64,000 nt of DNA from Prevotella sp. oral taxon 299 str. F0039 (GTDB lineage Bacteria > Bacteroidota > Bacteroidia > Bacteroidales > Bacteroidaceae). The notes beneath the pieces are model-generated. The model made no database searches and was not told the origin of the DNA. It saw only the letters and a list, made by a program, of their open reading frames with translations. Location: positions 645,851 to 709,850 of the forward strand of contig NC_022124.1 of assembly GCF_000163055.2 (NCBI RefSeq), in the 5' to 3' direction. Shown one piece after another: positions 1 to 64,000 of this stretch (position 1 is the stretch's first letter; every line of letters begins with the position of its first letter). A program made the translations under genes and the position numbers.

Positions 1-1
1 T

Positions 2-715
2 TATGAGTTTGCAGCAGGAGGCGTTGGGGAGCATTCTTTCAGTGGTTTTATTACCATGAAAGATGGAAATGGTAGTATTATTCGTCGTGACTTTACACAG
101 AAATACAATGTTGTTGCGCCCTCAGCTACCGTTTCTGCAGACTTAATGAATGTGCTTTACGCTGGATTTGATAATCCAATAAGCATCAGTATACCTGGAG
201 TTCCACTGCAAGCCGTTACTGCTTCGATGACAGGAGGAGCCTTTCGCTCTGTAGGTATGGGTAAGTTTATAGCTAAGCCCTCTGCTGTTGGAAGCAATGT
301 AACCATCAATGTGGCTGCAAAAGGAGAGAGCGGAGTGCGTCAGGTGGGTAAATATACCTTCCAAGTGCGCAAACTTCCCGATCCAATTGCCTACATCTCG
401 CTCGGAACCGACCGCTTTAAAGGAGGTGCAATCGCTAAAGGTGCGTTGTTAGGAGTGAACAATTTGAGTGCAGCAATAGATGATGGACTATTAGATATCA
501 AATTTAATGTGACTTCATTCGAAACTGTTTTCTTTGATAATATGGGTAATGCAGTGCCTATGACCTCTGATGGTGGACACTTTTCTGCACGCCAACGAGA
601 CGAATTTAGAAAGCTATCACGTAACAAACGCTTCTATATATCTCGTATAACAGCCGTTGGTCCTGATGGAATAAGCCGTAAACTACCTGCTTCTATGGAG
701 GTAATTGTTAGATAA
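2..715 (+). CDS. gldM: Gliding motility / type IX secretion protein GldM (PorM), 3' part only
   Basis: This is the C-terminal ~237 residues of a GldM-like protein; the frame is open back to the first bases, so the N-terminal membrane helix and earlier periplasmic domains lie outside the window. GldM partners GldL in the proton-driven motor of the type IX secretion system and spans the periplasm. The segment has the beta-rich character of GldM C-terminal domains, including a block around IPGVPLQAV and the conserved stretch VGKYTFQVRKLPDP. The following gene is gldN, 32 bp downstream, which matches the usual gldK-L-M-N order. An ATG at position 56 is internal, not the start. The family call rests on motif recall and synteny. 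Confidence 0.88.
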   Translation, partial: YEFAAGGVGEHSFSGFITMKDGNGSIIRRDFTQKYNVVAPSATVSADLMNVLYAGFDNPISISIPGVPLQAVTASMTGGAFRSVGMGKFIAKPSAVGSNVTINVAAKGESGVRQVGKYTFQVRKLPDPIAYISLGTDRFKGGAIAKGALLGVNNLSAAIDDGLLDIKFNVTSFETVFFDNMGNAVPMTSDGGHFSARQRDEFRKLSRNKRFYISRITAVGPDGISRKLPASMEVIVR

Positions 716-747
716 TAATATATAGTTGTAGACTAGAAAAAATAAAT

Positions 748-1806
748 ATGATGAAGAAAGTGTTTCTATTTCTCTTTGCAATTGTTTTTACATCATCGGC
801 ATTTGCGCAAGCACCTGCACGACGAGCACAGCAAGAACAATCTAAAAGAGCCAATGCAAATAATATTACAACACGTGCTCGTTTGTCTTTCCCTGTTACT
901 GAAAGCATGCCCGAAGATGTGGTTTGGCGTCGTGATATATATAGAGAGCTGAATTTAATGGACGATGCAAATGCTGGATTATACTATCCTACAGAGCCTA
1001 TAGGTACCCAAATGAACCTCTTTACATACATCTTTAAGTTGATGATGACAGGCAATGTAAAGGCTTATGAATATCGATTGGATGGCAATGAGCATTTCAC
1101 TGATAGTGCAAGAATAAAGCCATTGGCTTTTCTTGATAACTATCACATCTACTATGAGCGTACTGGTAAGGGCGTTAAAATAGATGATAGCGATATTCCT
1201 TCAAAGGAAGTGAAAGGTTATTACATCAAAGAAAGCTCTTATTACGATCAAGCTACTGCAACATTCCACACCAAAGTATTGGCGTTATGCCCTATAATGA
1301 AACGTGAAGACGACTTTGGTGATGCTGCAACTCCTTATCCTTTGTTTTGGGTGAAGTATGCTGATTTGGCACCATTCTTATCGAAACAAACCATTATGAC
1401 AAGCAACTTGAACAATGCTGCAGTGATGTCGGTAGACGATTACTTTACAAAAAACATGTATAAGGGTAAAATCTATAAAACAAACAATATGCAAGGACTC
1501 ACTATCGCACAGTATTGCTCAACCGATTCAGCTGTTGTTAAAGAACAAAAGCGTATAGAAAGAGAAATTGCAGCTTTTGAAAAGAATATGTGGGGTAATG
1601 CTGTGAAGAAAGATTCGCTTGATAGTATTGCCAAGATAGCAAAAGATTTGCCTAAGATAAAGAAGAGAACCAACCGCAGAAGCGGTGAGGTAGCAGAGCA
1701 AAAAGAGGTGAAGAAAAATAGAAGAACAACTACTTCTACTTCTCATAGCAGTGGTTCTGCGAGAGTAAGTGTGCGTCGTGAACGTCATATTGTTGAACAA
1801 TCATAG
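748..1806 (+). CDS. gldN: Gliding motility / type IX secretion protein GldN (PorN)
   Basis: GldN is a periplasmic component that, with the lipoprotein GldK, forms the ring associated with the outer-membrane side of the type IX secretion system. The 352-residue protein starts with a signal peptide (hydrophobic residues ~4-20, ending in SSAFAQ). The core holds family-typical text such as VVWRRDIYRELNL and the acidic-aromatic stretch around TPYPLFWVKY. The last ~70 residues are strongly basic and low-complexity (Lys, Arg, Ser, Thr), a variable tail. It sits 32 bp after gldM and is probably co-transcribed. A start one codon later (second Met) is equally possible. Confidence 0.88.
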   Translation: MMKKVFLFLFAIVFTSSAFAQAPARRAQQEQSKRANANNITTRARLSFPVTESMPEDVVWRRDIYRELNLMDDANAGLYYPTEPIGTQMNLFTYIFKLMMTGNVKAYEYRLDGNEHFTDSARIKPLAFLDNYHIYYERTGKGVKIDDSDIPSKEVKGYYIKESSYYDQATATFHTKVLALCPIMKREDDFGDAATPYPLFWVKYADLAPFLSKQTIMTSNLNNAAVMSVDDYFTKNMYKGKIYKTNNMQGLTIAQYCSTDSAVVKEQKRIEREIAAFEKNMWGNAVKKDSLDSIAKIAKDLPKIKKRTNRRSGEVAEQKEVKKNRRTTTSTSHSSGSARVSVRRERHIVEQS

Positions 1807-1853
1807 TATAAGAGAGAAGTATAAATAGTATAGAACCTGTGAATTAAATAGTA

Positions 1854-2468
1854 ATGAAAAAGATTTTATGTTCAGGAATGATCGTTTTTATGATGCTATT
1901 ATCTACAAATACTAACGCTCAAGTTGGTTTTGGTATTAAAGGAGGAGTAGATGTAACAAGTATAAAGCTAGGGCATGAGGTAATGACGCCATCTAATAAA
2001 GTGGGCTTTTTTATTGGTCCAACAGTAAAGTGCACTCTTCCTGTTGTAGGATTAGGTTTTGATGCTTCTCTTCTTTATGAACAGAAAAAAGCTCAAATGT
2101 GTGGAAAGTTTTTAAATTCGTCAACAACTTTAGTTCAAGAACAAGTTATTTTACCTATAAATTTACGTTATAGTGTAGGCTTAGGAGATTTAATAAATGT
2201 GTTTGCTTTTGCAGGACCGCAGTTTGGTTTCAATATAGGAGATAAGTCAAAAAGTCTTTATCAAAATGTAGCAGATTGGAAATTTAGTCAGTCAAACCTT
2301 AGTCTTAACTTCGGAGTAGGTGCAACTTTGTTTAAGCATTTACAAGTAACAGCTAACTATAACTTTGCTTGCGGTAAGACAGGAGAGCTAACTTTGCTTC
2401 AAGGAGCCAAGAATGTTGAGGAAGGGCGCAATAGATCTTGGCAATTAGGTGCCACTTATTTCTTCTAA
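1854..2468 (+). CDS. Small outer-membrane beta-barrel protein (PorT-like fold)
   Basis: A 204-residue secreted protein with a signal peptide (MKKILCSGMIVFMMLLS, cleavage probably after TNAQ) followed by alternating Gly/aromatic strands (GFGIKGGVD, LGFDASLLYEQ, LPINLRYSVGL, FAFAGPQFGFN) and a terminal aromatic strand ending in YFF. This is the pattern of the eight-stranded outer membrane protein beta-barrel domain family that includes PorT. It begins 47 bp after gldN and may be read from the same transcript, ending at the hairpins near 2503-2570. Whether it serves the secretion system, as PorT does, or is an unrelated small barrel cannot be decided from the sequence. Confidence 0.75.
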   Translation: MKKILCSGMIVFMMLLSTNTNAQVGFGIKGGVDVTSIKLGHEVMTPSNKVGFFIGPTVKCTLPVVGLGFDASLLYEQKKAQMCGKFLNSSTTLVQEQVILPINLRYSVGLGDLINVFAFAGPQFGFNIGDKSKSLYQNVADWKFSQSNLSLNFGVGATLFKHLQVTANYNFACGKTGELTLLQGAKNVEEGRNRSWQLGATYFF

Positions 2469-2502
2469 AGGAGAGACATCGCATAGCTTAAAAGCATATA
2501 AA

Positions 2503-2570
2503 AAAGAGCGTAAAAGTGGCTCTTTCAACCAATAAAGGCAATAATCTTATTGAGGTTATTGCCTTCTCTT
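2503..2570 (+). terminator. Tandem hairpin terminator after the gldM-gldN-barrel genes
   Basis: Two hairpins in tandem: AAAGAGC (2503-2509) pairs with GCTCTTT (2519-2525), and AAGGCAATAA (2535-2544) pairs with TTATTGCCTT (2556-2565), followed by CTCTTTTG. The second is the better intrinsic terminator. Confidence 0.7.
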
Positions 2571-2620
2571 TTGTCTATTGTCAACCGCCTTGCCCATTTA
2601 TCTCCACGATATGCCGTAGT

Positions 2621-2708
2621 AATAGCAATGCTATTGCGCCCTAATCTCAATGCTATTACACTCTAAAAACAATGTTATTGCAATGAAAAGTCAATGCTTT
2701 TATTATTG
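2621..2708. repeat. Array of four 22-nt degenerate tandem repeats
   Basis: Four consecutive 22-nt units begin at 2621, 2643, 2665 and 2687. Each starts AA and carries a core related to GCAATGCTATT about 5 nt in; the remaining bases vary. A fifth, more degraded relative (CAATACGATTGCAC) follows at 2709. It occupies the 381-bp gap between a terminator and the promoter of the porin gene. The same period and core recur at five other intergenic sites in the window. Confidence 0.8.
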
Positions 2709-2814
2709 CAATACGATTGCACTTTGTTCGTATTGCAAACTATATAAAGAGTATCTTGTATGTTAATAAACACAAAAATAGATAAGAATATACGGAAAAA
2801 TAAAACAATTAAGT

Positions 2815-2822
2815 TACCTTTG
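2815..2822 (+). promoter_or_regulatory. Bacteroidota -7 element for the porin gene
   Basis: TACCTTTG matches TAnnTTTG, 28 bp before the ATG. No clear TTG lies 19-20 bp upstream, so only half of the promoter is supported. Confidence 0.5.
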
Positions 2823-2849
2823 CAATGAATTTAATTACATTATTTTAAG

Positions 2850-4391
2850 ATGATAAGAACAAAATTGACTTTGTTAGCAGTTGCTACAACTGTTTCAACA
2901 AGTGTGTTAGCTGGTGGATTGCTCACCAATACCAATCAAAACATTGCTTTTAATCGAAACTTTGCACGTGAGGCAACTATCGGAATTGATGGTGTTTACT
3001 CAAATCCTGCAGGTGTAATGTTTTTAAATAAGGGATTCCACTTATCGCTTAACTTCCAAAACGTGTATCAAACACGTAGCATTTTGAGTGGAATGACTGT
3101 AAAACAACTCGGAGCATTGAACGAGACAGCATTACAACAAACACCTTTTTATCAACCTTTCAAACTCAATGGAGGTGATGCACAAGGTAGAAAAGAATAT
3201 GTAGGTAAGGCATCAGTGCCCATTCTTCCTTCATTCCAAGCAGCATATAACACCGACAAATGGAGCTTCCAAGCAGGCTTTGGTCTTGTTGGTGGTGGTG
3301 GAAAAGCCAGCTTTAATGATGGATTAGGTTCTTTTGAACGTCCAATTTCAATGATTCCTGCATTACTTTATAGCAAGAACTTAGGCTCAACAACACCAGG
3401 ATATAGCTTCGATAGCTATTTAAGTGGTCGTCAATATATCTTCGGTATGCAACTCGGAGCTGCTTATAAGGTCAACGAAAATGTAGCTGTTTATGGTGGT
3501 GTGCGTGTGAACTATGTGTGGAACAAATACGAAGGCAACATTACAAACATCTCTGCAAACATCAAAGGCACAAATTATCCACTCTACCAGTATTTTGGTA
3601 CTACCGCAAATACATTAGAAACACAAGCAAAAGCATTACGTGCTCAAGCACAGGCAGTCACAGATCCTGCTACAATTGCAAAGCTAACAGCAGGTGCAGA
3701 CCAAGCTGAAGCAGGTGTAAATGCACTGAGAAAGCAACAAGGTGAAGTGCAAGATAAGTATTTAGAATCTACACAAACAGGTTGGGGAGTGACTCCTATC
3801 ATTGGTGTTGACGTGAAATTGGGCAAGTGGAACTTCGCTTCTAAATTAGAATTCAATACACATCTCAACATACAAAACGATACAAAGAGAGATGATACAG
3901 GTATGTTTAAACATGGTGTGAATACCCCTAACGACATTCCTGCATTGTTAACACTTGGTGCACAATATGAAATTACACCAGAAGTGCGTGTTATGACTGG
4001 TTGGCATCACTACTTTGACAAGAGTGCAAAGATGGCTAATGACAAACAAAAGCTATTGAAGAGCAACACCAACGAGTTCCTTTTGGGTGCAGAGTGGGAT
4101 GTTACTGATAAGATTTTGGTTAGTGCTGGAACTCAATTCACACGCTACGGTCTTGGAAAGGGTGCTTACTTGAACGATATGAGCTTTGTAACAAGTAGCT
4201 ATTCTCTTGGCTTTGGAGCTAAATTCGAAGTGGCAAAGAATGTACATGTAAATGTAGCTTATTTCTGGACAAACTACGAAAAGTTCAATAAAACAACAGA
4301 AACAAGTCTTGGAGTAGCAAAAGTTGTGAACACAGATGAGTTTACTCGTACTAATAAAGTATTTGGTGTAGGTGTTGATTTCACCTTCTAA
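2850..4391 (+). CDS. FadL/OmpP1/TodX-family outer-membrane transport protein
   Basis: A 513-residue outer-membrane barrel of the FadL/OmpP1/TodX family, whose members let hydrophobic compounds cross the outer membrane. Residues 1-21 form a signal peptide (ending VLAGG). The mature N-terminus has the family hallmark of an early NPAG-type motif (YSNPAGVMFL, ~residues 50-60), after which long barrel strands run to a terminal FTF. Between ~253 and 305 lies an Ala/Gln-rich, probably helical insertion (around ALRAQAQAV and LRKQQGEVQDKYL), which suggests an extracellular or periplasmic coiled element. Monocistronic, with its own -7 box and a strong terminator at 4568. Substrate unknown. Confidence 0.85.
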   Translation: MIRTKLTLLAVATTVSTSVLAGGLLTNTNQNIAFNRNFAREATIGIDGVYSNPAGVMFLNKGFHLSLNFQNVYQTRSILSGMTVKQLGALNETALQQTPFYQPFKLNGGDAQGRKEYVGKASVPILPSFQAAYNTDKWSFQAGFGLVGGGGKASFNDGLGSFERPISMIPALLYSKNLGSTTPGYSFDSYLSGRQYIFGMQLGAAYKVNENVAVYGGVRVNYVWNKYEGNITNISANIKGTNYPLYQYFGTTANTLETQAKALRAQAQAVTDPATIAKLTAGADQAEAGVNALRKQQGEVQDKYLESTQTGWGVTPIIGVDVKLGKWNFASKLEFNTHLNIQNDTKRDDTGMFKHGVNTPNDIPALLTLGAQYEITPEVRVMTGWHHYFDKSAKMANDKQKLLKSNTNEFLLGAEWDVTDKILVSAGTQFTRYGLGKGAYLNDMSFVTSSYSLGFGAKFEVAKNVHVNVAYFWTNYEKFNKTTETSLGVAKVVNTDEFTRTNKVFGVGVDFTF

Positions 4392-4567
4392 AATATAAAG
4401 ATGCTTATTAATTTATGATTGAATTTTCACAAATTGAAATAAGAGTAATAAAGCCTAATAAATAGTTTTTGCTTTTATTCCCCCTATGATAACTTGATTT
4501 AGTCTATTAAAAACATACAATAAAGAAAAAAGCTGTTTTAAATAATCAATAGTAATATAAAGATTAT

Positions 4568-4606
4568 AAGGTCGGATGCTTGTGAAAGTATCCGACCTTT
4601 TTTATT
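4568..4606 (+). terminator. Intrinsic terminator after the porin gene
   Basis: AAGGTCGGAT (4568-4577) pairs perfectly with ATCCGACCTT (4590-4599), followed by TTTTTTA. It lies between convergent genes and fits the plus-strand porin. Confidence 0.9.
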
Positions 4607-4643
4607 GTTTTATTTTGTTGTTGTTCGTTTGGGAGAGAAGAAA

Positions 4644-6914
4644 CTACATCGGGTCGATGTCGTAGTAGATTTGAATTGCCGCATAAGGTTTATTGTTTAG
4701 CAATTCAGCTTGTGCCATTCTGAGATATTCTCGCACATCATTTCCATTTAAACCAAGTTCGAGTTTAAGCATTAACTTGCGTATATGTAGGTCTTTTACC
4801 CGTGCAATAGAAGGGCGATCGGGTCCTAAAAGTCGCTCACCAAACCAACTTCTAAGTCGTCCTGCCAACACATTTGCAGCCCCTTCAGCCACCTTTTCGT
4901 GTTTGTGTTTAATGTAGATATAAATAAGTCGATAGAAAGGAGGATATTTAAACATCATTCTTTCTTCCAAAGTATCGTTATAAAAAGTTTTGAAGTCGTT
5001 GTTAGCGATTTGCGAAATGATAGGCATATCGGCATTTTTTGTTTGTAATATCACCCTGCCTTGTTCGCCTTTGCGTCCTGCTCTGCCTGCAACTTGCCCC
5101 ATCATCATAAACGCATATTCGTAAGAACGAAAGTCGGGATAGTTCAAAATACTATCAGCATCGATAATACCCACCACCTTTACCTTGTCGAAGTCTAATC
5201 CTTTGGTGATCATTTGCGTTCCGATGAGGATATTGGTGCGTCCTTGAGAGAAATCGTTAATGATGCGTTCGTAGGCGTTTTTGGTGCGAGTAGTGTCTAA
5301 GTCCATACGAGAAATGCGTGCACCTTGAAAGGTTTCGTTCACTAGTTCTTCAATCTTTTCAGTGCCATAGCCCTTACTTCGCAACTCGGTGCAACCGCAT
5401 TTAGGACAAGAAGAGGGTATGAGATAAGTGAAACCACAATAATGACAACTCAAATGGTTCATGTTTTTGTGGATAGTGAGCGACACATCGCAGTTTTGAC
5501 ACTTAGGAACCCAGCCACATTCCTTGCACTCGAGCATCGGAGCAAAGCCCCTTCTGTTTTGGAAAAGGATAGCCTGCTTGCCCTCGTCGATGGCTTGTTG
5601 CACCGCATCAACAAGTGGTTGAGAGAAAATACCCTTCATTATCTTACGTCGTCTCAAATCCTTTACATCAATAATCTCGATCTTAGGTAAGGCAATGTCT
5701 TTGAATCGGGTAGTTAATTCCACCAAACCATATTTGCCTTGGCAGGCATTATAGTAGCTTTCCATTGAAGGAGTTGCGGTTCCGAGTAGCGTCTTTGCAT
5801 TGTACATCTTCGCTAGCATCACTGCAACAGAGCGGGCGTGATAGCGTGGAGCGGGGTCTTGTTGTTTGAAAGAGGTTTCGTGTTCCTCGTCGATAATAAT
5901 CAAACCCAAATTTTGAAAAGGTAGAAACACCGAGCTTCTAACGCCCAATATCACCTTATAAGGATTGTCAGAGAGTTGCTTTTTCCATATCTCTACACGC
6001 TCAGCATCGTTGTATTTAGAATGATAAATACCCAGTTGGTTGCCAAAAATACGTTGTAAGCGTTGCGTTATTTGTACCGTTAGCGCAATTTCGGGGAGAA
6101 TATAAAGTACTTGTTGATGTTTTTCGAGTGCATTTTGAATGAGATGGATATATACTTCAGTCTTTCCGCTCGATGTAACACCATGCAATAGCACAATATC
6201 TCGCTTCATCCATTGCATCAAAATCTTGTTATAAGCATCTTGTTGGGCTGCAGAAAGCACCTTTGTTCTAATAGTTTGTTCGTTGTTAGACGTGTTGAGG
6301 CGGGTAACTTCTTGTTCATAGGTGGTTAAAATGCCCTTGCCTGTAAGTCCTTGCAATGCTGCAGCATTGCCATTGCTCACGTTCATCAACTCAACTCGAG
6401 TAATTTCGCTTATTTCTTGTGCGTTATCTCCCTGCAAAGCATCGTTCCAATGCGAAATAGAAAGATAACATTCCAACATTTGTAGTTGCTTGTTTGCTCT
6501 CTTTACTAAAGAAATGGCACGAGATAAACCCTCTTTAGATTGATAAGAAGGGTAGAGTTGAACGTATGTTTCGGTGCGAGGTCGGTAGCCTTCCTCGGCT
6601 TTTAGTCCTGCAGGAACAGCCGCTTTGTAAACATCTCCCAGTGGAGTCATGTAATAATGTGCAATCCATTTCCACAAATCCAACTGCTTTTCGAGCACAA
6701 CGGGCAAGGCATCGGGGAAGTCGATAGCATCTCTTGTGTCGAAAGAAGGCTTAGTGTTGTGCACTCGTTCAATAATTCCTGTGTAGGTTTTCGAACGTCC
6801 TAAAGGCACAACAACACGTTTGCCCACAACTGCTTTGTGTGCATCTTTAGCATGAACAGAATAAGTAAACAAACCTTCGAGGGGTAAGGGAAGGATTACA
6901 TCTATATAAATCAT
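4644..6914 (-). CDS. priA: Primosomal protein N' (replication restart helicase PriA)
   Basis: PriA binds abandoned replication forks and reloads the replisome. The protein has an N-terminal 3'-end-binding domain, a Walker A motif GVTSSGKTEV near residue 250, the helicase DEEH box near 343, the GTATPS motif, and a cysteine-rich zinc module (CKECGW, CQNCD, CHYCG, CPKCGC at roughly 460-500), followed by QMITKGLDF and GRAGR. Length (756 residues) is normal. I take the ATG at 6914 (MIYIDVILP) over the GTG at 6920, because a TATCTTTG promoter box occupies 6920-6927 and would overlap the GTG. It converges with the porin gene. Confidence 0.95.
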   Translation of the reverse strand: MIYIDVILPLPLEGLFTYSVHAKDAHKAVVGKRVVVPLGRSKTYTGIIERVHNTKPSFDTRDAIDFPDALPVVLEKQLDLWKWIAHYYMTPLGDVYKAAVPAGLKAEEGYRPRTETYVQLYPSYQSKEGLSRAISLVKRANKQLQMLECYLSISHWNDALQGDNAQEISEITRVELMNVSNGNAAALQGLTGKGILTTYEQEVTRLNTSNNEQTIRTKVLSAAQQDAYNKILMQWMKRDIVLLHGVTSSGKTEVYIHLIQNALEKHQQVLYILPEIALTVQITQRLQRIFGNQLGIYHSKYNDAERVEIWKKQLSDNPYKVILGVRSSVFLPFQNLGLIIIDEEHETSFKQQDPAPRYHARSVAVMLAKMYNAKTLLGTATPSMESYYNACQGKYGLVELTTRFKDIALPKIEIIDVKDLRRRKIMKGIFSQPLVDAVQQAIDEGKQAILFQNRRGFAPMLECKECGWVPKCQNCDVSLTIHKNMNHLSCHYCGFTYLIPSSCPKCGCTELRSKGYGTEKIEELVNETFQGARISRMDLDTTRTKNAYERIINDFSQGRTNILIGTQMITKGLDFDKVKVVGIIDADSILNYPDFRSYEYAFMMMGQVAGRAGRKGEQGRVILQTKNADMPIISQIANNDFKTFYNDTLEERMMFKYPPFYRLIYIYIKHKHEKVAEGAANVLAGRLRSWFGERLLGPDRPSIARVKDLHIRKLMLKLELGLNGNDVREYLRMAQAELLNNKPYAAIQIYYDIDPM

Positions 6915-6919
6915 TACCA

Positions 6920-6927
6920 CAAAGATA
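6920..6927 (-). promoter_or_regulatory. Possible -7 element immediately upstream of priA
   Basis: On the minus strand TATCTTTG ends only 5 bases before the priA ATG, which would give a leaderless or nearly leaderless mRNA. No convincing TTG is found at the right distance, so this may be chance. Confidence 0.35.
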
Positions 6928-7005
6928 GTTCAATTGCACGAAATAGTAAAGCTTTTGCAATAGAACTATCAAAAAAATAGTTTACAAAAGCTTTATATTC
7001 TCGAC

Positions 7006-8814
7006 TTAAGAACGTGTGAGTGGGGCTGTTTTTTCTTTCAACCATTCTACCTCTTGAGGGTCTAATAGAGGTGAAAGAAGTTGGAAAACCTTGTCGTGGT
7101 AATTATTTAACCACTCTAATTCGTCGTTCGTTAGAAGATGAATCTTAATGGGTTCGGTTTGAATGGGGCACAAAGTGAGCGATTCGAATTGCAAGAAACG
7201 ACCAAAGTCGGAGTGCATGTAGAGTGTTGCCAACATGATATTTTCGATGCGAACACCAAACTTATCTTGAAGATAAATACCAGGTTCGTTGGTGATGGTG
7301 GTGTTTTCGAAGAAAGGAGCGGGGCGATATTGCATGCGAATTTGCTGTGGTCCTTCGTGAACATTTAAGAAAGAACCCACGCCATGACCTGTTCCATGAC
7401 CAAAATTGAGTCCTTCTTTCCATAAAGGTTCACGAGCCATAATATCCAACTGAGTGCCATTGGTTCCCTCGGGGAATATAGTTTGTGCCAAACCGATATG
7501 CGCCTTAAGCACCAAAGTATATACATGCTTCTGTTCGTTGGTGAGCTTTCCGAGAGGAATGGTGCGGGTGATGTCTGTTGTTCCGTCGAGATATTGAGCA
7601 CCACTGTCTAGCAACAAGAAACCTTCGGGTTTGAGTTCTACATTTGTTTCTTCCGTTGGTTCGTAGTGAACAATAGCTCCATGCGCCTGATAAGCAGCTA
7701 TGGTGCCGAATGAAATACCCTTATATAAAGGCTGTTCACTTCGGAATTGCTCCAGTTTTTGCGCAATAGAGAGCTCGGTTTCACTTCCTTTTGGTATCGT
7801 TTTTTCTAGCCAAATAAGGAATTTAACCAATGCAACGCCATCTCGTTTTAAAGCGTTTCTGAAGCCGTTTACTTCGGTTTCGTTCTTGATAGCCTTCATA
7901 CTTTGAATGGGAGAAGGCTGGTTGACAACCTTAGTTTTTGATGCAGCGTGATATAAAGTGTAGCTAATTTCGTTACCATCGAGTTGCAGATTGTATTCAG
8001 AATAGTTCGAAATATCAGGTAAAATATCATTATACTCTTTAATTTCGATATGCTTTTGGGTGAGATATGCCACTACTTCGCTATTAACTTTACACCTATT
8101 TATATATAGGGTGCTATAGTTTTGTGTTACCAAGAGATAGGCAACAAAAACAGGATTGCATGGAATATCATTACCACGAAGATTTAATAGCCACGCAATA
8201 GAGTCGAGTTGTGATACTAAAATGCCATCTCGTCCGTTGTCTTTAAGATATTGTTGAAGCTGATTGATCTTCACTTCGCAATCAATCCCAGCATATTTGA
8301 GCGAATGAATAAAGACCTCTTCAGTAGGAAGAGAAGGGCGGTCGGTCCACACGATGTTGAAAGGATCGAAATTTGTGCGTAGGGTGATGCCTCCTTTGTG
8401 TTGTAAATTGCGTTTTAATTCTTCCACCTCGTTGTTGCAAGAGGTGGTGCCATTGATGCCCACTTCGGGGCTATGTACGTTAGAAAGAACATCTCCTAAC
8501 CACTCGCTTATTGAGGGAGTAGACGCCAATCCGTCTTTCATTAAGACAATATTAGTATCCTGTAGCTGTTCTTCTGCAGCTATAAAATAGCGTGAGTCGG
8601 TCCATAAAGCTGCCTCGTTTTGTGTTATCACTACCGTACCAGCAGAGCCATCAAAGCCTGAAATCCATTCTCTACACTTCCAAAAGTTAGGGATATATTC
8701 GCTGTTGTGTGCATCACTACTGGGAATAATGAAGGCAGAGAGGTGTTCTTTTTGCATCACCTTGCGAAGATTTTCAATGCGATTCAATATCATTTTGCTC
8801 ATATTAAAATTCAT
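7006..8814 (-). CDS. pepP: Xaa-Pro aminopeptidase (aminopeptidase P, M24 family)
   Basis: Cytosolic dimetal peptidase that removes an N-terminal residue preceding proline. The 602-residue protein is the long three-domain type: two creatinase-like N-terminal domains (residues ~10-310; WTDSRYF near 70) and a C-terminal pita-bread catalytic domain. Metal ligands and catalytic residues are visible: LLLDSGAQYLDGTTDITRT (two Asp), GHGTGHGVGSFLNVHEGP (His), ITNEPGIY (Glu) and VRIENI (Glu). Start chosen at MNFNMSKM; starting at MILNRIENLRK, seven codons later, is possible. It lies 91 bp upstream of priA on the same strand with no clear terminator between. Confidence 0.93.
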   Translation of the reverse strand: MNFNMSKMILNRIENLRKVMQKEHLSAFIIPSSDAHNSEYIPNFWKCREWISGFDGSAGTVVITQNEAALWTDSRYFIAAEEQLQDTNIVLMKDGLASTPSISEWLGDVLSNVHSPEVGINGTTSCNNEVEELKRNLQHKGGITLRTNFDPFNIVWTDRPSLPTEEVFIHSLKYAGIDCEVKINQLQQYLKDNGRDGILVSQLDSIAWLLNLRGNDIPCNPVFVAYLLVTQNYSTLYINRCKVNSEVVAYLTQKHIEIKEYNDILPDISNYSEYNLQLDGNEISYTLYHAASKTKVVNQPSPIQSMKAIKNETEVNGFRNALKRDGVALVKFLIWLEKTIPKGSETELSIAQKLEQFRSEQPLYKGISFGTIAAYQAHGAIVHYEPTEETNVELKPEGFLLLDSGAQYLDGTTDITRTIPLGKLTNEQKHVYTLVLKAHIGLAQTIFPEGTNGTQLDIMAREPLWKEGLNFGHGTGHGVGSFLNVHEGPQQIRMQYRPAPFFENTTITNEPGIYLQDKFGVRIENIMLATLYMHSDFGRFLQFESLTLCPIQTEPIKIHLLTNDELEWLNNYHDKVFQLLSPLLDPQEVEWLKEKTAPLTRS

Positions 8815-8995
8815 TATAAAAGATAAAATAATTCTATATTATTACGACCTTGCTCTTGCTTTGGGTGTAATAGAAATACAAAAGCAAACAAAGAGAGGTT
8901 GTTTATATTGATACTAAGGTATATAATAAACAGAAGAGAAACGAAAAGTTTATATGTTTTTAAGAAATCAAGCGATAATAAAGCCCAAATAAATG

Positions 8996-9025
8996 TTGAG
9001 AGTAAGCGATTTTTTACTAACTTTG
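8996..9025 (+). promoter_or_regulatory. Promoter of mdh
   Basis: TTG (8996-8998) and TAACTTTG (9018-9025) are separated by 19 bp, matching the Bacteroidota consensus. The box lies within the reading frame upstream of the true mdh start and so argues against the longer N-terminus. Confidence 0.75.
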
Positions 9026-9073
9026 CGACACAAAGACGAATATAAAATTCAAATAAACATAAATTATAAAGCT

Positions 9074-10066
9074 ATGAGTTTTTTAACAAACGAAAAATTA
9101 GTCATTGTTGGCGCAGCTGGCATGATCGGTTCAAACATGGTTCAAACAGCATTAACAATGCGTTTGACAAGCGAAATCTGTCTATATGATGTGTTCTCAC
9201 CAGAAGGTGTAGCAGAAGAAATGCGTCAAAGTGGTTTCGATGACGTAAAGATCACTGCAACAACTGATGTTAAAGAAGCATTTACTAATGCGAAATACAT
9301 CATTTCTTCAGGTGGTGCTCCACGTAAAGCTGGTATGACTCGTGAAGACCTTTTGAAAGGAAACTGCGAAATTGCAGAAGGATTAGGTAAAAATATTAAA
9401 GAATATTGTCCTGACGTTAAGCACGTAGTTATTATCTTTAACCCTGCAGACTTAACAGGTTTGGTAACTCTTCTTTATTCAGGTTTGAAACCATCTCAAG
9501 TAACTACACTTGCAGCTCTTGATACAACACGTCTTCAAAGCGCTCTTGCTAAGAAGTTTAACGTGATGCAAACAGAGATCAAGGATTGTGCAACATATGG
9601 TGGCCATGGTGAACAAATGGCTGTTTTTGGTTCTAAAGTAACTGTTGCGGGCAAGAAATTAACTGACATTATTGGTACTTCTGAATTCCCAACAGAAGAA
9701 TGGGAAGCTATGAAGACAGCTGTTACACAAGGTGGTGCTAAGATTATTGAATTGCGTGGACGCTCTTCTTTCCAAAGTCCTTCTTACCTTTCAGTTGAAA
9801 TGATTCGTTCTGTTATGGGTGGTGACGCATTCCGTTTCCCTGTTGGAACATATGTTTCTACAGATAAATACAACCACATTATGATGGCAATGGATACAAC
9901 TCTTGACACAACTGGTGCTCACTACACAATGCCACAAGGTACTGCAGAAGAGCTTGCTAAGCTTGATGCTAGCTACGAACACTTGTGCAAGATGCGTGAT
10001 GAGTTGGTTACATTGAACATTGTTCCTGCTATCTCTGAGTGGAATAAAATTAATCCAAACCTATAA
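9074..10066 (+). CDS. mdh: Malate dehydrogenase
   Basis: Catalyses NAD-dependent interconversion of malate and oxaloacetate in the cytosol; in anaerobic Bacteroidales it works in the reductive branch toward fumarate and succinate. From the chosen ATG the protein is 330 residues. Visible: Rossmann glycine motif GAAGMIGSN (residues ~12-20), the NAD-binding VIIFNPADL region, and substrate-binding/catalytic segments TTRLQSA and ATYGGHGEQM (catalytic His). An ATG at 8993 extends the frame by 27 residues, but that stretch contains the promoter and has no counterpart in the family. Monocistronic, ending at the terminator at 10161. Confidence 0.93.
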   Translation: MSFLTNEKLVIVGAAGMIGSNMVQTALTMRLTSEICLYDVFSPEGVAEEMRQSGFDDVKITATTDVKEAFTNAKYIISSGGAPRKAGMTREDLLKGNCEIAEGLGKNIKEYCPDVKHVVIIFNPADLTGLVTLLYSGLKPSQVTTLAALDTTRLQSALAKKFNVMQTEIKDCATYGGHGEQMAVFGSKVTVAGKKLTDIIGTSEFPTEEWEAMKTAVTQGGAKIIELRGRSSFQSPSYLSVEMIRSVMGGDAFRFPVGTYVSTDKYNHIMMAMDTTLDTTGAHYTMPQGTAEELAKLDASYEHLCKMRDELVTLNIVPAISEWNKINPNL

Positions 10067-10089
10067 TATATAAATAGGTGAAGGGATGA

Positions 10090-10123
10090 CCCCCCTATTA
10101 TTTACAAGAAAACTTGTGGGGGG
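10090..10123 (+). other. Nested C6/G6 hairpin downstream of mdh
   Basis: CCCCCC (10090-10095) can pair with GGGGGG (10118-10123), enclosing ACAAG/CTTGT (10104-10108 with 10113-10117). There is no U-run, so it is not itself a typical terminator; it may protect the mdh mRNA 3' end. Confidence 0.45.
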
Positions 10124-10160
10124 CTTAAGAAAAACGTGAAATCAACGATTTCTCAATAAT

Positions 10161-10207
10161 AGAAGGTGTATCTCTAATGCGAGATACACCTTCTTCGTCT
10201 TTTTTTA
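10161..10207 (+). terminator. Intrinsic terminator after mdh
   Basis: Fourteen perfect base pairs (10161-10174 with 10181-10194, AGAAGGTGTATCTC on the 5' arm), a six-base loop and a seven-T tract ending at 10207. Confidence 0.95.
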
Positions 10208-10358
10208 TGAGGATAATCACTTTGAAAGAGAAAAACAAGAGCACTATGGGAAGGAAAGAATAATTTATCAAGAGAATCTTTTTATAGTTTAAGTTGTATC
10301 CGTCAAACTAATAAAATCCTAAAAATAAGTCGATTATGAGAAAAAAATACAAGAAAAG

Positions 10359-10389
10359 TTGTGGGAATAATAAATATAATGTAATTTTG
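10359..10389 (+). promoter_or_regulatory. Promoter of rpsU
   Basis: TTG (10359-10361) lies 20 bp before TAATTTTG (10382-10389), 70 bp upstream of the rpsU ATG. Between 10208 and 10358 I see nothing else of note. Confidence 0.75.
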
Positions 10390-10459
10390 CAGACGCATAA
10401 TGGGGATATTATGTCCTTATGTGTATAAGTTTAACTATTTAAAAATTTAAAACTAAAAC

Positions 10460-10651
10460 ATGATTATTGTACCAGTTAAAGATGGCGAAAACATCGAAAG
10501 AGCTTTAAAGAAGTTCAAGAGAAAATTTGAAAAAACCGGAGTTGTTAAAGAGTTGCGTATGCGTCAACAATATAACAAGCCTTCTGTTTTAAAGCGTCTT
10601 AGAATGGAACACGCTGTTTATGTACAAAAACTACGTGCAAACGAAGAATAA
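10460..10651 (+). CDS. rpsU: Small ribosomal subunit protein S21 (bS21)
   Basis: A 63-residue basic protein of the 30S platform near the 16S 3' end. The start MIIVPVKDGENIERALKKFKR and the Arg/Lys-rich second half (RMRQQY, KRLRMEHA) are typical. It has its own promoter and is followed after 80 bp by the tyrosine recombinase gene and then hpf, an order I recall from other Bacteroidales. Confidence 0.96.
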   Translation: MIIVPVKDGENIERALKKFKRKFEKTGVVKELRMRQQYNKPSVLKRLRMEHAVYVQKLRANEE

Positions 10652-10731
10652 AACGTAGTACATTTTTGGTAGTTTCAATAAAATTCCGTATATTCGCAAG
10701 TGAAACATCAGAGTGATGCGTGGTAGAATAT

Positions 10732-11625
10732 ATGATAATTGACGAGTTCTTGAACTATCTTAAATACGAGAAACGAAGATCTTTACTTACTGTAGAGAGT
10801 TATTCGGAAGACTTAAAGGCTTTTCAATCGTATTTTACAAATTTAGATAGTCTGCTCTCTTGGGAGACAATAACAGCTAATGATGTTCGTTCTTGGATAG
10901 AGAGTATGATGGATAAAGGAAACACTGCCACTACAATCAATCGACGGTTGAGTGCATTGCGTTCCTTTTATCGTTTTGCAAGATTACGTCTTGCATACGA
11001 GAAAGATCCAGCAAAGAATGTTATAGGGCCGAAGAAGCAAAAGCTATTGCCGCAGTTTCTGAAAGAAGTTGAAATGGAACGACTTTTAGATGATGTGTTG
11101 CAGGGAGATGACTTCGAAAGTGTTCGTGATAGGATAATTATCTTACTATTTTATGAAACGGGTGTCCGTTTGTCGGAACTAACTGCACTAAATTGTTGCG
11201 ATATTGATTTGATGCAACGTCAGATTAAGGTGACGGGAAAGCGTAACAAACAACGGATTGTCCCCTTTGGAGAAAAGCTGAGTCTAGAGTTGCGTGCTTA
11301 TATATTAATAAGAGGTGAAAGAGAAAATATAGTAGATGATGCTTTGTTTGTGTCAAATAAAGGTTCTCGAATGCCATCTACGACAATTCGTCGAAGGGTG
11401 GAACATTATCTCTCTCAGGTTTCGACTCTGAAAAAACGTTCTCCACACGTTCTTCGCCATACTTTTGCTACCGTAATGCTAAATAATGACGCAGATATTG
11501 AAAGCGTGAGGCATTTATTGGGGCATGAGAGCTTGAAGGCAACTGAGGTTTATACTCATACGACTTTCGAACATTTGAAAAAAGTCTATAGTAAGGCTCA
11601 TCCTAGATCTAGCCGTAAAAAATAA
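10732..11625 (+). CDS. xerC: Site-specific tyrosine recombinase XerC/XerD
   Basis: Chromosome-dimer-resolving recombinase. The 297-residue protein has an N-terminal SAM-like core-binding domain (residues ~1-85, including INRRLSALRSFYRF) and a C-terminal catalytic domain with the expected residues: Arg in ETGVRLSEL, Lys in VTGKRNKQRIVPF, HxxR in HVLRHTFAT, His in LLGHESL and nucleophile Tyr in TEVYTHTT. I use the ATG at 10732; an in-frame GTG at 10720 would add four residues. Its place between rpsU and hpf, with full length and no attachment-site repeats, indicates the housekeeping enzyme rather than an integrase. XerC versus XerD cannot be separated with certainty. Confidence 0.88.
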   Translation: MIIDEFLNYLKYEKRRSLLTVESYSEDLKAFQSYFTNLDSLLSWETITANDVRSWIESMMDKGNTATTINRRLSALRSFYRFARLRLAYEKDPAKNVIGPKKQKLLPQFLKEVEMERLLDDVLQGDDFESVRDRIIILLFYETGVRLSELTALNCCDIDLMQRQIKVTGKRNKQRIVPFGEKLSLELRAYILIRGERENIVDDALFVSNKGSRMPSTTIRRRVEHYLSQVSTLKKRSPHVLRHTFATVMLNNDADIESVRHLLGHESLKATEVYTHTTFEHLKKVYSKAHPRSSRKK

Positions 11626-11641
11626 AAGAAAGGAACGAATT

Positions 11642-11941
11642 ATGGAACTTAGAATTAAATCAATTCATTTTGATGCTACTGACAAGTTAGAAACTTTTAT
11701 CGAAAAGAAGGTTTTAAAATTAGAAAAATCTTTTGAAGATATAACGAAAGTAGAGGTGCAATTAAAGGTAGTAAAACCTGCAACGGCATTGAATAAAGAA
11801 ACGAGTCTTAATGTAAATGTACCTGGAGAGGCTATTTATGTGGCAAAAACTTGTGATACATTTGAAGAGGGAATCGATCAATGTATAGATGCGTTAAAGG
11901 TGAAGTTGACCAAATACAAAGAAAAATCAAGAAATAAATAA
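11642..11941 (+). CDS. hpf: Ribosome hibernation-promoting factor (HPF/RaiA, short form)
   Basis: A 99-residue S30AE-domain protein (MELRIKSIHFDATDKLETFIEKK at the N-terminus, beta-alpha-beta-beta-beta-alpha pattern) that binds the 30S decoding region in stationary phase. It lacks the C-terminal dimerisation domain of long HPF, so it is of the short type. It starts 16 bp after the recombinase gene and is probably co-transcribed with it. Confidence 0.9.
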   Translation: MELRIKSIHFDATDKLETFIEKKVLKLEKSFEDITKVEVQLKVVKPATALNKETSLNVNVPGEAIYVAKTCDTFEEGIDQCIDALKVKLTKYKEKSRNK

Positions 11942-11958
11942 AAAAAAGTCCGAAAAGT

Positions 11959-11989
11959 TTTGGATATTAAAAATAAAGTTATACCTTTG
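11959..11989 (+). promoter_or_regulatory. Promoter of the tRNA-tuf operon
   Basis: TTTG (11959-11962) and TACCTTTG (11982-11989) are 19 bp apart, 53 bp before the first tRNA. This is one of the best consensus matches in the window. Confidence 0.85.
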
Positions 11990-12041
11990 CAGACGTTTTA
12001 CAGCGAGTAGTAAATAAGCTGCCTAGCGGCTGCAAAGATTT

Positions 12042-12115
12042 GCCTCTTTAGCTCAGTTGGCCAGAGCACGTGATTTGTAATCTCGGGGTCGTTGGTTCGA
12101 ATCCGACAAGAGGCT
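12042..12115 (+). tRNA. tRNA-Thr (anticodon TGT)
   Basis: Acceptor arms GCCTCTT and AAGAGGC with discriminator T, D arm GCTC/GAGC, anticodon loop TTTGTAA and T arm with GTTCGAATCC. The anticodon stem has one T-T mismatch. CCA is not encoded. Confidence 0.93.
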
Positions 12116-12145
12116 CAAAATTTACTAACGTAAACTAAACGAATA

Positions 12146-12228
12146 GGGTAGTTACCAGAGTGGCCAAATGGGGCAGACTGTAAATCTGCTGTCTTTCGAC
12201 TTCGGTGGTTCGAATCCATCACTACCCA
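12146..12228 (+). tRNA. tRNA-Tyr (anticodon GTA)
   Basis: Acceptor arms GGGTAGT/ACTACCC, anticodon stem CAGA/TCTG around CTGTAAA, a long type II variable arm (83 nt in total), and T-arm GGTTCGAATCC. CCA is not encoded. Confidence 0.95.
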
Positions 12229-12245
12229 CTTCAGTATAATAAATT

Positions 12246-12318
12246 GCGGAAATAGCTCAGTTGATAGAGCACTAGCCTTCCAAGCTGGGGGTCGCGGGTT
12301 TGAGCCCCGTTTTCCGCT
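12246..12318 (+). tRNA. tRNA-Gly (anticodon TCC)
   Basis: Acceptor arms GCGGAAA/TTTCCGC, anticodon loop CTTCCAA and T arm CGGGTTTGAGCCCCG (a GTTTGAGCC variant of the usual TTCGA loop). CCA is not encoded. Confidence 0.94.
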
Positions 12319-12323
12319 CTTAT

Positions 12324-12395
<72 letters not shown>

Positions 12396-12481
12396 CTACT
12401 TCTTAACTTCTTTTGTGGAGAGACAGAAGAAAAACAATAATAATAGATTATTCAATTACATAATAAAAAGAAAATTAAGCT

Positions 12482-13672
12482 ATGGCTAAAGAGAAATTCG
12501 AGCGTACCAAACCGCACGTTAACGTTGGTACAATTGGTCACGTAGACCACGGTAAGACAACTTTGACTGCAGCCATCTCTAAGGTGTTGCACGAAAAAGG
12601 TTTTGGTTCTGAAGAAGCTAAATCATTTGATCAAATTGATAACGCTCCAGAAGAAAAAGAACGTGGTATTACTATTAACTCTGCTCACATTGAGTATGAA
12701 ACAGCTAATCGTCACTATGCACACGTTGACTGTCCTGGACACGCTGACTATGTGAAAAACATGGTAACTGGTGCTGCTCAGATGGATGGTGCTATTCTTG
12801 TTGTAGCTGCAACTGATGGTCCTATGCCTCAAACTCGTGAGCACGTTCTTCTTGCTCGTCAGGTAAACGTTCCTCGTTTGGTTGTTTTCTTGAACAAGTG
12901 CGACATGGTTGATGATGCAGAAATGCTAGACCTAGTTGAAATGGAAGTTCATGAAATTCTTGAACAATACGAATATGAAGAAGATACTCCTATCGTTCGT
13001 GGTTCTGCTCTAGGTGGTTTGAATGGCGTTGATAAGTGGGTTGAAAAGATCGTGGAATTGATGGATACTGTTGATACATGGATTCAAGAGCCTCCACGTG
13101 ATATGGATAAACCATTCTTGATGCCTATCGAAGACGTGTTCTCAATCACAGGTCGTGGTACTGTTGCTACTGGTCGTGTTGAAACCGGTCGTGTTAAAGT
13201 AGGTGATGAAGTTGAACTTCTAGGTCTTGGTGAAGATAAGAAATGCGTTGTAACAGGTGTTGAAATGTTCCGCAAGCTTCTTGATGAAGGTGTTGCTGGT
13301 GATAACGTAGGTTTGTTACTTCGTGGTATTGATAAGAACGAAATCAAACGTGGTATGGTTCTTTGTCACCCAGGTCAGATTAAACCTCATAAGAAATTTA
13401 AGGCTTCAGTTTACGTATTGAAGAAAGAAGAAGGCGGACGTCATACTCCATTCGGAAACAAATACCGTCCTCAATTCTACTTACGTACTATGGACTGTAC
13501 AGGTGAAATCACATTGCCAGAGGGTGTAGAAATGGTTATGCCTGGTGATAACGTTGAGATCACTGTAGAACTAATCTATGCTGTAGCATTGAACGTAGGT
13601 CTTCGTTTCGCTATTCGTGAAGGTGGACGTACAGTAGGTTCTGGTCAGATTACACAAATCCTTGAAGACTAA
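12482..13672 (+). CDS. tuf: Elongation factor Tu
   Basis: GTPase that delivers aminoacyl-tRNA to the ribosome. The 396-residue protein has all G motifs: GHVDHGKTT (residues ~19-27), switch [21 protein letters not shown] and GSALGG, followed by the two beta-barrel domains ending [10 protein letters not shown]. It is the only tuf copy in the window and is linked to the tRNA cluster upstream rather than to fusA at 40 kb. A moderate hairpin (13694-13733) separates it from tRNA-Trp. Confidence 0.98.
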
Positions 13673-13693
13673 TATTTAAGGATTAAATATATT

Positions 13694-13738
13694 AAGATTC
13701 CTGTTTTGCACAGTTTCTGCTAGCAGGAATCTTATTTT
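13694..13738 (+). terminator. Hairpin between tuf and tRNA-Trp
   Basis: AAGATTCCTG (13694-13703) pairs with CAGGAATCTT (13724-13733), followed only by ATTTTA. It could be a leaky terminator or a processing signal in front of tRNA-Trp; no new promoter is evident after it. Confidence 0.6.
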
Positions 13739-13811
13739 ACGGGTTTAGCTCAGTTGGTAGAGCACTGGTCTCCAAAACCAGGTGTCGAGAGTTCGAGTCT
13801 TTCAACCCGTG
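13739..13811 (+). tRNA. tRNA-Trp (anticodon CCA)
   Basis: Acceptor arms ACGGGTT/AACCCGT, anticodon stem CTGGT/ACCAG around CTCCAAA, and T arm GAGAGTTCGAGTCTTTC. The gene ends 18 bp before the secE ATG, matching the common tRNA-Trp-secE-nusG order. Confidence 0.95.
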
Positions 13812-13829
13812 CAAAAAAAAGAAGATAAT

Positions 13830-14021
13830 ATGTTCAATAAGATAGTAAATTATTGCAAGACTAGTTATGACGAACTTGCGCATAAAACTACTTGGCCTAC
13901 ACGTGCTGAATTAACCCATAGTGCAATGGTTGTATTATCTGCTTCCCTTATCATTGCATTGTTGGTTTTCTGTATGGATAGCGTGTTTAAGTTTGTAATG
14001 GGTACTATCTATCCCAATTAA
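13830..14021 (+). CDS. secE: Preprotein translocase subunit SecE
   Basis: The 63-residue single-spanning form of SecE, which clamps SecY in the inner membrane. Residues 1-32 are the amphipathic cytosolic helix with the conserved TTWPTRAEL motif, followed by one membrane helix (HSAMVVLSASLIIALLVF). I start at ATG 13830; a longer in-frame ORF from 13782 overlaps tRNA-Trp and is rejected. It stands 13 bp before nusG. Confidence 0.93.
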   Translation: MFNKIVNYCKTSYDELAHKTTWPTRAELTHSAMVVLSASLIIALLVFCMDSVFKFVMGTIYPN

Positions 14022-14034
14022 TACCTATAAATAA

Positions 14035-14580
14035 ATGGCTGAAATTGGAAAGAATTGGTATGTGCTTCGTGCTGTAAGTGGTAAGGAAGCTAAGGTAAAA
14101 GAATATATCGAAGCTGAGATTAAACACAACACGTTGCTATCGTCGTATGTTTCTCAGGTTTTAATACCTCTAGAGAAGCATGCTTCTTTGCGTAATGGCA
14201 AAAGAGTAATTACGGAGAAGATAAGTCTTCCTGGTTACGTTTTTGTTGAAGCTGTTTTAAAAGGTGACGTAGCCCATACATTGAGATTTATTCCTAATGT
14301 GTTAGGGTTTTTAGGTGGTTTAGATAATCCTTCACCCGTTCCACAGGCGGAGATAAATCGCATGCTTGGCACAGCGGAAGAAACCGAAGTTGCGGATGAA
14401 ATCAATATCCCTTACGAGGTGAATGAAACTGTAAAAGTTACCGATGGACCTTTTAGTGGATTCAGTGGAGTTATTGAAGAGGTTAACTCTGAAAAACACA
14501 AACTGAAAGTTATGGTTAAGATATTTGGCCGTAAAACACCATTAGAACTAAGTTTTATGCAAGTCGAGAAAGAGGGGTAA
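14035..14580 (+). CDS. nusG: Transcription termination/antitermination factor NusG
   Basis: Binds RNA polymerase across the cleft and couples it to ribosomes or Rho. The 181-residue protein has the NGN domain ([21 protein letters not shown] at the start, LPGYVFVEA) and a C-terminal KOW domain ([16 protein letters not shown], ~residues 130-145). Standard secE-nusG-rplK context; no inserted domain as in RfaH-like or UpxY paralogues. Confidence 0.96.
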
Positions 14581-14641
14581 CACATTGTTACGGATGTAAT
14601 ATCTCTTGAATAAATTAAATTTTAATATTAACAAAAAAGAA

Positions 14642-15082
14642 ATGGCTAAAGAAGTTGCTGGATTAATCAAATTACAGATTAAAGGTGGCGCAGCGAATCC
14701 TTCACCTCCAGTAGGACCTGCTCTAGGTTCTAAGGGTATCAATATTATGGGATTCTGCAAAGAGTTCAATGCCCGCACCCAGGATAAAGCAGGTAAAGTA
14801 ATTCCTGTTGTTATCACTTACTATACTGATAAGTCATTCAGTTTTGAGCTTAAAACTCCTCCTGCTGCAGTTCAATTGAAAGAACTTGCTAAGGTAAAGA
14901 GTGGCTCTGCACAGCCTAATCGCCAAAAAGTTGCTTCGGTAACATGGGAGCAGGTGAAAGTAATTGCTGAAGATAAAATGAAAGACTTAAACTGTTTTAC
15001 AGTAGAGTCTGCAATGAAACTTATAGCAGGTACAGCAAGAAGTATGGGTATCACTGTAAACGGGGACTTCCCTGGTAAATAA
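14642..15082 (+). CDS. rplK: Large ribosomal subunit protein L11 (uL11)
   Basis: 146-residue stalk-base protein that binds the GTPase-associated 23S rRNA region. The N-terminus [19 protein letters not shown] and [18 protein letters not shown] are diagnostic. The reading frame is open from 14606, but the ATG at 14642 gives the conserved start; the twelve extra residues are not family-like. First gene of the rplK-A-J-L run. Confidence 0.97.
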
Positions 15083-15104
15083 TTTATAACTTCAATTTAA
15101 GAAA

Positions 15105-15797
15105 ATGAGTAAACTGACAAAAAATCAAAAATCAGTAGCTGATAAAGTTGAAGCAGGGAAAGTATACACTCTAAAAGAAGCATCAGAGTTAGTAAAGGAA
15201 ATTACAACCACTAAGTTTGAAGCATCTTTGGATATCGATGTACGTTTAGGAGTAGATCCACGTAAGGCGAATCAAATGGTTCGTGGCGTTGTTACTCTTC
15301 CTAATGGTACAGGTAAAACAACACGTGTATTGGTTCTCTGTACTCCAGATCAAGAATCTGCAGCTAAAGAAGCTGGAGCTGATTATGTTGGTCTTGATGA
15401 ATATATCACAAAGATCAATGGAGGCTGGACAGATGTTGATGTAATTATTACAATGCCATCATGTATGGGTAAGGTTGGTCCTTTAGGTCGTGTTTTAGGT
15501 CCTCGTGGATTGATGCCAAACCCAAAGAGTGGTACTGTTACAATGGATGTAGCTAAGGCTGTTAAAGATGTAAAGTCTGGTAAGATTGATTTTAAAGTTG
15601 ATAAGGCTGGAATTATCCATACTTCAATTGGTAAGGTTACTTTCACACCTGATCAAATTTATCAGAATGCAAAAGAATTTATTGCTACTGTTATCAAACT
15701 TAAGCCTGCTGCTGCTAAAGGTACATATATCAAGAGTATCTTTATTTCAAGCACAATGAGTAAGGGTATCAAGATTGATCCTAAATCAGTTGAATAA
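15105..15797 (+). CDS. rplA: Large ribosomal subunit protein L1 (uL1)
   Basis: 230 residues, typical length. L1 forms the mobile stalk at the E site and often represses its own operon by binding a leader similar to its rRNA site. Motifs [38 protein letters not shown] and the C-terminal [16 protein letters not shown] are present. It lies 22 bp after rplK. Confidence 0.97.
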
Positions 15798-15815
15798 CTC
15801 TAAAAGTTTTGTACA

Positions 15816-16334
15816 ATGAAGAAAGAAGTAAAAGATACTATAATCGTTGAGTTAGGCGAGAAGCTTAAGTCTTATCCACATTTCTACCTTGTAGATGTTA
15901 CAGGGTTGAATGCTGAGACAACAAGTGAATTGCGTCGTAAGTGCTTCAAGAATGAAATTAAGATGCTTGTTATAAAGAACACTCTTTTGCACAAGGCATT
16001 TGAAGCATCTGAGATTGATTTTGAACCTTTGTATGATTGTTTAACAGGTAATACTGCTGTGTTGTTCACAAATACAGCGAACAGTCCTGCAAAATTATTG
16101 AAAGAGTATACAAAGCAAGGTGTTCCTTCTCTTAAAGCTGCATACGCAGAAGAGAGCTTATACGTAGGAGCAGACAAGCTTGAAGAACTTGTTTCAATTA
16201 AGAGCAAGAATGAAGTTATTGCTGAGATCGTTGCTTTGTTGCAATCTCCTGCAAAGAACGTCATTTCAGCTTTACAATCAGGTGGCAACACAATCCATGG
16301 AGTTTTAAAAACTTTAGGAGAGCGTCCTGAATAA
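15816..16334 (+). CDS. rplJ: Large ribosomal subunit protein L10 (uL10)
   Basis: 172-residue stalk base to which L7/L12 dimers attach through the C-terminal helix. N-terminal VTGLNAETTSELRRKC and IKNTLLHKAFE are typical. The gap to rplA is only 18 bp, so the long L10-binding leader known from enterobacteria is absent; autoregulation, if any, must use another site. Confidence 0.95.
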   Translation: MKKEVKDTIIVELGEKLKSYPHFYLVDVTGLNAETTSELRRKCFKNEIKMLVIKNTLLHKAFEASEIDFEPLYDCLTGNTAVLFTNTANSPAKLLKEYTKQGVPSLKAAYAEESLYVGADKLEELVSIKSKNEVIAEIVALLQSPAKNVISALQSGGNTIHGVLKTLGERPE

Positions 16335-16381
16335 GATAATAAATTAATACAATAACGAAATAATTAAAAAAATAAAATAAG

Positions 16382-16759
16382 ATGGCAGATATTAAAGCTA
16401 TTGCTGAAGAATTAGTAAATTTGACAGTTAAAGAAGTAAATGAGTTAGCAACTGTTCTTAAAGAAGAATATGGTATCGAACCTGCTGCAGCTGCTGTAGC
16501 TGTAGCTGCTGGTCCTGCTGCTGCTGGTGCAGCTGGTGGTGAAGAAAAGACATCTTTCGATGTAGTTCTTACTGACGCTGGTGCTGCAAAACTACAAGTT
16601 GTTAAAGCAGTTAAGGAAGCTTGTGGCTTAGGTTTGAAAGAAGCTAAAGATCTAGTTGATGGTGCTCCTGCAACAATCAAAGAAGGTCTTTCTAAAGACG
16701 AAGCTGAAAACTTGAAGAAAGCAATCGAAGAAGCTGGTGCTAAAGTAGAATTAAAGTAA
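16382..16759 (+). CDS. rplL: Large ribosomal subunit protein L7/L12 (bL12)
   Basis: 125-residue stalk protein that recruits translational GTPases. It has an N-terminal dimerisation helix pair (residues ~1-35), an Ala/Gly-rich hinge ([19 protein letters not shown]) and the C-terminal domain [21 protein letters not shown] with the factor-binding [12 protein letters not shown]. 47 bp after rplJ. Confidence 0.97.
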
Positions 16760-16815
16760 TTTAATTCCCATCTAATTTGCAAAGACTTTGATGTCTTTTG
16801 CTAGATAAAACAATT

Positions 16816-16862
16816 ATGGTTAGAATTTACTAAGTAGGTGAATTCTAACCATTTTGTGTCTT
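16816..16862 (+). terminator. Attenuator-like hairpin between rplL and rpoB
   Basis: ATGGTTAGAATT (16816-16827) pairs perfectly with AATTCTAACCAT (16841-16852), followed by TTTTGTGTCTTT. It sits in the 142-bp gap before rpoB with no recognisable promoter after it, so part of the transcription probably reads through, as in other rplL-rpoB junctions. Confidence 0.75.
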
Positions 16863-16901
16863 TAATGAAATTATTTTGTAGATAAATACATACAAATATT
16901 G

Positions 16902-19900
16902 ATGGCTTCAAAAATTGTTGATAATAGAATAAACTTTGCAAGTGTGCATAATCCGATGCCATATCCGGATTTTCTCGACGTGCAATTAAAGTCCTTTAGA
17001 GACTTCCTACAGTTAGATACTCCACCAGAGGAGCGTAAGAACGATGGTTTATACAAGGTGTTTGCAGAAAACTTCCCTATAACCGACACACGTAACAATT
17101 TCGTTCTTGAGTTTTTAGATTATTATATCGATCCTCCTCGTTATTCAATTGACGAGTGTCTAGAGCGTGGACTAACATATAGTGTTCCCTTAAAGGCAAA
17201 GATGAAATTATATTGTACCGACCCAGATCATGAAGATTTCGGTACATTTATCCAAGATGTTTTCTTGGGTACTATCCCTTATATGACTCATAATGGAACT
17301 TTTGTTATTAATGGAGCTGAGCGTGTAGTAGTTGCCCAGTTGCATCGTTCTCCTGGTGTCTTCTTCGGACAAGGCGTTCATGCAAATGGTACAATGCTTT
17401 ATTCTGCTCGTATCATTCCATTCAAGGGTTCTTGGATTGAGTTTGCGACCGATATAAACAACGTAATGTATGCTTACATCGATCGTAAAAAGAAATTACC
17501 TGTTACAACTCTTTTGAGAGCTATCGGTTATGAAACAGATAATGACATTCTTCAAATTTTTGATTTAGCCGAAGAAGTTAAGGTTAATAAGAAAGTTTTG
17601 AAGGCATCTATTGGTAGAAAGTTGGCAGCTCGTGTCTTAAAGACTTGGAATGAAGACTTTGTTGATGAAGATACAGGTGAAGTAGTTTCTATCGAACGTA
17701 ATGAGATGATCATGGATCGTGAGACTGAGATTACAGAAGAGAATATGGAAGACATCTTAGATAGTGGCTGTTCTACCATATTGTTACACAAAGACTCAGA
17801 AATGGCCAACAAGTATTCTTTGATTTTTAACACACTTGCTAAAGATCCAAGTAATACTGAGAAAGAAGCCGTTAACTATATCTATCGTCAATTGCGTAAT
17901 GCAGATCCTGCAGACGATGCAAGTGCACGTGAAGTGTTCCAAAACCTATTCTTCTCTGACAAGCGTTACGACTTAGGAGAAGTAGGACGTTATCGTATCA
18001 ATCGTAAGTTAGGACTTGAAATTGATATGGATACTCGTGTTCTTACCAAAGATGACATTATTGCAATTATACGTTACTTGATTCAGCTAATCAATTCGAA
18101 TGCAACAGTTGATGATATCGACCACCTTTCAAACCGAAGAGTGCGCAATGTAGGCGAACAATTAGCTAATCAATTCTCTATAGGATTGGCTCGTATGAGC
18201 AGAACAATCCGTGAACGTATGAACGTACGTGACAATGAAGTGTTTACACCAACAGATCTTATCAATGCTAAGACCATTTCTAGTGTAATCAACTCATTCT
18301 TCGGAACCAACCCATTGTCTCAGTTCATGGACCAAACCAACCCACTTGCTGAAGTAACTCACAAACGTCGTTTGTCAGCTTTAGGTCCTGGTGGTTTGTC
18401 TCGTGAGCGTGCAGGCTTCGAGGTTCGTGACGTTCACTACACACACTATGGTCGTTTGTGTCCAATTGAGAGCCCTGAAGGTCCAAACATTGGTCTTATC
18501 TCATCTCTTTGTGTATATGCAAACATCAACGATCTAGGATTTATTGTAACTCCTTATCGTACAGTTAAGGATTCAAAAGTTGAGATGGACAACAAAAACG
18601 TTGTTTATCTTACAGCTGAAGAAGAAAACAAGATTATTGGTCAGGGAAATGCTCCACTAACAGTAGATGGTTCATTTATCCGCACAACCGTAAAATGTCG
18701 TCAAGATGCCGACTATCCAGTTGTAGCACCAGAGCATGTTGATCTTGTAGACGTATCACCTCAACAGATTGCTTCTGTTTCTGCCAGCTTGATTCCATTC
18801 TTAGAACATGATGACGGTCACCGTGCTTTGATGGGATGTAACATGATGCGCCAGGCAGTTCCACTCCTTCATAACGATGCTCCAATTGTAGGAACAGGTT
18901 TAGAAAAGAAAGTTTGTGAAGATTCACGAACCATGATTACTGCTGAAGGAGATGGCGTTATTGACTATGTAGATGCAACAACTATCCGTATTCTTTACGA
19001 TCGTACAGAAGAGGAAGATTTCGTAAGCTTCGAACCAGCGTTAAAAGAATATAGAATTCCTAAGTTCCGTCGTACCAACCAGAATATGACCATCGACTTA
19101 CGTCCTATCTGTACAAAGGGACAAAGAGTAAAACAAGGTGATATTCTAACAGAAGGATATGCTACAGAAAATGGCGAATTAGCTCTAGGACGTAACCTTC
19201 TCGTTGCATATATGCCTTGGAAGGGTTATAACTATGAGGACGCTATTGTACTAAGTGAGCGTATTGTTCGTGACGATATTCTTACATCTGTTCACGTAGA
19301 TGAGTATTCATTAGACGTGAGAGAAACAAAACGTGGTGTTGAAGAATTCACAAGCGATATTCCAAACGTGAGTGAAGAAGCAACAAAAGATCTCGACGAT
19401 AATGGTATTGTTCGTGTAGGTGCTCGCATCGAACCAGGCGATATCCTTATTGGAAAGATCTCTCCAAAGGGAGAAAGCGATCCTTCACCAGAAGAAAAGC
19501 TTCTTCGCGCTATCTTCGGAGATAAAGCAGGTGATGTTAAAGACTCTTCTTTGAAAGCTAACCCATCACTAAGTGGTGTTGTTATCGATAAGAAACTCTT
19601 CTCAAGAGCTATTAAGACTCGTGAGACCAAGAAACAAGATAAAGTTCTTCTAGCTAGTCTTGAAGAAGAATACGAAGCAAAGAATAACGACTTAAAAGAT
19701 ATTCTTGTAGATAAACTTCTTGTTCTTACAGAAGATAAAGTATCTGAAGGAGTAAAAGATTACACAGGAGCTGAAATCGTAACTAAGGGTAGCAAGTTCA
19801 CAACAACAATCCTTAAGAACCTTGAATATGATGGTATTCAAGCAGGAGGTTGGACAAGTGACGAGCACACAAATGGTCTTATCAAGCAATTGATAATGAA

Positions 19901-20711
19901 CTATATCCACAAATACAAACTCTTAGACGCAGAATTAAAACGTCGCAAGTTCGCTATTTCTATTGGAGATGAACTTCCATCAGGAATCCTTCAAATGGCA
20001 AAAGTTTATATTGCTAAGAAGCGTAAGATTGGTGTAGGTGATAAACTTGCAGGTCGTCATGGTAACAAGGGTATCGTATCTAAGGTTGTTAGAATGGAAG
20101 ATATGCCATTCCTAGAGGACGGTCGTCCTGTAGACTTGGTACTTAACCCACTTGGTGTGCCTTCTCGTATGAACCTTGGACAGATCTTCGAAGCGATTTT
20201 AGGTGCAGCAGGTAAAAAGCTAGGTGTTAAGTTTGCAACTCCAATCTTCGATGGTGCTAAGCTTGATGACCTTTCAGAATGGACCGAAAAGGCAGGATTG
20301 CCTCACCTATGTTCAACACATCTTTACGATGGAGAAACAGGAGAACAATTCGACCAGCCTGCAACAGTAGGTGTAACATACTTCTTGAAACTCGGACACA
20401 TGGTGGAAGACAAGATGCATGCACGTAGCATTGGTCCATACTCTCTCATCACACAACAGCCACTTGGTGGTAAAGCACAATTTGGTGGACAACGTTTTGG
20501 AGAGATGGAAGTTTGGGCTCTTGAAGCATTTGGTGCAAGTCACGTGTTACAAGAGATTCTAACTGTTAAGTCAGACGACACCGTTGGACGTAGTAAAGCT
20601 TATGAAGCAATTGTTAAAGGTGATCCAATGCCAACACCAGGTATCCCAGAATCACTCAATGTGTTATTGCACGAGCTTCGAGGCTTAGGCTTAAGTATCA
20701 AGTTGGATTAA
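16902..20711 (+). CDS. rpoB: DNA-directed RNA polymerase subunit beta
   Basis: Catalytic core subunit, 1269 residues from the ATG at 16902 (a TTG one codon earlier is an unlikely start). The rifampicin pocket is wild-type in pattern: [28 protein letters not shown] retains the Asp, His and Ser positions where resistance changes occur, so the sequence predicts rifampicin susceptibility at this locus. The nucleotide-binding region [20 protein letters not shown] and the C-terminal [21 protein letters not shown] are intact. 37 bp upstream of rpoC. Confidence 0.98.
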
Positions 20712-20748
20712 TTCTTATTCATTATAAGAACCCTAATTATAAGTAAAC

Positions 20749-23700
20749 ATGGCTTTTAAGAAAGATACAAAAATAAAAAATAATTTCACGAAGATTACCA
20801 TTAGTCTTGCTTCTCCTGAAGAGATTTTGGAAAATTCGTTTGGTGAGGTTACAAAGCCTGAGACCATTAACTATCGTACATATAAACCAGAACGTGATGG
20901 TTTATTCTGCGAACGCATCTTCGGTCCTACAAAAGATTACGAGTGTGCTTGCGGTAAATATAAACGTATTCGTTACAAAGGTATAGTGTGCGACCGATGC
21001 GGTGTCGAGGTAACCGAAAAGAAAGTGCGTCGTGAACGTTCAGGACACATCGACCTAGTTGTGCCTGTTGCTCACATCTGGTATTTCCGTTCGTTACCTA
21101 ATAAAATGGGTTATTTGTTGGGAATGCCAACAAAGAAACTCGATGCTGTAATTTATTACGAGCGTTATGTTGTTATTCAACCAGGTGTTTTTGCTGGTAG
21201 AACAAATAGCGAAGGAGAGGAAGTGAACGGTTCACACAAGATGGACTTGTTGACAGAAGATGAATATTTGAACATCATTGATACACAAATCGATCCTAAT
21301 AACGCTCTTCTTGACGATAACGATCCTAATAAGTTTATTGCAAAGATGGGTGCAGAAGCAATTCATGATCTTCTTGCTCGTCTTGATCTCGATTCACTTT
21401 CTTATGAATTACGTGATCGTGCAAATAACGACTCAAGTCAACAACGTAAGGCAGATGCGCTAAAACGTCTTCAAGTAGTTGAAGCATTTCGTAGCAGTGT
21501 AAACATTAATCGCCCTGAATGGATGATTCTAAAGATTATTCCAATCATTCCACCAGAGCTTCGCCCATTGGTTCCACTAGATGGTGGACGCTTTGCAACA
21601 TCAGATTTGAATGACCTTTATCGCCGTGTTATTATACGTAATAATCGTTTGAAGAGACTTATGGAGATCAAAGCTCCAGAAGTTATTCTTCGTAACGAAA
21701 AGCGTATGTTGCAAGAAGCAGTTGATAGCTTATTCGATAACTCACGCAAGAGCTCAGCAGTTCGTAGCGAAAGCAACCGACCATTGAAGTCTTTATCAGA
21801 CTCACTAAAAGGAAAACAAGGACGTTTCCGTCAAAATCTTTTAGGTAAGCGTGTTGACTATTCTGCACGTTCTGTAATTGTTGTCGGTCCAGAACTACAA
21901 ATGGGAGAGTGCGGTTTACCAAAACTTATGGCAGCCGAGCTATACAAACCATTTATTATTCGTAAGTTGATCGAGCGTGGAATCGTTAAGACCGTTAAGA
22001 GTGCGAAGAAGATTGTAGACCGCAGAGAACCAGTTATCTGGGATATTCTCGAGAACGTTATGAAGGGACATCCTGTTCTTCTTAACCGTGCTCCAACGCT
22101 TCACCGTCTTGGTATACAAGCATTCCAGCCAAAACTTATCGAAGGTAAAGCAATTCAGTTGCACCCATTGGCATGTACAGCGTTCAATGCTGACTTCGAT
22201 GGAGACCAAATGGCGGTTCACCTTCCATTGAGTAATGAAGCAATTCTTGAAACACAAGTGCTGATGCTTCAAAGCCATAACATTCTAAACCCAGCCAACG
22301 GAGCACCTATCACCGTTCCTTCTCAGGACATGGTACTTGGTCTTTACTATATCACAAAGATCCGTCCAGGTGCTAAGGGACAAGGTTTAACATTCTATGG
22401 ACCAGAAGAAGCAATCATCGCTCACAACGAAGGTAAGTGTGATTTGCATGCTCCTATCAAGGTAATTGTTAACGACCTAGTTGATGGCCGCTTACAAAAA
22501 CGCATGGTAGAGACCTCTGTTGGACGTGTAATTGTTAATGGCATTATTCCTGAAGAAGTAGGTTACTTCAACAATATTATTTCTAAGAAAACCCTACGTG
22601 ATATCATCTCTGATGTTATTAAGGCTGTAGGTATGGCACGTGCAAGCGAGTTCCTAGACGGAATTAAGAACCTAGGTTACCGCATGGCTTATGTTGCAGG
22701 ACTTTCATTTAACCTTGATGATATCATCATTCCAGTTGAAAAAGAAGCTATTGTTGAGAAAGGTCACGAAGAAGTACGTCAAATTACCGAGAACTATAAC
22801 ATGGGTTTCATTACCGATACCGAGCGTTATAATCAGGTAATTGATACTTGGACTCACGTAAACAACCAACTTGCAAGCATCTTGATGAAAGAGATGACCG
22901 AAGCAGACCAAGGCTTTAACGCTGTTTATATGATGCTTGACTCTGGAGCCCGTGGTTCTAAAGATCAGATTAAGCAGCTTTCTGGTATGCGTGGTTTGAT
23001 GGCTAAGCCTCAAAAGGCAGGTGCAGAAGGACAACAAATTATCGAGAACCCAATTCTTTCTAACTTTAAAGAGGGTATGAGTGTGCTTGAGTACTTTATC
23101 TCATCTCACGGAGCTCGTAAAGGTTTGGCGGATACTGCGATGAAAACTGCCGATGCTGGTTACTTAACAAGACGTTTGGTTGACGTATCACACGACGTGA
23201 TTATCAACGAAGAAGATTGTGGAACGCTACGTGGATTGGTATGTACCGCTCTAAAGAATGGCGACGAAGTGATCTCTACTCTTTATGAAAGAATCCTCGG
23301 ACGTGTGTCTGTTCATGATATCATTCACCCAACAACAGGTGCTCTCATCGTTGCTGCTGGTGACGAAATCACTGAAGATAAAGCTCAAATCATTGAAGCA
23401 TCTCCAATCGAAAGTGTTGAAATACGTTCAGTACTAACTTGCGAAAGCAAGCACGGAGTATGTATGAAATGTTACGGACGTAACCTTGCTACAAGCCGAA
23501 TGGTTCAAAAGGGAGAAGCTGTTGGTGTCATTGCAGCGCAAGCTATTGGTGAGCCTGGTACACAGTTAACACTTCGTACCTTCCACGCCGGTGGTGTGGC
23601 TGGTAACGCAGCAGCTAATGCTTCAATCGTTGCTAAGAACGATTCACGCCTAGAGTTCGACGAATTGCGTACTGTTCCTTATGTAGAAACAGATGGAGAC

Positions 23701-25086
23701 AAAGAAGTTGACTGCCAAATGGTAGTAAGCCGTCTTGCTGAAGTACGTTTCGTTGACGTAAATACAAATATCGTTCTTTCTACAATGAACGTGCCTTATG
23801 GTTCTTCACTCTACTTTAAACATGGTGATAAAGTGAGCAAGGGCGACCTAGTTGCAAAGTGGGACCCATTCAACGCCGTAATCGTTTCGGAATATGCAGG
23901 TAAGATTCGCTTCAACGATGTTGTAGAAGGAAAGACCTATCACGCTGAAACCGACGAAACAACTGGTTTGACAGAAAAGATTATTACCGACTCAAAAGAT
24001 AAGACAATGATTCCTACCTGTGATATCCTTGATGCTAAGGGACACGTAATAGGAACATATAACTTCCCTGTAGGTGGACACGTTGTTATCGAAGATGGCG
24101 CAATGATTAAGACTGGTCAACGTCTTGTGAAGATTCCACGTGCTCTTGGTGGAGCTGGTGACATCACTGGTGGTCTTCCACGTGTAACCGAGTTGTTCGA
24201 AGCTCGTAACCCATCTAACCCCGCAGTTGTATCTGAAATCGACGGAGAGGTAACCATGGGTAAGGTAAAACGTGGTAATCGTGAAATCATTGTAACATCT
24301 AAAACAGGCGAACAACGCAAGTACTTAGTAAGCTTGTCTAAGCAAATCTTGGTTCAAGAACACGATGCTGTGCGTGCAGGAACACCACTTTCAGACGGTG
24401 TTATCACTCCTGGTGACATCCTCGCAATTAAGGGTCCTACTGCCGTTCAAGAGTATATCGTAAATGAAGTACAAGACGTTTACCGCCTACAAGGTGTGAA
24501 GATTAACGATAAGCACTTCGAAATCATCGTTCGTCAGATGATGCGTAAGGTTCAAATCAACGATCCAGGTGACACTACATTCCTTGAACAAGAAATGGTA
24601 GATAAACTTGATTTCGCTGCAGAAAACGATCGTATCTGGGGTAAGAAAGTTGTTGTTGACGCTGGAGACTCTGAAACTCTACGTCCAGGACAAATCATTT
24701 CTGTTCGTCGTTTGCGTGATGAGAACTCTAATCTCAAACGTCGTGACCTTCGTTTGGTTCAAGTTCGTGATGCAGTTGCTGCAACATCAACTCAGATCCT
24801 ACAAGGTATCACCCGTGCTGCATTGCAAACTAAGAGCTTCATGAGCTCTGCTTCGTTCCAAGAAACAACTAAGGTACTTAACGAAGCTGCAATTCGTGGT
24901 AAGGTAGATTACTTAGAAGGAATGAAAGAAAACGTAATTTGCGGTCACCTAATACCTGCAGGTACAGGTCTTCGCAAGTGGGATAAGATCATCGTTGGTT
25001 CGAAAGAAGTTTACGATAGATTACAAGCAAATAAAAGAAATGTACTTGATTACGCTGAAAATCAAGTAGCAGAGAACGAGCAATAA
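20749..25086 (+). CDS. rpoC: DNA-directed RNA polymerase subunit beta'
   Basis: 1445-residue catalytic subunit. Visible: the N-terminal zinc ribbon (CACGKY and CDRCGVEVT, residues ~65-85), the bridge to the active site with the Mg-binding [14 protein letters not shown] near 485-498, the trigger-loop and bridge-helix area around [20 protein letters not shown], and the second zinc site ([21 protein letters not shown]). The C-terminus ends in an acidic tail. Transcription ends at the strong terminator 22 bp downstream. Confidence 0.98.
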
Positions 25087-25107
25087 CGTTCTTTTATCAA
25101 TCATAAG

Positions 25108-25146
25108 AAGAGGAAATATACTTAGGGTTATTTCCTCTTTTTTTTA
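25108..25146 (+). terminator. Intrinsic terminator after rpoC
   Basis: AAGAGGAAATA (25108-25118) pairs with TATTTCCTCTT (25129-25139), followed by a run of T. Confidence 0.95.
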
Positions 25147-25190
25147 TATATAGATCTTTTGATAAAGAAAGTTTATTAGCTGTAATAATC

Positions 25191-25467
25191 TTGTTTTGTT
25201 ATCTGTTCTCTTAACTTTGTGGTTTTACGAAAGAAAACCTCTATCACTTTATTTCGATCTTTGTAGAACAAATCCTTCTCTATTATCCAATAGCCTCCTT
25301 AGGCACTTCTTTTGTGGTAATATAATGAGTCTAGAGTTTATTTATCGTATTGCATTCAATCATTAGTAAGGGTTTGGTCTAATCTTATTCTATGTTTTAT
25401 TTGGGGATAGAAAGATTTATTTATAAACAAAGAACAGTGCTATAATATTATATAGCACTGTTCTTTG
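25191..25467 (+). ncRNA. Candidate orphan transcript: promoter-like boxes, no ORF, 17-bp hairpin
   Basis: In the 496-bp gap after rpoC, TTG (25191-25193) and TAACTTTG (25212-25219) form an 18-bp-spaced promoter. The next ~230 bases hold no credible gene (longest ATG frame seen is 13 codons at 25324). They end in a perfect 17-bp inverted repeat, 25428-25444 with 25451-25467 (CAAAGAACAGTGC on the 5' arm, ATATTA loop), followed by CTTTGACTT rather than a clean T-run. This could be a small RNA of ~240 nt, or an unrelated promoter match plus a terminator for convergent genes. I do not recognise an RNA family. Confidence 0.35.
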
Positions 25468-25494
25468 CTTTGACTTATATTCTTCTATTATCTA

Positions 25495-25537
25495 AATTAC
25501 ATTGTTATTGTAGTGAATAGCATTGCTTTTAATTGGC
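25495..25537. repeat. Two-unit array of the 22-nt repeat family
   Basis: Two units, 25495-25515 (21 nt) and 25516-25537 (22 nt), each with the ACATTGTTATT / GCATTGCTTTT core of the dispersed family. It lies between the rpoC side and the convergent 5'-nucleotidase gene. Confidence 0.6.
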
Positions 25538-25582
25538 GATCTCAAAGCTCCTTAATATAAAGGGCGGAGAGATTGAAAAACA

Positions 25583-26467
25583 TTAGCGTTTGTTCTTCGC
25601 CATTTGGATAGTCATCTTGCCGATGAAGATACCGCTTTTTCCGTTTTGGTCGTTATAAACAATGTTGTTGTCGAGGTCTTTATGGGTTCTAAGGGTTTCA
25701 AAGAAAGTGTGTGAGTGACCGCCCAACACCAAGTCTACATACCGAGTTTGAGGGATAAGAAGTTGTTCATTCATCGTCTTTTCAGTCCAACCTAAATGCG
25801 AGATACATATAATAAGGTCGCATTTCTCTTTGTTTTTAAGAGTCGAAACCACCTCGTTGGTAGCAGTGATAGGATTGATATAACGCACCGTTTCATAGTT
25901 CTTAGCGTCCACCAAACCATCTAATTGAGGAGAAAGACCAAATACTCCAATCTTAATTCCCTTACGTTTCAAAATGATATAAGGCTTAACAATCTTTGCA
26001 AGAGGCGTTCCTGTGAAGTCGTAATTAGCACAAACGATGGGGAATTTCGCCTTTTTAAAGAGTCGTTCCATATTTTTTAAGCCGAAATCGAACTCGTGAT
26101 TACCAATTGTTACGGCATCATAATGCATCTTATTCATTAGTCCTACTTCCACATCTCCTTTGAAAAGAGTGTAGTAGGGCGACCCTTGCGAAAAATCACC
26201 GCTATCGAACAGCAATAGATCGGGATTTTTTTTGCGTTCCTCCTTCAACATAGCTATGCGACGAAGAAAGCCTCCTCTACCAGCTTTTAACGTGTCTGCA
26301 AGTTGTGGATTCAATGGATATATGCAGCTATGGGTATCGTTAGTGTGTAAAATAACCAACTCTTTTGTTCCCTTTTCGGTCGATTTTGCAATGCTTTTGG
26401 TTTGGGCTTCACTTTTTGATACAACGAATGTAGCTGCTAAACTGAGTGCTATAATAAGTTTTTTCAT
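25583..26467 (-). CDS. 5'-nucleotidase/UshA-like metallophosphatase, catalytic-domain protein
   Basis: Secreted calcineurin-like phosphoesterase of 294 residues. After a signal peptide (residues 1-21, ending KSEAQ) come the dimetal motifs: LHTNDTHSC (Asp, His), LLFDSGDFSQGS (Asp), TIGNHEFDFG (Asn-His), a His in CISHLGW, and GGHSHTFF. This is the N-terminal half of UshA-type nucleotidases; the C-terminal substrate domain is encoded by the separate upstream gene 29 bp away. The two products probably act as one periplasmic nucleotidase. Exact substrate unknown. Confidence 0.85.
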   Translation of the reverse strand: MKKLIIALSLAATFVVSKSEAQTKSIAKSTEKGTKELVILHTNDTHSCIYPLNPQLADTLKAGRGGFLRRIAMLKEERKKNPDLLLFDSGDFSQGSPYYTLFKGDVEVGLMNKMHYDAVTIGNHEFDFGLKNMERLFKKAKFPIVCANYDFTGTPLAKIVKPYIILKRKGIKIGVFGLSPQLDGLVDAKNYETVRYINPITATNEVVSTLKNKEKCDLIICISHLGWTEKTMNEQLLIPQTRYVDLVLGGHSHTFFETLRTHKDLDNNIVYNDQNGKSGIFIGKMTIQMAKNKR

Positions 26468-26496
26468 TGTCTTTTTTGAAGTAAATGAATGAATAA

Positions 26497-27264
26497 TTAG
26501 GGTAAAATAGTGATTCGTCCTTCCACCTTTGCACCCACTTTGTTGCCTTGTTTGGCAACCTCTCTGAAGTAATCCATAATAATAAATCGCACATTACTAT
26601 GATAGTCTTGAGGCGAAAGCACGTTTGTTCTGCTCTTAAATGCCTCTAACTTGTCGTTACCTTGAGCCAAATAGTCGAGTGTTGCGATGCGATATTGCTT
26701 GTTAGAATCTATTGGTTGGTTGCTGATAAGAGCCTTTTTCAATTCGCCTTGCTTTGTTATCTCGAGGTGAACTGCGCTACTTACGCCCTCACCACCAGTA
26801 GAAGCGATTTGCTTAAACAGCTCCATCACCTTCTCTCCGCTAAGATTTAAGAAACAAATCTTATTCTCAAATGGAGCAACGTCCACCACATCACCCACCG
26901 TAATGTCGCCTTTTGCAAATGCAGCTCTTATGCCTCCGATGTTATAAACAGCGAAATCCACTTGCTGTTGATAGGGTTTTGCACCCCAAACAAGAATGTC
27001 TGAGAGCAAATTAGATAGCGGACTCTCTGGTCGATAGTTTGCTAATGGCATCGAAGTAGTACCTACAACGGGTGCCATAATGCTGTCTACACGGTGTTTA
27101 AAGGGTTCCATGAACTTGTTGGCGTCGGTATCTGGACTTGCATCATATCTGTTATCGATAAGTATTCTTTCACGAGTGATATTCGAAAGGTGATATCCTG
27201 AGCTACAAGAAGCACACAATATCACCGATAAAAAGCAAGAGCTTATAATGTGTTTTGTGTTCAT
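26497..27264 (-). CDS. 5'-nucleotidase C-terminal-domain lipoprotein
   Basis: 255-residue protein with a lipoprotein signal (hydrophobic N-terminus, then LCASCSSG, lipobox Cys near residue 19). The body matches the 5'-nucleotidase C-terminal domain, which binds the base: NLLSDILVWGA, the NIGGIRAAFAKGDITVGDVVDVAPFEN core (given here in part as GGIRAAF and ITVGDV) and YRIATLDYLAQGND. It contains no metal-site motifs, so it needs the catalytic partner encoded immediately downstream. First gene of the two-gene unit; a TATTTTTG box on the minus strand lies just upstream. Confidence 0.85.
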   Translation of the reverse strand: MNTKHIISSCFLSVILCASCSSGYHLSNITRERILIDNRYDASPDTDANKFMEPFKHRVDSIMAPVVGTTSMPLANYRPESPLSNLLSDILVWGAKPYQQQVDFAVYNIGGIRAAFAKGDITVGDVVDVAPFENKICFLNLSGEKVMELFKQIASTGGEGVSSAVHLEITKQGELKKALISNQPIDSNKQYRIATLDYLAQGNDKLEAFKSRTNVLSPQDYHSNVRFIIMDYFREVAKQGNKVGAKVEGRITILP

Positions 27265-27285
27265 ATTTACGATGAGTTATATTTA

Positions 27286-27293
27286 CAAAAATA
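27286..27293 (-). promoter_or_regulatory. -7 element for the 5'-nucleotidase pair
   Basis: Minus-strand TATTTTTG fits TAnnTTTG and lies 21 bp before the ATG at 27264. No TTG at the expected spacing was found. Confidence 0.45.
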
Positions 27294-27410
27294 GATGTTT
27301 TTATGCAATTTGAATACAATATATGTGTTAAAAGTGCCACTTTTTATCTGTAGCAAAGTCTTTTTTTTGTAATAATGAAGATAAGAAAGAGTGTAAAAAG
27401 TAATATAAAA

Positions 27411-27446
27411 ACAAGAAAGCAGAAAACCAAAGGAGGTCTTCTGCTT
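27411..27446 (-). terminator. Intrinsic terminator of the thiamine operon
   Basis: Read on the minus strand, AAGCAGAA (27446-27439) pairs with TTCTGCTT (27424-27417), followed by TCTTGTTTTTATATT. It lies 38 bp after the thiN stop. Confidence 0.8.
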
Positions 27447-27484
27447 CTCAATTTATTGTTTGTTGGATAGCTTATTCGTTTGTT

Positions 27485-28120
27485 TTATATCTCAAAATAG
27501 AGCATATAATATCCATTTGAACGAATAGTTATCATGTTGTTTGTGGCTTTGTTGAGTGTACCTTGCCACCATTCGGAGGTGGGATAGAGACTCCATTTCA
27601 GTCCTTCAGATTGCAATTGGGTGCAAGAGAAATTGAAGATGCTCACAGCCTTGCCTGCCTTTGTTTCAAAAGAACAGGTATTTTGGGCAGGAACAAAGTA
27701 GCCATAGTCGCTTAAATACACAGGTTCAAGGTTGAATTCTTTAAAATAACGTATTATTAAAGAAATGTTGCCCAGTGTGTGATCCTCTCTTTTCCCCGTT
27801 GCTCCAACATACAAAATGCGTTTAAAACCTAAGCTTTTGCAATGCAAAGTAGCTTTGGTTAAATCGTTGTTTTCTTGCTCTTCAACAACATGTAGAATGT
27901 CTTGATACTGCTCTTTTAATGCTTGTGGCAACGAATCGCAGTCGCCTACAATGGCATGAGGCACCAATCCGTGTTCAATGAGGGTTGCTCCTGCACCATC
28001 ACAACAGCATATATAGGGACTATTTTTTAAGAAATGCCATGCCAATTGCGATGTGGGGAACAAGCCATTAGCCACAATTACAGCATCGAAAAGCGTACTT
28101 TCATTTAGTTTCTTTATCAT
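27485..28120 (-). CDS. thiN: Thiamine pyrophosphokinase
   Basis: Transfers pyrophosphate from ATP to thiamine, giving TPP. From the ATG at 28120 the product is 211 residues. Motifs of the family are clear: an early VIVANGLFP, CCDGAG, the catalytic HAIVGDCDSLP, NNDLTKA and YVGATGKREDHTLGN. A longer frame starting at 28165 lies inside pnuC; the ATG used here overlaps the pnuC stop as ATGA, a typical translational coupling. Third gene of the TPP-riboswitch operon, acting on thiamine brought in by the two upstream gene products. Confidence 0.93.
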   Translation of the reverse strand: MIKKLNESTLFDAVIVANGLFPTSQLAWHFLKNSPYICCCDGAGATLIEHGLVPHAIVGDCDSLPQALKEQYQDILHVVEEQENNDLTKATLHCKSLGFKRILYVGATGKREDHTLGNISLIIRYFKEFNLEPVYLSDYGYFVPAQNTCSFETKAGKAVSIFNFSCTQLQSEGLKWSLYPTSEWWQGTLNKATNNMITIRSNGYYMLYFEI

Positions 28121-28731
28121 TCTTGTAGGGTGATGTTTTTTTGTTTGAGCATCATTTGCTTCCATTTAAACCAGCCTAAGATGGCAATAACGACATAAAG
28201 TCCATATAAACCAGCTTTGAAAGGTATGCCTTTATAAACATAAAGTATGGTGCAAATAATGTCTACAATAATCCAAAATAACCATTGTTCGATGTATTTT
28301 CTAGCCAAAGCCCATAGCCCTATAAAGCTAGCAGCGTTGGTAAAAGCATCTAATGCAGGTACACTACTATCGGTAAAGGTAACTAAAATATAGTATGTAA
28401 CAGCCCATGTGGTAAACATTATGAGTGTAACGGGAAGATAAAGGCGTTGAGGCATGTGTGTAATGGCACTCGCACCATGTTGCGAACCCTTTGCCTTGTT
28501 GTCCCATTTCCACATCATGTAGCCATAAATACCAGCGAAAGTGTAGTACACAGCCATTCCTGCATCGCCATAAAGTCCATGCGAATAATATAGATAAACG
28601 TCCATAGCAGGCATTATTATACCCACAAACCAGAGCGCAATACTTGCTCTATACTCTAAATAAATATAGACTAAACCGAGTATTGTGGTGAAAATATCTA
28701 ACCAATGTTGGACTATATAGCTTGTAATCAT
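28117..28731 (-). CDS. pnuC: PnuC/PnuT-family transporter, probable thiamine carrier
   Basis: A 204-residue inner-membrane protein with about seven hydrophobic segments and the PnuC fold signatures (AIALWFVGIIMPAMDVYLYY-like stretch, YGYMMWKW, QWLFWIIVDIICTILYVYKG with the conserved W-x-x-x-D-x-x-x-x-x-Y-x-x-x-G pattern). PnuC proteins carry nicotinamide riboside; the PnuT branch carries thiamine. The TPP riboswitch upstream, the receptor gene 8 bp upstream and the overlapping thiN gene downstream point to thiamine here. Confidence 0.9.
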   Translation of the reverse strand: MITSYIVQHWLDIFTTILGLVYIYLEYRASIALWFVGIIMPAMDVYLYYSHGLYGDAGMAVYYTFAGIYGYMMWKWDNKAKGSQHGASAITHMPQRLYLPVTLIMFTTWAVTYYILVTFTDSSVPALDAFTNAASFIGLWALARKYIEQWLFWIIVDIICTILYVYKGIPFKAGLYGLYVVIAILGWFKWKQMMLKQKNITLQE

Positions 28732-28739
28732 ATTTTATC

Positions 28740-31028
28740 TTAGAAGTTTAAAGATAGGTGTGCCATGAAATTAAAGGGCGCAGAAGGAGCAAATCCTGCT
28801 GCATCTGTATCGTAAGGACCTTGTGTGTTCACTGCAGTTAGTTTGTTATTCACCTTTGTGTATTCTGGTCCTGCCCAACCATTGTTGTCATATTTTGCGC
28901 TAAATAGGTTGTAGAAGCTCACACCAAAGGTTGCATCTTTCACGCCTAAACGCTTTAACGAGAAGTTATAAGATAGGTCTAGGTCGGTAACACAATAGCT
29001 CTTTAACATCATTGTAGAAAGAACAGGGTTGCTATCCTTATCTTTTGATACCATATTTCTTATACCAGTGTTGGTTAAGTATTGCTCACCTACATAGCGA
29101 TTGATTAACATTGCTTTGAAACCTTTATAGTTAAAGGTGAAGATGTTGTTAAACATTGCGCTTGGAGAGAATGATAATGGCGATTCACCTTCAATGACTT
29201 GAGTTGCACCTTTGTCGTCGGTTACGCTCACATTGCTCACTCTATTCTTCGAGAAAGTAGCGTTTGCGCTCCATTCAAACCATGATGTTGGCTTGTAGTT
29301 CATTTCCAATTCAACACCCATACGATAGCTCTTTGCGAAGTTTCTTGTAATAGCTTCACCCAAGTTGTTTACCTCTCCAGTTAAAACAAATTGATCTTTG
29401 TAATTCATGTGGTAGAAGTTTACACCAGCATTGAACTTCTTTAATCTTAATTGATAGCCCACTTCAAGGTCGTTTAAGCGTTCTGCTGTAGGCAAACTGA
29501 GTTGTGCCTTGAGATTGTTCTCGTAGTTGTCGCGCACAGGTTCACGATGAGATATAGCATAACTTGCATAGAATCGGTGGTTAGGATTAATCTGATAGTT
29601 CACTCCGAACTTAGGATTAAAGAAGCTAAAGTTATTCTTTAGGTCGTAAACAAGTGCTCCTGTTTTTGCATTAATCACGTCAGAAGGACCGTTCATCTTT
29701 ATTCCTACGTGGCGATATTGTAGGTCTACGAATCCATTAAGCCCTTCAGTGAAAGTGTAATTCAATTTAGAGTAAACATTAAAGTCGGTCTTCTTAGTGT
29801 TATTGTCATAATAACGATGATAGGGGAAGAATGGATCTACAGGTTTAGCAACCCATGTAACATATCCATAGTGGTCGCCATCGTATTTATTCCAGCCACC
29901 TCCAATGGTAGCTTCAACATTCTTTTTGTTGTTAAACTGAAGTGAAGCAATAGTTCCGAAGAAGTCGTTTGAGAGCCATTTTTGACGTACTAACGAGCTT
30001 TTTGCTTTGGTCTTGTTAGCGTCTAATCCGTACTTTGATAGCTTTGTGTCCATTTTATATTGCTCATAGTAGCCCTTTCCGTTAGTATAATGCAAGGCAA
30101 CGTTCAAAGTCCAATATTTGTTTAAGAATTGATTCCAAAACAATTGGTAGTGTTGTTGGTGATAATTGTCGGTTTGATCACGATAAAATTGAGCGTTTCC
30201 GTTAGCATCTTTCTCCATTTCACCACTGGGATTATAAGTTCTTCCATACAAACTTTGAATGTATTTAGAGGTATAGTCCCATGCATGATAAGTGCGTTCA
30301 GTTCCGTTAAAGGTAATAAATTTAACGATAGTGTTATCTGCAAAGTATCCAGCTTGAACGAAATAAGAATTCAACTTGGCAGAAGCACGATCTCTATAAC
30401 CATCAGAACCGAGATTAGAAAGACGTCCTTGAATGCCCCAATGACCTCCAAGTAGTCCTGTTCCAAAGCGCAAAGTTTCTTTATGAGAAGCGTAAGAGCC
30501 AGCAGAAAGATCCACCGATAAGAAAGGATTCATACCAATTTGTTCGGTTTCCATATTGACAGTAGCACCAAAAGCACTGCTACCATTGGTAGAAGTTCCT
30601 ACACCTCGTTGTATTTGCATTGATGAAACACTCGATGCAAAGTCGCTCATATTCACCCAATACACTTGTGAACTCTCCGCATCATTTATGGGAATACCAT
30701 TCGAAGTGATGTTAATTCTACTTGGGTCTGTACCTCTTACACGTAAAGAAGTGTAGCCAATACCATTTCCTGCATCGCTAGTTGTGATGACAGAAGGGGT
30801 TAATGAGAGCAAGAAAGGAATGTCTTGTCCGTAGTTAATGGCTTTAAGTTGTTGCTTGTTGATGTTTTGAAATGCCATAGGGGTAGTTCTACTGGCACGT
30901 GTAGACGTCACTTGTACACTTTGAAGTTGGTAGGTCTTTAGTGTGTCTAACTTGGTTTCTTTTGGTGTTGCAGCATAAAGTGCAGGGCAACATGCTAGCA
31001 AAAATACTAGACTTTGTGGTTTTTTCAT
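28740..31028 (-). CDS. TonB-dependent outer-membrane receptor, probable thiamine receptor
   Basis: 762-residue receptor: signal peptide (residues 1-19, ending LYAA), TonB-box-like LQSVQVTSTRA near 34-44, plug domain (residues ~50-165, with YTSLRVRGTDPSRINITSNG and VQRGVGTSTNG-like text), then a 22-stranded barrel ending in the aromatic LSLNF. There is no SusC-type N-terminal carboxypeptidase-like domain. Downstream of a TPP aptamer and upstream of pnuT and thiN, it fits the Bacteroidota outer-membrane thiamine receptor described by comparative genomics. The substrate is inferred from context. Confidence 0.88.
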   Translation of the reverse strand: MKKPQSLVFLLACCPALYAATPKETKLDTLKTYQLQSVQVTSTRASRTTPMAFQNINKQQLKAINYGQDIPFLLSLTPSVITTSDAGNGIGYTSLRVRGTDPSRINITSNGIPINDAESSQVYWVNMSDFASSVSSMQIQRGVGTSTNGSSAFGATVNMETEQIGMNPFLSVDLSAGSYASHKETLRFGTGLLGGHWGIQGRLSNLGSDGYRDRASAKLNSYFVQAGYFADNTIVKFITFNGTERTYHAWDYTSKYIQSLYGRTYNPSGEMEKDANGNAQFYRDQTDNYHQQHYQLFWNQFLNKYWTLNVALHYTNGKGYYEQYKMDTKLSKYGLDANKTKAKSSLVRQKWLSNDFFGTIASLQFNNKKNVEATIGGGWNKYDGDHYGYVTWVAKPVDPFFPYHRYYDNNTKKTDFNVYSKLNYTFTEGLNGFVDLQYRHVGIKMNGPSDVINAKTGALVYDLKNNFSFFNPKFGVNYQINPNHRFYASYAISHREPVRDNYENNLKAQLSLPTAERLNDLEVGYQLRLKKFNAGVNFYHMNYKDQFVLTGEVNNLGEAITRNFAKSYRMGVELEMNYKPTSWFEWSANATFSKNRVSNVSVTDDKGATQVIEGESPLSFSPSAMFNNIFTFNYKGFKAMLINRYVGEQYLTNTGIRNMVSKDKDSNPVLSTMMLKSYCVTDLDLSYNFSLKRLGVKDATFGVSFYNLFSAKYDNNGWAGPEYTKVNNKLTAVNTQGPYDTDAAGFAPSAPFNFMAHLSLNF

Positions 31029-31054
31029 TTCCTTTTGAATGTATATAAATAAAC

Positions 31055-31150
31055 AAAAGGGGCGTTTCTTGGTATCCTTTTTCCTCCGCTGGCATTATCC
31101 AGATCAGGTTTTAGGGTATAATCTCAGCTCGAAATGTCGGGCACCCCTTA
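31055..31150 (-). promoter_or_regulatory. TPP riboswitch (THI element)
   Basis: On the minus strand the leader contains P1 5' strand AAGGGGTGCC (near 31150), the GCTGAGAT-like P3 element CTGAGATTATACCC, the diagnostic ACCTGATCTGGATAATGCCAGCG core, here cited as CTGATCTGG and ATGCCAGCGGAGGA, and a closing GCCCCTTT at ~31063-31056. The aptamer ends ~27 bp before the receptor ATG, so TPP binding probably controls translation or early termination of the whole thiamine operon. Confidence 0.95.
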
Positions 31151-31173
31151 ACTTGCAGTCTGCAAATCGACGA

Positions 31174-31181
31174 CAAATTTA
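31174..31181 (-). promoter_or_regulatory. -7 element upstream of the TPP riboswitch
   Basis: Minus-strand TAAATTTG fits TAnnTTTG, about 24 bp before the riboswitch. Between the two lies a perfect 13-bp palindrome, TTGCAGTCTGCAA (31153-31165). No good TTG at 19-20 bp. Confidence 0.5.
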
Positions 31182-31405
31182 ATAAAAAAATGTAATAAAT
31201 CCAGCAGAAAAAGACAAGAAAAACGTTTTTAACCCATTTCCTTTCTTCATCTAAAACGAATCTAACTGATAAAGAATGGCTATTCAATAGGAAGAGAGAA
31301 TAAGCAAGTTTTAGGCGAAAAACGTTGTAAGAGATGAGGCTCAACAGCCTATTTGTAAACGAAAGAAAAGGAGAAAGGAAGCGAGGTGATGTGCTGTTGT
31401 GATGT

Positions 31406-31559
31406 GAACGCAATGCGTTGTGAAAGAAGAGGTTGCGCCCTCGCAAGGTAAAAGCTATGTTGTAGCCTTGTAAACTCAATGCTTTTAGCTACCAATGTCA
31501 ATGCTTTTACTCACTAAAAGCATTGCTTTTGGAAATGAAACTCGATGTGCAATGCAAGT
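31406..31559. repeat. Longest array of the 22-nt repeat family
   Basis: Five clear units start at 31450, 31472, 31494, 31516 and 31538, all exactly 22 nt, sharing AA at the start and a CAATGCTTTT-like core. Two degraded units can be traced at 31406 (GCAATGCG core) and 31428. The array fills most of the 485-bp gap between the riboswitch operon and the end of the Cof-type gene; the rest of that gap (31182-31405) shows nothing I can assign. Confidence 0.8.
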
Positions 31560-31576
31560 AAGAAGAGTGGAGAGAA

Positions 31577-31608
31577 ATAAAAAAGACTGCACCATTACAG
31601 CGCAGTCT
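31577..31608 (-). terminator. Intrinsic terminator of the Cof-type phosphatase gene
   Basis: On the minus strand AGACTGC (31608-31602) pairs with GCAGTCT (31590-31584), followed by TTTTTTATTTC. Confidence 0.85.
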
Positions 31609-31635
31609 CTTTCTTTTTAGAATGAAATGAATTGA

Positions 31636-32460
31636 TTATTCAGCGTCTAATTCAAGTATAAACTTCTCGATAACCCTTGCAACTCCGTCCTCTTCATTCG
31701 ATGATGTAACGAAATTTGCACGACTTTTAACCTCTTGTGGAGCATTATCCATCGCAATTCCGAGTCCTGCATACTCAATCATAGATAAGTCATTGAATCC
31801 GTCACCCACCGCAATTACATCATTTTTGTCGATGTTTATCATTGAAAGAAGACGTTCAAGCGATTTCGCTTTATCTACTCCTGGGGGCACACACTCAAGG
31901 AAAAAGCTTGCAGAGCGATACACTTCAACTTGTCCAAACAAATCTTTTGACAATTGAAGTTCTAACTCATGCAATGGTGTTGGGTCGCCAACGATGAGAC
32001 ATTTGTTGATAGGATATTGCAAATCTTCAATGAAATTATCGCATTGTGTAACGGGTAACTTATTGATAAATGCCTCGTGTTCAACATAATTGTTATTCTC
32101 TTGAGTTGTAACAATACCATAATCTTGGTAGGTAAGGATAGCTAAATCCGCATTATTTGCCGCATTATATAAGGCTTCTACTTCGGGTTTGTCTATCGTT
32201 TGCTCGAAGATAGTTTCACGGGTGCTATAATCAATAATCTTACCTCCATTGAAAGCAAGAATAAATCCTCCGTAGTTGGTAAGCATAAGTTCATTTGCAA
32301 TAGGGGTAATTCCGTATGTTGGACGTCCTGAAGCCAAAACAATTCTAACGCCTTTAGCTTGGGCTTGCATCAAAGCTTCTTTGGTTTTTGGGGTTATTTC
32401 CTTATAATTATTAGTGAGAGTGCCATCTAAATCGAGCACAAGCATTTTGTATTTCATCAT
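31636..32460 (-). CDS. Cof-type HAD-IIB phosphatase
   Basis: 274-residue cytosolic haloacid-dehalogenase-like phosphatase. Motif I is VLDLDGTLTN (residues ~8-17), motif II LASGRPTYG, motif III Lys in the PPGVDKAKSLE region, and motif IV VIAVGDGFNDLSMIEYAG; the large C2B cap lies between II and III. Members dephosphorylate sugar phosphates, FMN or PLP; specificity cannot be read here. Monocistronic, with its own promoter at 32615-32646 and terminator. Confidence 0.92.
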   Translation of the reverse strand: MMKYKMLVLDLDGTLTNNYKEITPKTKEALMQAQAKGVRIVLASGRPTYGITPIANELMLTNYGGFILAFNGGKIIDYSTRETIFEQTIDKPEVEALYNAANNADLAILTYQDYGIVTTQENNNYVEHEAFINKLPVTQCDNFIEDLQYPINKCLIVGDPTPLHELELQLSKDLFGQVEVYRSASFFLECVPPGVDKAKSLERLLSMINIDKNDVIAVGDGFNDLSMIEYAGLGIAMDNAPQEVKSRANFVTSSNEEDGVARVIEKFILELDAE

Positions 32461-32614
32461 AATGTCACTTTAGTTCATTTATTAAATTATAAAAGATGGT
32501 GTGTTTTTTAGCATTATTCTGCAGTAATACAAGATCTATACTATTTTAATCTTTGCAGAATTATACCTATTTATAATATACAATCTTTTTAACTTCTTAT
32601 TTTTTTATGGGGGG

Positions 32615-32646
32615 CAAAAGTACATTTTTTATCTAATTTACGCAAA
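32615..32646 (-). promoter_or_regulatory. Promoter of the Cof-type gene
   Basis: Minus strand: TTTG (complement of 32643-32646) then 20 bp, then TACTTTTG (complement of 32615-32622). Confidence 0.75.
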
Positions 32647-32769
32647 TAAAACCCATTTTCTTTGCTCTTTCTAATGGAGAAAGCTATATGTAACCAATGA
32701 GAAAATGAACTCTTTAAATATAATATATGTAAATAGATGGCTGTAAATAAAAATATATATTATGGAATG

Positions 32770-32799
32770 TTGTATATTTTGAGATATTTTTTACCTTTG
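32770..32799 (+). promoter_or_regulatory. Promoter of the TM2-protein gene
   Basis: TTG (32770-32772), 19 bp, TACCTTTG (32792-32799). The distance to the ATG at 33011 implies a leader of about 205 nt. Confidence 0.75.
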
Positions 32800-33010
32800 T
32801 ATTAATAATAAATAATATAACTTAGGAATATAGTTAAATATATTTTTCTAACTAAAATGCACATCTTTTGCAACGAAATACATTGCTGGTGCGTCTATAA
32901 ATAAACCTCAAGTCAAATATTTCTATTCTGTTTAAAGTAGAATAAAAACGAATTATAGCGCAAAGGGTACGAAAAAGAACGAAATATTTATTTTTTTATA
33001 TATAACAAAC

Positions 33011-33343
33011 ATGGAAAAAGACGTTAATTTATTGCTCGCTACTTATGGAAAATACTTCCCAGAAGAGAGCATGGCGCAAGTAAGACAAATCTTTGAGAAT
33101 ATGGATTCTAACCAAGTATCTACCTTATCGATGCTTCAATTCAAAGATCCTTTGATGGCATTAATTATCTCTTTAATTGGAGGGGGATTGGGAATTGATC
33201 GTTTCTATATTGGTGATACCACTTTAGGAGTATTGAAATTGATTACATGTGGAGGCTTTTCGATATGGGCAATCATTGATCTTTTCTTGATTATGGGTGC
33301 TACTCGTCAAAAGAACTTAGAGAAATTGTTAGTTGCTCTCTAA
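33011..33343 (+). CDS. TM2 domain-containing membrane protein
   Basis: 110 residues. Residues ~1-45 are a soluble, mostly helical region; residues ~46-100 are the TM2 domain with two membrane helices and the signature GIDRFYIGD, LGVLKLITCGG and IWAIIDLF (the Asp-Arg-Phe loop between helices). Function of bacterial TM2 proteins is not established. The next gene, 103 bp downstream, encodes a DUF2752 protein; I recall the two families occurring side by side in Bacteroidota, so they may act together. Confidence 0.9.
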   Translation: MEKDVNLLLATYGKYFPEESMAQVRQIFENMDSNQVSTLSMLQFKDPLMALIISLIGGGLGIDRFYIGDTTLGVLKLITCGGFSIWAIIDLFLIMGATRQKNLEKLLVAL

Positions 33344-33363
33344 GCTATAACCAATCAAAAGAA

Positions 33364-33430
33364 ATGAAAGAGGCGAACACTAACTGTGCTTTAGACTGTT
33401 AAGGTCGAGGCTAGTGGGTTCGCTTTCTTT
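33364..33430 (+). terminator. Imperfect hairpin between the TM2 and DUF2752 genes
   Basis: GCGAAC (33373-33378) and ACTA pair with TAGT and GTTCGC (33412-33423) across a bulge, followed by TTTCTTTG. It is a weak terminator or partial read-through signal. Confidence 0.45.
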
Positions 33431-33446
33431 GTAGTTTAGATTGTAG

Positions 33447-33842
33447 ATGAATAGCGATAAACGAGATCTTCGCATCATATCCATCTTCTTTTGTGCTGGA
33501 GTTGCGTGGTTATTGGTCAACCTTTTATGGAATGTACATATCGAAATATGTCCTTTTAAGAGGTTGATAGGACTGCCATGTCCATCTTGTGGCACCACAA
33601 GAGCATTTAAAAGCCTTTTCGCTTTCAATGTGGTTGAGGCGTTGAAGTACAACATAAACATTATTATATTATTGCCTTCGATTGTCACTTATGTTGCATT
33701 GAGGGTTTATGACCTTATTTTTCGCACCCAAAAATTAGAGCAAGTGTATCGCATAGTGAAAGAAATGCTGAATAAAAAGCTGGTCTTTTGCGCCTTTATT
33801 CTCTTCGAAATACTTGCTTGGATATTACATATTAGCTTATAA
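33447..33842 (+). CDS. DUF2752 domain-containing membrane protein
   Basis: 131 residues with three predicted membrane helices (residues ~12-28, ~68-88, ~110-130). Between the first two is the family motif CPFKRLIGLPCPSCGTTRAF, whose three cysteines and the GTTRA segment define DUF2752. The role is unknown. It follows the TM2 gene, and a weak hairpin separates them. Confidence 0.88.
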   Translation: MNSDKRDLRIISIFFCAGVAWLLVNLLWNVHIEICPFKRLIGLPCPSCGTTRAFKSLFAFNVVEALKYNINIIILLPSIVTYVALRVYDLIFRTQKLEQVYRIVKEMLNKKLVFCAFILFEILAWILHISL

Positions 33843-33890
33843 TAAGTAGATATTTTAGATAAAAACACTTTCCTAAGTAGTTATTTATAG

Positions 33891-34124
33891 ATATTATTTC
33901 CTATTAATAATGTAGTGAAGTATGATCAAGAGGTGTTGCAAAAGGATATGGACTACTATAATTCTAAGGGCTTAACGCTATCGGGTTCGGTTACTTATCA
34001 CTTTCCCTTAGTGGTTAAAGGCAATAACACTTCGTGTTTTGTAAAGGCTTATGGCAATTATGAAGCAGGTACAAACAAGTTGAATCGCAATAATATTGGG
34101 GTATCGATTGGGGTTATTTATTAA
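33891..34124 (+). pseudogene. Remnant of an outer-membrane beta-barrel protein (3' end only)
   Basis: An open frame without an ATG start runs from 33891 to a stop at 34124. Its translation has three amphipathic strands of an outer-membrane barrel (LTLSGSVTYHFPLVV, NTSCFVKAYGNYEAGT, RNNIGVSIGVIY) and ends in an aromatic residue, like the C-terminus of a much longer barrel. No signal peptide or upstream barrel is present; the preceding 50 bp contain stops and no homologous coding. I read it as a leftover of a deleted gene. A short real GTG-start protein (33915) is less likely. Confidence 0.6.
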
Positions 34125-34203
34125 TTCAATATGATATAAGTAAAGGTAAATTTTCTTTAAGTAATATGCCTTAGTGGCTTATTGCTGGTGATGAAATAAA
34201 TGT

Positions 34204-34393
34204 AAGTGCGACATAACTGATGATAGTTTGTGTCGCACTTCTTTTGTTGTAGAGAGAAAAACAAATTGAAGGATAAAACAAAAGCAATGTTGTTGCTGTG
34301 TAAAAGCATAGCTATTGCACTGCAAAAGTGATGCTTTTAGAGTGTAAAAGGAATCCTATTGTGTCAGATTTACATAACGGGTGGGTGAGAATG
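34204..34393. repeat. Duplicated intergenic block, copy 1 (with 22-nt array)
   Basis: Nearly identical to 35124-35309 (offset 920 bp). It begins with a hairpin, AAGTGCGACA (34204-34213) pairing with TGTCGCACTT (34231-34240) and followed by CTTTTG, which can act as a terminator. It then contains four 22-nt units starting at 34280, 34302, 34324 and 34346 with the AAAAGCAATG core. The promoter of the next gene begins 18 bp after the block. Confidence 0.85.
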
Positions 34394-34410
34394 AAAAAAT
34401 ATAGTCTAAG

Positions 34411-34442
34411 TTTGTAGTATTATTAAAATGTTATTATATTTG
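34411..34442 (+). promoter_or_regulatory. Promoter of the secreted-protein gene at 34481
   Basis: TTTG (34411-34414), 20 bp, TATATTTG (34435-34442). Confidence 0.75.
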
Positions 34443-34480
34443 CAAATATCATTTAAACTAACGCTAAACAAACAAAAACT

Positions 34481-35071
34481 ATGATGAAAAGAATACTTAT
34501 AGCCCTTTTATTGGTTTTCTCTTTTATAGGTGCTATGGCTCAAAACACCAACGAACATCTTAAATTTATGGGCATTCCCATTAACGGAACCCTAGAAAGT
34601 TTCACCCAAAAGCTTGTGGCAAAGGGGTTAAAACGTGAACATGCGTGGGAAAATGATGTTCTTCTTAAGGGAACATTTGCGGGGAAAAGCGGTTCTGGCG
34701 TATGTGTAATGAGGATCCCTTCACGTAACATTGTGTATAAAGTTGTAGTTTGTTTGCCTTCAAAAGATACGTGGGAGTGGTTGGAAGACGATTATACTGA
34801 ATTTAAAAGGATGCTGACTTCAAAATATGGAGACCCATTTAAATATTCTGAATCTTTTAAAGAAGGAACTTATGTAGGTTCTGATCATTTAAAAATCTCA
34901 GCCTTAAAAGAGGGGAAATGTGAATATTATTCAATTTGGGGATCTACTGAAGGAATGATAGTTCTTGAGATATTTAATGCCGATGGTGCTTCAGACAGTT
35001 GCGTTAGGCTTACCTATATTGATCTGATAAATGGAAAATTAGCAGACTCTTCCAAGCAAGACGATCTATAG
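34481..35071 (+). CDS. Secreted protein of unknown function
   Basis: 196 residues with a signal peptide (MMKRILIALLLVFSFIGAMAQ, cleavage after AMAQ). The mature part starts LKFMGIPINGTLESFTQKL, a motif I recall from Bacteroidales secreted proteins of unknown role, and continues as an alpha/beta domain with two cysteines (CVMRI, VVVCLP) and aromatic-rich segments. No catalytic motif is visible. The gene has its own good promoter and is bracketed by two copies of the 185-190 bp intergenic block, so gene plus one block may have moved or expanded as a 920-bp unit. Confidence 0.75.
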   Translation: MMKRILIALLLVFSFIGAMAQNTNEHLKFMGIPINGTLESFTQKLVAKGLKREHAWENDVLLKGTFAGKSGSGVCVMRIPSRNIVYKVVVCLPSKDTWEWLEDDYTEFKRMLTSKYGDPFKYSESFKEGTYVGSDHLKISALKEGKCEYYSIWGSTEGMIVLEIFNADGASDSCVRLTYIDLINGKLADSSKQDDL

Positions 35072-35123
35072 ACACTCTTTCTTATAATATAGTTTCAATA
35101 GGTTATTGAGATAACAAAATGAT

Positions 35124-35309
35124 GAATGCGGCATAGCTGGTGACAGTTTGTGTCGCACTTCTTTTGTTGTAGAGAGAAAAACAAATTGAAGGATAAAACA
35201 AAAGCAATGGTGTTGTTGTGTAAAAGCATAGCTATTGCACTGCAAAAGTGATGCTTTTGATGAGTAAAAGGAATGTTATTATGTCTGAATTACATAAAGG
35301 GTAAGAATG
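35124..35309. repeat. Duplicated intergenic block, copy 2 (with 22-nt array)
   Basis: Second copy of the block at 34204-34393. The left hairpin arm has diverged (AATGCGGCA instead of AGTGCGACA) but can still largely pair with TGTCGCACTT (35151-35160). Four 22-nt units start at 35200, 35222, 35244 and 35266; the second is identical to its partner in copy 1, and the fourth differs most. Confidence 0.85.
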
Positions 35310-35347
35310 TAAACCTACAAAAGGTGTTCTAATTCATTATTTTATAG

Positions 35348-35355
35348 TATATTTG
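35348..35355 (+). promoter_or_regulatory. -7 element for the metalloprotease gene
   Basis: TATATTTG, 97 bp before the ATG; no TTG at the expected distance. Confidence 0.45.
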
Positions 35356-35451
35356 TAGCATGTAAATGCACTTAAAGACAATCTTTTTGCATTACAATTT
35401 TGAGGCAATAAGCTTGGAAAAGATATAATATCCAATAAAAAACATAACACA

Positions 35452-37962
35452 ATGAAGAAAATTAACGCAATTTTGGCGTGCTTAATGGTGCAAACAACTT
35501 TTGTTTGTGCAGCTCCAAAGGTGACGACTGTAAATCTTTGGCAAAGCGTAAAGATCGATTCAGCAAAGGTTGAAAAGCCTAAAAACGACAAGGACGCAAA
35601 GAGTAAAGACAAAGAAAAAAATGATAAAAAGCCTGGAGCTTATGAAGAATTGATTAAAAAGGGTGGCTCTTATCAAGAAGGAATGTTTGGAGTTAGAAAG
35701 ATAGATAATAAGTGGTATTTTGATATTCCAAACAATTTGTTAGGTCGTTATTTTCTTATGGTAACTCGATTTACCTCTGTTCCACAACGCTTTGGAGCGT
35801 TTGGAGGTGAAGAAGTGAATCACAATACTGTGTATTTTGAACGTCGCAATGATCAAATTCTTGTTCGCTCGTATGTAGAAACACAGATTGCAGACCCAAA
35901 AGATGCTATTTCGGTTTCATTAAAGACATCAACAGTAGATCCTATTATTGCTTCTTTTAAAATTATAAAGAGCGAAAAGAAAAGAGATTCTATGCTTGTT
36001 GATGTAACCAACTTTATCTCTAAAGATAACAACTTTACAGGTCTTCCTTCAGATTTGAAGACGAAAGCAAAGTTGGGTGCAATGCTTGATGATTGTAGTT
36101 TTGTGGATACAGTGAGAGCTTTCCCGATGAATATCGAACTAAAGAGTACCAGAACATATAGTTCAAGCAATCGCATGATGAATGCTTCTTCTAGTGGTTC
36201 TGCTACATTAGGTTTGAATACATCTATTGTTATCCTACCCGAAACACCAATGAGAAAACGTATTTGGGACGATAGAGTAGGTTATTTTGTAAATAGATTT
36301 ACGCTATTCTCAGACAAAGAACAAAAGACAGAGAACGAAAGCTTTATCTCTCGCTTCCGCTTAGAGCCTAAAAACTTAAAGGCATATATGAAAGGTCAGT
36401 TGGTGGAACCAATCAAACAGATTGTGTATTACATCGACCCAGGAACACCAAAGAAATGGGTTCCATATCTTATTGCTGGTGTAAACGACTGGAACAAGGC
36501 TTTTGAGGCGGCAGGTTTTAAGAATGCAATTGTTGCAAAAGAATGGCCTAACGATTCTAGAATGAGTTTGGAAGATGCTCGATATAACGTGTTGCGCTAT
36601 CTACCTGCAGAGATTGAGAATGCTTATGGACCTCGTATTGTAGACCCACGAAGCGGAGAAATCATCGAAACGCATATTTGTTGGTATCACAATGTGATGA
36701 AGCTGTTGAAAGAATGGTATATGATTCAGTGTGGACCAAACGATAAAGGAGCGCAAACAATGAAGTTTGACGATAAATTAATGGGCGAACTTATTCGCTT
36801 TGTATCGTCTCATGAGGTAGGACACACGCTAGGTTTACGCCATAATATGGGTGCAAGTTTCGCTACACCAGTGGAGAATTTACGTAATAAAGAATGGGTA
36901 GAGAAACATGGTCACACCCTTTCTATTATGGATTATGCTCGCTTTAACTATGTAGCTCAACCCGAAGATAACATCGGTAGAAAAGGACTTTTCCCACGAA
37001 TAAACGACTATGACCTATGGGCTATTAAGTGGGGATATAGCTATAGACCAGAGTTTAAAAATGAATATGAAGAAAGAGATGCTCTAAAGAAAGAGACTAC
37101 AAAGGTGTTAACCAATAATCGTAGGTTGTGGTTTGGTGGAGAAGGTCGCAATGAAGACCCAAGAAGTCAGATGGAAGACTTGAGTGATAACAACATGAAG
37201 GCAAGTGATTATGGCGTAAAGAATCTTAAACGTGTGATTGTAGGCTTACCACAATGGACCAAACAAGAGAACGATGATTATTCAGATCTTGTTGAAGTGT
37301 ATAAAGCAACGTTAGGACAATTCAAGAGATATTTAGGTCATGTGATAAATAATATTGGTACCAAGTATATTAACAACATGCCTGGTATGGTTCCATTCCA
37401 GGCTACTCCTGCGGCACGTCAGCAAGAAGCAGTTGACTATATCTCTCGACAAGTGTTTGATGCACCTCTTTGGTTGTATCCAGAGGATATTGTAAGTAAA
37501 GTGGGACTTGATGCTTCGAAAGATATTATCAGTCGTCAAGATCAAGTTCTAACCACAATTATGGCACCTTCAATATTGACAAATATCTATAACGCTTATG
37601 TAAGTAGTGAGAAAAACTATAATCCTGCAACTTATTTAGACGATCTATTTAAAGCGGTTTGGAAACCTCTTAATAACTCAGTTGAACGGAAGAATATCTA
37701 TAGAAGAGCTCTTCAGCGTTCGTATGTAGATCATTTGGCTTCTTTGATCACATCTACCTCAAACGAGAAAGGGGCTGTTTCTCTCAAAGCGCATAATACA
37801 GATATGATGCTATATGTAGTGGAGCATCTTGATAAGGTAGAAGACTATGTTAAGAGAAACGCTTCTGATGCTACAATTAAGGGTGTGAATGCGCTTCACT
37901 ATAAGGAATTGTTGAATACGATTAAGGTATTAAAAGATAAGCGAGAAGGTAAAAAACAATAA
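35452..37962 (+). CDS. Zinc-dependent metalloprotease (DUF5117/DUF4953 type)
   Basis: 836-residue secreted protease. Signal peptide residues 1-20 (ending FVCAA), a Lys/Asp-rich linker, then a DUF5118/DUF5117-like N-terminal region (YQEGMFGVRKIDNKWYFDIPN, LLGRYFLMVTR) to about residue 400, and a metzincin domain with the full zinc motif SSHEVGHTLGLRHN near 451-464 and a Met-turn candidate SIMDYARFNY at ~490. Size and order match the Bacteroidota family annotated as zinc-dependent metalloprotease. Substrate unknown; probably periplasmic or surface-exposed. Monocistronic. Confidence 0.9.
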   Translation: MKKINAILACLMVQTTFVCAAPKVTTVNLWQSVKIDSAKVEKPKNDKDAKSKDKEKNDKKPGAYEELIKKGGSYQEGMFGVRKIDNKWYFDIPNNLLGRYFLMVTRFTSVPQRFGAFGGEEVNHNTVYFERRNDQILVRSYVETQIADPKDAISVSLKTSTVDPIIASFKIIKSEKKRDSMLVDVTNFISKDNNFTGLPSDLKTKAKLGAMLDDCSFVDTVRAFPMNIELKSTRTYSSSNRMMNASSSGSATLGLNTSIVILPETPMRKRIWDDRVGYFVNRFTLFSDKEQKTENESFISRFRLEPKNLKAYMKGQLVEPIKQIVYYIDPGTPKKWVPYLIAGVNDWNKAFEAAGFKNAIVAKEWPNDSRMSLEDARYNVLRYLPAEIENAYGPRIVDPRSGEIIETHICWYHNVMKLLKEWYMIQCGPNDKGAQTMKFDDKLMGELIRFVSSHEVGHTLGLRHNMGASFATPVENLRNKEWVEKHGHTLSIMDYARFNYVAQPEDNIGRKGLFPRINDYDLWAIKWGYSYRPEFKNEYEERDALKKETTKVLTNNRRLWFGGEGRNEDPRSQMEDLSDNNMKASDYGVKNLKRVIVGLPQWTKQENDDYSDLVEVYKATLGQFKRYLGHVINNIGTKYINNMPGMVPFQATPAARQQEAVDYISRQVFDAPLWLYPEDIVSKVGLDASKDIISRQDQVLTTIMAPSILTNIYNAYVSSEKNYNPATYLDDLFKAVWKPLNNSVERKNIYRRALQRSYVDHLASLITSTSNEKGAVSLKAHNTDMMLYVVEHLDKVEDYVKRNASDATIKGVNALHYKELLNTIKVLKDKREGKKQ

Positions 37963-38107
37963 GATGAAGCAATCGTAATGCTGTTATTGGTTTGCCTTTA
38001 TATAATATAATAAGGTGTGAAACGAAAAACGCCCTTTTGCCTCTTGCAGTTATATAATGAGTTGATTGTGAGTTGAAAAGGTTGTGATAGCATGATTACT
38101 TAAAAGT

Positions 38108-38143
38108 AAAAAGAGGCCGAGGGAATTGGTCTCTTTTTATTTT
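38108..38143 (+). terminator. Intrinsic terminator after the metalloprotease gene
   Basis: AAAAAGAGGCC (38108-38118) pairs with GGTCTCTTTTT (38128-38138) with one G-T pair; T-rich tail. Confidence 0.8.
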
Positions 38144-38167
38144 TAGCGTTGCTTTATCACTTATTTA

Positions 38168-38199
38168 TTTGGCTTAAATCAAAAAAATAATTATCTTTG
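38168..38199 (+). promoter_or_regulatory. Promoter of the DUF3467 gene
   Basis: TTTG (38168-38171), 20 bp, TATCTTTG (38192-38199). Confidence 0.8.
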
Positions 38200-38264
38200 T
38201 GATAGAGACATTAAGAAATATAGCTCGTAAAAGAATTTGAATTCTAACTAAACAATAAATAAAA

Positions 38265-38588
38265 ATGGAAGAAAATAACACACAACAACCAGAATTAGGA
38301 ATAGAGTTGAGTCCTGAAGTTGCACAAGGTAAATATGCAAATCTTGTCCTTATTGGTCATTCTGGATCTGAATTCGTATTAGACTTTGCAAGCGTATTGC
38401 CAGGAATTCCAAAGGCTTTAGTAAATAGCCGTTTGATTCTTGCACCTGAAAACGCTAAACGTTTGTTGTTAGCTCTTAATGAGAATATTCAACGTTATGA
38501 GCAAGAATTTGGCGCAATAGGTATGCCTAGTGTAGAGGAAGAATCCAAAACTGTAGCTCCTTTTGGAATAGCAAAGAACGAAGCTTAA
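38265..38588 (+). CDS. DUF3467 domain-containing protein
   Basis: 107-residue soluble protein with the family text IELSPEVAQGKYANLVLIGHS, EFVLDFA and SRLILAPENAKRLLLALNENI. Its function is unestablished. It is often found near RNA polymerase or ribosomal genes in Bacteroidota; here it lies between the metalloprotease gene and the str operon and has its own promoter and terminator. Confidence 0.88.
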   Translation: MEENNTQQPELGIELSPEVAQGKYANLVLIGHSGSEFVLDFASVLPGIPKALVNSRLILAPENAKRLLLALNENIQRYEQEFGAIGMPSVEEESKTVAPFGIAKNEA

Positions 38589-38604
38589 TAACTCTAACGA
38601 AGAA

Positions 38605-38650
38605 CAAAGGAAAGAAATAGTGCTTGTTTCTGTCCTTTGCTCTTCTTTTT
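38605..38650 (+). terminator. Intrinsic terminator after the DUF3467 gene
   Basis: CAAAGGAAAGAAA (38605-38617) pairs with TTTCTGTCCTTTG (38627-38639) with one mismatch, then TCTTCTTTTT. Confidence 0.8.
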
Positions 38651-38903
38651 ATATGATCTAACTGAGAAAACTTAGAGCCTTTTGTTGAGAAACAAGTATA
38701 GTAGGCATTTTAAAACAATAATATTTTGATCTTTTTTTGAATGATTTTCTACGGAAAAAAAGTAGGTAAAAACATCTTTTGGGCGGAAAATGTAATCCCA
38801 AAGAAATATTTTCAAAGACTTTTGTTATAATAAAGTCTTAGATAAAAAACACTTTCAAATATTAAATAATGTTATCTTTAGGCGGTTTGTATATACTAAT
38901 GTG

Positions 38904-38933
38904 TTTGAAAACGAAGAAAACATTGTACCTTTG
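38904..38933 (+). promoter_or_regulatory. Promoter of the rpsL-rpsG-fusA operon
   Basis: TTTG (38904-38907), 18 bp, TACCTTTG (38926-38933). Confidence 0.8.
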
Positions 38934-38940
38934 CAAACCA

Positions 38941-38960
38941 AATGACCGAATGGGGTCATT
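38941..38960 (+). promoter_or_regulatory. 5' leader hairpin of rpsL
   Basis: AATGACC (38941-38947) pairs with GGTCATT (38954-38960) around GAATGG, directly after the predicted start site. It may be an mRNA stability or autoregulatory element. Confidence 0.45.
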
Positions 38961-39012
38961 GTGTACGTAGAACAAAAATAATAAATAAATATAATTTAAT
39001 AAAAGTACAATT

Positions 39013-39396
39013 ATGCCTACAATTCAACAATTGGTAAGAAAAGGCAGAAAGGTTCTTGTTGACAAGAGCAAGTCACCAGCGTTGGACTCATGTCCACAGC
39101 GTCGTGGTGTGTGTGTTCGTGTTTATACAACAACACCTAAAAAGCCTAATTCGGCAATGCGTAAAGTTGCCCGTGTTCGTTTGACTAATCAAAAAGAAGT
39201 GAACTCTTACATTCCAGGAGAAGGACACAACTTGCAAGAGCACAGTATCGTTCTTGTTCGTGGTGGTCGTGTAAAAGACCTTCCTGGTGTTCGTTATCAC
39301 ATCGTTCGTGGTACTCTTGATACCGCAGGAGTAGCAAACCGTACACAACGTCGTTCTAAGTATGGAGCAAAACGTCCTAAAGCTGCAAAGAAGTAA
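39013..39396 (+). CDS. rpsL: Small ribosomal subunit protein S12 (uS12)
   Basis: 127-residue decoding-site protein. [13 protein letters not shown] (Lys 43 and 44) and [17 protein letters not shown] carry the unmutated streptomycin-sensitive residues. First gene of rpsL-rpsG-fusA; its promoter lies 80 bp upstream. Confidence 0.98.
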
Positions 39397-39606
39397 TTCT
39401 AAGTAATTGACGGACGAGAGATGAAAGTCGGGTTTGAAAATATGATTGTAAAGATTATTCTTAAACTCTTGGCTCTAAATCTCAAAAGAATACAAAATTT
39501 TTATTATCGTTTTGCTGGTGAATTGTTAAAACAGGTTGAGTAAATGCTCGAGTGCGAGCGTTGAAGAACAATAACAGCCCCATGCAGAATTTTTATTTTA
39601 GACAAA

Positions 39607-40083
39607 ATGAGAAAAGCAAAACCAAAGAAACGTGTGATCCTTCCAGATCCCGTTTACAATGACCAAAAGGTCTCAAAATTCGTAAATCATTTGATGTATG
39701 ATGGTAAGAAGACTACATCTTATGAGATTTTCTATAATGCTCTTAATATCGTAGAGGAAAAGATGGCTAAGGAAGAAAAGTCTTCTTTGGAAATCTGGAA
39801 GCAAGCTCTTGATAATATTACTCCTCAAGTGGAAGTGAAAAGTCGCCGTATCGGTGGTGCTACTTTCCAAGTTCCAACAGAAATACGTCCAGAACGTAAA
39901 GAGAGTATCTCAATGAAAAATATGATTTTATTTGCACGTAAACGTGGTGGCAAGTCTATGGCTGATAAGTTGGCTGCAGAAATTGCTGATGCATATAATA
40001 ATCAAGGTGGTGCTTACAAACGTAAAGAGGATATGCATCGTATGGCAGAAGCTAACCGTGCATTTGCTCATTTCAGATTCTAA
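39607..40083 (+). CDS. rpsG: Small ribosomal subunit protein S7 (uS7)
   Basis: 158-residue assembly initiator of the 30S head ([38 protein letters not shown]). Downstream of rpsL by 210 bp, an unusually long gap for this pair, which contains a 40-codon frame (39421-39543) of doubtful significance. Confidence 0.97.
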
Positions 40084-40107
40084 TCTATATAATTAAGGTA
40101 AAAGAAA

Positions 40108-42222
40108 ATGGCAAATCGCGACTTAAAATTGACACGTAATATCGGTATTATGGCTCACATTGATGCCGGTAAGACAACAACTTCTGAACGTATCCTTTTC
40201 TATACAGGTAAAACTCACAAGATTGGTGAGGTGCACGATGGTGCAGCTACTATGGACTGGATGGCACAAGAACAAGAACGTGGTATTACTATTACATCTG
40301 CTGCTACAACTTGTAACTGGACTTGGAATAACCAAAACTTTAAGATCAACTTGATTGACACTCCAGGACACGTTGACTTTACAGCTGAGGTGGAACGTTC
40401 ATTGCGTGTACTTGACGGAGCAGTTGCTACATACTCTGCAGCTGATGGTGTTCAACCTCAGTCTGAAACAGTATGGCGTCAAGCTGATAAATATAATGTT
40501 CCTCGTTTGGGTTATGTAAATAAGATGGACCGTTCTGGTGCAGACTTCTTTGAAACTGTGCAACAAATGAAGGATATCTTAGGTGCAAATCCTTGTCCAA
40601 TTCAAATTCCTATTGGAGCAGAAGAGAACTTCAAAGGTGTGGTTGACCTCATTAAAATGAAGGCTATTCTTTGGCATGATGAAACAATGGGTGCAGATTA
40701 TGATTTGGAAGAAATTCCAGCTGACCTTGTTGATGAAGCTAATGAATGGAGAGAAAAATTGATTGAAAGTGCAGCAAGCTTTGATGATGCTCTTATGGAA
40801 AAATATCTTGAAGGAGCAGAAATCGCAGAAGAAGAGATTATCGCTGCAATTCGTAAGGGTACAATCGCAATGGAGATTACTCCTATGGTATTGGGCTCTT
40901 CATATAAAAATAAGGGTGTTCAACCTCTATTAGATTATGTTTGTGCTTTCTTGCCATCTCCAATTGATACAGGTGAGATTATTGGTACAAATCCAGATAC
41001 AGAGGAAGAAGAAGGACGTCAACCTTCTGAAGAAGCTCCAACATCAGCTCTTGCATTTAAGATCGCAACAGACCCATTCATGGGTCGTTTGGTGTTCTTC
41101 CGTGTTTACTCAGGTAAGGTAACAGCAGGTAGCTATGTTTACAATCCACGTTCAGGTAAAAAAGAACGTATCAGCCGTTTGTTCCAAATGAACTCTAATA
41201 AAGAAATTCCAATGGAATCAATCGATGCTGGAGATATTGGTGCAGGTGTAGGTTTCAAAGATATCCGTACAGGTGATACTCTTTGTGATGAAACAAAGCC
41301 TATCGTACTTGAGTCAATGAGCTTCCCTGATACTGTGATCTCTATTGCAGTAGAACCAAAGAGTCAAGCTGACGTTGCGAAACTTGATAATGGTTTGGCT
41401 AAATTGGCAGAAGAAGACCCAACTTTCACAGTTCGTACAGACGAACAAAGCGGTCAAACAATTATTTCTGGTATGGGTGAGCTTCACCTTGATATCATTA
41501 TCGATCGTTTGAAGAGAGAATTTAAGGTTGAATGTAACCAAGGTAAACCTCAAGTTAACTATAAAGAAGCAATCACAGAACCTGTTACACTTCGTGAAGT
41601 TTACAAGAAACAAAGTGGTGGACGTGGTAAGTTTGCTGATATTATCGTTACAGTTGGTCCTAAAGATGAAGACTACAAAGAGGGAGACTTGCAATTTATC
41701 AACGAAGTTAAGGGTGGTAACGTGCCTAAGGAATTCATTCCTTCAGTACAAAAAGGTTTCCAAGATTGCTTGAAGGCTGGTGTACTTGGTGGCTATCCTG
41801 TAACAGGCTTGAAGGTTACTCTAACTGATGGTTCATTCCACCCAGTTGACTCTGACCAATTATCATTCGAGCTTGCTGCACGTAATGCATTCAAGAGCGC
41901 ATATCCAAAGGCTAAACCAGTATTGATGGAGCCTATCATGCGTGTTGAAGTTGTTACTCCAGAAGAAAACATGGGTGACGTAATTGGTGACTTGAACAAA
42001 CGTCGTGGCCAAGTAGAAGGTATGGAAGAAGGTCGTAGCGGTGCTCGTATCGTTAAGGCAATGGTTCCACTTTCAGAAATGTTCGGTTATGTAACTGCAC
42101 TTCGTACTATTACTTCAGGTCGTGCAACAAGCTCTATGGAGTATGATCACCACTCTCCATTGTCATCTTCAATCGCTAAGGCGGTTCTTGAAGAGGTTAA
42201 CGGAAGAACAGATCTAGTTTAA
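40108..42222 (+). CDS. fusA: Elongation factor G
   Basis: 704-residue translocation GTPase. G motifs [32 protein letters not shown] and [10 protein letters not shown] are intact, followed by domains II-V with [14 protein letters not shown] and the domain V stretch [14 protein letters not shown]. 24 bp after rpsG. Followed by a strong hairpin before rpsJ. A second EF-G paralogue may exist elsewhere; this one has the operon context of the canonical factor. Confidence 0.97.
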
Positions 42223-42234
42223 GATTAAATAAAG

Positions 42235-42287
42235 AAGAAGGAGGTTAGCAGATTAGCTAATGACTCTTAATCTGTCCTCCTTCTTTT
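42235..42287 (+). terminator. Nested terminator/attenuator between fusA and rpsJ
   Basis: AAGAAGGAGG (42235-42244) pairs with CCTCCTTCTT (42276-42285), enclosing an inner CAGATTA/TAATCTG stem, and runs into TTTT. No promoter is obvious in the 27 bp left before rpsJ, so the S10 cluster may depend on read-through. Confidence 0.85.
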
Positions 42288-42314
42288 CATATAATAATTA
42301 ATAAATAAAAAGTA

Positions 42315-42620
42315 ATGAGTCAAAAAATTAGAATTAAGCTAAAATCTTACGACCACAAGTTGGTTGATAAGTCTGCTGAGAAAATTGTTAAGGCAGTTAA
42401 GGCAACAGGTGCAATCGTTAGCGGTCCAATCCCTTTGCCAACTCACAAACGTATTTTTACTGTGAACCGTAGTACTTTCGTTAACAAGAAGTCACGTGAG
42501 CAATTCCAGTTATCAGACTATAAACGTCTTATTGACATCTATAGCTCAACAGCAAAGACTGTAGACGCTTTGATGAAGTTAGAATTGCCAAGCGGTGTAG
42601 AAGTAGAAATTAAGGTATAG
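42315..42620 (+). CDS. rpsJ: Small ribosomal subunit protein S10 (uS10)
   Basis: 101-residue 30S head protein, also the NusE partner in antitermination. [21 protein letters not shown] and [28 protein letters not shown] are typical. First gene of the fused S10-spc-alpha cluster. Confidence 0.98.
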
Positions 42621-42650
42621 TAAGATTTTAAACATTTAAATTAAATTGAA

Positions 42651-43265
42651 ATGCCAGGATTAATTGGAAGAAAAATCGGAATGACATCCGTTTTCAGTGC
42701 TGATGGTAAAAATATACCATGCACTGTTATCGAAGCAGGTCCTTGTGTTGTAACCCAAGTAAAAACAATCGAAAAAGATGGTTACAAAGCTGTTCAATTA
42801 GGTTTCGGTGAAGCTAAAGAAAGCAACACAAACAAACCTATGATGGGAACATTTAAGAAAGCAGGCACAACACCTAAAAAGCACTTGGCCGAGTTCAAAT
42901 TTGACGAAGAGTATAACCTAGGTGATACAATCACTGTTGAGTTATTTAACGATGCAAACTTCGTTGATGTCGTAGGTACATCTAAAGGAAAAGGTTTTCA
43001 AGGTGTAATCAAACGTCACGGATTTGGTGGTGTAGGACAAAGTACTCACGGACAAGATGACCGTGCTCGTAAGCCAGGTTCTATCGGTGCTTGTTCTTAC
43101 CCTGCAAAGGTATTTAAAGGAATGCGTATGGCAGGCCAAATGGGAGGTGATAGAGTTACAACTCAAAACCTTAAAGTATTAAAGGTAATTCCAGAACACA
43201 ATATTCTCTTAGTAAAGGGATCAGTTGCTGGATGTAATGGTTCAACCCTTTTAATTGAGAAATAA
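42651..43265 (+). CDS. rplC: Large ribosomal subunit protein L3 (uL3)
   Basis: 204 residues: [13 protein letters not shown] at the N-terminus and the peptidyl-transferase-proximal extension [13 protein letters not shown] with GQMGGDRVT. Its TAA overlaps the rplD ATG by one base. Confidence 0.97.
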
Positions 43266-43894
43266 TGGAAGTTAGCGTATTAAATATCAATGGTCAGGAA
43301 ACTGGAAGAAAGGTTACGTTAAACGAATCTATCTTTGGTATCACACCTAACGATCACGTTCTTTATCTAGATGTAAAACAGTATTTGGCTAACCAACGTC
43401 AGGGTACTGCTAAGTCTAAAGAAAGAAGTGAGATTAGTGGTTCAACTCGTAAGCTAGGTCGCCAAAAAGGTGGCGGTGGTGCACGTCGTGGTGATATTAA
43501 TTCTCCTCTACTCGTTGGTGGTGGTCGTGTTTTCGGTCCTAAACCACGTGATTATAGATTTAAACTAAATAAGAAAGTAAAGACTTTAGCTCGTAAATCT
43601 GCTCTTTCTTATAAGGCTCAAGAGAGTGCAATCATGATTCTTGAAGACTTTAATTTAGAAGCACCTAAAACAAAAGAATTCGTAAATGTGGTTAAGAATC
43701 TTAAAATAGATTCTAAGAAAGTACTTCTTCTTTTGCCAGAAGTGAATAAAAATGTATATTTGTCTGCTCGTAACTTACAGCGTTCTGAAGTTATGCTTGC
43801 ATCTACACTCAATGCTTATAAGGTTTTGAATGCAGATGTTCTTGTATTTACAGAAAAGTCGCTTGAAGTAGTAGATGGACTCTTAACAAAATAA
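43265..43894 (+). CDS. rplD: Large ribosomal subunit protein L4 (uL4)
   Basis: 209 residues. The exit-tunnel loop is seen as [18 protein letters not shown] followed by [13 protein letters not shown], the site where macrolide-resistance changes map; no insertion or deletion is apparent. Starts on the last base of the rplC stop codon. Confidence 0.97.
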
Positions 43895-43914
43895 TAATAG
43901 GAGATTATTGATAT

Positions 43915-44208
43915 ATGGCATTTATTATAAAACCTTTGGTTACTGAAAAGATGACCAAAATAACAGAGAAACAAGAAAATCGTTATGGTTTTATTGTTCG
44001 TCCTGAGGCTAATAAACTCCAAATTAAAAAAGAGGTTGAGGGTCTCTACAATGTTACTGTGATAGACGTGAATACTGCACGTTATGCAGGTAAGCGCTCA
44101 AGTCGCTATACAAAGGCTGGTCTTATTCGTGGACAACGTAACGCATTTAAGAAAGCTGTTGTGACTTTAAAAGAAGGCGAAACAATTGATTTTTATAGCA
44201 ATATTTAA
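43915..44208 (+). CDS. rplW: Large ribosomal subunit protein L23 (uL23)
   Basis: 97-residue tunnel-exit protein that docks trigger factor and SRP. IIKPLVTEKMTK and YTKAGLIRGQRNAFKKAVVTL are recognisable. 20 bp after rplD. Confidence 0.95.
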   Translation: MAFIIKPLVTEKMTKITEKQENRYGFIVRPEANKLQIKKEVEGLYNVTVIDVNTARYAGKRSSRYTKAGLIRGQRNAFKKAVVTLKEGETIDFYSNI

Positions 44209-44216
44209 AATAGAAA

Positions 44217-45041
44217 ATGGCAGTACGTAAATTTAAACCGGTAACTCCGGGACAAAGACACAAGATTATTGGCACGTTCGAGGATATTACTGCATCCGTG
44301 CCAGAGAAGTCTCTCGTTTACGGTAAACGTGCAACTGGTGGTAGAAATAACACCGGTAAGATGACAGTCCGTTATATTGGAGGTGGTCATAAGAGAAAGT
44401 TCCGTTTAATCGACTTCAAACGTGAGAAAGATGGTGTTCCAGCTGTAGTGAAAACAATCGAGTACGATCCAAACCGTTCGGCTCGTATCGCTTTGTTGTA
44501 CTACGCTGATGGTGAAAAACGTTACATTATTGCTCCTAATGGTTTGCAAGTGGGAACAACTTTGATGTCAGGTGCTGATGCTGCTCCTGAAATCGGAAAT
44601 ACACTTCCTTTAGCAAATATTCCTGTTGGTACTGTAATTCATAACATTGAATTGCGTCCAGGTCAAGGTGCTTTACTCGTTCGTTCGGCTGGTAATTTTG
44701 CTCAGTTAACTTCTCGTGAAGGTGGCTATTGTGTTATCAAACTTCCTTCAGGTGAAACTCGTAAGATTCTTTCAGTGTGCAAGGCTACTATTGGTAGCGT
44801 AGGTAACTCTGATCACGCTTTGGAACAATCAGGAAAAGCTGGTCGTTCTCGCTGGTTGGGAAGACGCCCACACAACCGTGGTGTAGTTATGAACCCTGTT
44901 GATCACCCAATGGGTGGTGGTGAAGGACGCCAAAGTGGAGGTCACCCACGTTCACGCAAGGGATTATATGCTAAGGGTCTTAAGACTCGTGCACCTAAGA
45001 AACTTTCAAATAAGTATATTATTGAAAGAGCTAAAAAGTAA
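44217..45041 (+). CDS. rplB: Large ribosomal subunit protein L2 (uL2)
   Basis: 274 residues, needed for subunit association and peptidyl transfer. [23 protein letters not shown], here the RNNTG and GGGHKRKYR-like blocks, and the C-terminal [16 protein letters not shown] with the conserved His are present. 8 bp after rplW. Confidence 0.98.
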
Positions 45042-45061
45042 TTACGTAAACTAGTAAATTT

Positions 45062-45328
45062 ATGAGTCGTTCATTAAAAAAAGGTCCTTACATTAACGTA
45101 TCACTCGAGAAGAAAATTCTTGCAATGAACGAGAGTGGTAAGAAAAATGTAGTAAAAACTTGGGCTAGAGCATCTGTTATCTCTCCAGACTTTGTGGGAC
45201 ATACAGTTGCAGTTCATAACGGAAACAAATTTATCCCTGTTTACATTACCGAAAACATGGTTGGCCATAAGCTTGGAGAATTTTCTCCAACTCGTCGCTT
45301 TGGTGGTCACTCTGGTAATCGCAAGTAA
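45062..45328 (+). CDS. rpsS: Small ribosomal subunit protein S19 (uS19)
   Basis: 88-residue head protein: [11 protein letters not shown] start, [27 protein letters not shown] core cited in part ([16 protein letters not shown]). Complete, 20 bp after rplB. Confidence 0.97.
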
Positions 45329-45363
45329 TCAGGTTTAAAACCATTTTAAATTTAGGAATAATA

Positions 45364-45768
45364 ATGGGAAAAAGAAAACATATAGCGGCTGAGAAAAGAA
45401 AAGAAGCCCTAAAAAGTTTGTACTTTGCGAAGCTCAAAGGCGTTCCTTCTTCTCCACGTAAAATGCGCTATGTTGTAGACATGGTTCGTGGTATGGAGGT
45501 TAATAGAGCTTTGGGAGTTTTGAGATTCTCTAAGAAACAAGCCGCTGCAGATGTTGAGAAACTACTGCGCTCAGCTATTGCAAACTGGGAGGTGAAAAAT
45601 GACCGTAAGGCTGAAGACGGAGAATTGTATATCTCAAAAGTGTTTGTAGACGAAGGCGTAACAATGAAGCGTATGAGACCTGCTCCACAAGGACGTGGTT
45701 ATCGTATACGTAAACGTAGTAATCACGTTACTTTGTTTGTTGATACCAAAACTAATAACGAAATATAA
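45364..45768 (+). CDS. rplV: Large ribosomal subunit protein L22 (uL22)
   Basis: 134 residues. The beta-hairpin that reaches into the exit tunnel is intact ([20 protein letters not shown]). [17 protein letters not shown] precedes it. 35 bp after rpsS. Confidence 0.97.
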
Positions 45769-45777
45769 TTAGGTAGA

Positions 45778-46509
45778 ATGGGACAGAAAGTAAATCCGAT
45801 AAGTAACCGACTAGGTATTATTCGTGGTTGGGATTCGAATTGGTTTGGTGGTAAGAACTTTGGTGAAAACCTAGTTGAAGATCAAAAAATTCGTAACTAT
45901 CTAAACGAACGTTTGGCTAAAGCTAGCGTTTCAAAGATTGTTATCGAAAGAACATTGAAACTTGTTACCATCACAATTTGTACAGCTCGCCCAGGTATCG
46001 TTATAGGTAAAGGCGGACAGGATGTTGATAAATTGAAGGAAGAGTTAAAGAAACTCTACAAAAAAGATATTCAAATTAATATCTTCGAAGTAAAGAAGCC
46101 AGAACTTGATGCAAATATTGTAGCTAACAATATCGCAAGACAAGTAGAAGGTAAGATTTCTTATCGTCGTGCAATTAAGATGGCAATCCAAAGTACTATG
46201 CGTGCTGGTGCAGAAGGTATTAAAGTTCAGATCTCTGGACGTTTGAATGGAGCAGAAATGGCAAGAAAAGAAATGTACAAGGAAGGTCGTACTCCTTTGC
46301 ATACTTTCCGTGCTGATATAGATTATTGCCAAGCAGAAGCTCTAACAAAAGTTGGACTTCTAGGAATTAAAGTATGGATTTGTCGTGGAGAAGTTTATGG
46401 AGAACGTGATTTGACTCCAAACTTTACTCAAGACAAACAAAATGGTTCTCGTGCGAATGGTCGTTCAGATCGTCGTGGCGGTAATCGTAAGAGAAACAAT
46501 AATCGTTAA
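45778..46509 (+). CDS. rpsC: Small ribosomal subunit protein S3 (uS3)
   Basis: 243 residues with the type II KH domain ([20 protein letters not shown], the GKGG loop) and the C-terminal domain ([14 protein letters not shown]). The last ~20 residues are an Arg/Asn/Gly-rich tail. 9 bp after rplV. Confidence 0.97.
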
Positions 46510-46523
46510 AAGTAATTTTAAAC

Positions 46524-46952
46524 ATGTTACAGCCTAAAAGAGTAAAATATAGAAGACCTCAAGATGGACGTGGAAATAAAGGAAACGCACATCGAGGAAC
46601 ACAGTTGGCTTTTGGCTCATTTGGAATCAAGACACTTGAAGCTAAATGGATTGATAGCCGACAAATAGAGGCCGCTCGTGTAGCAGTGAATCGTTATATG
46701 CAGCGTGAGGGACAAGTCTGGATTAGAATATTCCCAGATAAACCGATAACACGTAAGCCTGCAGACGTACGTATGGGTAAAGGTAAAGGTGATCCCGCAG
46801 GATGGGTAGCACCTGTAACTCCAGGACGTATCCTCTTTGAAGTAGAAGGTGTTAGTTTTGATATTGCTAAGGAAGCACTTCGCTTAGCAGCTCAAAAGTT
46901 ACCTGTAAAGACAAAGTTTATTGTTAGACGTGATTTCGATAAAAACGCTTAA
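46524..46952 (+). CDS. rplP: Large ribosomal subunit protein L16 (uL16)
   Basis: 142 residues: [16 protein letters not shown] start, [14 protein letters not shown], and the peptidyl-transferase loop [19 protein letters not shown]. 14 bp after rpsC. Confidence 0.97.
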
Positions 46953-46955
46953 ACT

Positions 46956-47150
46956 ATGAAGATTAAAGAAGTAAGAGAACTCGACAACAATGTGTTGGTA
47001 GAGAAAATAGAATCAACAGAAGCTCAATTGCATCAATTGAAACTAAATCATGCTGTTTCTCCACTTGCTAATCCATCACAGATTAAGGCTACTCGTCGTG
47101 ATATTGCACGTATGAAAACAGAACTTCATCAAAGAGAACTTAATAAATAA
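46956..47150 (+). CDS. rpmC: Large ribosomal subunit protein L29 (uL29)
   Basis: 64-residue two-helix protein at the tunnel exit (MKIKEVRELDN; QIKATRRDIARMKTELHQRE). 3 bp after rplP. Confidence 0.95.
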   Translation: MKIKEVRELDNNVLVEKIESTEAQLHQLKLNHAVSPLANPSQIKATRRDIARMKTELHQRELNK

Positions 47151-47162
47151 CGAATAGTTCAG

Positions 47163-47420
47163 ATGGAAACAAGAAATTTAAGAAAAGTAAGACAGGGTGT
47201 AGTAGTAAGTGATAAAATGGAAAAGACCATTGTAATCGCTTCTAAGTTCAAAGAAAAGCACCCTATATATGGTAAGTTTGTTCAAAAAACAAAGAAATAC
47301 CATGTGCATGATGAAAAGAATGAGGCAAATGTAGGTGATACAGTCCTCATTATGGAAACCCGTCCTTTGAGTAAAACAAAGAGATGGAGACTAGTTCAAA
47401 TAACAGAAAAAGCTAAGTAA
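47163..47420 (+). CDS. rpsQ: Small ribosomal subunit protein S17 (uS17)
   Basis: 85-residue OB-fold protein, an early 16S binder: [49 protein letters not shown] (cited in part). 2 bp before rplN. Confidence 0.96.
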
Positions 47421-47422
47421 TT

Positions 47423-47788
47423 ATGATACAGGCAGAATCAAGACTTACAGTATGTGATAATAGCGGAGCTCGCGAGGCACTTTGTATTCGTGTCTTAGGC
47501 GGAACTCGTCGCCGTTATGCTAGTGTTGGAGACGTTATTGTCGTAGCTGTCAAAAACGTTATCCCATCAAGTGATGTTAAAAAAGGTGCGGTATCAAAGG
47601 CTTTAATCGTTAGAACAAAGAAAGAAATCCGTCGTGCTGATGGTTCTTATATTCGTTTCGACGATAATGCTTGTGTATTACTTAATAATGCTGGTGAACT
47701 TCGTGGTAGCCGTATTTTCGGTCCTGTAGCTCGTGAGTTACGTGCTGTGAATATGAAAGTTGTTTCTTTAGCACCTGAAGTTCTTTAA
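47423..47788 (+). CDS. rplN: Large ribosomal subunit protein L14 (uL14)
   Basis: 121 residues at the subunit interface: [37 protein letters not shown] and [13 protein letters not shown]. Complete. Confidence 0.97.
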
Positions 47789-47808
47789 CAAAATAAAATA
47801 ATACAGTA

Positions 47809-48129
47809 ATGAGTAAATTACATATTAAGAAAAACGATACAGTTATTGTCCTATCTGGTGAAGATAAGGGCAAGACTGGCAAAGTGCTAAAAGTCTTTGT
47901 AGATGAGAATCGTGCACTTGTTGAAGGTATACGTATCGTCTCTAAAAGCACTAAGCCTTCTGCAAAAAATCCTCAAGGAGGAATTGTAAAACAAGAATCA
48001 CCAATCCATATTTCAAATTTAAGTTTGGTTGATCCTAAAACAGGTAAAGCTACTCGTGTAGGTATCAAGAAAAACGAAGATGGAACAAAAGTACGTGTTT
48101 CTAAAAAATCAGGGGAGGTTATCAAATAA
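47809..48129 (+). CDS. rplX: Large ribosomal subunit protein L24 (uL24)
   Basis: 106 residues with a KOW motif ([20 protein letters not shown]), an assembly initiator of 50S. The final A of its stop codon is the first base of the rplE ATG. Confidence 0.96.
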
Positions 48130-48683
48130 TGGATACAGCACAATTAAAGAAAATCTATAAAGAAAGCATTGCTCCCGCATTGCAAAAGCAATTTAATTAT
48201 TCTTCAGCAATGCAAATTCCAGTTTTGAAAAAGATTGTGATCAATCAAGGCTTGGGTGATGCTACTCAAGATAAGAAAATTGTTGATGTTGCAATTAATG
48301 AGATGACAGCCATTACAGGTCAAAAGGCTGTTGCAACTTTCTCAAAGAAAGACATTGCAAACTTCAAATTGCGTAAAAAGATGCCTATCGGTGTCATGGT
48401 AACCCTACGTCGTGAACGTATGTATGAGTTCCTAGAGAAGCTTGTACGTGTTGCTCTTCCACGTATCCGTGACTTCAAAGGTATCGAAACAAGATTTGAT
48501 GGTAAAGGTAATTATACTTTGGGTATCACAGAACAGATTATTTTCCCTGAAATTAATATCGATTCTATTGATCGCATTCAAGGTATGAATATAACATTTG
48601 TTACTTCTGCAACAACAGATGAAGAAGGCTTTGCACTATTGAAAGCTTTTGGCCTTCCATTTAAAAACGCTAAAAACGATTAA
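48129..48683 (+). CDS. rplE: Large ribosomal subunit protein L5 (uL5)
   Basis: 184 residues; binds 5S rRNA and contacts P-site t[20 protein letters not shown] text, [19 protein letters not shown] and [12 protein letters not shown] are present. One-base overlap with rplX. Confidence 0.97.
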
Positions 48684-48688
48684 GTGAT

Positions 48689-48991
48689 ATGGCAAAAGAA
48701 TCAATGAAAGCTCGTGAAGTTAAGCGCGCAAAATTAGTTGCACGTTATGCTGAAAAGAGAGCTGCTCTAAAAAAAGTAATTGCAACTGCAACTGATATTG
48801 CTGAAGCTTATGAAGCAGCACGTAAGTTGCAATCATTACCAAAGAATGCAAATCCAATTCGTTTACACAATCGTTGTAAAATCACAGGACGTCCTAAGGG
48901 CTATATCCGTCAATTCGGAATATCACGTATCCAATTCCGTGAAATGGCTTCAGCAGGTCTAATTCCTGGAGTAAAGAAAGCAAGTTGGTAA
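48689..48991 (+). CDS. rpsN: Small ribosomal subunit protein S14 (uS14), zinc-free long form
   Basis: 100 residues, the long type. [20 protein letters not shown] retains only one of the four zinc cysteines of the short C+ form, so the protein should not need zinc. 5 bp after rplE. Confidence 0.96.
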
Positions 48992-49017
48992 TAAGCGAAA
49001 CTTAGTATTTAATATTG

Positions 49018-49032
49018 TCGGGAAGGTCCCGA
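49018..49032 (+). promoter_or_regulatory. Short hairpin in the rpsN-rpsH gap
   Basis: TCGGG (49018-49022) pairs with CCCGA (49028-49032), loop AAGGT, 20 bp before the rpsH ATG, in one of the few larger gaps (60 bp) of the cluster. No T-run. A regulatory role is speculative. Confidence 0.3.
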
Positions 49033-49051
49033 TTAATTAAAAATTATTTAT

Positions 49052-49447
49052 ATGACAGATCCAATAGCAGATTATCTGACAAGACTCAGAAACGCAATCA
49101 TGGCACATCATCGTGTTGTCGAAGTTCCTGCGTCTAATTTGAAAAAAGAAATCACAAAGATTCTTTTTGAAAAAGGTTACATCTTGAACTATAAGTTCGT
49201 AGAAGATGGACCACAAGGTTTAATAAAGGTTGCATTAAAGTACGACCCTACAACCAAAGCGAGTGCAATTACTAGCTTGAAACGTGTTTCAACTCCGGGA
49301 CTTCGTAAGTATACCGGTTATAAGAACATGCCGAGAGTAATAAATGGATTAGGTATAGCAATTATATCTACATCTAAAGGTGTGATGACAAACAAAGAAG
49401 CTGCAGATCTTAAGATCGGTGGTGAAGTTCTTTGTTATGTATATTAA
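49052..49447 (+). CDS. rpsH: Small ribosomal subunit protein S8 (uS8)
   Basis: 131 residues: DPIADYLTRLRNA at the start, and the C-terminal STSKGVMTNKEA that contacts 16S helix 21. In enterobacteria S8 represses the spc genes by binding mRNA. Confidence 0.97.
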   Translation: MTDPIADYLTRLRNAIMAHHRVVEVPASNLKKEITKILFEKGYILNYKFVEDGPQGLIKVALKYDPTTKASAITSLKRVSTPGLRKYTGYKNMPRVINGLGIAIISTSKGVMTNKEAADLKIGGEVLCYVY

Positions 49448-49459
49448 TTGGAGGTGAAT

Positions 49460-50026
49460 ATGTCAAGAATAGGAAAATTGCCAATTAACATTCCTGCTGG
49501 AGTTACAGTAGCTCTTAATAACGGAGTTGTTTCTGTAAAAGGTCCTAAAGGAGAACTTTCACAGAAAGTTGATTCTTCTATTAATGTAAAGGTAGAAGAT
49601 GCTCAAGTTGTCTTGGATATCAACGAAGAAAGCGCAGTAAACTATAAACAAAAACAAGCTTTCCATGGTCTATATCGTTCACTAGTAAACAATATGGTTG
49701 TTGGTGTAAGCGAAGGATATAAGAAAGTATTGGAACTTGTTGGTGTTGGATATCGTGTGTCAAACCAAGGAAATTTGATCGAATTTTCTTTAGGTTATAC
49801 CCACCCTATATTTATTCAGTTACCTAGTGAGATTAAGGTAGAAACAAAATCTGAGAGAAATCAAAACCCATTGATCATCTTAGAATCTTGTGATAAACAA
49901 TTACTAGGACTTGTTTGTGCTAAAATTCGTTCTTTCCGTAAACCAGAACCTTATAAAGGTAAGGGTGTTTTATTCCAAGGTGAAGTTATTCGCAGAAAGT
50001 CTGGTAAAACAGCTGCGGCTAAATAA
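49460..50026 (+). CDS. rplF: Large ribosomal subunit protein L6 (uL6)
   Basis: 188 residues from the ATG at 49460 ([15 protein letters not shown]); an in-frame TTG at 49448 would add four residues and contains the GGAGGTG ribosome-binding stretch, so it is not the start. The C-terminal ICAKIRS-type block ([18 protein letters not shown]) is typical. Confidence 0.96.
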
Positions 50027-50043
50027 TTAAAATTATAGGATTT

Positions 50044-50388
50044 ATGACAACAAAGAAAGTTGAAAGACGAATTAAAATAAAATTCCGTATTCGTAAGAAT
50101 GTAAACGGAACAGCAGAGCGTCCACGTCTAAGCGTATTTCGTTCTAACAAGCAAATCTATGCTCAAGTTGTGAATGACTTAACAGGAAAGACTTTGGCAT
50201 CTGCCTCTTCTCTTGGTATGGAAGCTATGCCAAAGAAAGAGCAAGCACAAAAAGTTGGTGAATTAGTAGCAAAGAATGCTCAAGCTGCAGGTATCACTTC
50301 TGTTGTATTTGACCGTAATGGTTATTTATACCATGGACGTATCAAAGAACTAGCAGATGCTGCACGTAATGGCGGTCTTAATTTCTAA
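50044..50388 (+). CDS. rplR: Large ribosomal subunit protein L18 (uL18)
   Basis: 114 residues; 5S rRNA binder: [22 protein letters not shown] (cited in part), [22 protein letters not shown]. 17 bp after rplF. Confidence 0.97.
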
Positions 50389-50394
50389 ACGATT

Positions 50395-50907
50395 ATGGCA
50401 ATGAATAAAGTAAAAATAAATAGCGACGTAGAGTTAAAAGACCGCTTGGTTGCAATCAATCGTGTAACAAAAGTTACAAAAGGTGGTAGAACATTTACAT
50501 TTGCAGCAATTGTTGTAGTAGGTGATGGAAATGGAGTTATTGGTTACGGACTAGGTAAAGCTGGTGAAGTAACTGCTGCTATTGCTAAAGGAGTAGAAGC
50601 TGCAAAGAAGAACTTGGTAAAGGTTCCTGTATTAAAAGGAACTATTCCTCATGAAGTTGAGGCACGTTATAGTGGTGCTAAGGTATTCTTACGTCCAGCT
50701 GCTGCCGGTACAGGACTAGTTGCAGGTGGTGCGATGCGTGCTGTTCTTGATAGCGTAGGAGTAAAGGATATCCTTGCAAAATCAAAGGGTTCTTCAAATC
50801 CTCACAACCTTGTAAAAGCTACAATTGAAGCATTAAGCAATGTTCGTGATGCTTACACTATTGCAGGTGTTCGTGGAATTAGTATGGAAAAAGTATTTAA
50901 CGGATAA
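50395..50907 (+). CDS. rpsE: Small ribosomal subunit protein S5 (uS5)
   Basis: 170 residues: double-stranded-RNA-binding-like N-domain ([22 protein letters not shown], cited in part as [12 protein letters not shown]) and C-domain with [14 protein letters not shown] text ([17 protein letters not shown]). A start at the third codon (second Met) is possible. 6 bp after rplR. Confidence 0.97.
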
Positions 50908-50918
50908 GGAGTAAATAT

Positions 50919-51095
50919 ATGGCAACAATTAAAATCAAACAAATAAAGAGTGGAATTGGTTATCCAAAAGACCAAAAAGCTACACTTGTTGCATTAGGGC
51001 TTCGTAAGATCTCTCAAGTTGTAGAGATCGAAGATACTCCTTCTATGCGCGGAATGCTTCGTAAAGTACATCATCTTGTAAGTGTAGTTGAATAA
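50919..51095 (+). CDS. rpmD: Large ribosomal subunit protein L30 (uL30)
   Basis: A 58-residue gene. ATG at 50919; translation begins MATIKIKQIKSGIGYPKDQK, continues with LVALGLRKI and ends VHHLVSVVE. The order rpsE-rpmD-rplO confirms it. Confidence 0.96.
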   Translation: MATIKIKQIKSGIGYPKDQKATLVALGLRKISQVVEIEDTPSMRGMLRKVHHLVSVVE

Positions 51096-51116
51096 TAAAT
51101 TTAAATTAGATTAATT

Positions 51117-51563
51117 ATGAAATTAAATACATTGAAACCTGCTGCAGGGTCAACTCATTCACGTCGTCGTCTTGGTCGTGGACCAGGATCTGGCTTGGGT
51201 GGTACTTCTACACGTGGACACAAAGGTGCAAAGGCTCGTTCTGGTTACAAAAGAAAAATTGGTTTCGAGGGTGGTCAGATGCCATTGCAACGTCGTATTC
51301 CTAAAGGTGGATTTAAGAACATTAATCACAAAGAATATTTTGCAGTAAACCTTTCTGTTCTTCAAGAGCTAGCAGAAAACAAGAATCTAACAAAGGTAGG
51401 CTTAGCTGAACTAGTTGACGCAGGTCTAACAAATGGAAAGAAGCTTGTTAAGGTTCTAGGTAATGGAGAATTAAAAGCAAAATTAGAAGTAGAAGCTCAT
51501 GCTTTTTCTAAAACTGCAGAAGAAGCTATCAAAGCAGTAGGTGGTAACACAACTATAATCTAA
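51117..51563 (+). CDS. rplO: Large ribosomal subunit protein L15 (uL15)
   Basis: 148 residues with the Gly/Arg-rich N-terminal extension (RRRLGRGPGSGLGGTSTRG, GHKGAKARSG) and C-terminal globular domain. 3 bp before secY. Confidence 0.97.
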   Translation: MKLNTLKPAAGSTHSRRRLGRGPGSGLGGTSTRGHKGAKARSGYKRKIGFEGGQMPLQRRIPKGGFKNINHKEYFAVNLSVLQELAENKNLTKVGLAELVDAGLTNGKKLVKVLGNGELKAKLEVEAHAFSKTAEEAIKAVGGNTTII

Positions 51564-51566
51564 GAA

Positions 51567-52904
51567 ATGAAAAAGTTTATTGAGACACTAAAGAACTGTT
51601 GGAAGGTAGAAGACCTTAGACAAAGGATTCTTATCACCCTTCTATTTACTGCGATTTATCGCTTTGGCTCGTTTGTTGTTCTCCCAGGAATCAATCCAAG
51701 CCAATTAGAGAAACTTCAATCACAGACAGCTGGTGGCTTAATGTCACTATTAGACATGTTCTCTGGTGGAGCATTTTCTAATGCATCTATTTTTGCATTG
51801 GGTATAATGCCTTACATCTCAGCTTCTATTGTAATGCAACTCTTAGCCATAGCTGTTCCTTATTTCCAAAAGATGCAGCGTGAAGGCGAAAGCGGACACA
51901 AAAAGATAAATTGGTATACACGTTTGCTTACAGTTGGAATTCTTTTATTCCAAGCACCGTCTTACCTTATCAACCTTAAATACCAGGCAAGCCAAGCTTT
52001 GGCTTCTGGTATTTCTTGGGAGGTATTTATGATACCAGCAACAATCATTCTTGCTGCTGGTAGTATGTTTATCTTGTGGTTAGGAGAAAGAATTACTGAT
52101 AAAGGTATAGGAAACGGAGTTTCAATTATTATTATGATTGGTATTATAGCTCGTCTTCCCCAAGCTTTCGCACAAGAAGTTGGTTCACGTTTCCAAGCAA
52201 TCACAGGTGGTGGTCTTGTTATGTTTATTGTAGAGTTACTTATCCTTTACGGAGTAGTATGTGCTGCAATTCTACTAACACAAGGAACACGTAAGGTACC
52301 TGTACAATATGCTAAACGTGTTGTTGGAAATAAACAATATGGTGGTGCTAGACAATACATCCCATTGAAGTTATTTGCAGCAAATGTAATGCCTATTATT
52401 TTTGCGCAAGCTTTAATGTTTATACCTTTAATGTTGGTTAGATTTCAATCAGATAACTCTTCAAGCATCGTACATTCGTTGATGGATAACCACAGCTTAT
52501 TGTACAATTGTATTTATGTTCTCTTGATTATTGCCTTTACGTATTTCTATACAGCAATAACATTGAACCCAACACAGATGTCAGAAGATATGAAACGTAA
52601 TAATGGTTTCATTCCAGGAATCAAACCCGGTAAAGATACTGCAGATTACATTGAGGAGATTATGTCTCGAATAACCTTGCCAGGTTCACTCTTTATAGCT
52701 TTCATTGCTGTTATGCCTGCATTAGCATCATTGGTAAATGTGCAGAATGCGTTCTCACAATTCTTTGGAGGTACTTCTCTTCTAATTCTTGTAGGTGTTG
52801 TAATGGATACTCTACAACAAATAGAAAGTCACCTTATGATGCGTCATTATGATGGCCTATTAAATTCAGGTCATACTCGTAACGCAGGACTTGCAGCATA
52901 TTAG
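51567..52904 (+). CDS. secY: Protein translocase subunit SecY
   Basis: 445-residue, ten-helix channel of the general secretory pathway. The plug-region motif ALGIMPYISASIVMQL, GIGNGVSIIIMIGI and the C-terminal cytosolic loop text (GFIPGIKPGKDTADYIEEI) are clear. Embedded in the spc part of the cluster, between rplO and map as in many bacteria. Confidence 0.98.
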   Translation: MKKFIETLKNCWKVEDLRQRILITLLFTAIYRFGSFVVLPGINPSQLEKLQSQTAGGLMSLLDMFSGGAFSNASIFALGIMPYISASIVMQLLAIAVPYFQKMQREGESGHKKINWYTRLLTVGILLFQAPSYLINLKYQASQALASGISWEVFMIPATIILAAGSMFILWLGERITDKGIGNGVSIIIMIGIIARLPQAFAQEVGSRFQAITGGGLVMFIVELLILYGVVCAAILLTQGTRKVPVQYAKRVVGNKQYGGARQYIPLKLFAANVMPIIFAQALMFIPLMLVRFQSDNSSSIVHSLMDNHSLLYNCIYVLLIIAFTYFYTAITLNPTQMSEDMKRNNGFIPGIKPGKDTADYIEEIMSRITLPGSLFIAFIAVMPALASLVNVQNAFSQFFGGTSLLILVGVVMDTLQQIESHLMMRHYDGLLNSGHTRNAGLAAY

Positions 52905-52918
52905 AAAACATCTCTATA

Positions 52919-53743
52919 ATGGAGATATTTCTAAAAACCGAAGATGAGATATTGCTAGTGAAGCGTGCTAGCCAGCTAGTAAGCAAAACACTTGCTGAAA
53001 TAGCGAAGATAATTCGTCCAGGGATTAGCACGCTTCAATTAGATACTTTAGCAGAAACTTTCATCCGAGATCATGGAGGTATTCCAATATTAAAAGATTT
53101 CCCGAATCCATTTGGAAAACCTTTTCCCGCAACAATCTGTACTTCTCGAAATGCAGTTGTAGCACATGGAATACCAAATAAGAACGAAATCATACAGAAT
53201 GGCGATATTATTTCTGTTGATTGTGCTCTTTTACTCGATGGCTATTGTGGTGATAGCTGCTATACATTTCAAGTCGGAGATGTTCATCCTAGAATGCAGT
53301 ATTTAGTTGAAAATACTAAAGAAGCTTTGAAAAGAGCAATAAACTCAGCAGTAGCGGGAGGACATCTTCAAGATATTGGAAATGCAATTCAAAAGTTTTC
53401 AGAGAGAAAAGGATTAGGAATTGTTCGAGAGTTAACAGGACATGGACTAGGAAAAGAATTGCATGAAGGTCCACAAATTACTAATTATGGTAATAAAGGA
53501 GAAGGACCTTTGTTAAAAAGTAATCTAACACTTGCTATAGAACCTATGCTTACTTTGGGGAATGCAAAGATAGGATTGCTACCAGATAAATGGGAAGTTA
53601 TAACTCTTGATGGTCAGCCGTCAGCACATTTTGAACATACTATTGCAATTCGCAAAGGGCAAACAGAGGTTTTATCCTCATTTGACGAAATAGAAAAGAT
53701 AGAAAGAGAAAATCATAAAATATGGCAAAACAATCTGCGATAG
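52919..53743 (+). CDS. map: Methionine aminopeptidase, type I
   Basis: 274 residues; removes N-terminal Met. Ligands: Asp in [18 protein letters not shown], His in [13 protein letters not shown], Glu in AIEPMLTLG, and FEHTIAI. Short N-terminus without an SH3-binding zinc extension. Its 3' end overlaps infA by 22 bp in another frame, implying translational coupling. Confidence 0.95.
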
Positions 53744-53940
53744 AACAAGACGGAACAATTGTTGAAGCATTATCTAATGCAATGTTTCGTGTAGAATTAG
53801 AAAATGGATGTCCTATTACAGCTCACATCTCAGGTAAAATGCGTATGCACTACATCAAGATTTTACCAGGAGATAAAGTTAAAGTAGAAATGAGTCCTTA
53901 TGATTTGACAAAGGGACGTATCGTTTTCCGATATAAATAA
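53722..53940 (+). CDS. infA: Translation initiation factor IF-1
   Basis: 72-residue OB-fold protein that blocks the A site during initiation ([56 protein letters not shown]). Starts within the map coding sequence. Confidence 0.97.
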
Positions 53941-53949
53941 AATAGAAAT

Positions 53950-54066
53950 ATGAAGACAAGAGCATCGTTAAAAAAACGCTCAGCAGACTGCAAAATCGTA
54001 CGTCGTAAGGGTCGTTTATTCGTAATTAACAAGAAAAATCCTAAGTTTAAAACACGTCAGGGTTAA
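53950..54066 (+). CDS. rpmJ: Large ribosomal subunit protein L36 (bL36), zinc-free form
   Basis: A 38-residue gene. Translation starts [20 protein letters not shown] and ends NPKFKTRQG. Only one Cys remains of the C-C-C-H zinc site found in the C+ type, so this is the zinc-independent version. 9 bp after infA. Confidence 0.95.
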
Positions 54067-54072
54067 TTTTAG

Positions 54073-54103
54073 TTGGAAGTTTTAATAAAAAATCGTATCT
54101 TTG
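54073..54103 (+). promoter_or_regulatory. Internal promoter before rpsM
   Basis: TTG (54073-54075), 20 bp, TATCTTTG (54096-54103), in the 115-bp gap after rpmJ. It would allow separate transcription of rpsM-K-D-rpoA-rplQ. Confidence 0.75.
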
Positions 54104-54181
54104 CGATCGATTAGATTTAAAATTAAAAAATCAACTAGTAAAAAGTTAAGGTTTAATCAGTTTTAATTATTAAAATTACAA

Positions 54182-54562
54182 ATGGCAATAAGAATTGTTG
54201 GAGTAGATTTGCCCCAAAATAAGCGTGGCGAAATCGCATTGACTTATGTTTATGGCATTGGTCGAAGTAGTTCAGCAAAGATATTGGATAAAGCCGGCGT
54301 GAGCCGCGACTTGAAGGTTAGTGAATGGACTGACGATCAAGCAGCTAAAATCCGTGAAATTATCGGCGCTGAATTCAAAGTAGAAGGTGATCTCCGTTCA
54401 GAGATCCAAATGAACATCAAGCGTTTGATGGATATTGGTTGTTATCGTGGTATTCGTCACCGTAATGGTCTTCCTGTTCGTGGTCAAAGTACGAAGAATA
54501 ATGCTCGTACTCGTAAGGGTAAGAAGAAGACTGTTGCTAATAAGAAGAAAGCTACTAAGTAA
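54182..54562 (+). CDS. rpsM: Small ribosomal subunit protein S13 (uS13)
   Basis: 126 residues: [40 protein letters not shown] (cited in part as [18 protein letters not shown]) and a Lys-rich tail. First gene of the alpha part of the cluster. Confidence 0.97.
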
Positions 54563-54648
54563 AAATAGTTGAAAAGTTAATATAAGTAGCTCTATATTTT
54601 TTTTGAGCAACCCTATTAATACTTTCCACTTTTAAACTAAAAGTAATT

Positions 54649-55038
54649 ATGGCAAAGAAAGCAGCAACATCTAAGAAAAGAAATGTGAGAGTTGACGCAG
54701 TTGGTCAACTTCATGTTCATAGTTCATTCAATAATATTATCGTATCTTTAGCTAACGGAGAAGGACAAGTTATCTCTTGGTCTTCTGCTGGTAAAATGGG
54801 CTTCCGTGGTTCTAAGAAGAATACACCATACGCAGCTCAAATGGCTGGTGAAGATTGTGCTAAAGTAGCTTTTGATCTTGGTCTAAGAAAGGTTAAAGCT
54901 TACGTTAAAGGTCCAGGTAACGGACGTGAGTCTGCAATCCGTGCAGTGCATGGTTCTGGAATTGAAGTTACAGAAATTATCGACGTTACACCATTACCAC
55001 ACAATGGTTGCCGTCCTCCAAAGAGAAGAAAAGTATAA
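54649..55038 (+). CDS. rpsK: Small ribosomal subunit protein S11 (uS11)
   Basis: 129 residues: [39 protein letters not shown] and the C-terminal [13 protein letters not shown]. 86 bp after rpsM. Confidence 0.97.
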
Positions 55039-55095
55039 TCCTTATTCTAAGGTTTATATAAAAAGAAATTATTTAAAAGCACATTATAATTAATT

Positions 55096-55701
55096 ATGGC
55101 TAGATATATAGGTCCGAAATCTAAGATTGCACGCCGTTTTGGTGAACCCATTTTCGGTGCAGACAAAGTTTTGTCCAAGAGAAACTTCCCTCCTGGACAG
55201 CATGGCAACAACCGTCGTAAGAAGATGTCTGAGTACGGTGTCATGTTGGCAGAGAAGCAAAAGGCTAAATATACTTACGGCGTTCTAGAACGTCAGTTCC
55301 GTAACTTGTTCGAGAAAGCAGCTAAGGCTTCAGGTATTACCGGTGAAGTTTTGCTACAACTTCTAGAGTCTCGTCTTGATAACGTTGTGTTCCGTATGGG
55401 TCTTGCACCTACACGTGCAGCTGCTCGTCAGCTAGTTGGACACAAACATATCATCGTAGATGGTAGTGTTGTAAACATTCCTTCATACTCAGTAAAACCA
55501 GGTCAAGTTATTGGTGTTCGTGAAAAGGCTAAATCTCTAGAAGTTATTGAAACAGCTCTAGCAGGTTTTAACCACAGCAAATATCCTTGGATTGAATGGG
55601 ATAACGCTACAAAGAGCGGTAAATTCTTGCATACTCCTGAGAGAGCAGATATTCCAGAGAACATTAAGGAACAATTAATCGTTGAGTTGTACTCTAAATA
55701 A
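55096..55701 (+). CDS. rpsD: Small ribosomal subunit protein S4 (uS4)
   Basis: 201 residues: [42 protein letters not shown] (cited in part as [12 protein letters not shown]) and the S4 RNA-binding domain [21 protein letters not shown]. The N-terminus lacks zinc cysteines. S4 often autoregulates the alpha genes. Confidence 0.97.
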
Positions 55702-55713
55702 ATCATTAAATTA

Positions 55714-56706
55714 ATGGCGATATTAGCATTTCAAAAACCTGATAAAGTTGTAATGCTGGAGGCAAACGACAAGTTCGGAAAGTTCGAGTTCCGTCCTTTA
55801 GAGCCTGGCTTTGGTGTTACTATTGGTAACGCTTTGCGCCGCATCCTTCTTTCATCACTTGAAGGTTTCGCAATTAACACAATCAAAATTGGTGGTGTTG
55901 AGCACGAATTTTCTTCAGTTCCTGGTGTAAAGGAAGATGTTACCAACATTATCTTGAATTTAAAACAAGTAAGATTCAAGCAAGTAGTAGATGAATTCGA
56001 GAATGAGAAAGTTAGTATCACTGTCGAGAACACAACAGAGTTCAAGGCTGGTGATATGGGTAAGTATCTGACTGGATTTGAAGTGTTAAACCCTGATTTG
56101 GTGATTTGTCATTTAGATGCCAAAGCATCGATGCAGATAGACATTACAATTAACAAGGGACGTGGTTATGTTCCTGCTGATGAAAATCGTCAATACAGCA
56201 CCGATGTCAACGTTCTCCCAATCGATTCTATCTACACCCCAATCCGTAACGTAAAATATTCGGTAGAGCCTTATCGTGTTGAACAAAAGACCGACTACGA
56301 TAAACTTGTATTAGAAGTTACAACGGATGGTTCCATAAGTCCTAAAGATGCACTTAAAGAAGCAGCTAAGATACTTATTTATCACTTCATGTTGTTCTCT
56401 GATGAAAAGATTACTCTTGAAAATCCAGAGCAAGACAGCAATGACGAGTTCGATGAAGAAGTATTACATATGCGCCAATTATTGAAAACTAAGTTGGTTG
56501 ATATGAATCTTTCTGTTCGTGCGTTGAATTGCTTAAAGGCAGCAGATGTTGAAACATTAGGCGACCTAGTACAGTTCAATAAGACAGATCTTCTTAAGTT
56601 CCGCAACTTTGGTAAGAAATCGCTTTCTGAGCTTGATGATTTGCTCGAGAGTCTGAATCTATCTTTTGGAACAGATATTTCAAAGTATAAATTAGACAGA
56701 GAATAA
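55714..56706 (+). CDS. rpoA: DNA-directed RNA polymerase subunit alpha
   Basis: 330 residues. N-terminal assembly domain ([25 protein letters not shown]) and C-terminal DNA/activator-binding domain ([33 protein letters not shown]), joined by an acidic linker ([12 protein letters not shown]). 12 bp after rpsD. Confidence 0.98.
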
Positions 56707-56801
56707 GAAATTATGATAGCATGCAGTTGTTTCTCATAGTTGATTAGCAATTGCAAGCTATTTATATACATCTTTTCTCATCTTAAAAATTAAAACAAAT
56801 A

Positions 56802-57284
56802 ATGAGACACAATAAAAAATTCAACCATTTGGGTCGTACTGCATCTCATCGTAGTGCTATGCTTGCTAACATGGCTATCTCGTTGATTATGCACAAAAGA
56901 ATCACTACGACTCTTGCAAAAGCAAAAGCTCTTAAGAAATATGTAGAGCCTTTGATCACACGTTCAAAGGAAGATACAACAAACTCACGTCGTGTTGTTT
57001 TCCGTTACTTGCAAAATAAATATGCAGTAACAGAGCTTTTCAAAGAAATTTCAACAAAAGTTGCTGATCGTCCAGGTGGTTACACTCGTGTAATCAAGTT
57101 GGGTACACGTCAAGGTGACGCTGCAGAAATGGCATTTATCGAGCTTGTTGACTACAATGAAAACATGGCAAAAGCTCCTAAAGCTGCTAAGAAAACACGT
57201 CGTAGCCGTAAGACTACTGCAACAAAAGAAGCTGCAGCTCCTGAAGCAACAGCAGAAAAGGTTGAAGAAGCAACAGCAGAATAA
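56802..57284 (+). CDS. rplQ: Large ribosomal subunit protein L17 (bL17)
   Basis: 160 residues. The conserved part ([33 protein letters not shown]) ends near residue 118; the rest is an Ala/Lys/Thr/Glu-rich tail, longer than the ~127-residue enterobacterial protein and common in Bacteroidota. Last gene of the cluster, before the terminator at 57309. Confidence 0.97.
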
Positions 57285-57308
57285 TTGCTTGTTATGCAAA
57301 TATGATAT

Positions 57309-57348
57309 AAGAGGGAAACATGAAATATTGTTTCCCTCTTTCTTTTTT
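57309..57348 (+). terminator. Terminator of the ribosomal protein cluster
   Basis: AAGAGGGAAACA (57309-57320) pairs with TGTTTCCCTCTT (57329-57340), then TCTTTTTT. Confidence 0.95.
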
Positions 57349-57549
57349 CTTTATTTATCAATTACTCCTAAATGGCTAAATAATGATAAGAAAGCCTGCT
57401 ATTAAGCTATTGTTCAACATCTTGACCGCAATTGTTGCTTAAGTAAGCCACTTGTTGTTTACTATAAGTCCGCCCATAAATTGCATTATCTATCTAATCT
57501 ATTTGTTCTGTGAGTAGTACACTACCTGATAAGCCTCCTTTTAAGATGC

Positions 57550-57615
57550 AAAAGCAATGTTATTACACAGAAAAAGCAATGCTTTTATAACTTAAAAGCA
57601 TTGCTTTTCTATTCT
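57550..57615. repeat. Three-unit array of the 22-nt repeat family
   Basis: Units start at 57550, 57572 and 57594, exactly 22 nt each. Unit 2 begins with the dyad AAAAGCAATGCTTTT and unit 3 with its reverse complement, AAAAGCATTGCTTTT. The array lies in the 370-bp gap between the end of rplQ and the convergent nucleosidase gene; the rest of the gap shows only the rplQ terminator. Confidence 0.85.
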
Positions 57616-57654
57616 TTTACCAATTCCTTTTGAAAAGTATTAAGCCTCAAAAAG

Positions 57655-58338
57655 TTATAAGCTCAATAAGAATTGCTTTGTAACTTCAAAAGATCCATTA
57701 GCCAAACGCTCCCAAAAATCGAAATATTGCGATGCGTCTGTGTCTTTTAAAGGAATGTCGCTGATGATTCGGAACGACACAAATGGAATGTTATAAGCAT
57801 GGCATGTGTGGGCAATTGATGCGCTTTCCATATCCACTGCCTTTGCTTCGGGGAATTGATTCAAGATACTTTGCATCTTTTCTTTGCTGTCTACAAACCA
57901 ATCGCCTGTAACAATTAGACCGCGATGCACTGGTGTTTCAGACTTCATTCCTATGGCTTTTTGATGTAAAGAGCTTGGAGTGTCGAAACGTTGTGGCTGA
58001 CCTAGAACCTGACCTGGTGCACATTCGCTACCACAATATACATCATGATAACAGCAAGCAGTGCTCACAACCACTTCGGTTACATTTAAATTGACATCTG
58101 CTCCACCTGCAACTCCTGTAGAAATAATGAGTTCTGGGTTGTAAGCATGAATCATTTCAACTGTTCCTATTGCGCTATTTACCTTACCAATGCCGCATTG
58201 TTGCAATATTAATTGGTGCTGCCCGAGTTGTCCTAACACAAATGTTTTGTTACCATGTTGCTCTTCTTTGCAATCAGTTAACAACGTTTTAAGTTGCGCA
58301 AACTCTTTATCCATCGCAACAATAATACCTATTTTCAT
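57655..58338 (-). CDS. mtnN: 5'-methylthioadenosine/S-adenosylhomocysteine nucleosidase
   Basis: 227 residues; cleaves adenine from MTA and SAH, feeding methionine salvage and autoinducer-2 precursors. Family motifs: GIIVAMDKEFAQL (catalytic Glu near 12), QCGIGKVNSAIGT, ISTGVAGG, VDMESASIAHTC (ribose-binding Met-Glu) and RIISDIP (catalytic Asp). Second gene of a minus-strand pair, 15 bp after the nitroreductase gene. Confidence 0.92.
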   Translation of the reverse strand: MKIGIIVAMDKEFAQLKTLLTDCKEEQHGNKTFVLGQLGQHQLILQQCGIGKVNSAIGTVEMIHAYNPELIISTGVAGGADVNLNVTEVVVSTACCYHDVYCGSECAPGQVLGQPQRFDTPSSLHQKAIGMKSETPVHRGLIVTGDWFVDSKEKMQSILNQFPEAKAVDMESASIAHTCHAYNIPFVSFRIISDIPLKDTDASQYFDFWERLANGSFEVTKQFLLSL

Positions 58339-58353
58339 CTATTTTATATCGAT

Positions 58354-59118
58354 TTAAAATAATTCTTTTAATTCTTCCTCGCTTAAAAAATCTTGTCGCA
58401 CTAATGCTTTCAATAAGTTTTTCGAAAACAACTCGTTACCTTCTTTGGTGTATCTCACATCGGTAAATACCTGGGCAAGTGTTTCTTTATTATTGATCTC
58501 TACAAAATTCTTGTTCACTTCGAGGTCTTCTTTAGGACAATAATATTCGTCTATCGCCTCAGGAGTGTATTGTTGATAGGTTTCTTCGTGCAAAATACTC
58601 TTCAAAGGCAATCGATCCGACAGCTCAGGACATTCATCGGGCCAGCCAAGTGTTATGGTTGCAACGGGCATAACCAACGCAGGGAGTTTTAATACGTCGA
58701 TAATTGGCTCGGGATTGTAAAGCGTTGTGCCCAAATAGCAACATCCTAAGCCTTGAGTTTCTGCCATATTGCAGAATGTTTGACAATAAAGCAAGGTGTC
58801 GGACACAGCATTGAGGAACGAAAGAAAATTGTTATATCCTGGATTTCCTTTGCGATGATGCGCCCATTGCGTTGTTCTATTGAAATCGGCACAAAATGTT
58901 AGCACTACAGGAGCTTGTGTAATCATTGGTTGATTGAAGTGAGCTGGAGCCAAACGAGCCTTATTTTCAGTATTAGTTGTTGCCACTACGCTATACAACT
59001 GCAGGTTTCCCATTGTTTGAGTGCATTCTGAAATACTTAAAAGATAGTTCAAAAGATCGCTCGGAACCTCTTTGTTTTGATATTTCCGAATAGTTTTTCT
59101 ATTATTTAAACTTGTCAT
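58354..59118 (-). CDS. Nitroreductase-family FMN oxidoreductase
   Basis: 254 residues. N-terminal RKTIRKYQNKEVPSDLL and NLQLYSVVATT (FMN/dimer region), a central insert with many His/Asn residues, and GLGCCYLGTTLYNPEPIIDVL match NfsA/Frp-like flavin reductases; PVATITLGWPDE is typical. The last ~60 residues (after YYCPKEDLE) form a helical C-terminal extension. Substrate unknown. It heads a two-gene unit with mtnN. Confidence 0.85.
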   Translation of the reverse strand: MTSLNNRKTIRKYQNKEVPSDLLNYLLSISECTQTMGNLQLYSVVATTNTENKARLAPAHFNQPMITQAPVVLTFCADFNRTTQWAHHRKGNPGYNNFLSFLNAVSDTLLYCQTFCNMAETQGLGCCYLGTTLYNPEPIIDVLKLPALVMPVATITLGWPDECPELSDRLPLKSILHEETYQQYTPEAIDEYYCPKEDLEVNKNFVEINNKETLAQVFTDVRYTKEGNELFSKNLLKALVRQDFLSEEELKELF

Positions 59119-59140
59119 TTTTCATTGTCTTAATCTTCTA

Positions 59141-59148
59141 CAAAGGTA
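59141..59148 (-). promoter_or_regulatory. -7 element for the nitroreductase-mtnN pair
   Basis: Minus-strand TACCTTTG, 22 bp before the ATG at 59118; the TTG upstream is at a non-ideal distance (16 bp). Confidence 0.55.
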
Positions 59149-59312
59149 GCGATAATTATCAAAACAACACTAAAAGCATTGAAATTAAAGTATTAGAGAA
59201 TGGCTAAGACGAACAAAGAATAGCCTAAAACAGAATGAATTGTAAAAAAAATATAGTAGATTTGCATGATAAAACAAGATACGAACAATGATTTGTTCAA
59301 CAGAAAGCGTTT

Positions 59313-60854
59313 ATGGCACAATATATTTCACATATAAAAGGACTTACAGAGCGTTTAATGAACATTGAGAAGAGTTATTCTCAAGGCATCGAAAGAAGTG
59401 CATTTGAAGAACTACTCGATGGAGATAACGCCTTGATATTAAGTAGCGAGCTAACCAAAGTATTATCGGGTGAGTTACAATATCAACCTCATAACAACGC
59501 TTCTGCCCAACTCGTTACCATCAAAGCATCGATCAGAATAAGCGAATGTATCGCAATAGATGATGATGGAATGGCTGGAATTGACACGAATAGACTGAAA
59601 GAAAAGACCTTAAAAGTGCTTCATCTACTCGACAATATGATAGATTGCGTTATTGAGGAAATACAATTGCACCTTGACAACGACAACTTATCGCAAGACG
59701 AACGCTCTTTTTTTGAGATACGTCTGCTTAATGTAAAAACTTATAGAGGCGTAGCTTTGAATCTTCAAGATTATAATGAGGTGGTGAGAACGCTTTATCA
59801 TGGAAATAATATTGAGGAACTTAAAGAGACAACTCTCAACATATTAAAAGCTTTTGCAGGATCATTGTATGTTAATAACTTGCAAATGGCTCAAGAAAGA
59901 GGCTGCTCGAAACTGCTCGAAACTAACATTGAACGTCAATGTATCATCTTAAAAGATTTGGAATTGAGCAACGACTGCAGTGCCACAACGCAAGAATTGT
60001 TCAACTTGCGCAATGCAAGTATTATGTCTATAACACCTTGCTTATCGGCAAGTGGAGCTCAATTGAGAGAAGAACTTGCCATTGCAGATGTCATCACTCA
60101 ATGGAATGATTCGCCAAGTTGCTTGAACATCATTCTAAAAAAAGCATATTTCGGAGAGCAACATAATAGCTACGAGAAAATTCTTCAGCGTCTTTCGGCA
60201 AACGGAACGACTGTTCTTTTTGACAAAGACAAGAGTAAAGACACACAAAATGGAAAGGATTTGAGTGGCGATTTGCCCACAATCTTCATGGCACAAGTGA
60301 TACCTAATCGCCCCAAAGAATTAGAATGCGATGTGGTTCGTTTTCAAAATAACAAAGAAAAATGGGTGGCTTTCGTTGGATTATTAAACGGATACCCTTA
60401 CGAAATTTTCACAGGCTTACAAGATGATGATGAAGGAATAGTGCTACCAAAAAGCGTTTTGAAAGGCAAAATCATAAAACATTCGTTTACAAATGCCCCC
60501 AGTCGCTACGATTTTCAGTTTGAAAACAAGCGTGGCTACAAAACTACTGTAGAAGGATTGAGCGAGAAATTCAACCCAGAATACTGGAATTATGCAAAGC
60601 TTATATCTGGTGTTTTGCGCTATAGAATGCCTATTGAACACGTAATTAAATTGGTTGGATCGCTTCAACTCAAAGACGAAAGTATCAATACGTGGACTAA
60701 TGGTGTTGAAAGAGCACTTAAGAAATATATTTCTAATGGTGCTGTTGAACCCGAACAAACATGTAGCGAATGTGGAGAACGCAACTTTATATATGAGGAT
60801 AACCACCTTGTTTGCAAGCAATGTGGTGCTATTCAAAACACAGAAGAACAATAA
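59313..60854 (+). CDS. Protein with class II ribonucleotide reductase-like C-terminal part and zinc ribbon; function unknown
   Basis: 513 residues, cytosolic, no signal peptide. From about residue 320 on, the text (VRFQNNKEKWVAFVGLLNG, YEIFTGLQDDDEGIVLP, RYDFQFENKRGYKTTVEGL, NYAKLISGVLRYRMPIEHVIKLV) resembles what I recall of the C-terminal region of adenosylcobalamin-dependent ribonucleotide reductases of Bacteroidales, including a final zinc ribbon (CSECGERNF, CKQCGAIQ, residues ~484-507). The first ~300 residues are helical, with weak reductase-like echoes (LHLLDNMIDCVI, FNLRNASIMSITP). The catalytic NPCGE-type motif and redox cysteines are absent, so it is probably not an active reductase. 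It may be a regulatory or degenerate paralogue. A TAGATTTG box lies at 59257. folB follows after 24 bp. Confidence 0.55.
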   Translation: MAQYISHIKGLTERLMNIEKSYSQGIERSAFEELLDGDNALILSSELTKVLSGELQYQPHNNASAQLVTIKASIRISECIAIDDDGMAGIDTNRLKEKTLKVLHLLDNMIDCVIEEIQLHLDNDNLSQDERSFFEIRLLNVKTYRGVALNLQDYNEVVRTLYHGNNIEELKETTLNILKAFAGSLYVNNLQMAQERGCSKLLETNIERQCIILKDLELSNDCSATTQELFNLRNASIMSITPCLSASGAQLREELAIADVITQWNDSPSCLNIILKKAYFGEQHNSYEKILQRLSANGTTVLFDKDKSKDTQNGKDLSGDLPTIFMAQVIPNRPKELECDVVRFQNNKEKWVAFVGLLNGYPYEIFTGLQDDDEGIVLPKSVLKGKIIKHSFTNAPSRYDFQFENKRGYKTTVEGLSEKFNPEYWNYAKLISGVLRYRMPIEHVIKLVGSLQLKDESINTWTNGVERALKKYISNGAVEPEQTCSECGERNFIYEDNHLVCKQCGAIQNTEEQ

Positions 60855-60878
60855 TTTTATTCATTATCATCATTTATA

Positions 60879-61271
60879 ATGCAGCTCCAACAAAGTTTCA
60901 TTCACTTAAAAGACATTCACCTAAAAGGATATCATGGTGTTCTTCCACAAGAAAAGATAGTGGGAAACGATTATATCATCAATATTTCAATTGCAATCGA
61001 CTTATCGAAAGCCATCGAAAGCGATAATTTAAACGACACAATTAGCTATGCAGAGGTGTTCGATATCGTTCAAAACACGATGCAAATAAAATGCGATTTA
61101 ATTGAGAAAGTGGCAGGAAATATTGCCAAAGAGTTGTTCAAAGCATTTGAAAATATCAACGAATTGAAAATTTCTATCACCAAACAAAATCCTCCAATGG
61201 GTGCAGATTGCAGTGGAGCAAGTGTAGAATTGCACTTAATAAATGATAAAATGCAAGAGGAAAGCATCTAA
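60879..61271 (+). CDS. folB: Dihydroneopterin aldolase
   Basis: 130 residues; cleaves dihydroneopterin in folate synthesis. Signature IHLKGYHGVLPQEK (with the substrate-binding Glu), NDTISYAEVFDIVQ, LIEKVAGNIAKEL and the catalytic-Lys strand ISITKQNPPMGADCSGASVEL (cited in part). Only folate gene in the neighbourhood; 24 bp after the reductase-like gene and 44 bp before the amidase. Confidence 0.92.
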   Translation: MQLQQSFIHLKDIHLKGYHGVLPQEKIVGNDYIINISIAIDLSKAIESDNLNDTISYAEVFDIVQNTMQIKCDLIEKVAGNIAKELFKAFENINELKISITKQNPPMGADCSGASVELHLINDKMQEESI

Positions 61272-61315
61272 ATTATAGGGTTTTTCGTTAATTTTGTAGA
61301 ATAAAGAAGATAGAC

Positions 61316-62542
61316 ATGCTGAAGAAAAGATTTTTCTTTTTCATTATAACATCATTATTTGCGGTTTCTATGATGGCTGCAAATAAGGCTTTTACCCTTG
61401 TTATTGACCCTGGACATGGGGGCAAAGACACAGGTGCATCTGGTGCTTTTTCAAAAGAAAAAGACATTAACTTAACCGTAGCTCTTGCCTTTGGGCAATA
61501 TGTTGAGCGCAATTGTCCTGACGTTAAGGTTATCTATACTCGTAAAACCGATGTGTTCATACCTCTTATGGAACGTGCCAATATAGCCAATAAAAATAAG
61601 GCAGACTTGTTTATATCGGTACATACAAATGCTCTTCCGCCTGGAAGAATTGCACGAGGGTTTGAAACTTACACTCTTGGAATGCACAGAGCATCGGACA
61701 ATTTGGATGTGGCAAAGAGAGAAAACTCGGTTATTTTGGTAGAAAAAGACTACAAACACACTTACCAAGGCTTTGATCCTCGCTCGGCAGAGAGCTATAT
61801 TATGTTCGAATTGATACAAGGACAAAATATGAGTAAGAGTGTTGAACTGGCTAAATTCATTCAACGCAATGTGTGTTCTATCGCCAACAGAATGGATAAA
61901 GGTGTGCATCAAGCTGGCTTTCTTGTGCTAAGAGAGACTTCAATGCCTAGTTGCTTGGTTGAATTAGGATTTATCACGACCCCTGATGAGGAACAATCGC
62001 TCAACAATCCGACTACAATCGACAACCTCGCAAATGGCTTATACAAAGCTTTTTTAGCTTATAAAAATAAGTATAGCAAGCAGATCGTGGTGCCATATAA
62101 AAAGGATAAGGCTGAAGAAATACCCCTACCCAACGCTTTCCCACAAGAATATACTCCAATGAAGAGTAATGAAAGCTATATGGCAACAGCAACAATTCCT
62201 ACGAATACGCCCACACCAGAAAAGGTTTTATCAGACTCTTCCAAAGTAAAGGCAGACGTTTCCACCGAAACGCAACCTGTTTTTAAGGTTCAATTGATGG
62301 TTAGCAATAAGCCACTTCGCACACAAGATGAACATCTTAAAGAGTTTTCAGGATACGAAATGTATAAGGAAAATAACTTATATAAATACACTTATGGAGC
62401 GTCTAACAATTATAATGAAATTTATAAATTACGTAAAAGTTTATCAAATAAATTCCCGCAAGCTTTCATTATAGCCTTTAAAAATAATAAAAGAATGAAC
62501 ATTAATGACGCTATAGCAGAATTTAATAATAACAATAAATAA
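61316..62542 (+). CDS. N-acetylmuramoyl-L-alanine amidase (AmiC-type, Amidase_3)
   Basis: 408-residue secreted hydrolase that cuts the amide bond between MurNAc and the stem peptide. Signal peptide residues 1-21 (ending MMAA). Zinc ligands: His in VIDPGHGGKDTGAS, Glu in FSKEKDINL, His in FISVHTNALP; catalytic Glu in LVELGFITTPDEE. A Pro/Thr/Lys-rich linker leads to a C-terminal SPOR-like domain (FKVQLMVSNKPL, YKYTYGASNNYNEI), which would target it to division-site glycan. 15 bp before the MCE gene. Confidence 0.92.
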   Translation: MLKKRFFFFIITSLFAVSMMAANKAFTLVIDPGHGGKDTGASGAFSKEKDINLTVALAFGQYVERNCPDVKVIYTRKTDVFIPLMERANIANKNKADLFISVHTNALPPGRIARGFETYTLGMHRASDNLDVAKRENSVILVEKDYKHTYQGFDPRSAESYIMFELIQGQNMSKSVELAKFIQRNVCSIANRMDKGVHQAGFLVLRETSMPSCLVELGFITTPDEEQSLNNPTTIDNLANGLYKAFLAYKNKYSKQIVVPYKKDKAEEIPLPNAFPQEYTPMKSNESYMATATIPTNTPTPEKVLSDSSKVKADVSTETQPVFKVQLMVSNKPLRTQDEHLKEFSGYEMYKENNLYKYTYGASNNYNEIYKLRKSLSNKFPQAFIIAFKNNKRMNINDAIAEFNNNNK

Positions 62543-62557
62543 AGGAATAACAAAAGA

Positions 62558-63460
62558 ATGAACTTAATAACAAAAGAGATAAAGATTGCCTTAGTTGCAA
62601 TAGCTGGCGTGATTGCCTTATTTTTCGGTATGAGTTTCTTAAAAGGATTATCTCTTTTTGGGAATAAAAACACTTATCATATTGAGTTTGAAGATCTTAG
62701 TGGAGTGTCAGCTTCAAGTCCTATTTATGCCAATGGTTTCAAAGTTGGTGTTGTTACAGGTATCGATTATGACTACACGGCACAACGTAAACCACTTGTA
62801 AAGATTGAGTTGAATAATGATATGCCTGTTCCCGAAGGTACAACAGCAGAGATTGAAAGCGATATGTTGGGTAATGTTAAGGTGAACTTAATACTTGCTA
62901 AAGATATAACAAGGTTGCTTCCACACGACGGAATTATTAAAGGAAGTAAGAACAATGGTGCAATGGGTAAGATGTCGGCTATGATTCCAACCATAGAAAG
63001 GATACTTCCGAAACTCGATTCGATAATGACTAGCATCAACACTCTACTTGCCAACCCTGCAATCAACAATTCTTTACAAAATGTTGAGGGTATTACAGCC
63101 AACTTAACAACGTCTACTAAAGAATTAAACTCTTTGTTGGCAACTCTTAACAAGCAAGTTCCTGGCACAATAAGTAAAGCAAACAAAACATTAGACAATG
63201 TAAATAAGCTTACAGGCAACATGGCTTCAATAGATATTAGTGCAACAATGTCGAAGGTAGACAATACAATTGCAAGCTTACAAGAATTTACGAACAAGCT
63301 CAATAGCAATAATGGTTCTCTTGGATTGCTAATGAATGACCAAAGTTTATACAACAACTTAAACGCCACAATGCAAAATGCCGACTCGCTAATGGTCGAC
63401 CTTCGCAAGCATCCTAAGCGTTATGTTCACTTCAGTATCTTTGGTAAGAAAGACAAGTAA
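62558..63460 (+). CDS. MCE-domain (MlaD-family) lipid-transport protein
   Basis: 300 residues: one N-terminal membrane helix (residues ~10-30), an MCE domain (ANGFKVGVVTGIDYD, the GxxVGxV pattern, to ~120), then a long helical, repeat-like C-terminal region rich in Asn/Leu/Thr that probably forms the tunnel helices or anchors to a partner. MCE proteins bind phospholipids between inner and outer membrane. The ABC ATPase and permease usually encoded with it are not in the window. Confidence 0.88.
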   Translation: MNLITKEIKIALVAIAGVIALFFGMSFLKGLSLFGNKNTYHIEFEDLSGVSASSPIYANGFKVGVVTGIDYDYTAQRKPLVKIELNNDMPVPEGTTAEIESDMLGNVKVNLILAKDITRLLPHDGIIKGSKNNGAMGKMSAMIPTIERILPKLDSIMTSINTLLANPAINNSLQNVEGITANLTTSTKELNSLLATLNKQVPGTISKANKTLDNVNKLTGNMASIDISATMSKVDNTIASLQEFTNKLNSNNGSLGLLMNDQSLYNNLNATMQNADSLMVDLRKHPKRYVHFSIFGKKDK

Positions 63461-63487
63461 ACAAACTATCACAAGCAAAATAGTTAT

Positions 63488-63530
63488 GGACAACTCTATA
63501 AAACAATATTGTTTACGAGTTGTCCTTTTT
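63488..63530 (+). terminator. Intrinsic terminator after the MCE gene
   Basis: GGACAACTC (63488-63496) pairs with GAGTTGTCC (63517-63525), with an inner AAACAATATTGTTT palindrome, followed by TTTTTATTT. Confidence 0.9.
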
Positions 63531-63570
63531 ATTTCTAACCGCAATTAGGAACAATAACAACATTAAAACA

Positions 63571-63602
63571 TTTGTGGATTATAAATAAAATACGTAATTT
63601 TG
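63571..63602 (+). promoter_or_regulatory. Promoter of dnaA
   Basis: TTTG (63571-63574), 20 bp, TAATTTTG (63595-63602), 58 bp before the ATG. Confidence 0.8.
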
Positions 63603-63659
63603 TATTCCCAAAAGCATCGTTATAGATGCAATTCAACCACCGATAGAAATCCAATAAAA

Positions 63660-64000
63660 ATGAAACCATCCCCCAACACCTTATGGGAAGAATGTCTTAA
63701 GCAGATTCGTGTCCACTTGCCAGAGAAGCAATTCAGCACTTGGTTTAGCACAATTCAGCTACATTCGTATGTAGAAAAAGAGAATTGTGTTATTCTTCAA
63801 GTACCCAGCGAAATGGCTCGTGACTACATAGAAGAACATTATATGCGTCTTCTTGCGAATGCTTTGCGAGACAATTTTGGTTCTAGCGTAAAGCTAAAAT
63901 ATAGTATTTCGATGGCAAAGTTGCCTCATTCTGCCAACAATCAAGCAGGAGAGCAAAACGATAACGATGGACTTTATTCAGGAAACAATAGCTTTCCAAA
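63660..64000 (+). CDS. dnaA: Chromosomal replication initiator DnaA (5' part; runs off the window)
   Basis: The first 113 codons of DnaA. ATG at 63660 gives MKPSPNTLWEECLKQIR, then LPEKQFSTWFSTIQ and VPSEMARDYIEEHY, the N-terminal domain I that binds helicase and DiaA-type partners. A polar linker (SANNQAGEQNDNDG) begins at the edge. The AAA+ and DNA-binding domains lie beyond position 64000. Confidence 0.93.
   Translation, partial: MKPSPNTLWEECLKQIRVHLPEKQFSTWFSTIQLHSYVEKENCVILQVPSEMARDYIEEHYMRLLANALRDNFGSSVKLKYSISMAKLPHSANNQAGEQNDNDGLYSGNNSFP

Follow-up and report, generated by a model that had tools for sequence, protein, structure and literature searches.

The window analysed here is a stretch of 64,000 nucleotides at the end of contig C2 (645,851-709,850) of Prevotella sp. 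oral taxon 299 str. F0039, whose genome (G000, hereafter the source genome) comprises 2.48 Mb in two contigs. A detector that looks for AAAAGCNNNGCTTTT-like units in pairs 22 bp apart and then extends them, each unit being scored for mismatches out of 12, found five arrays of degenerate 22-nt units in this window (Table 1). The first array follows a gene for an outer-membrane beta-barrel (1854-2468) and precedes one of OMP-like type (2850-4391), and among the matches listed between this region and the rest of the genome the array alone was covered. The last one is located between the convergent genes for ribosomal protein L17 (56802-57284) and a phosphorylase-family protein (57655-58338). The arrays at 34280 and 35200 are not independent, given that both fall within a noncoding duplication of 186 bp with 89.8% identity; the two copies (34198-34382 and about 35118-35302) flank an ORF of 196 aa without a Pfam match.

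The original prediction had placed these repeats at six intergenic sites, and all but one were detected; the site at 25495 is a weak pair that stays under the detector threshold, with a two-unit match (mismatches 3,2) at the corresponding block end of Hoylesella nanceiensis. Five units had been proposed for 31406-31559, a segment of 154 bp that spans seven periods: four are good, the outer one at 31406 is weak (4 mismatches), and those at 31428 and 31538 are poor (6 and 7 mismatches). The matching place in H. nanceiensis holds seven in-phase units with 0,3,2,2,5,4,5 mismatches. What had been read as three units at 57550-57615 is indeed an array, scored here as four units with a degenerate first one. 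In the same part of the window there is a TPP riboswitch (RF00059, 58.0 bits) at 31064-31158 on the minus strand. It belongs to the leader of the minus-strand gene 28740-31028, which encodes a TonB-dependent receptor, and suggests a function of this receptor in thiamine uptake.

Table 1. Positions of 22-nt repeat units in the window
Feature	Position	Mismatches per unit (of 12)	Remarks
Array, 4 units	2621-2701	2,4,3,2	Orthologous array in H. nanceiensis
Array, 4 good units (31450, 31472, 31494, 31516)	31450-31530	3,2,3,0	Gap-free alignment to the H. nanceiensis orthologue
Array, 4 units	34280-34360	2,1,1,3	Conserved in H. nanceiensis
Array, 4 units	35200-35280		Paralogue of 34280 (186-bp duplication); conserved in H. 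nanceiensis
Array, 4 units, first degenerate	57528-57608	5,2,0,0	
Doubtful unit pair, 21 bp apart	25495-25530	5,1	Downstream of rpoC; under detector threshold

A genome-wide family with a 22-bp period

In the whole source genome the core AAAAGCAATGCTTTT, with up to two mismatches, occurs 354 times on the forward and 380 times on the reverse strand, against 7 and 9 occurrences of the same pattern read backwards. A sample of 464 kb (the window and 20 further stretches of 20 kb each) contains 37 arrays, 30 of them with four units, and the reversed DNA contains one. The units are degenerate (mean of 2.28 mismatches out of 12), as might be expected if they were chance repeats of AT-rich intergenic DNA, but this explanation has a negligible probability, considering that 34 arrays were observed in 61.9 kb of noncoding pieces, where Markov simulations of order 1, 2 and 3 (40 runs per order) gave means of 0.10, 0.07 and 0.12, and that reversed controls yielded only 0-2 arrays per genome. 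When cores with up to two mismatches were each detected independently and spacings of 15-30 bp were considered, 216 of the 220 adjacent pairs from five species were exactly 22 bp apart. In the source genome 108 out of 115 array spacers are unique, core and phase being kept regardless. The predicted family of degenerate repeats is thus confirmed, together with its strict period, and extends well beyond six sites.

The five species compared were the source genome, H. nanceiensis (G136) and three genomes taken to be those of a cattle MAG (G238), P. illustrans (G212) and H. saccharolytica (G366). Samples of the other four contained 25 arrays in H. nanceiensis (16 with four units; one in the reversed control), 22 in the cattle MAG (16 with four units; one in the control), 16 in P. 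illustrans (11 with five units; none in the control) and 21 in H. saccharolytica (nine with five units and six with seven; two in the control), the densities in the cattle MAG and H. saccharolytica being biased because most of their stretches were picked around known matches. The unit number is therefore mostly four, with five as the commonest number in P. illustrans and H. saccharolytica.

Among 201 genomes sampled from the family, a massive excess of single cores was found only in the source genome and H. nanceiensis, the next genomes being far lower (for instance G005, with 46 and 45 cores versus 15 and 10 for the control). The scan of related Prevotellaceae detected a two-core pattern (up to three mismatches) in 16 of 299 genomes of the genus, with zero control matches in each. 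The exact two-core pattern was found in 83 stretches among 84,980 named species genomes. Of the best 80 of these, 77 belong to Prevotella, Hoylesella or Prevotellaceae and come from ten genomes, including P. brunnea, P. illustrans, H. saccharolytica, H. nanceiensis and the cattle MAG; the other three (Xanthomonas, a Proteobacteria MAG and Paenibacillus) are lone unit pairs with other middle triplets and no longer array. Viral contigs gave no exact two-unit match; when they were scanned with a window protein that has no relation to the arrays, one locus was obtained, which was left out of the analysis. In the scans run, the arrays are confined to Prevotella and Hoylesella, where their distribution is patchy. 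An RpoB tree was built from the 24 out of 30 genomes with an RpoB match, the absent ones (G214, G226, G373, G378, G402 and G487) all being carriers of the two-core pattern. In this tree six strong carriers stand at separate places with close non-carriers beside them, and the starred branches force at least three gains or losses; since an equally low number of changes was obtained in 39 of 500 shuffles of the carrier labels, the clustering of carriers on the tree is weak.

Unit structure, helical phase and genomic position

The unit can be written as AAAAGC-N3-GC/TTTT-RS-N3-SY, that is, with an A-tract/GC rhythm of 11 bp, and consists of a palindrome of 15 bp (AAAAGC-N3-GCTTTT) and a spacer of the form R-N5-Y, whose first letter is R in 91-99% and last letter Y in 87-100% of cases. 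GC peaks fall at unit positions 5-6, 10-11, 17 and 21 in five out of five species, and the core letters are constant over a range of sampled GC contents from 37.6 to 51.4%. The order of G and C is fixed in the palindrome only (G5-C6 and G10-C11 being largely fixed) and free in the spacer. The commonest middle triplet is AAT/ATT in the source genome and TAT/ATA in the cattle MAG, P. illustrans and H. saccharolytica; it hardly varies among the 89 units of the cattle MAG (TAT or ATA) and is less uniform in the source genome and H. nanceiensis.

Counts of A-tract spacings peak at 11, 22 and 33 bp. In a simple planar model of the predicted bend, with other noncoding windows of 88 bp as reference, 92 of the 121 arrays had an A-tract vector sum at 11.0 bp above the 95th percentile (26/37 in the source genome, 22/22 in the cattle MAG, 9/16 in P. 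illustrans, 14/25 in H. nanceiensis and 21/21 in H. saccharolytica); at a pitch of 10.5 bp only 73 of 121 arrays did so. The predicted phasing of the dyads on one helical face is supported. A-tracts outside the arrays are in phase with them in P. illustrans and H. saccharolytica, weakly and on one side in the source genome, not clearly in H. nanceiensis, and about 3 bp off phase in the cattle MAG.

The arrays are intergenic, as had been predicted: in the five species 0-8.6% of array bases fall within called ORFs, against a coding share of 83-90% for the DNA as a whole. In the source genome, H. nanceiensis and P. illustrans together, gaps between divergent genes hold 4 of 75 arrays, although they account for 43 of the 241 gaps that measure 120 bp or more, whereas in the cattle MAG and H. 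saccharolytica the corresponding numbers are 9 of 41 arrays and 43 of 155 gaps (one array at a stretch end per species could not be classed and was left out of these counts); avoidance of divergent gaps is therefore not general. At facing gene 3' ends, a terminator-like hairpin was detected between gene end and array in 41 of 129 cases and beyond the array in 11 of 129, the span searched being the whole gap before the array and at most 250 bp beyond it, so that the arrays usually follow terminators where these are detected, as originally proposed. No clear pattern was found between replichore and array orientation in the source genome.

It had also been suggested that each unit forms a tiny hairpin as RNA, and the arrays could be RNA elements made of consecutive small hairpins or of one long hairpin, acting as terminators or 3'-end stabilisers. 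The arrays often lie no more than about 200 bp from the 3' end of a gene, and folding z-scores were negative in eight of eight stretches tried (-0.8 to -8.8), but such scores are to be expected anyway because palindromic units give them by construction. For covariation the reference was a swap null to which the mismatch filter had been applied in the same way, a naive table without this null being biased by the filter. Summed arm pairing was at or below the null in the source genome, the cattle MAG, P. illustrans and H. nanceiensis, and above it in H. saccharolytica by way of the pairs 6/10, 4/12 and 1/15; elsewhere, lone pairs exceeded the null (6/10 in the source genome, 5/11 in the cattle MAG and 2/14 in H. 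nanceiensis). Compensatory arm changes are thus not consistent, and the cattle MAG and P. illustrans frequently carry variants in which pair 6-10 is disrupted.

In addition, the positions that immediately flank the palindrome tend not to be complementary in the cattle MAG (74 versus 122.6, sd 7.3) and H. nanceiensis (88 versus 107.5, sd 8.3), an effect that is not clear in the source genome, P. illustrans and H. saccharolytica. Inner spacer positions 3-5 avoid self-pairing in the cattle MAG, H. nanceiensis and H. saccharolytica (z of -2.9, -2.8 and -4.3), with no clear difference in the source genome and P. illustrans. Complementarity between spacers of one array is below random in the cattle MAG (2.33 versus 2.80, sd 0.14), less strongly reduced in H. 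nanceiensis, the source genome and H. saccharolytica, and no different in P. illustrans. Six Rfam matches at the gathering threshold were found in the window, none of them at an array, and detected terminators mostly precede the array. There is no general hairpin signature, and RNA hairpins were rejected on covariation and avoidance of complementarity, despite the negative folding energies; we consider an RNA element very improbable.

Conservation, dispersal and possible mobile origin

The closest relative encountered was H. nanceiensis DSM 19126, with 87-92% identity in the four longest blocks for the part of the window that was searched. Aligned blocks contain 13 arrays of H. nanceiensis, each of which is matched by an array at the corresponding position of the source genome, and 12 of these partners are among the 13 source arrays covered by the first alignment. 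In that alignment, differences amounted to 57/636 in core arms, 24/159 in middle triplets, 22/106 at edges, 61/200 in inner spacers and 264/1,467 in flanks. When the analysis was repeated with called genes masked, bases matched and blocks above 95.2% identity dropped, the core arms had 55 changes in 646 positions versus 91 expected (0.6 times other intergenic DNA) and the inner spacers 60 in 205 versus 32 expected (1.9 times base-matched noncoding DNA). No indel event was found in 1,119 aligned array positions, compared with 156 in 11,681 other noncoding positions; about 15 were expected in the arrays, or about 7.5 on the assumption that phase was required in the source genome. These comparisons support selection on the core and, as predicted, on the phase.

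The aligned blocks are biased towards shared arrays, because a missing array may break a block. At block ends, a partner was found for the array at L050:4951, located in the corresponding gap, and for the one at L216:3816, which is cut by stretch ends; for the 57528 array, 181 bp past the block end at 57347, no H. nanceiensis array was found in the stretch just beyond. At L043:1870 one source array faces two in H. nanceiensis that are separated by 2.3 kb, which would fit a loss or gain of the intervening DNA through recombination of one array with another. Further synteny breaks with H. nanceiensis arrays at them or close by are window 25144/25495 (array L224:4186, plus two units forming a pair at L214:15972) and L043:17017/17167 (L212:13337 and L210:5745), and three arrays at breakpoints could not be scored for a partner. 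Since arrays occur at synteny breaks, they may recombine with one another and act as recombination sites. Blocks 95-98.5% identical to H. nanceiensis (window 10310-25144 and 35077-57347; L040:1-3933) lie beside blocks of 81-93% identity, which may reflect either a recent exchange or genes under strong conservation.

In H. saccharolytica, part of the arrays are found in noncoding elements of about 415 bp with inverted, CTTACAAATTGTTACTTTT-like ends (for example L109:17833-18247). Among 28 end pairs selected from those listed, 24 are exactly 397 bp apart and the others 396, 398, 398 and 418 bp; seven of the 21 sampled arrays lie between such ends. To judge by these features, the elements are a MITE-like family. 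In P. illustrans, six of the 16 sampled arrays lie in a dispersed noncoding family of about 400 bp (L075-L083) with copies about 80-90% identical, for which four copies tried revealed no convincing inverted ends. The two families have only short matches around the array in common. In the source genome homology between copies stops at or near the array; only the 34280/35200 duplication and some short overhangs, few in number, extend further. Because some arrays of two species ride in these 400-bp repeats, a mobile origin is likely, and the arrays may be a mobile module that later settled and was kept. The Y1/RAYT transposase family PF01797 was not found in six carriers (the five species, with the cattle MAG assembly 81% complete, and G520) and is present in the non-carriers G210 and G216; a RAYT/REP system was rejected on these grounds.

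It is conceivable that the array is a selfish MITE- or REP-like dispersed repeat whose palindromes bind the protein that spreads it, conservation then reflecting recent spread or past mobilisation instead of a role for the host. The patchy occurrence over the genus, with non-carriers next to strong carriers, and the 400-bp elements point in this direction, as does the change of the commonest middle triplet between genomes, which would be expected after spread from a master copy. On the other hand, the 13 of 13 partnered arrays (a sample biased towards presence), the two shared source arrays near block ends (set against one without a partner found and one facing two arrays), the rarity of shared spacers among copies that nevertheless keep core and phase, and the lack of a Y1/RAYT transposase in the six carriers searched speak for something else. 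We regard the selfish repeat as a tentative possibility, on the unlikely side.

Proposed role and relation to known systems

We propose, with about an even chance of being right, that the array is a platform for bending or wrapping DNA that offers repeated sites to a dimeric protein. The array would act as double-stranded DNA, with about four palindromic sites of 15 bp (five commonest in two species), held by the spacers exactly 22 bp apart, that is, two turns of 11.0 bp, so that spacer length would be fixed and its letters free. With A-tracts every 11 bp on one face and GC pairs half a turn off, about 88 bp are predicted to bend or wrap. Each palindrome would most likely be read by a homodimeric, sequence-specific DNA-binding protein of Prevotella, a dedicated reader being indicated because the order of G and C is fixed in the palindrome and free in the spacer. 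Adjacent dimers would stack on one face, and the complex would bend or wrap the intergenic DNA and serve as a site of the nucleoid or of a supercoil domain. In its favour are the genome-wide excess and exact period, the 13 partnered arrays, the slowly changing core and the alignment free of indels, the GC peaks common to five species, the R and Y at the spacer ends, the A-tract vector sums, and the inconsistent covariation of arms together with a tendency to avoid complementarity. This proposal is weakened because carriers are patchy among close relatives, which would be odd for an essential nucleoid system, because some arrays ride in dispersed repeats and sharing is incomplete at block ends, because three arm pairs covary in H. 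saccharolytica and folding z-scores are negative, and because fewer arrays pass at the 10.5-bp pitch and the phase of outside A-tracts is inconsistent.

The 11-bp A/GC rhythm of the units would also suit a simpler explanation, in which the arrays are extreme examples of ordinary bacterial 11-bp A-tract clusters and gyrase or HU would wrap them through indirect readout, with no dedicated protein. Ordinary noncoding DNA of the source genome has an 11-bp A-tract periodicity too (ratio 1.38 at 11), and gyrase sites of E. coli are described as having a GC phasing of 10.75 bp and as being enriched downstream of highly transcribed operons (PMC6379681). Against it stand the largely fixed G/C order and specificity of the palindrome, the nearly fixed unit number in most species and the failure to find arrays in close relatives presumed to have both gyrase and HU, which makes this explanation quite improbable. 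A bolder version of the wrapping platform appears to us rather unlikely, namely that the arrays supply the DNA for a bacterial wrapping system not described so far. They would be fixed platforms with several sites, matched to the 11.0-bp pitch of supercoiled DNA, on which a dedicated Prevotella protein forms a small nucleosome-like complex that marks intergenic boundaries, and they would have moved between species as a mobile module.

A genome-wide element under selection, for which helical phase counts as much as the letters do, would be a natural, countable test case of how bacteria bend and partition intergenic DNA, here in an oral and rumen genus, and its patchy distribution among species offers natural comparisons. 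We found no paper on a matching element, and in the literature searched none of BrickBuilt, REP/BIME, A-tract clusters and the gyrase motif matches in sequence and phase together. The view that no described element matches therefore stands for the sequence, in that literature and in Rfam, but BrickBuilt and REP/BIME are similar in kind.

BrickBuilt is described as a MITE/minisatellite of Porphyromonas gingivalis with a 23-nt unit of consensus AGAYCATARTATCCTCTCRTRTG, 19 copies, a variable number of units and long predicted stem-loops (PMC4596501). Like it, our arrays are intergenic, dispersed repeats of Bacteroidales, with tandem units of about two helical turns and no further spacer, and part of those in H. 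saccharolytica and P. illustrans lie inside a larger dispersed repeat. Unlike it, they have a 22-bp period, their AAAAGCN3GCTTTT-N7 unit differs by eye from the BrickBuilt consensus, most are without leader or tail, the number of units varies little in most species, and there is no preference for hairpins. The BrickBuilt leader and tail with terminal inverted repeats were not seen in the source genome, and the H. saccharolytica copies have inverted ends. As regards MITEs in general, terminal inverted repeats occur in the elements of about 415 bp of H. saccharolytica and solo arrays of the source genome have little flank homology, while no empty site appeared in aligned blocks and one array near a block end was without a partner found.

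REPs are described as sequences of 20-40 bp (PMC3733652) tied to RAYT transposases (PMC2817692); in the available part of a further REP/BIME paper (PMC12306157) the word Prevotella was not found. The arrays resemble REP/BIME in being hundreds of clustered intergenic palindromes, rare between divergent genes in the source genome, H. nanceiensis and P. illustrans, and differ in their shorter palindrome of 15 bp, their exact 22-bp tandem phase and the lack of a detectable Y1 transposase in the carriers searched. Compensatory stem changes are a mark of RAYT-type REPs; summed arm pairing did not exceed the null in four of five species and did so in H. saccharolytica through three pairs.

A-tract clusters of the bacterial nucleoid, reportedly treated by Tolstorukov in 2005, are generic and not known to form a sequence family. 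They are described as regions of about 100 bp with A-tracts phased with the helix and predicted curvature (PMC3940949, PMC4761138). The arrays, with about 100 bp of helically phased A-tracts and predicted curvature, have these same features, but they possess in addition a specific palindrome and a fixed GC order. Finally, the gyrase motif of E. coli is described as a degenerate pattern with a 10.75-bp period over 130 bp and a central cleavage part (PMC6379681); the arrays share with it a periodic GC signal over regions of about four turns, but their period is 11.0 bp, and they are continuous and palindromic.
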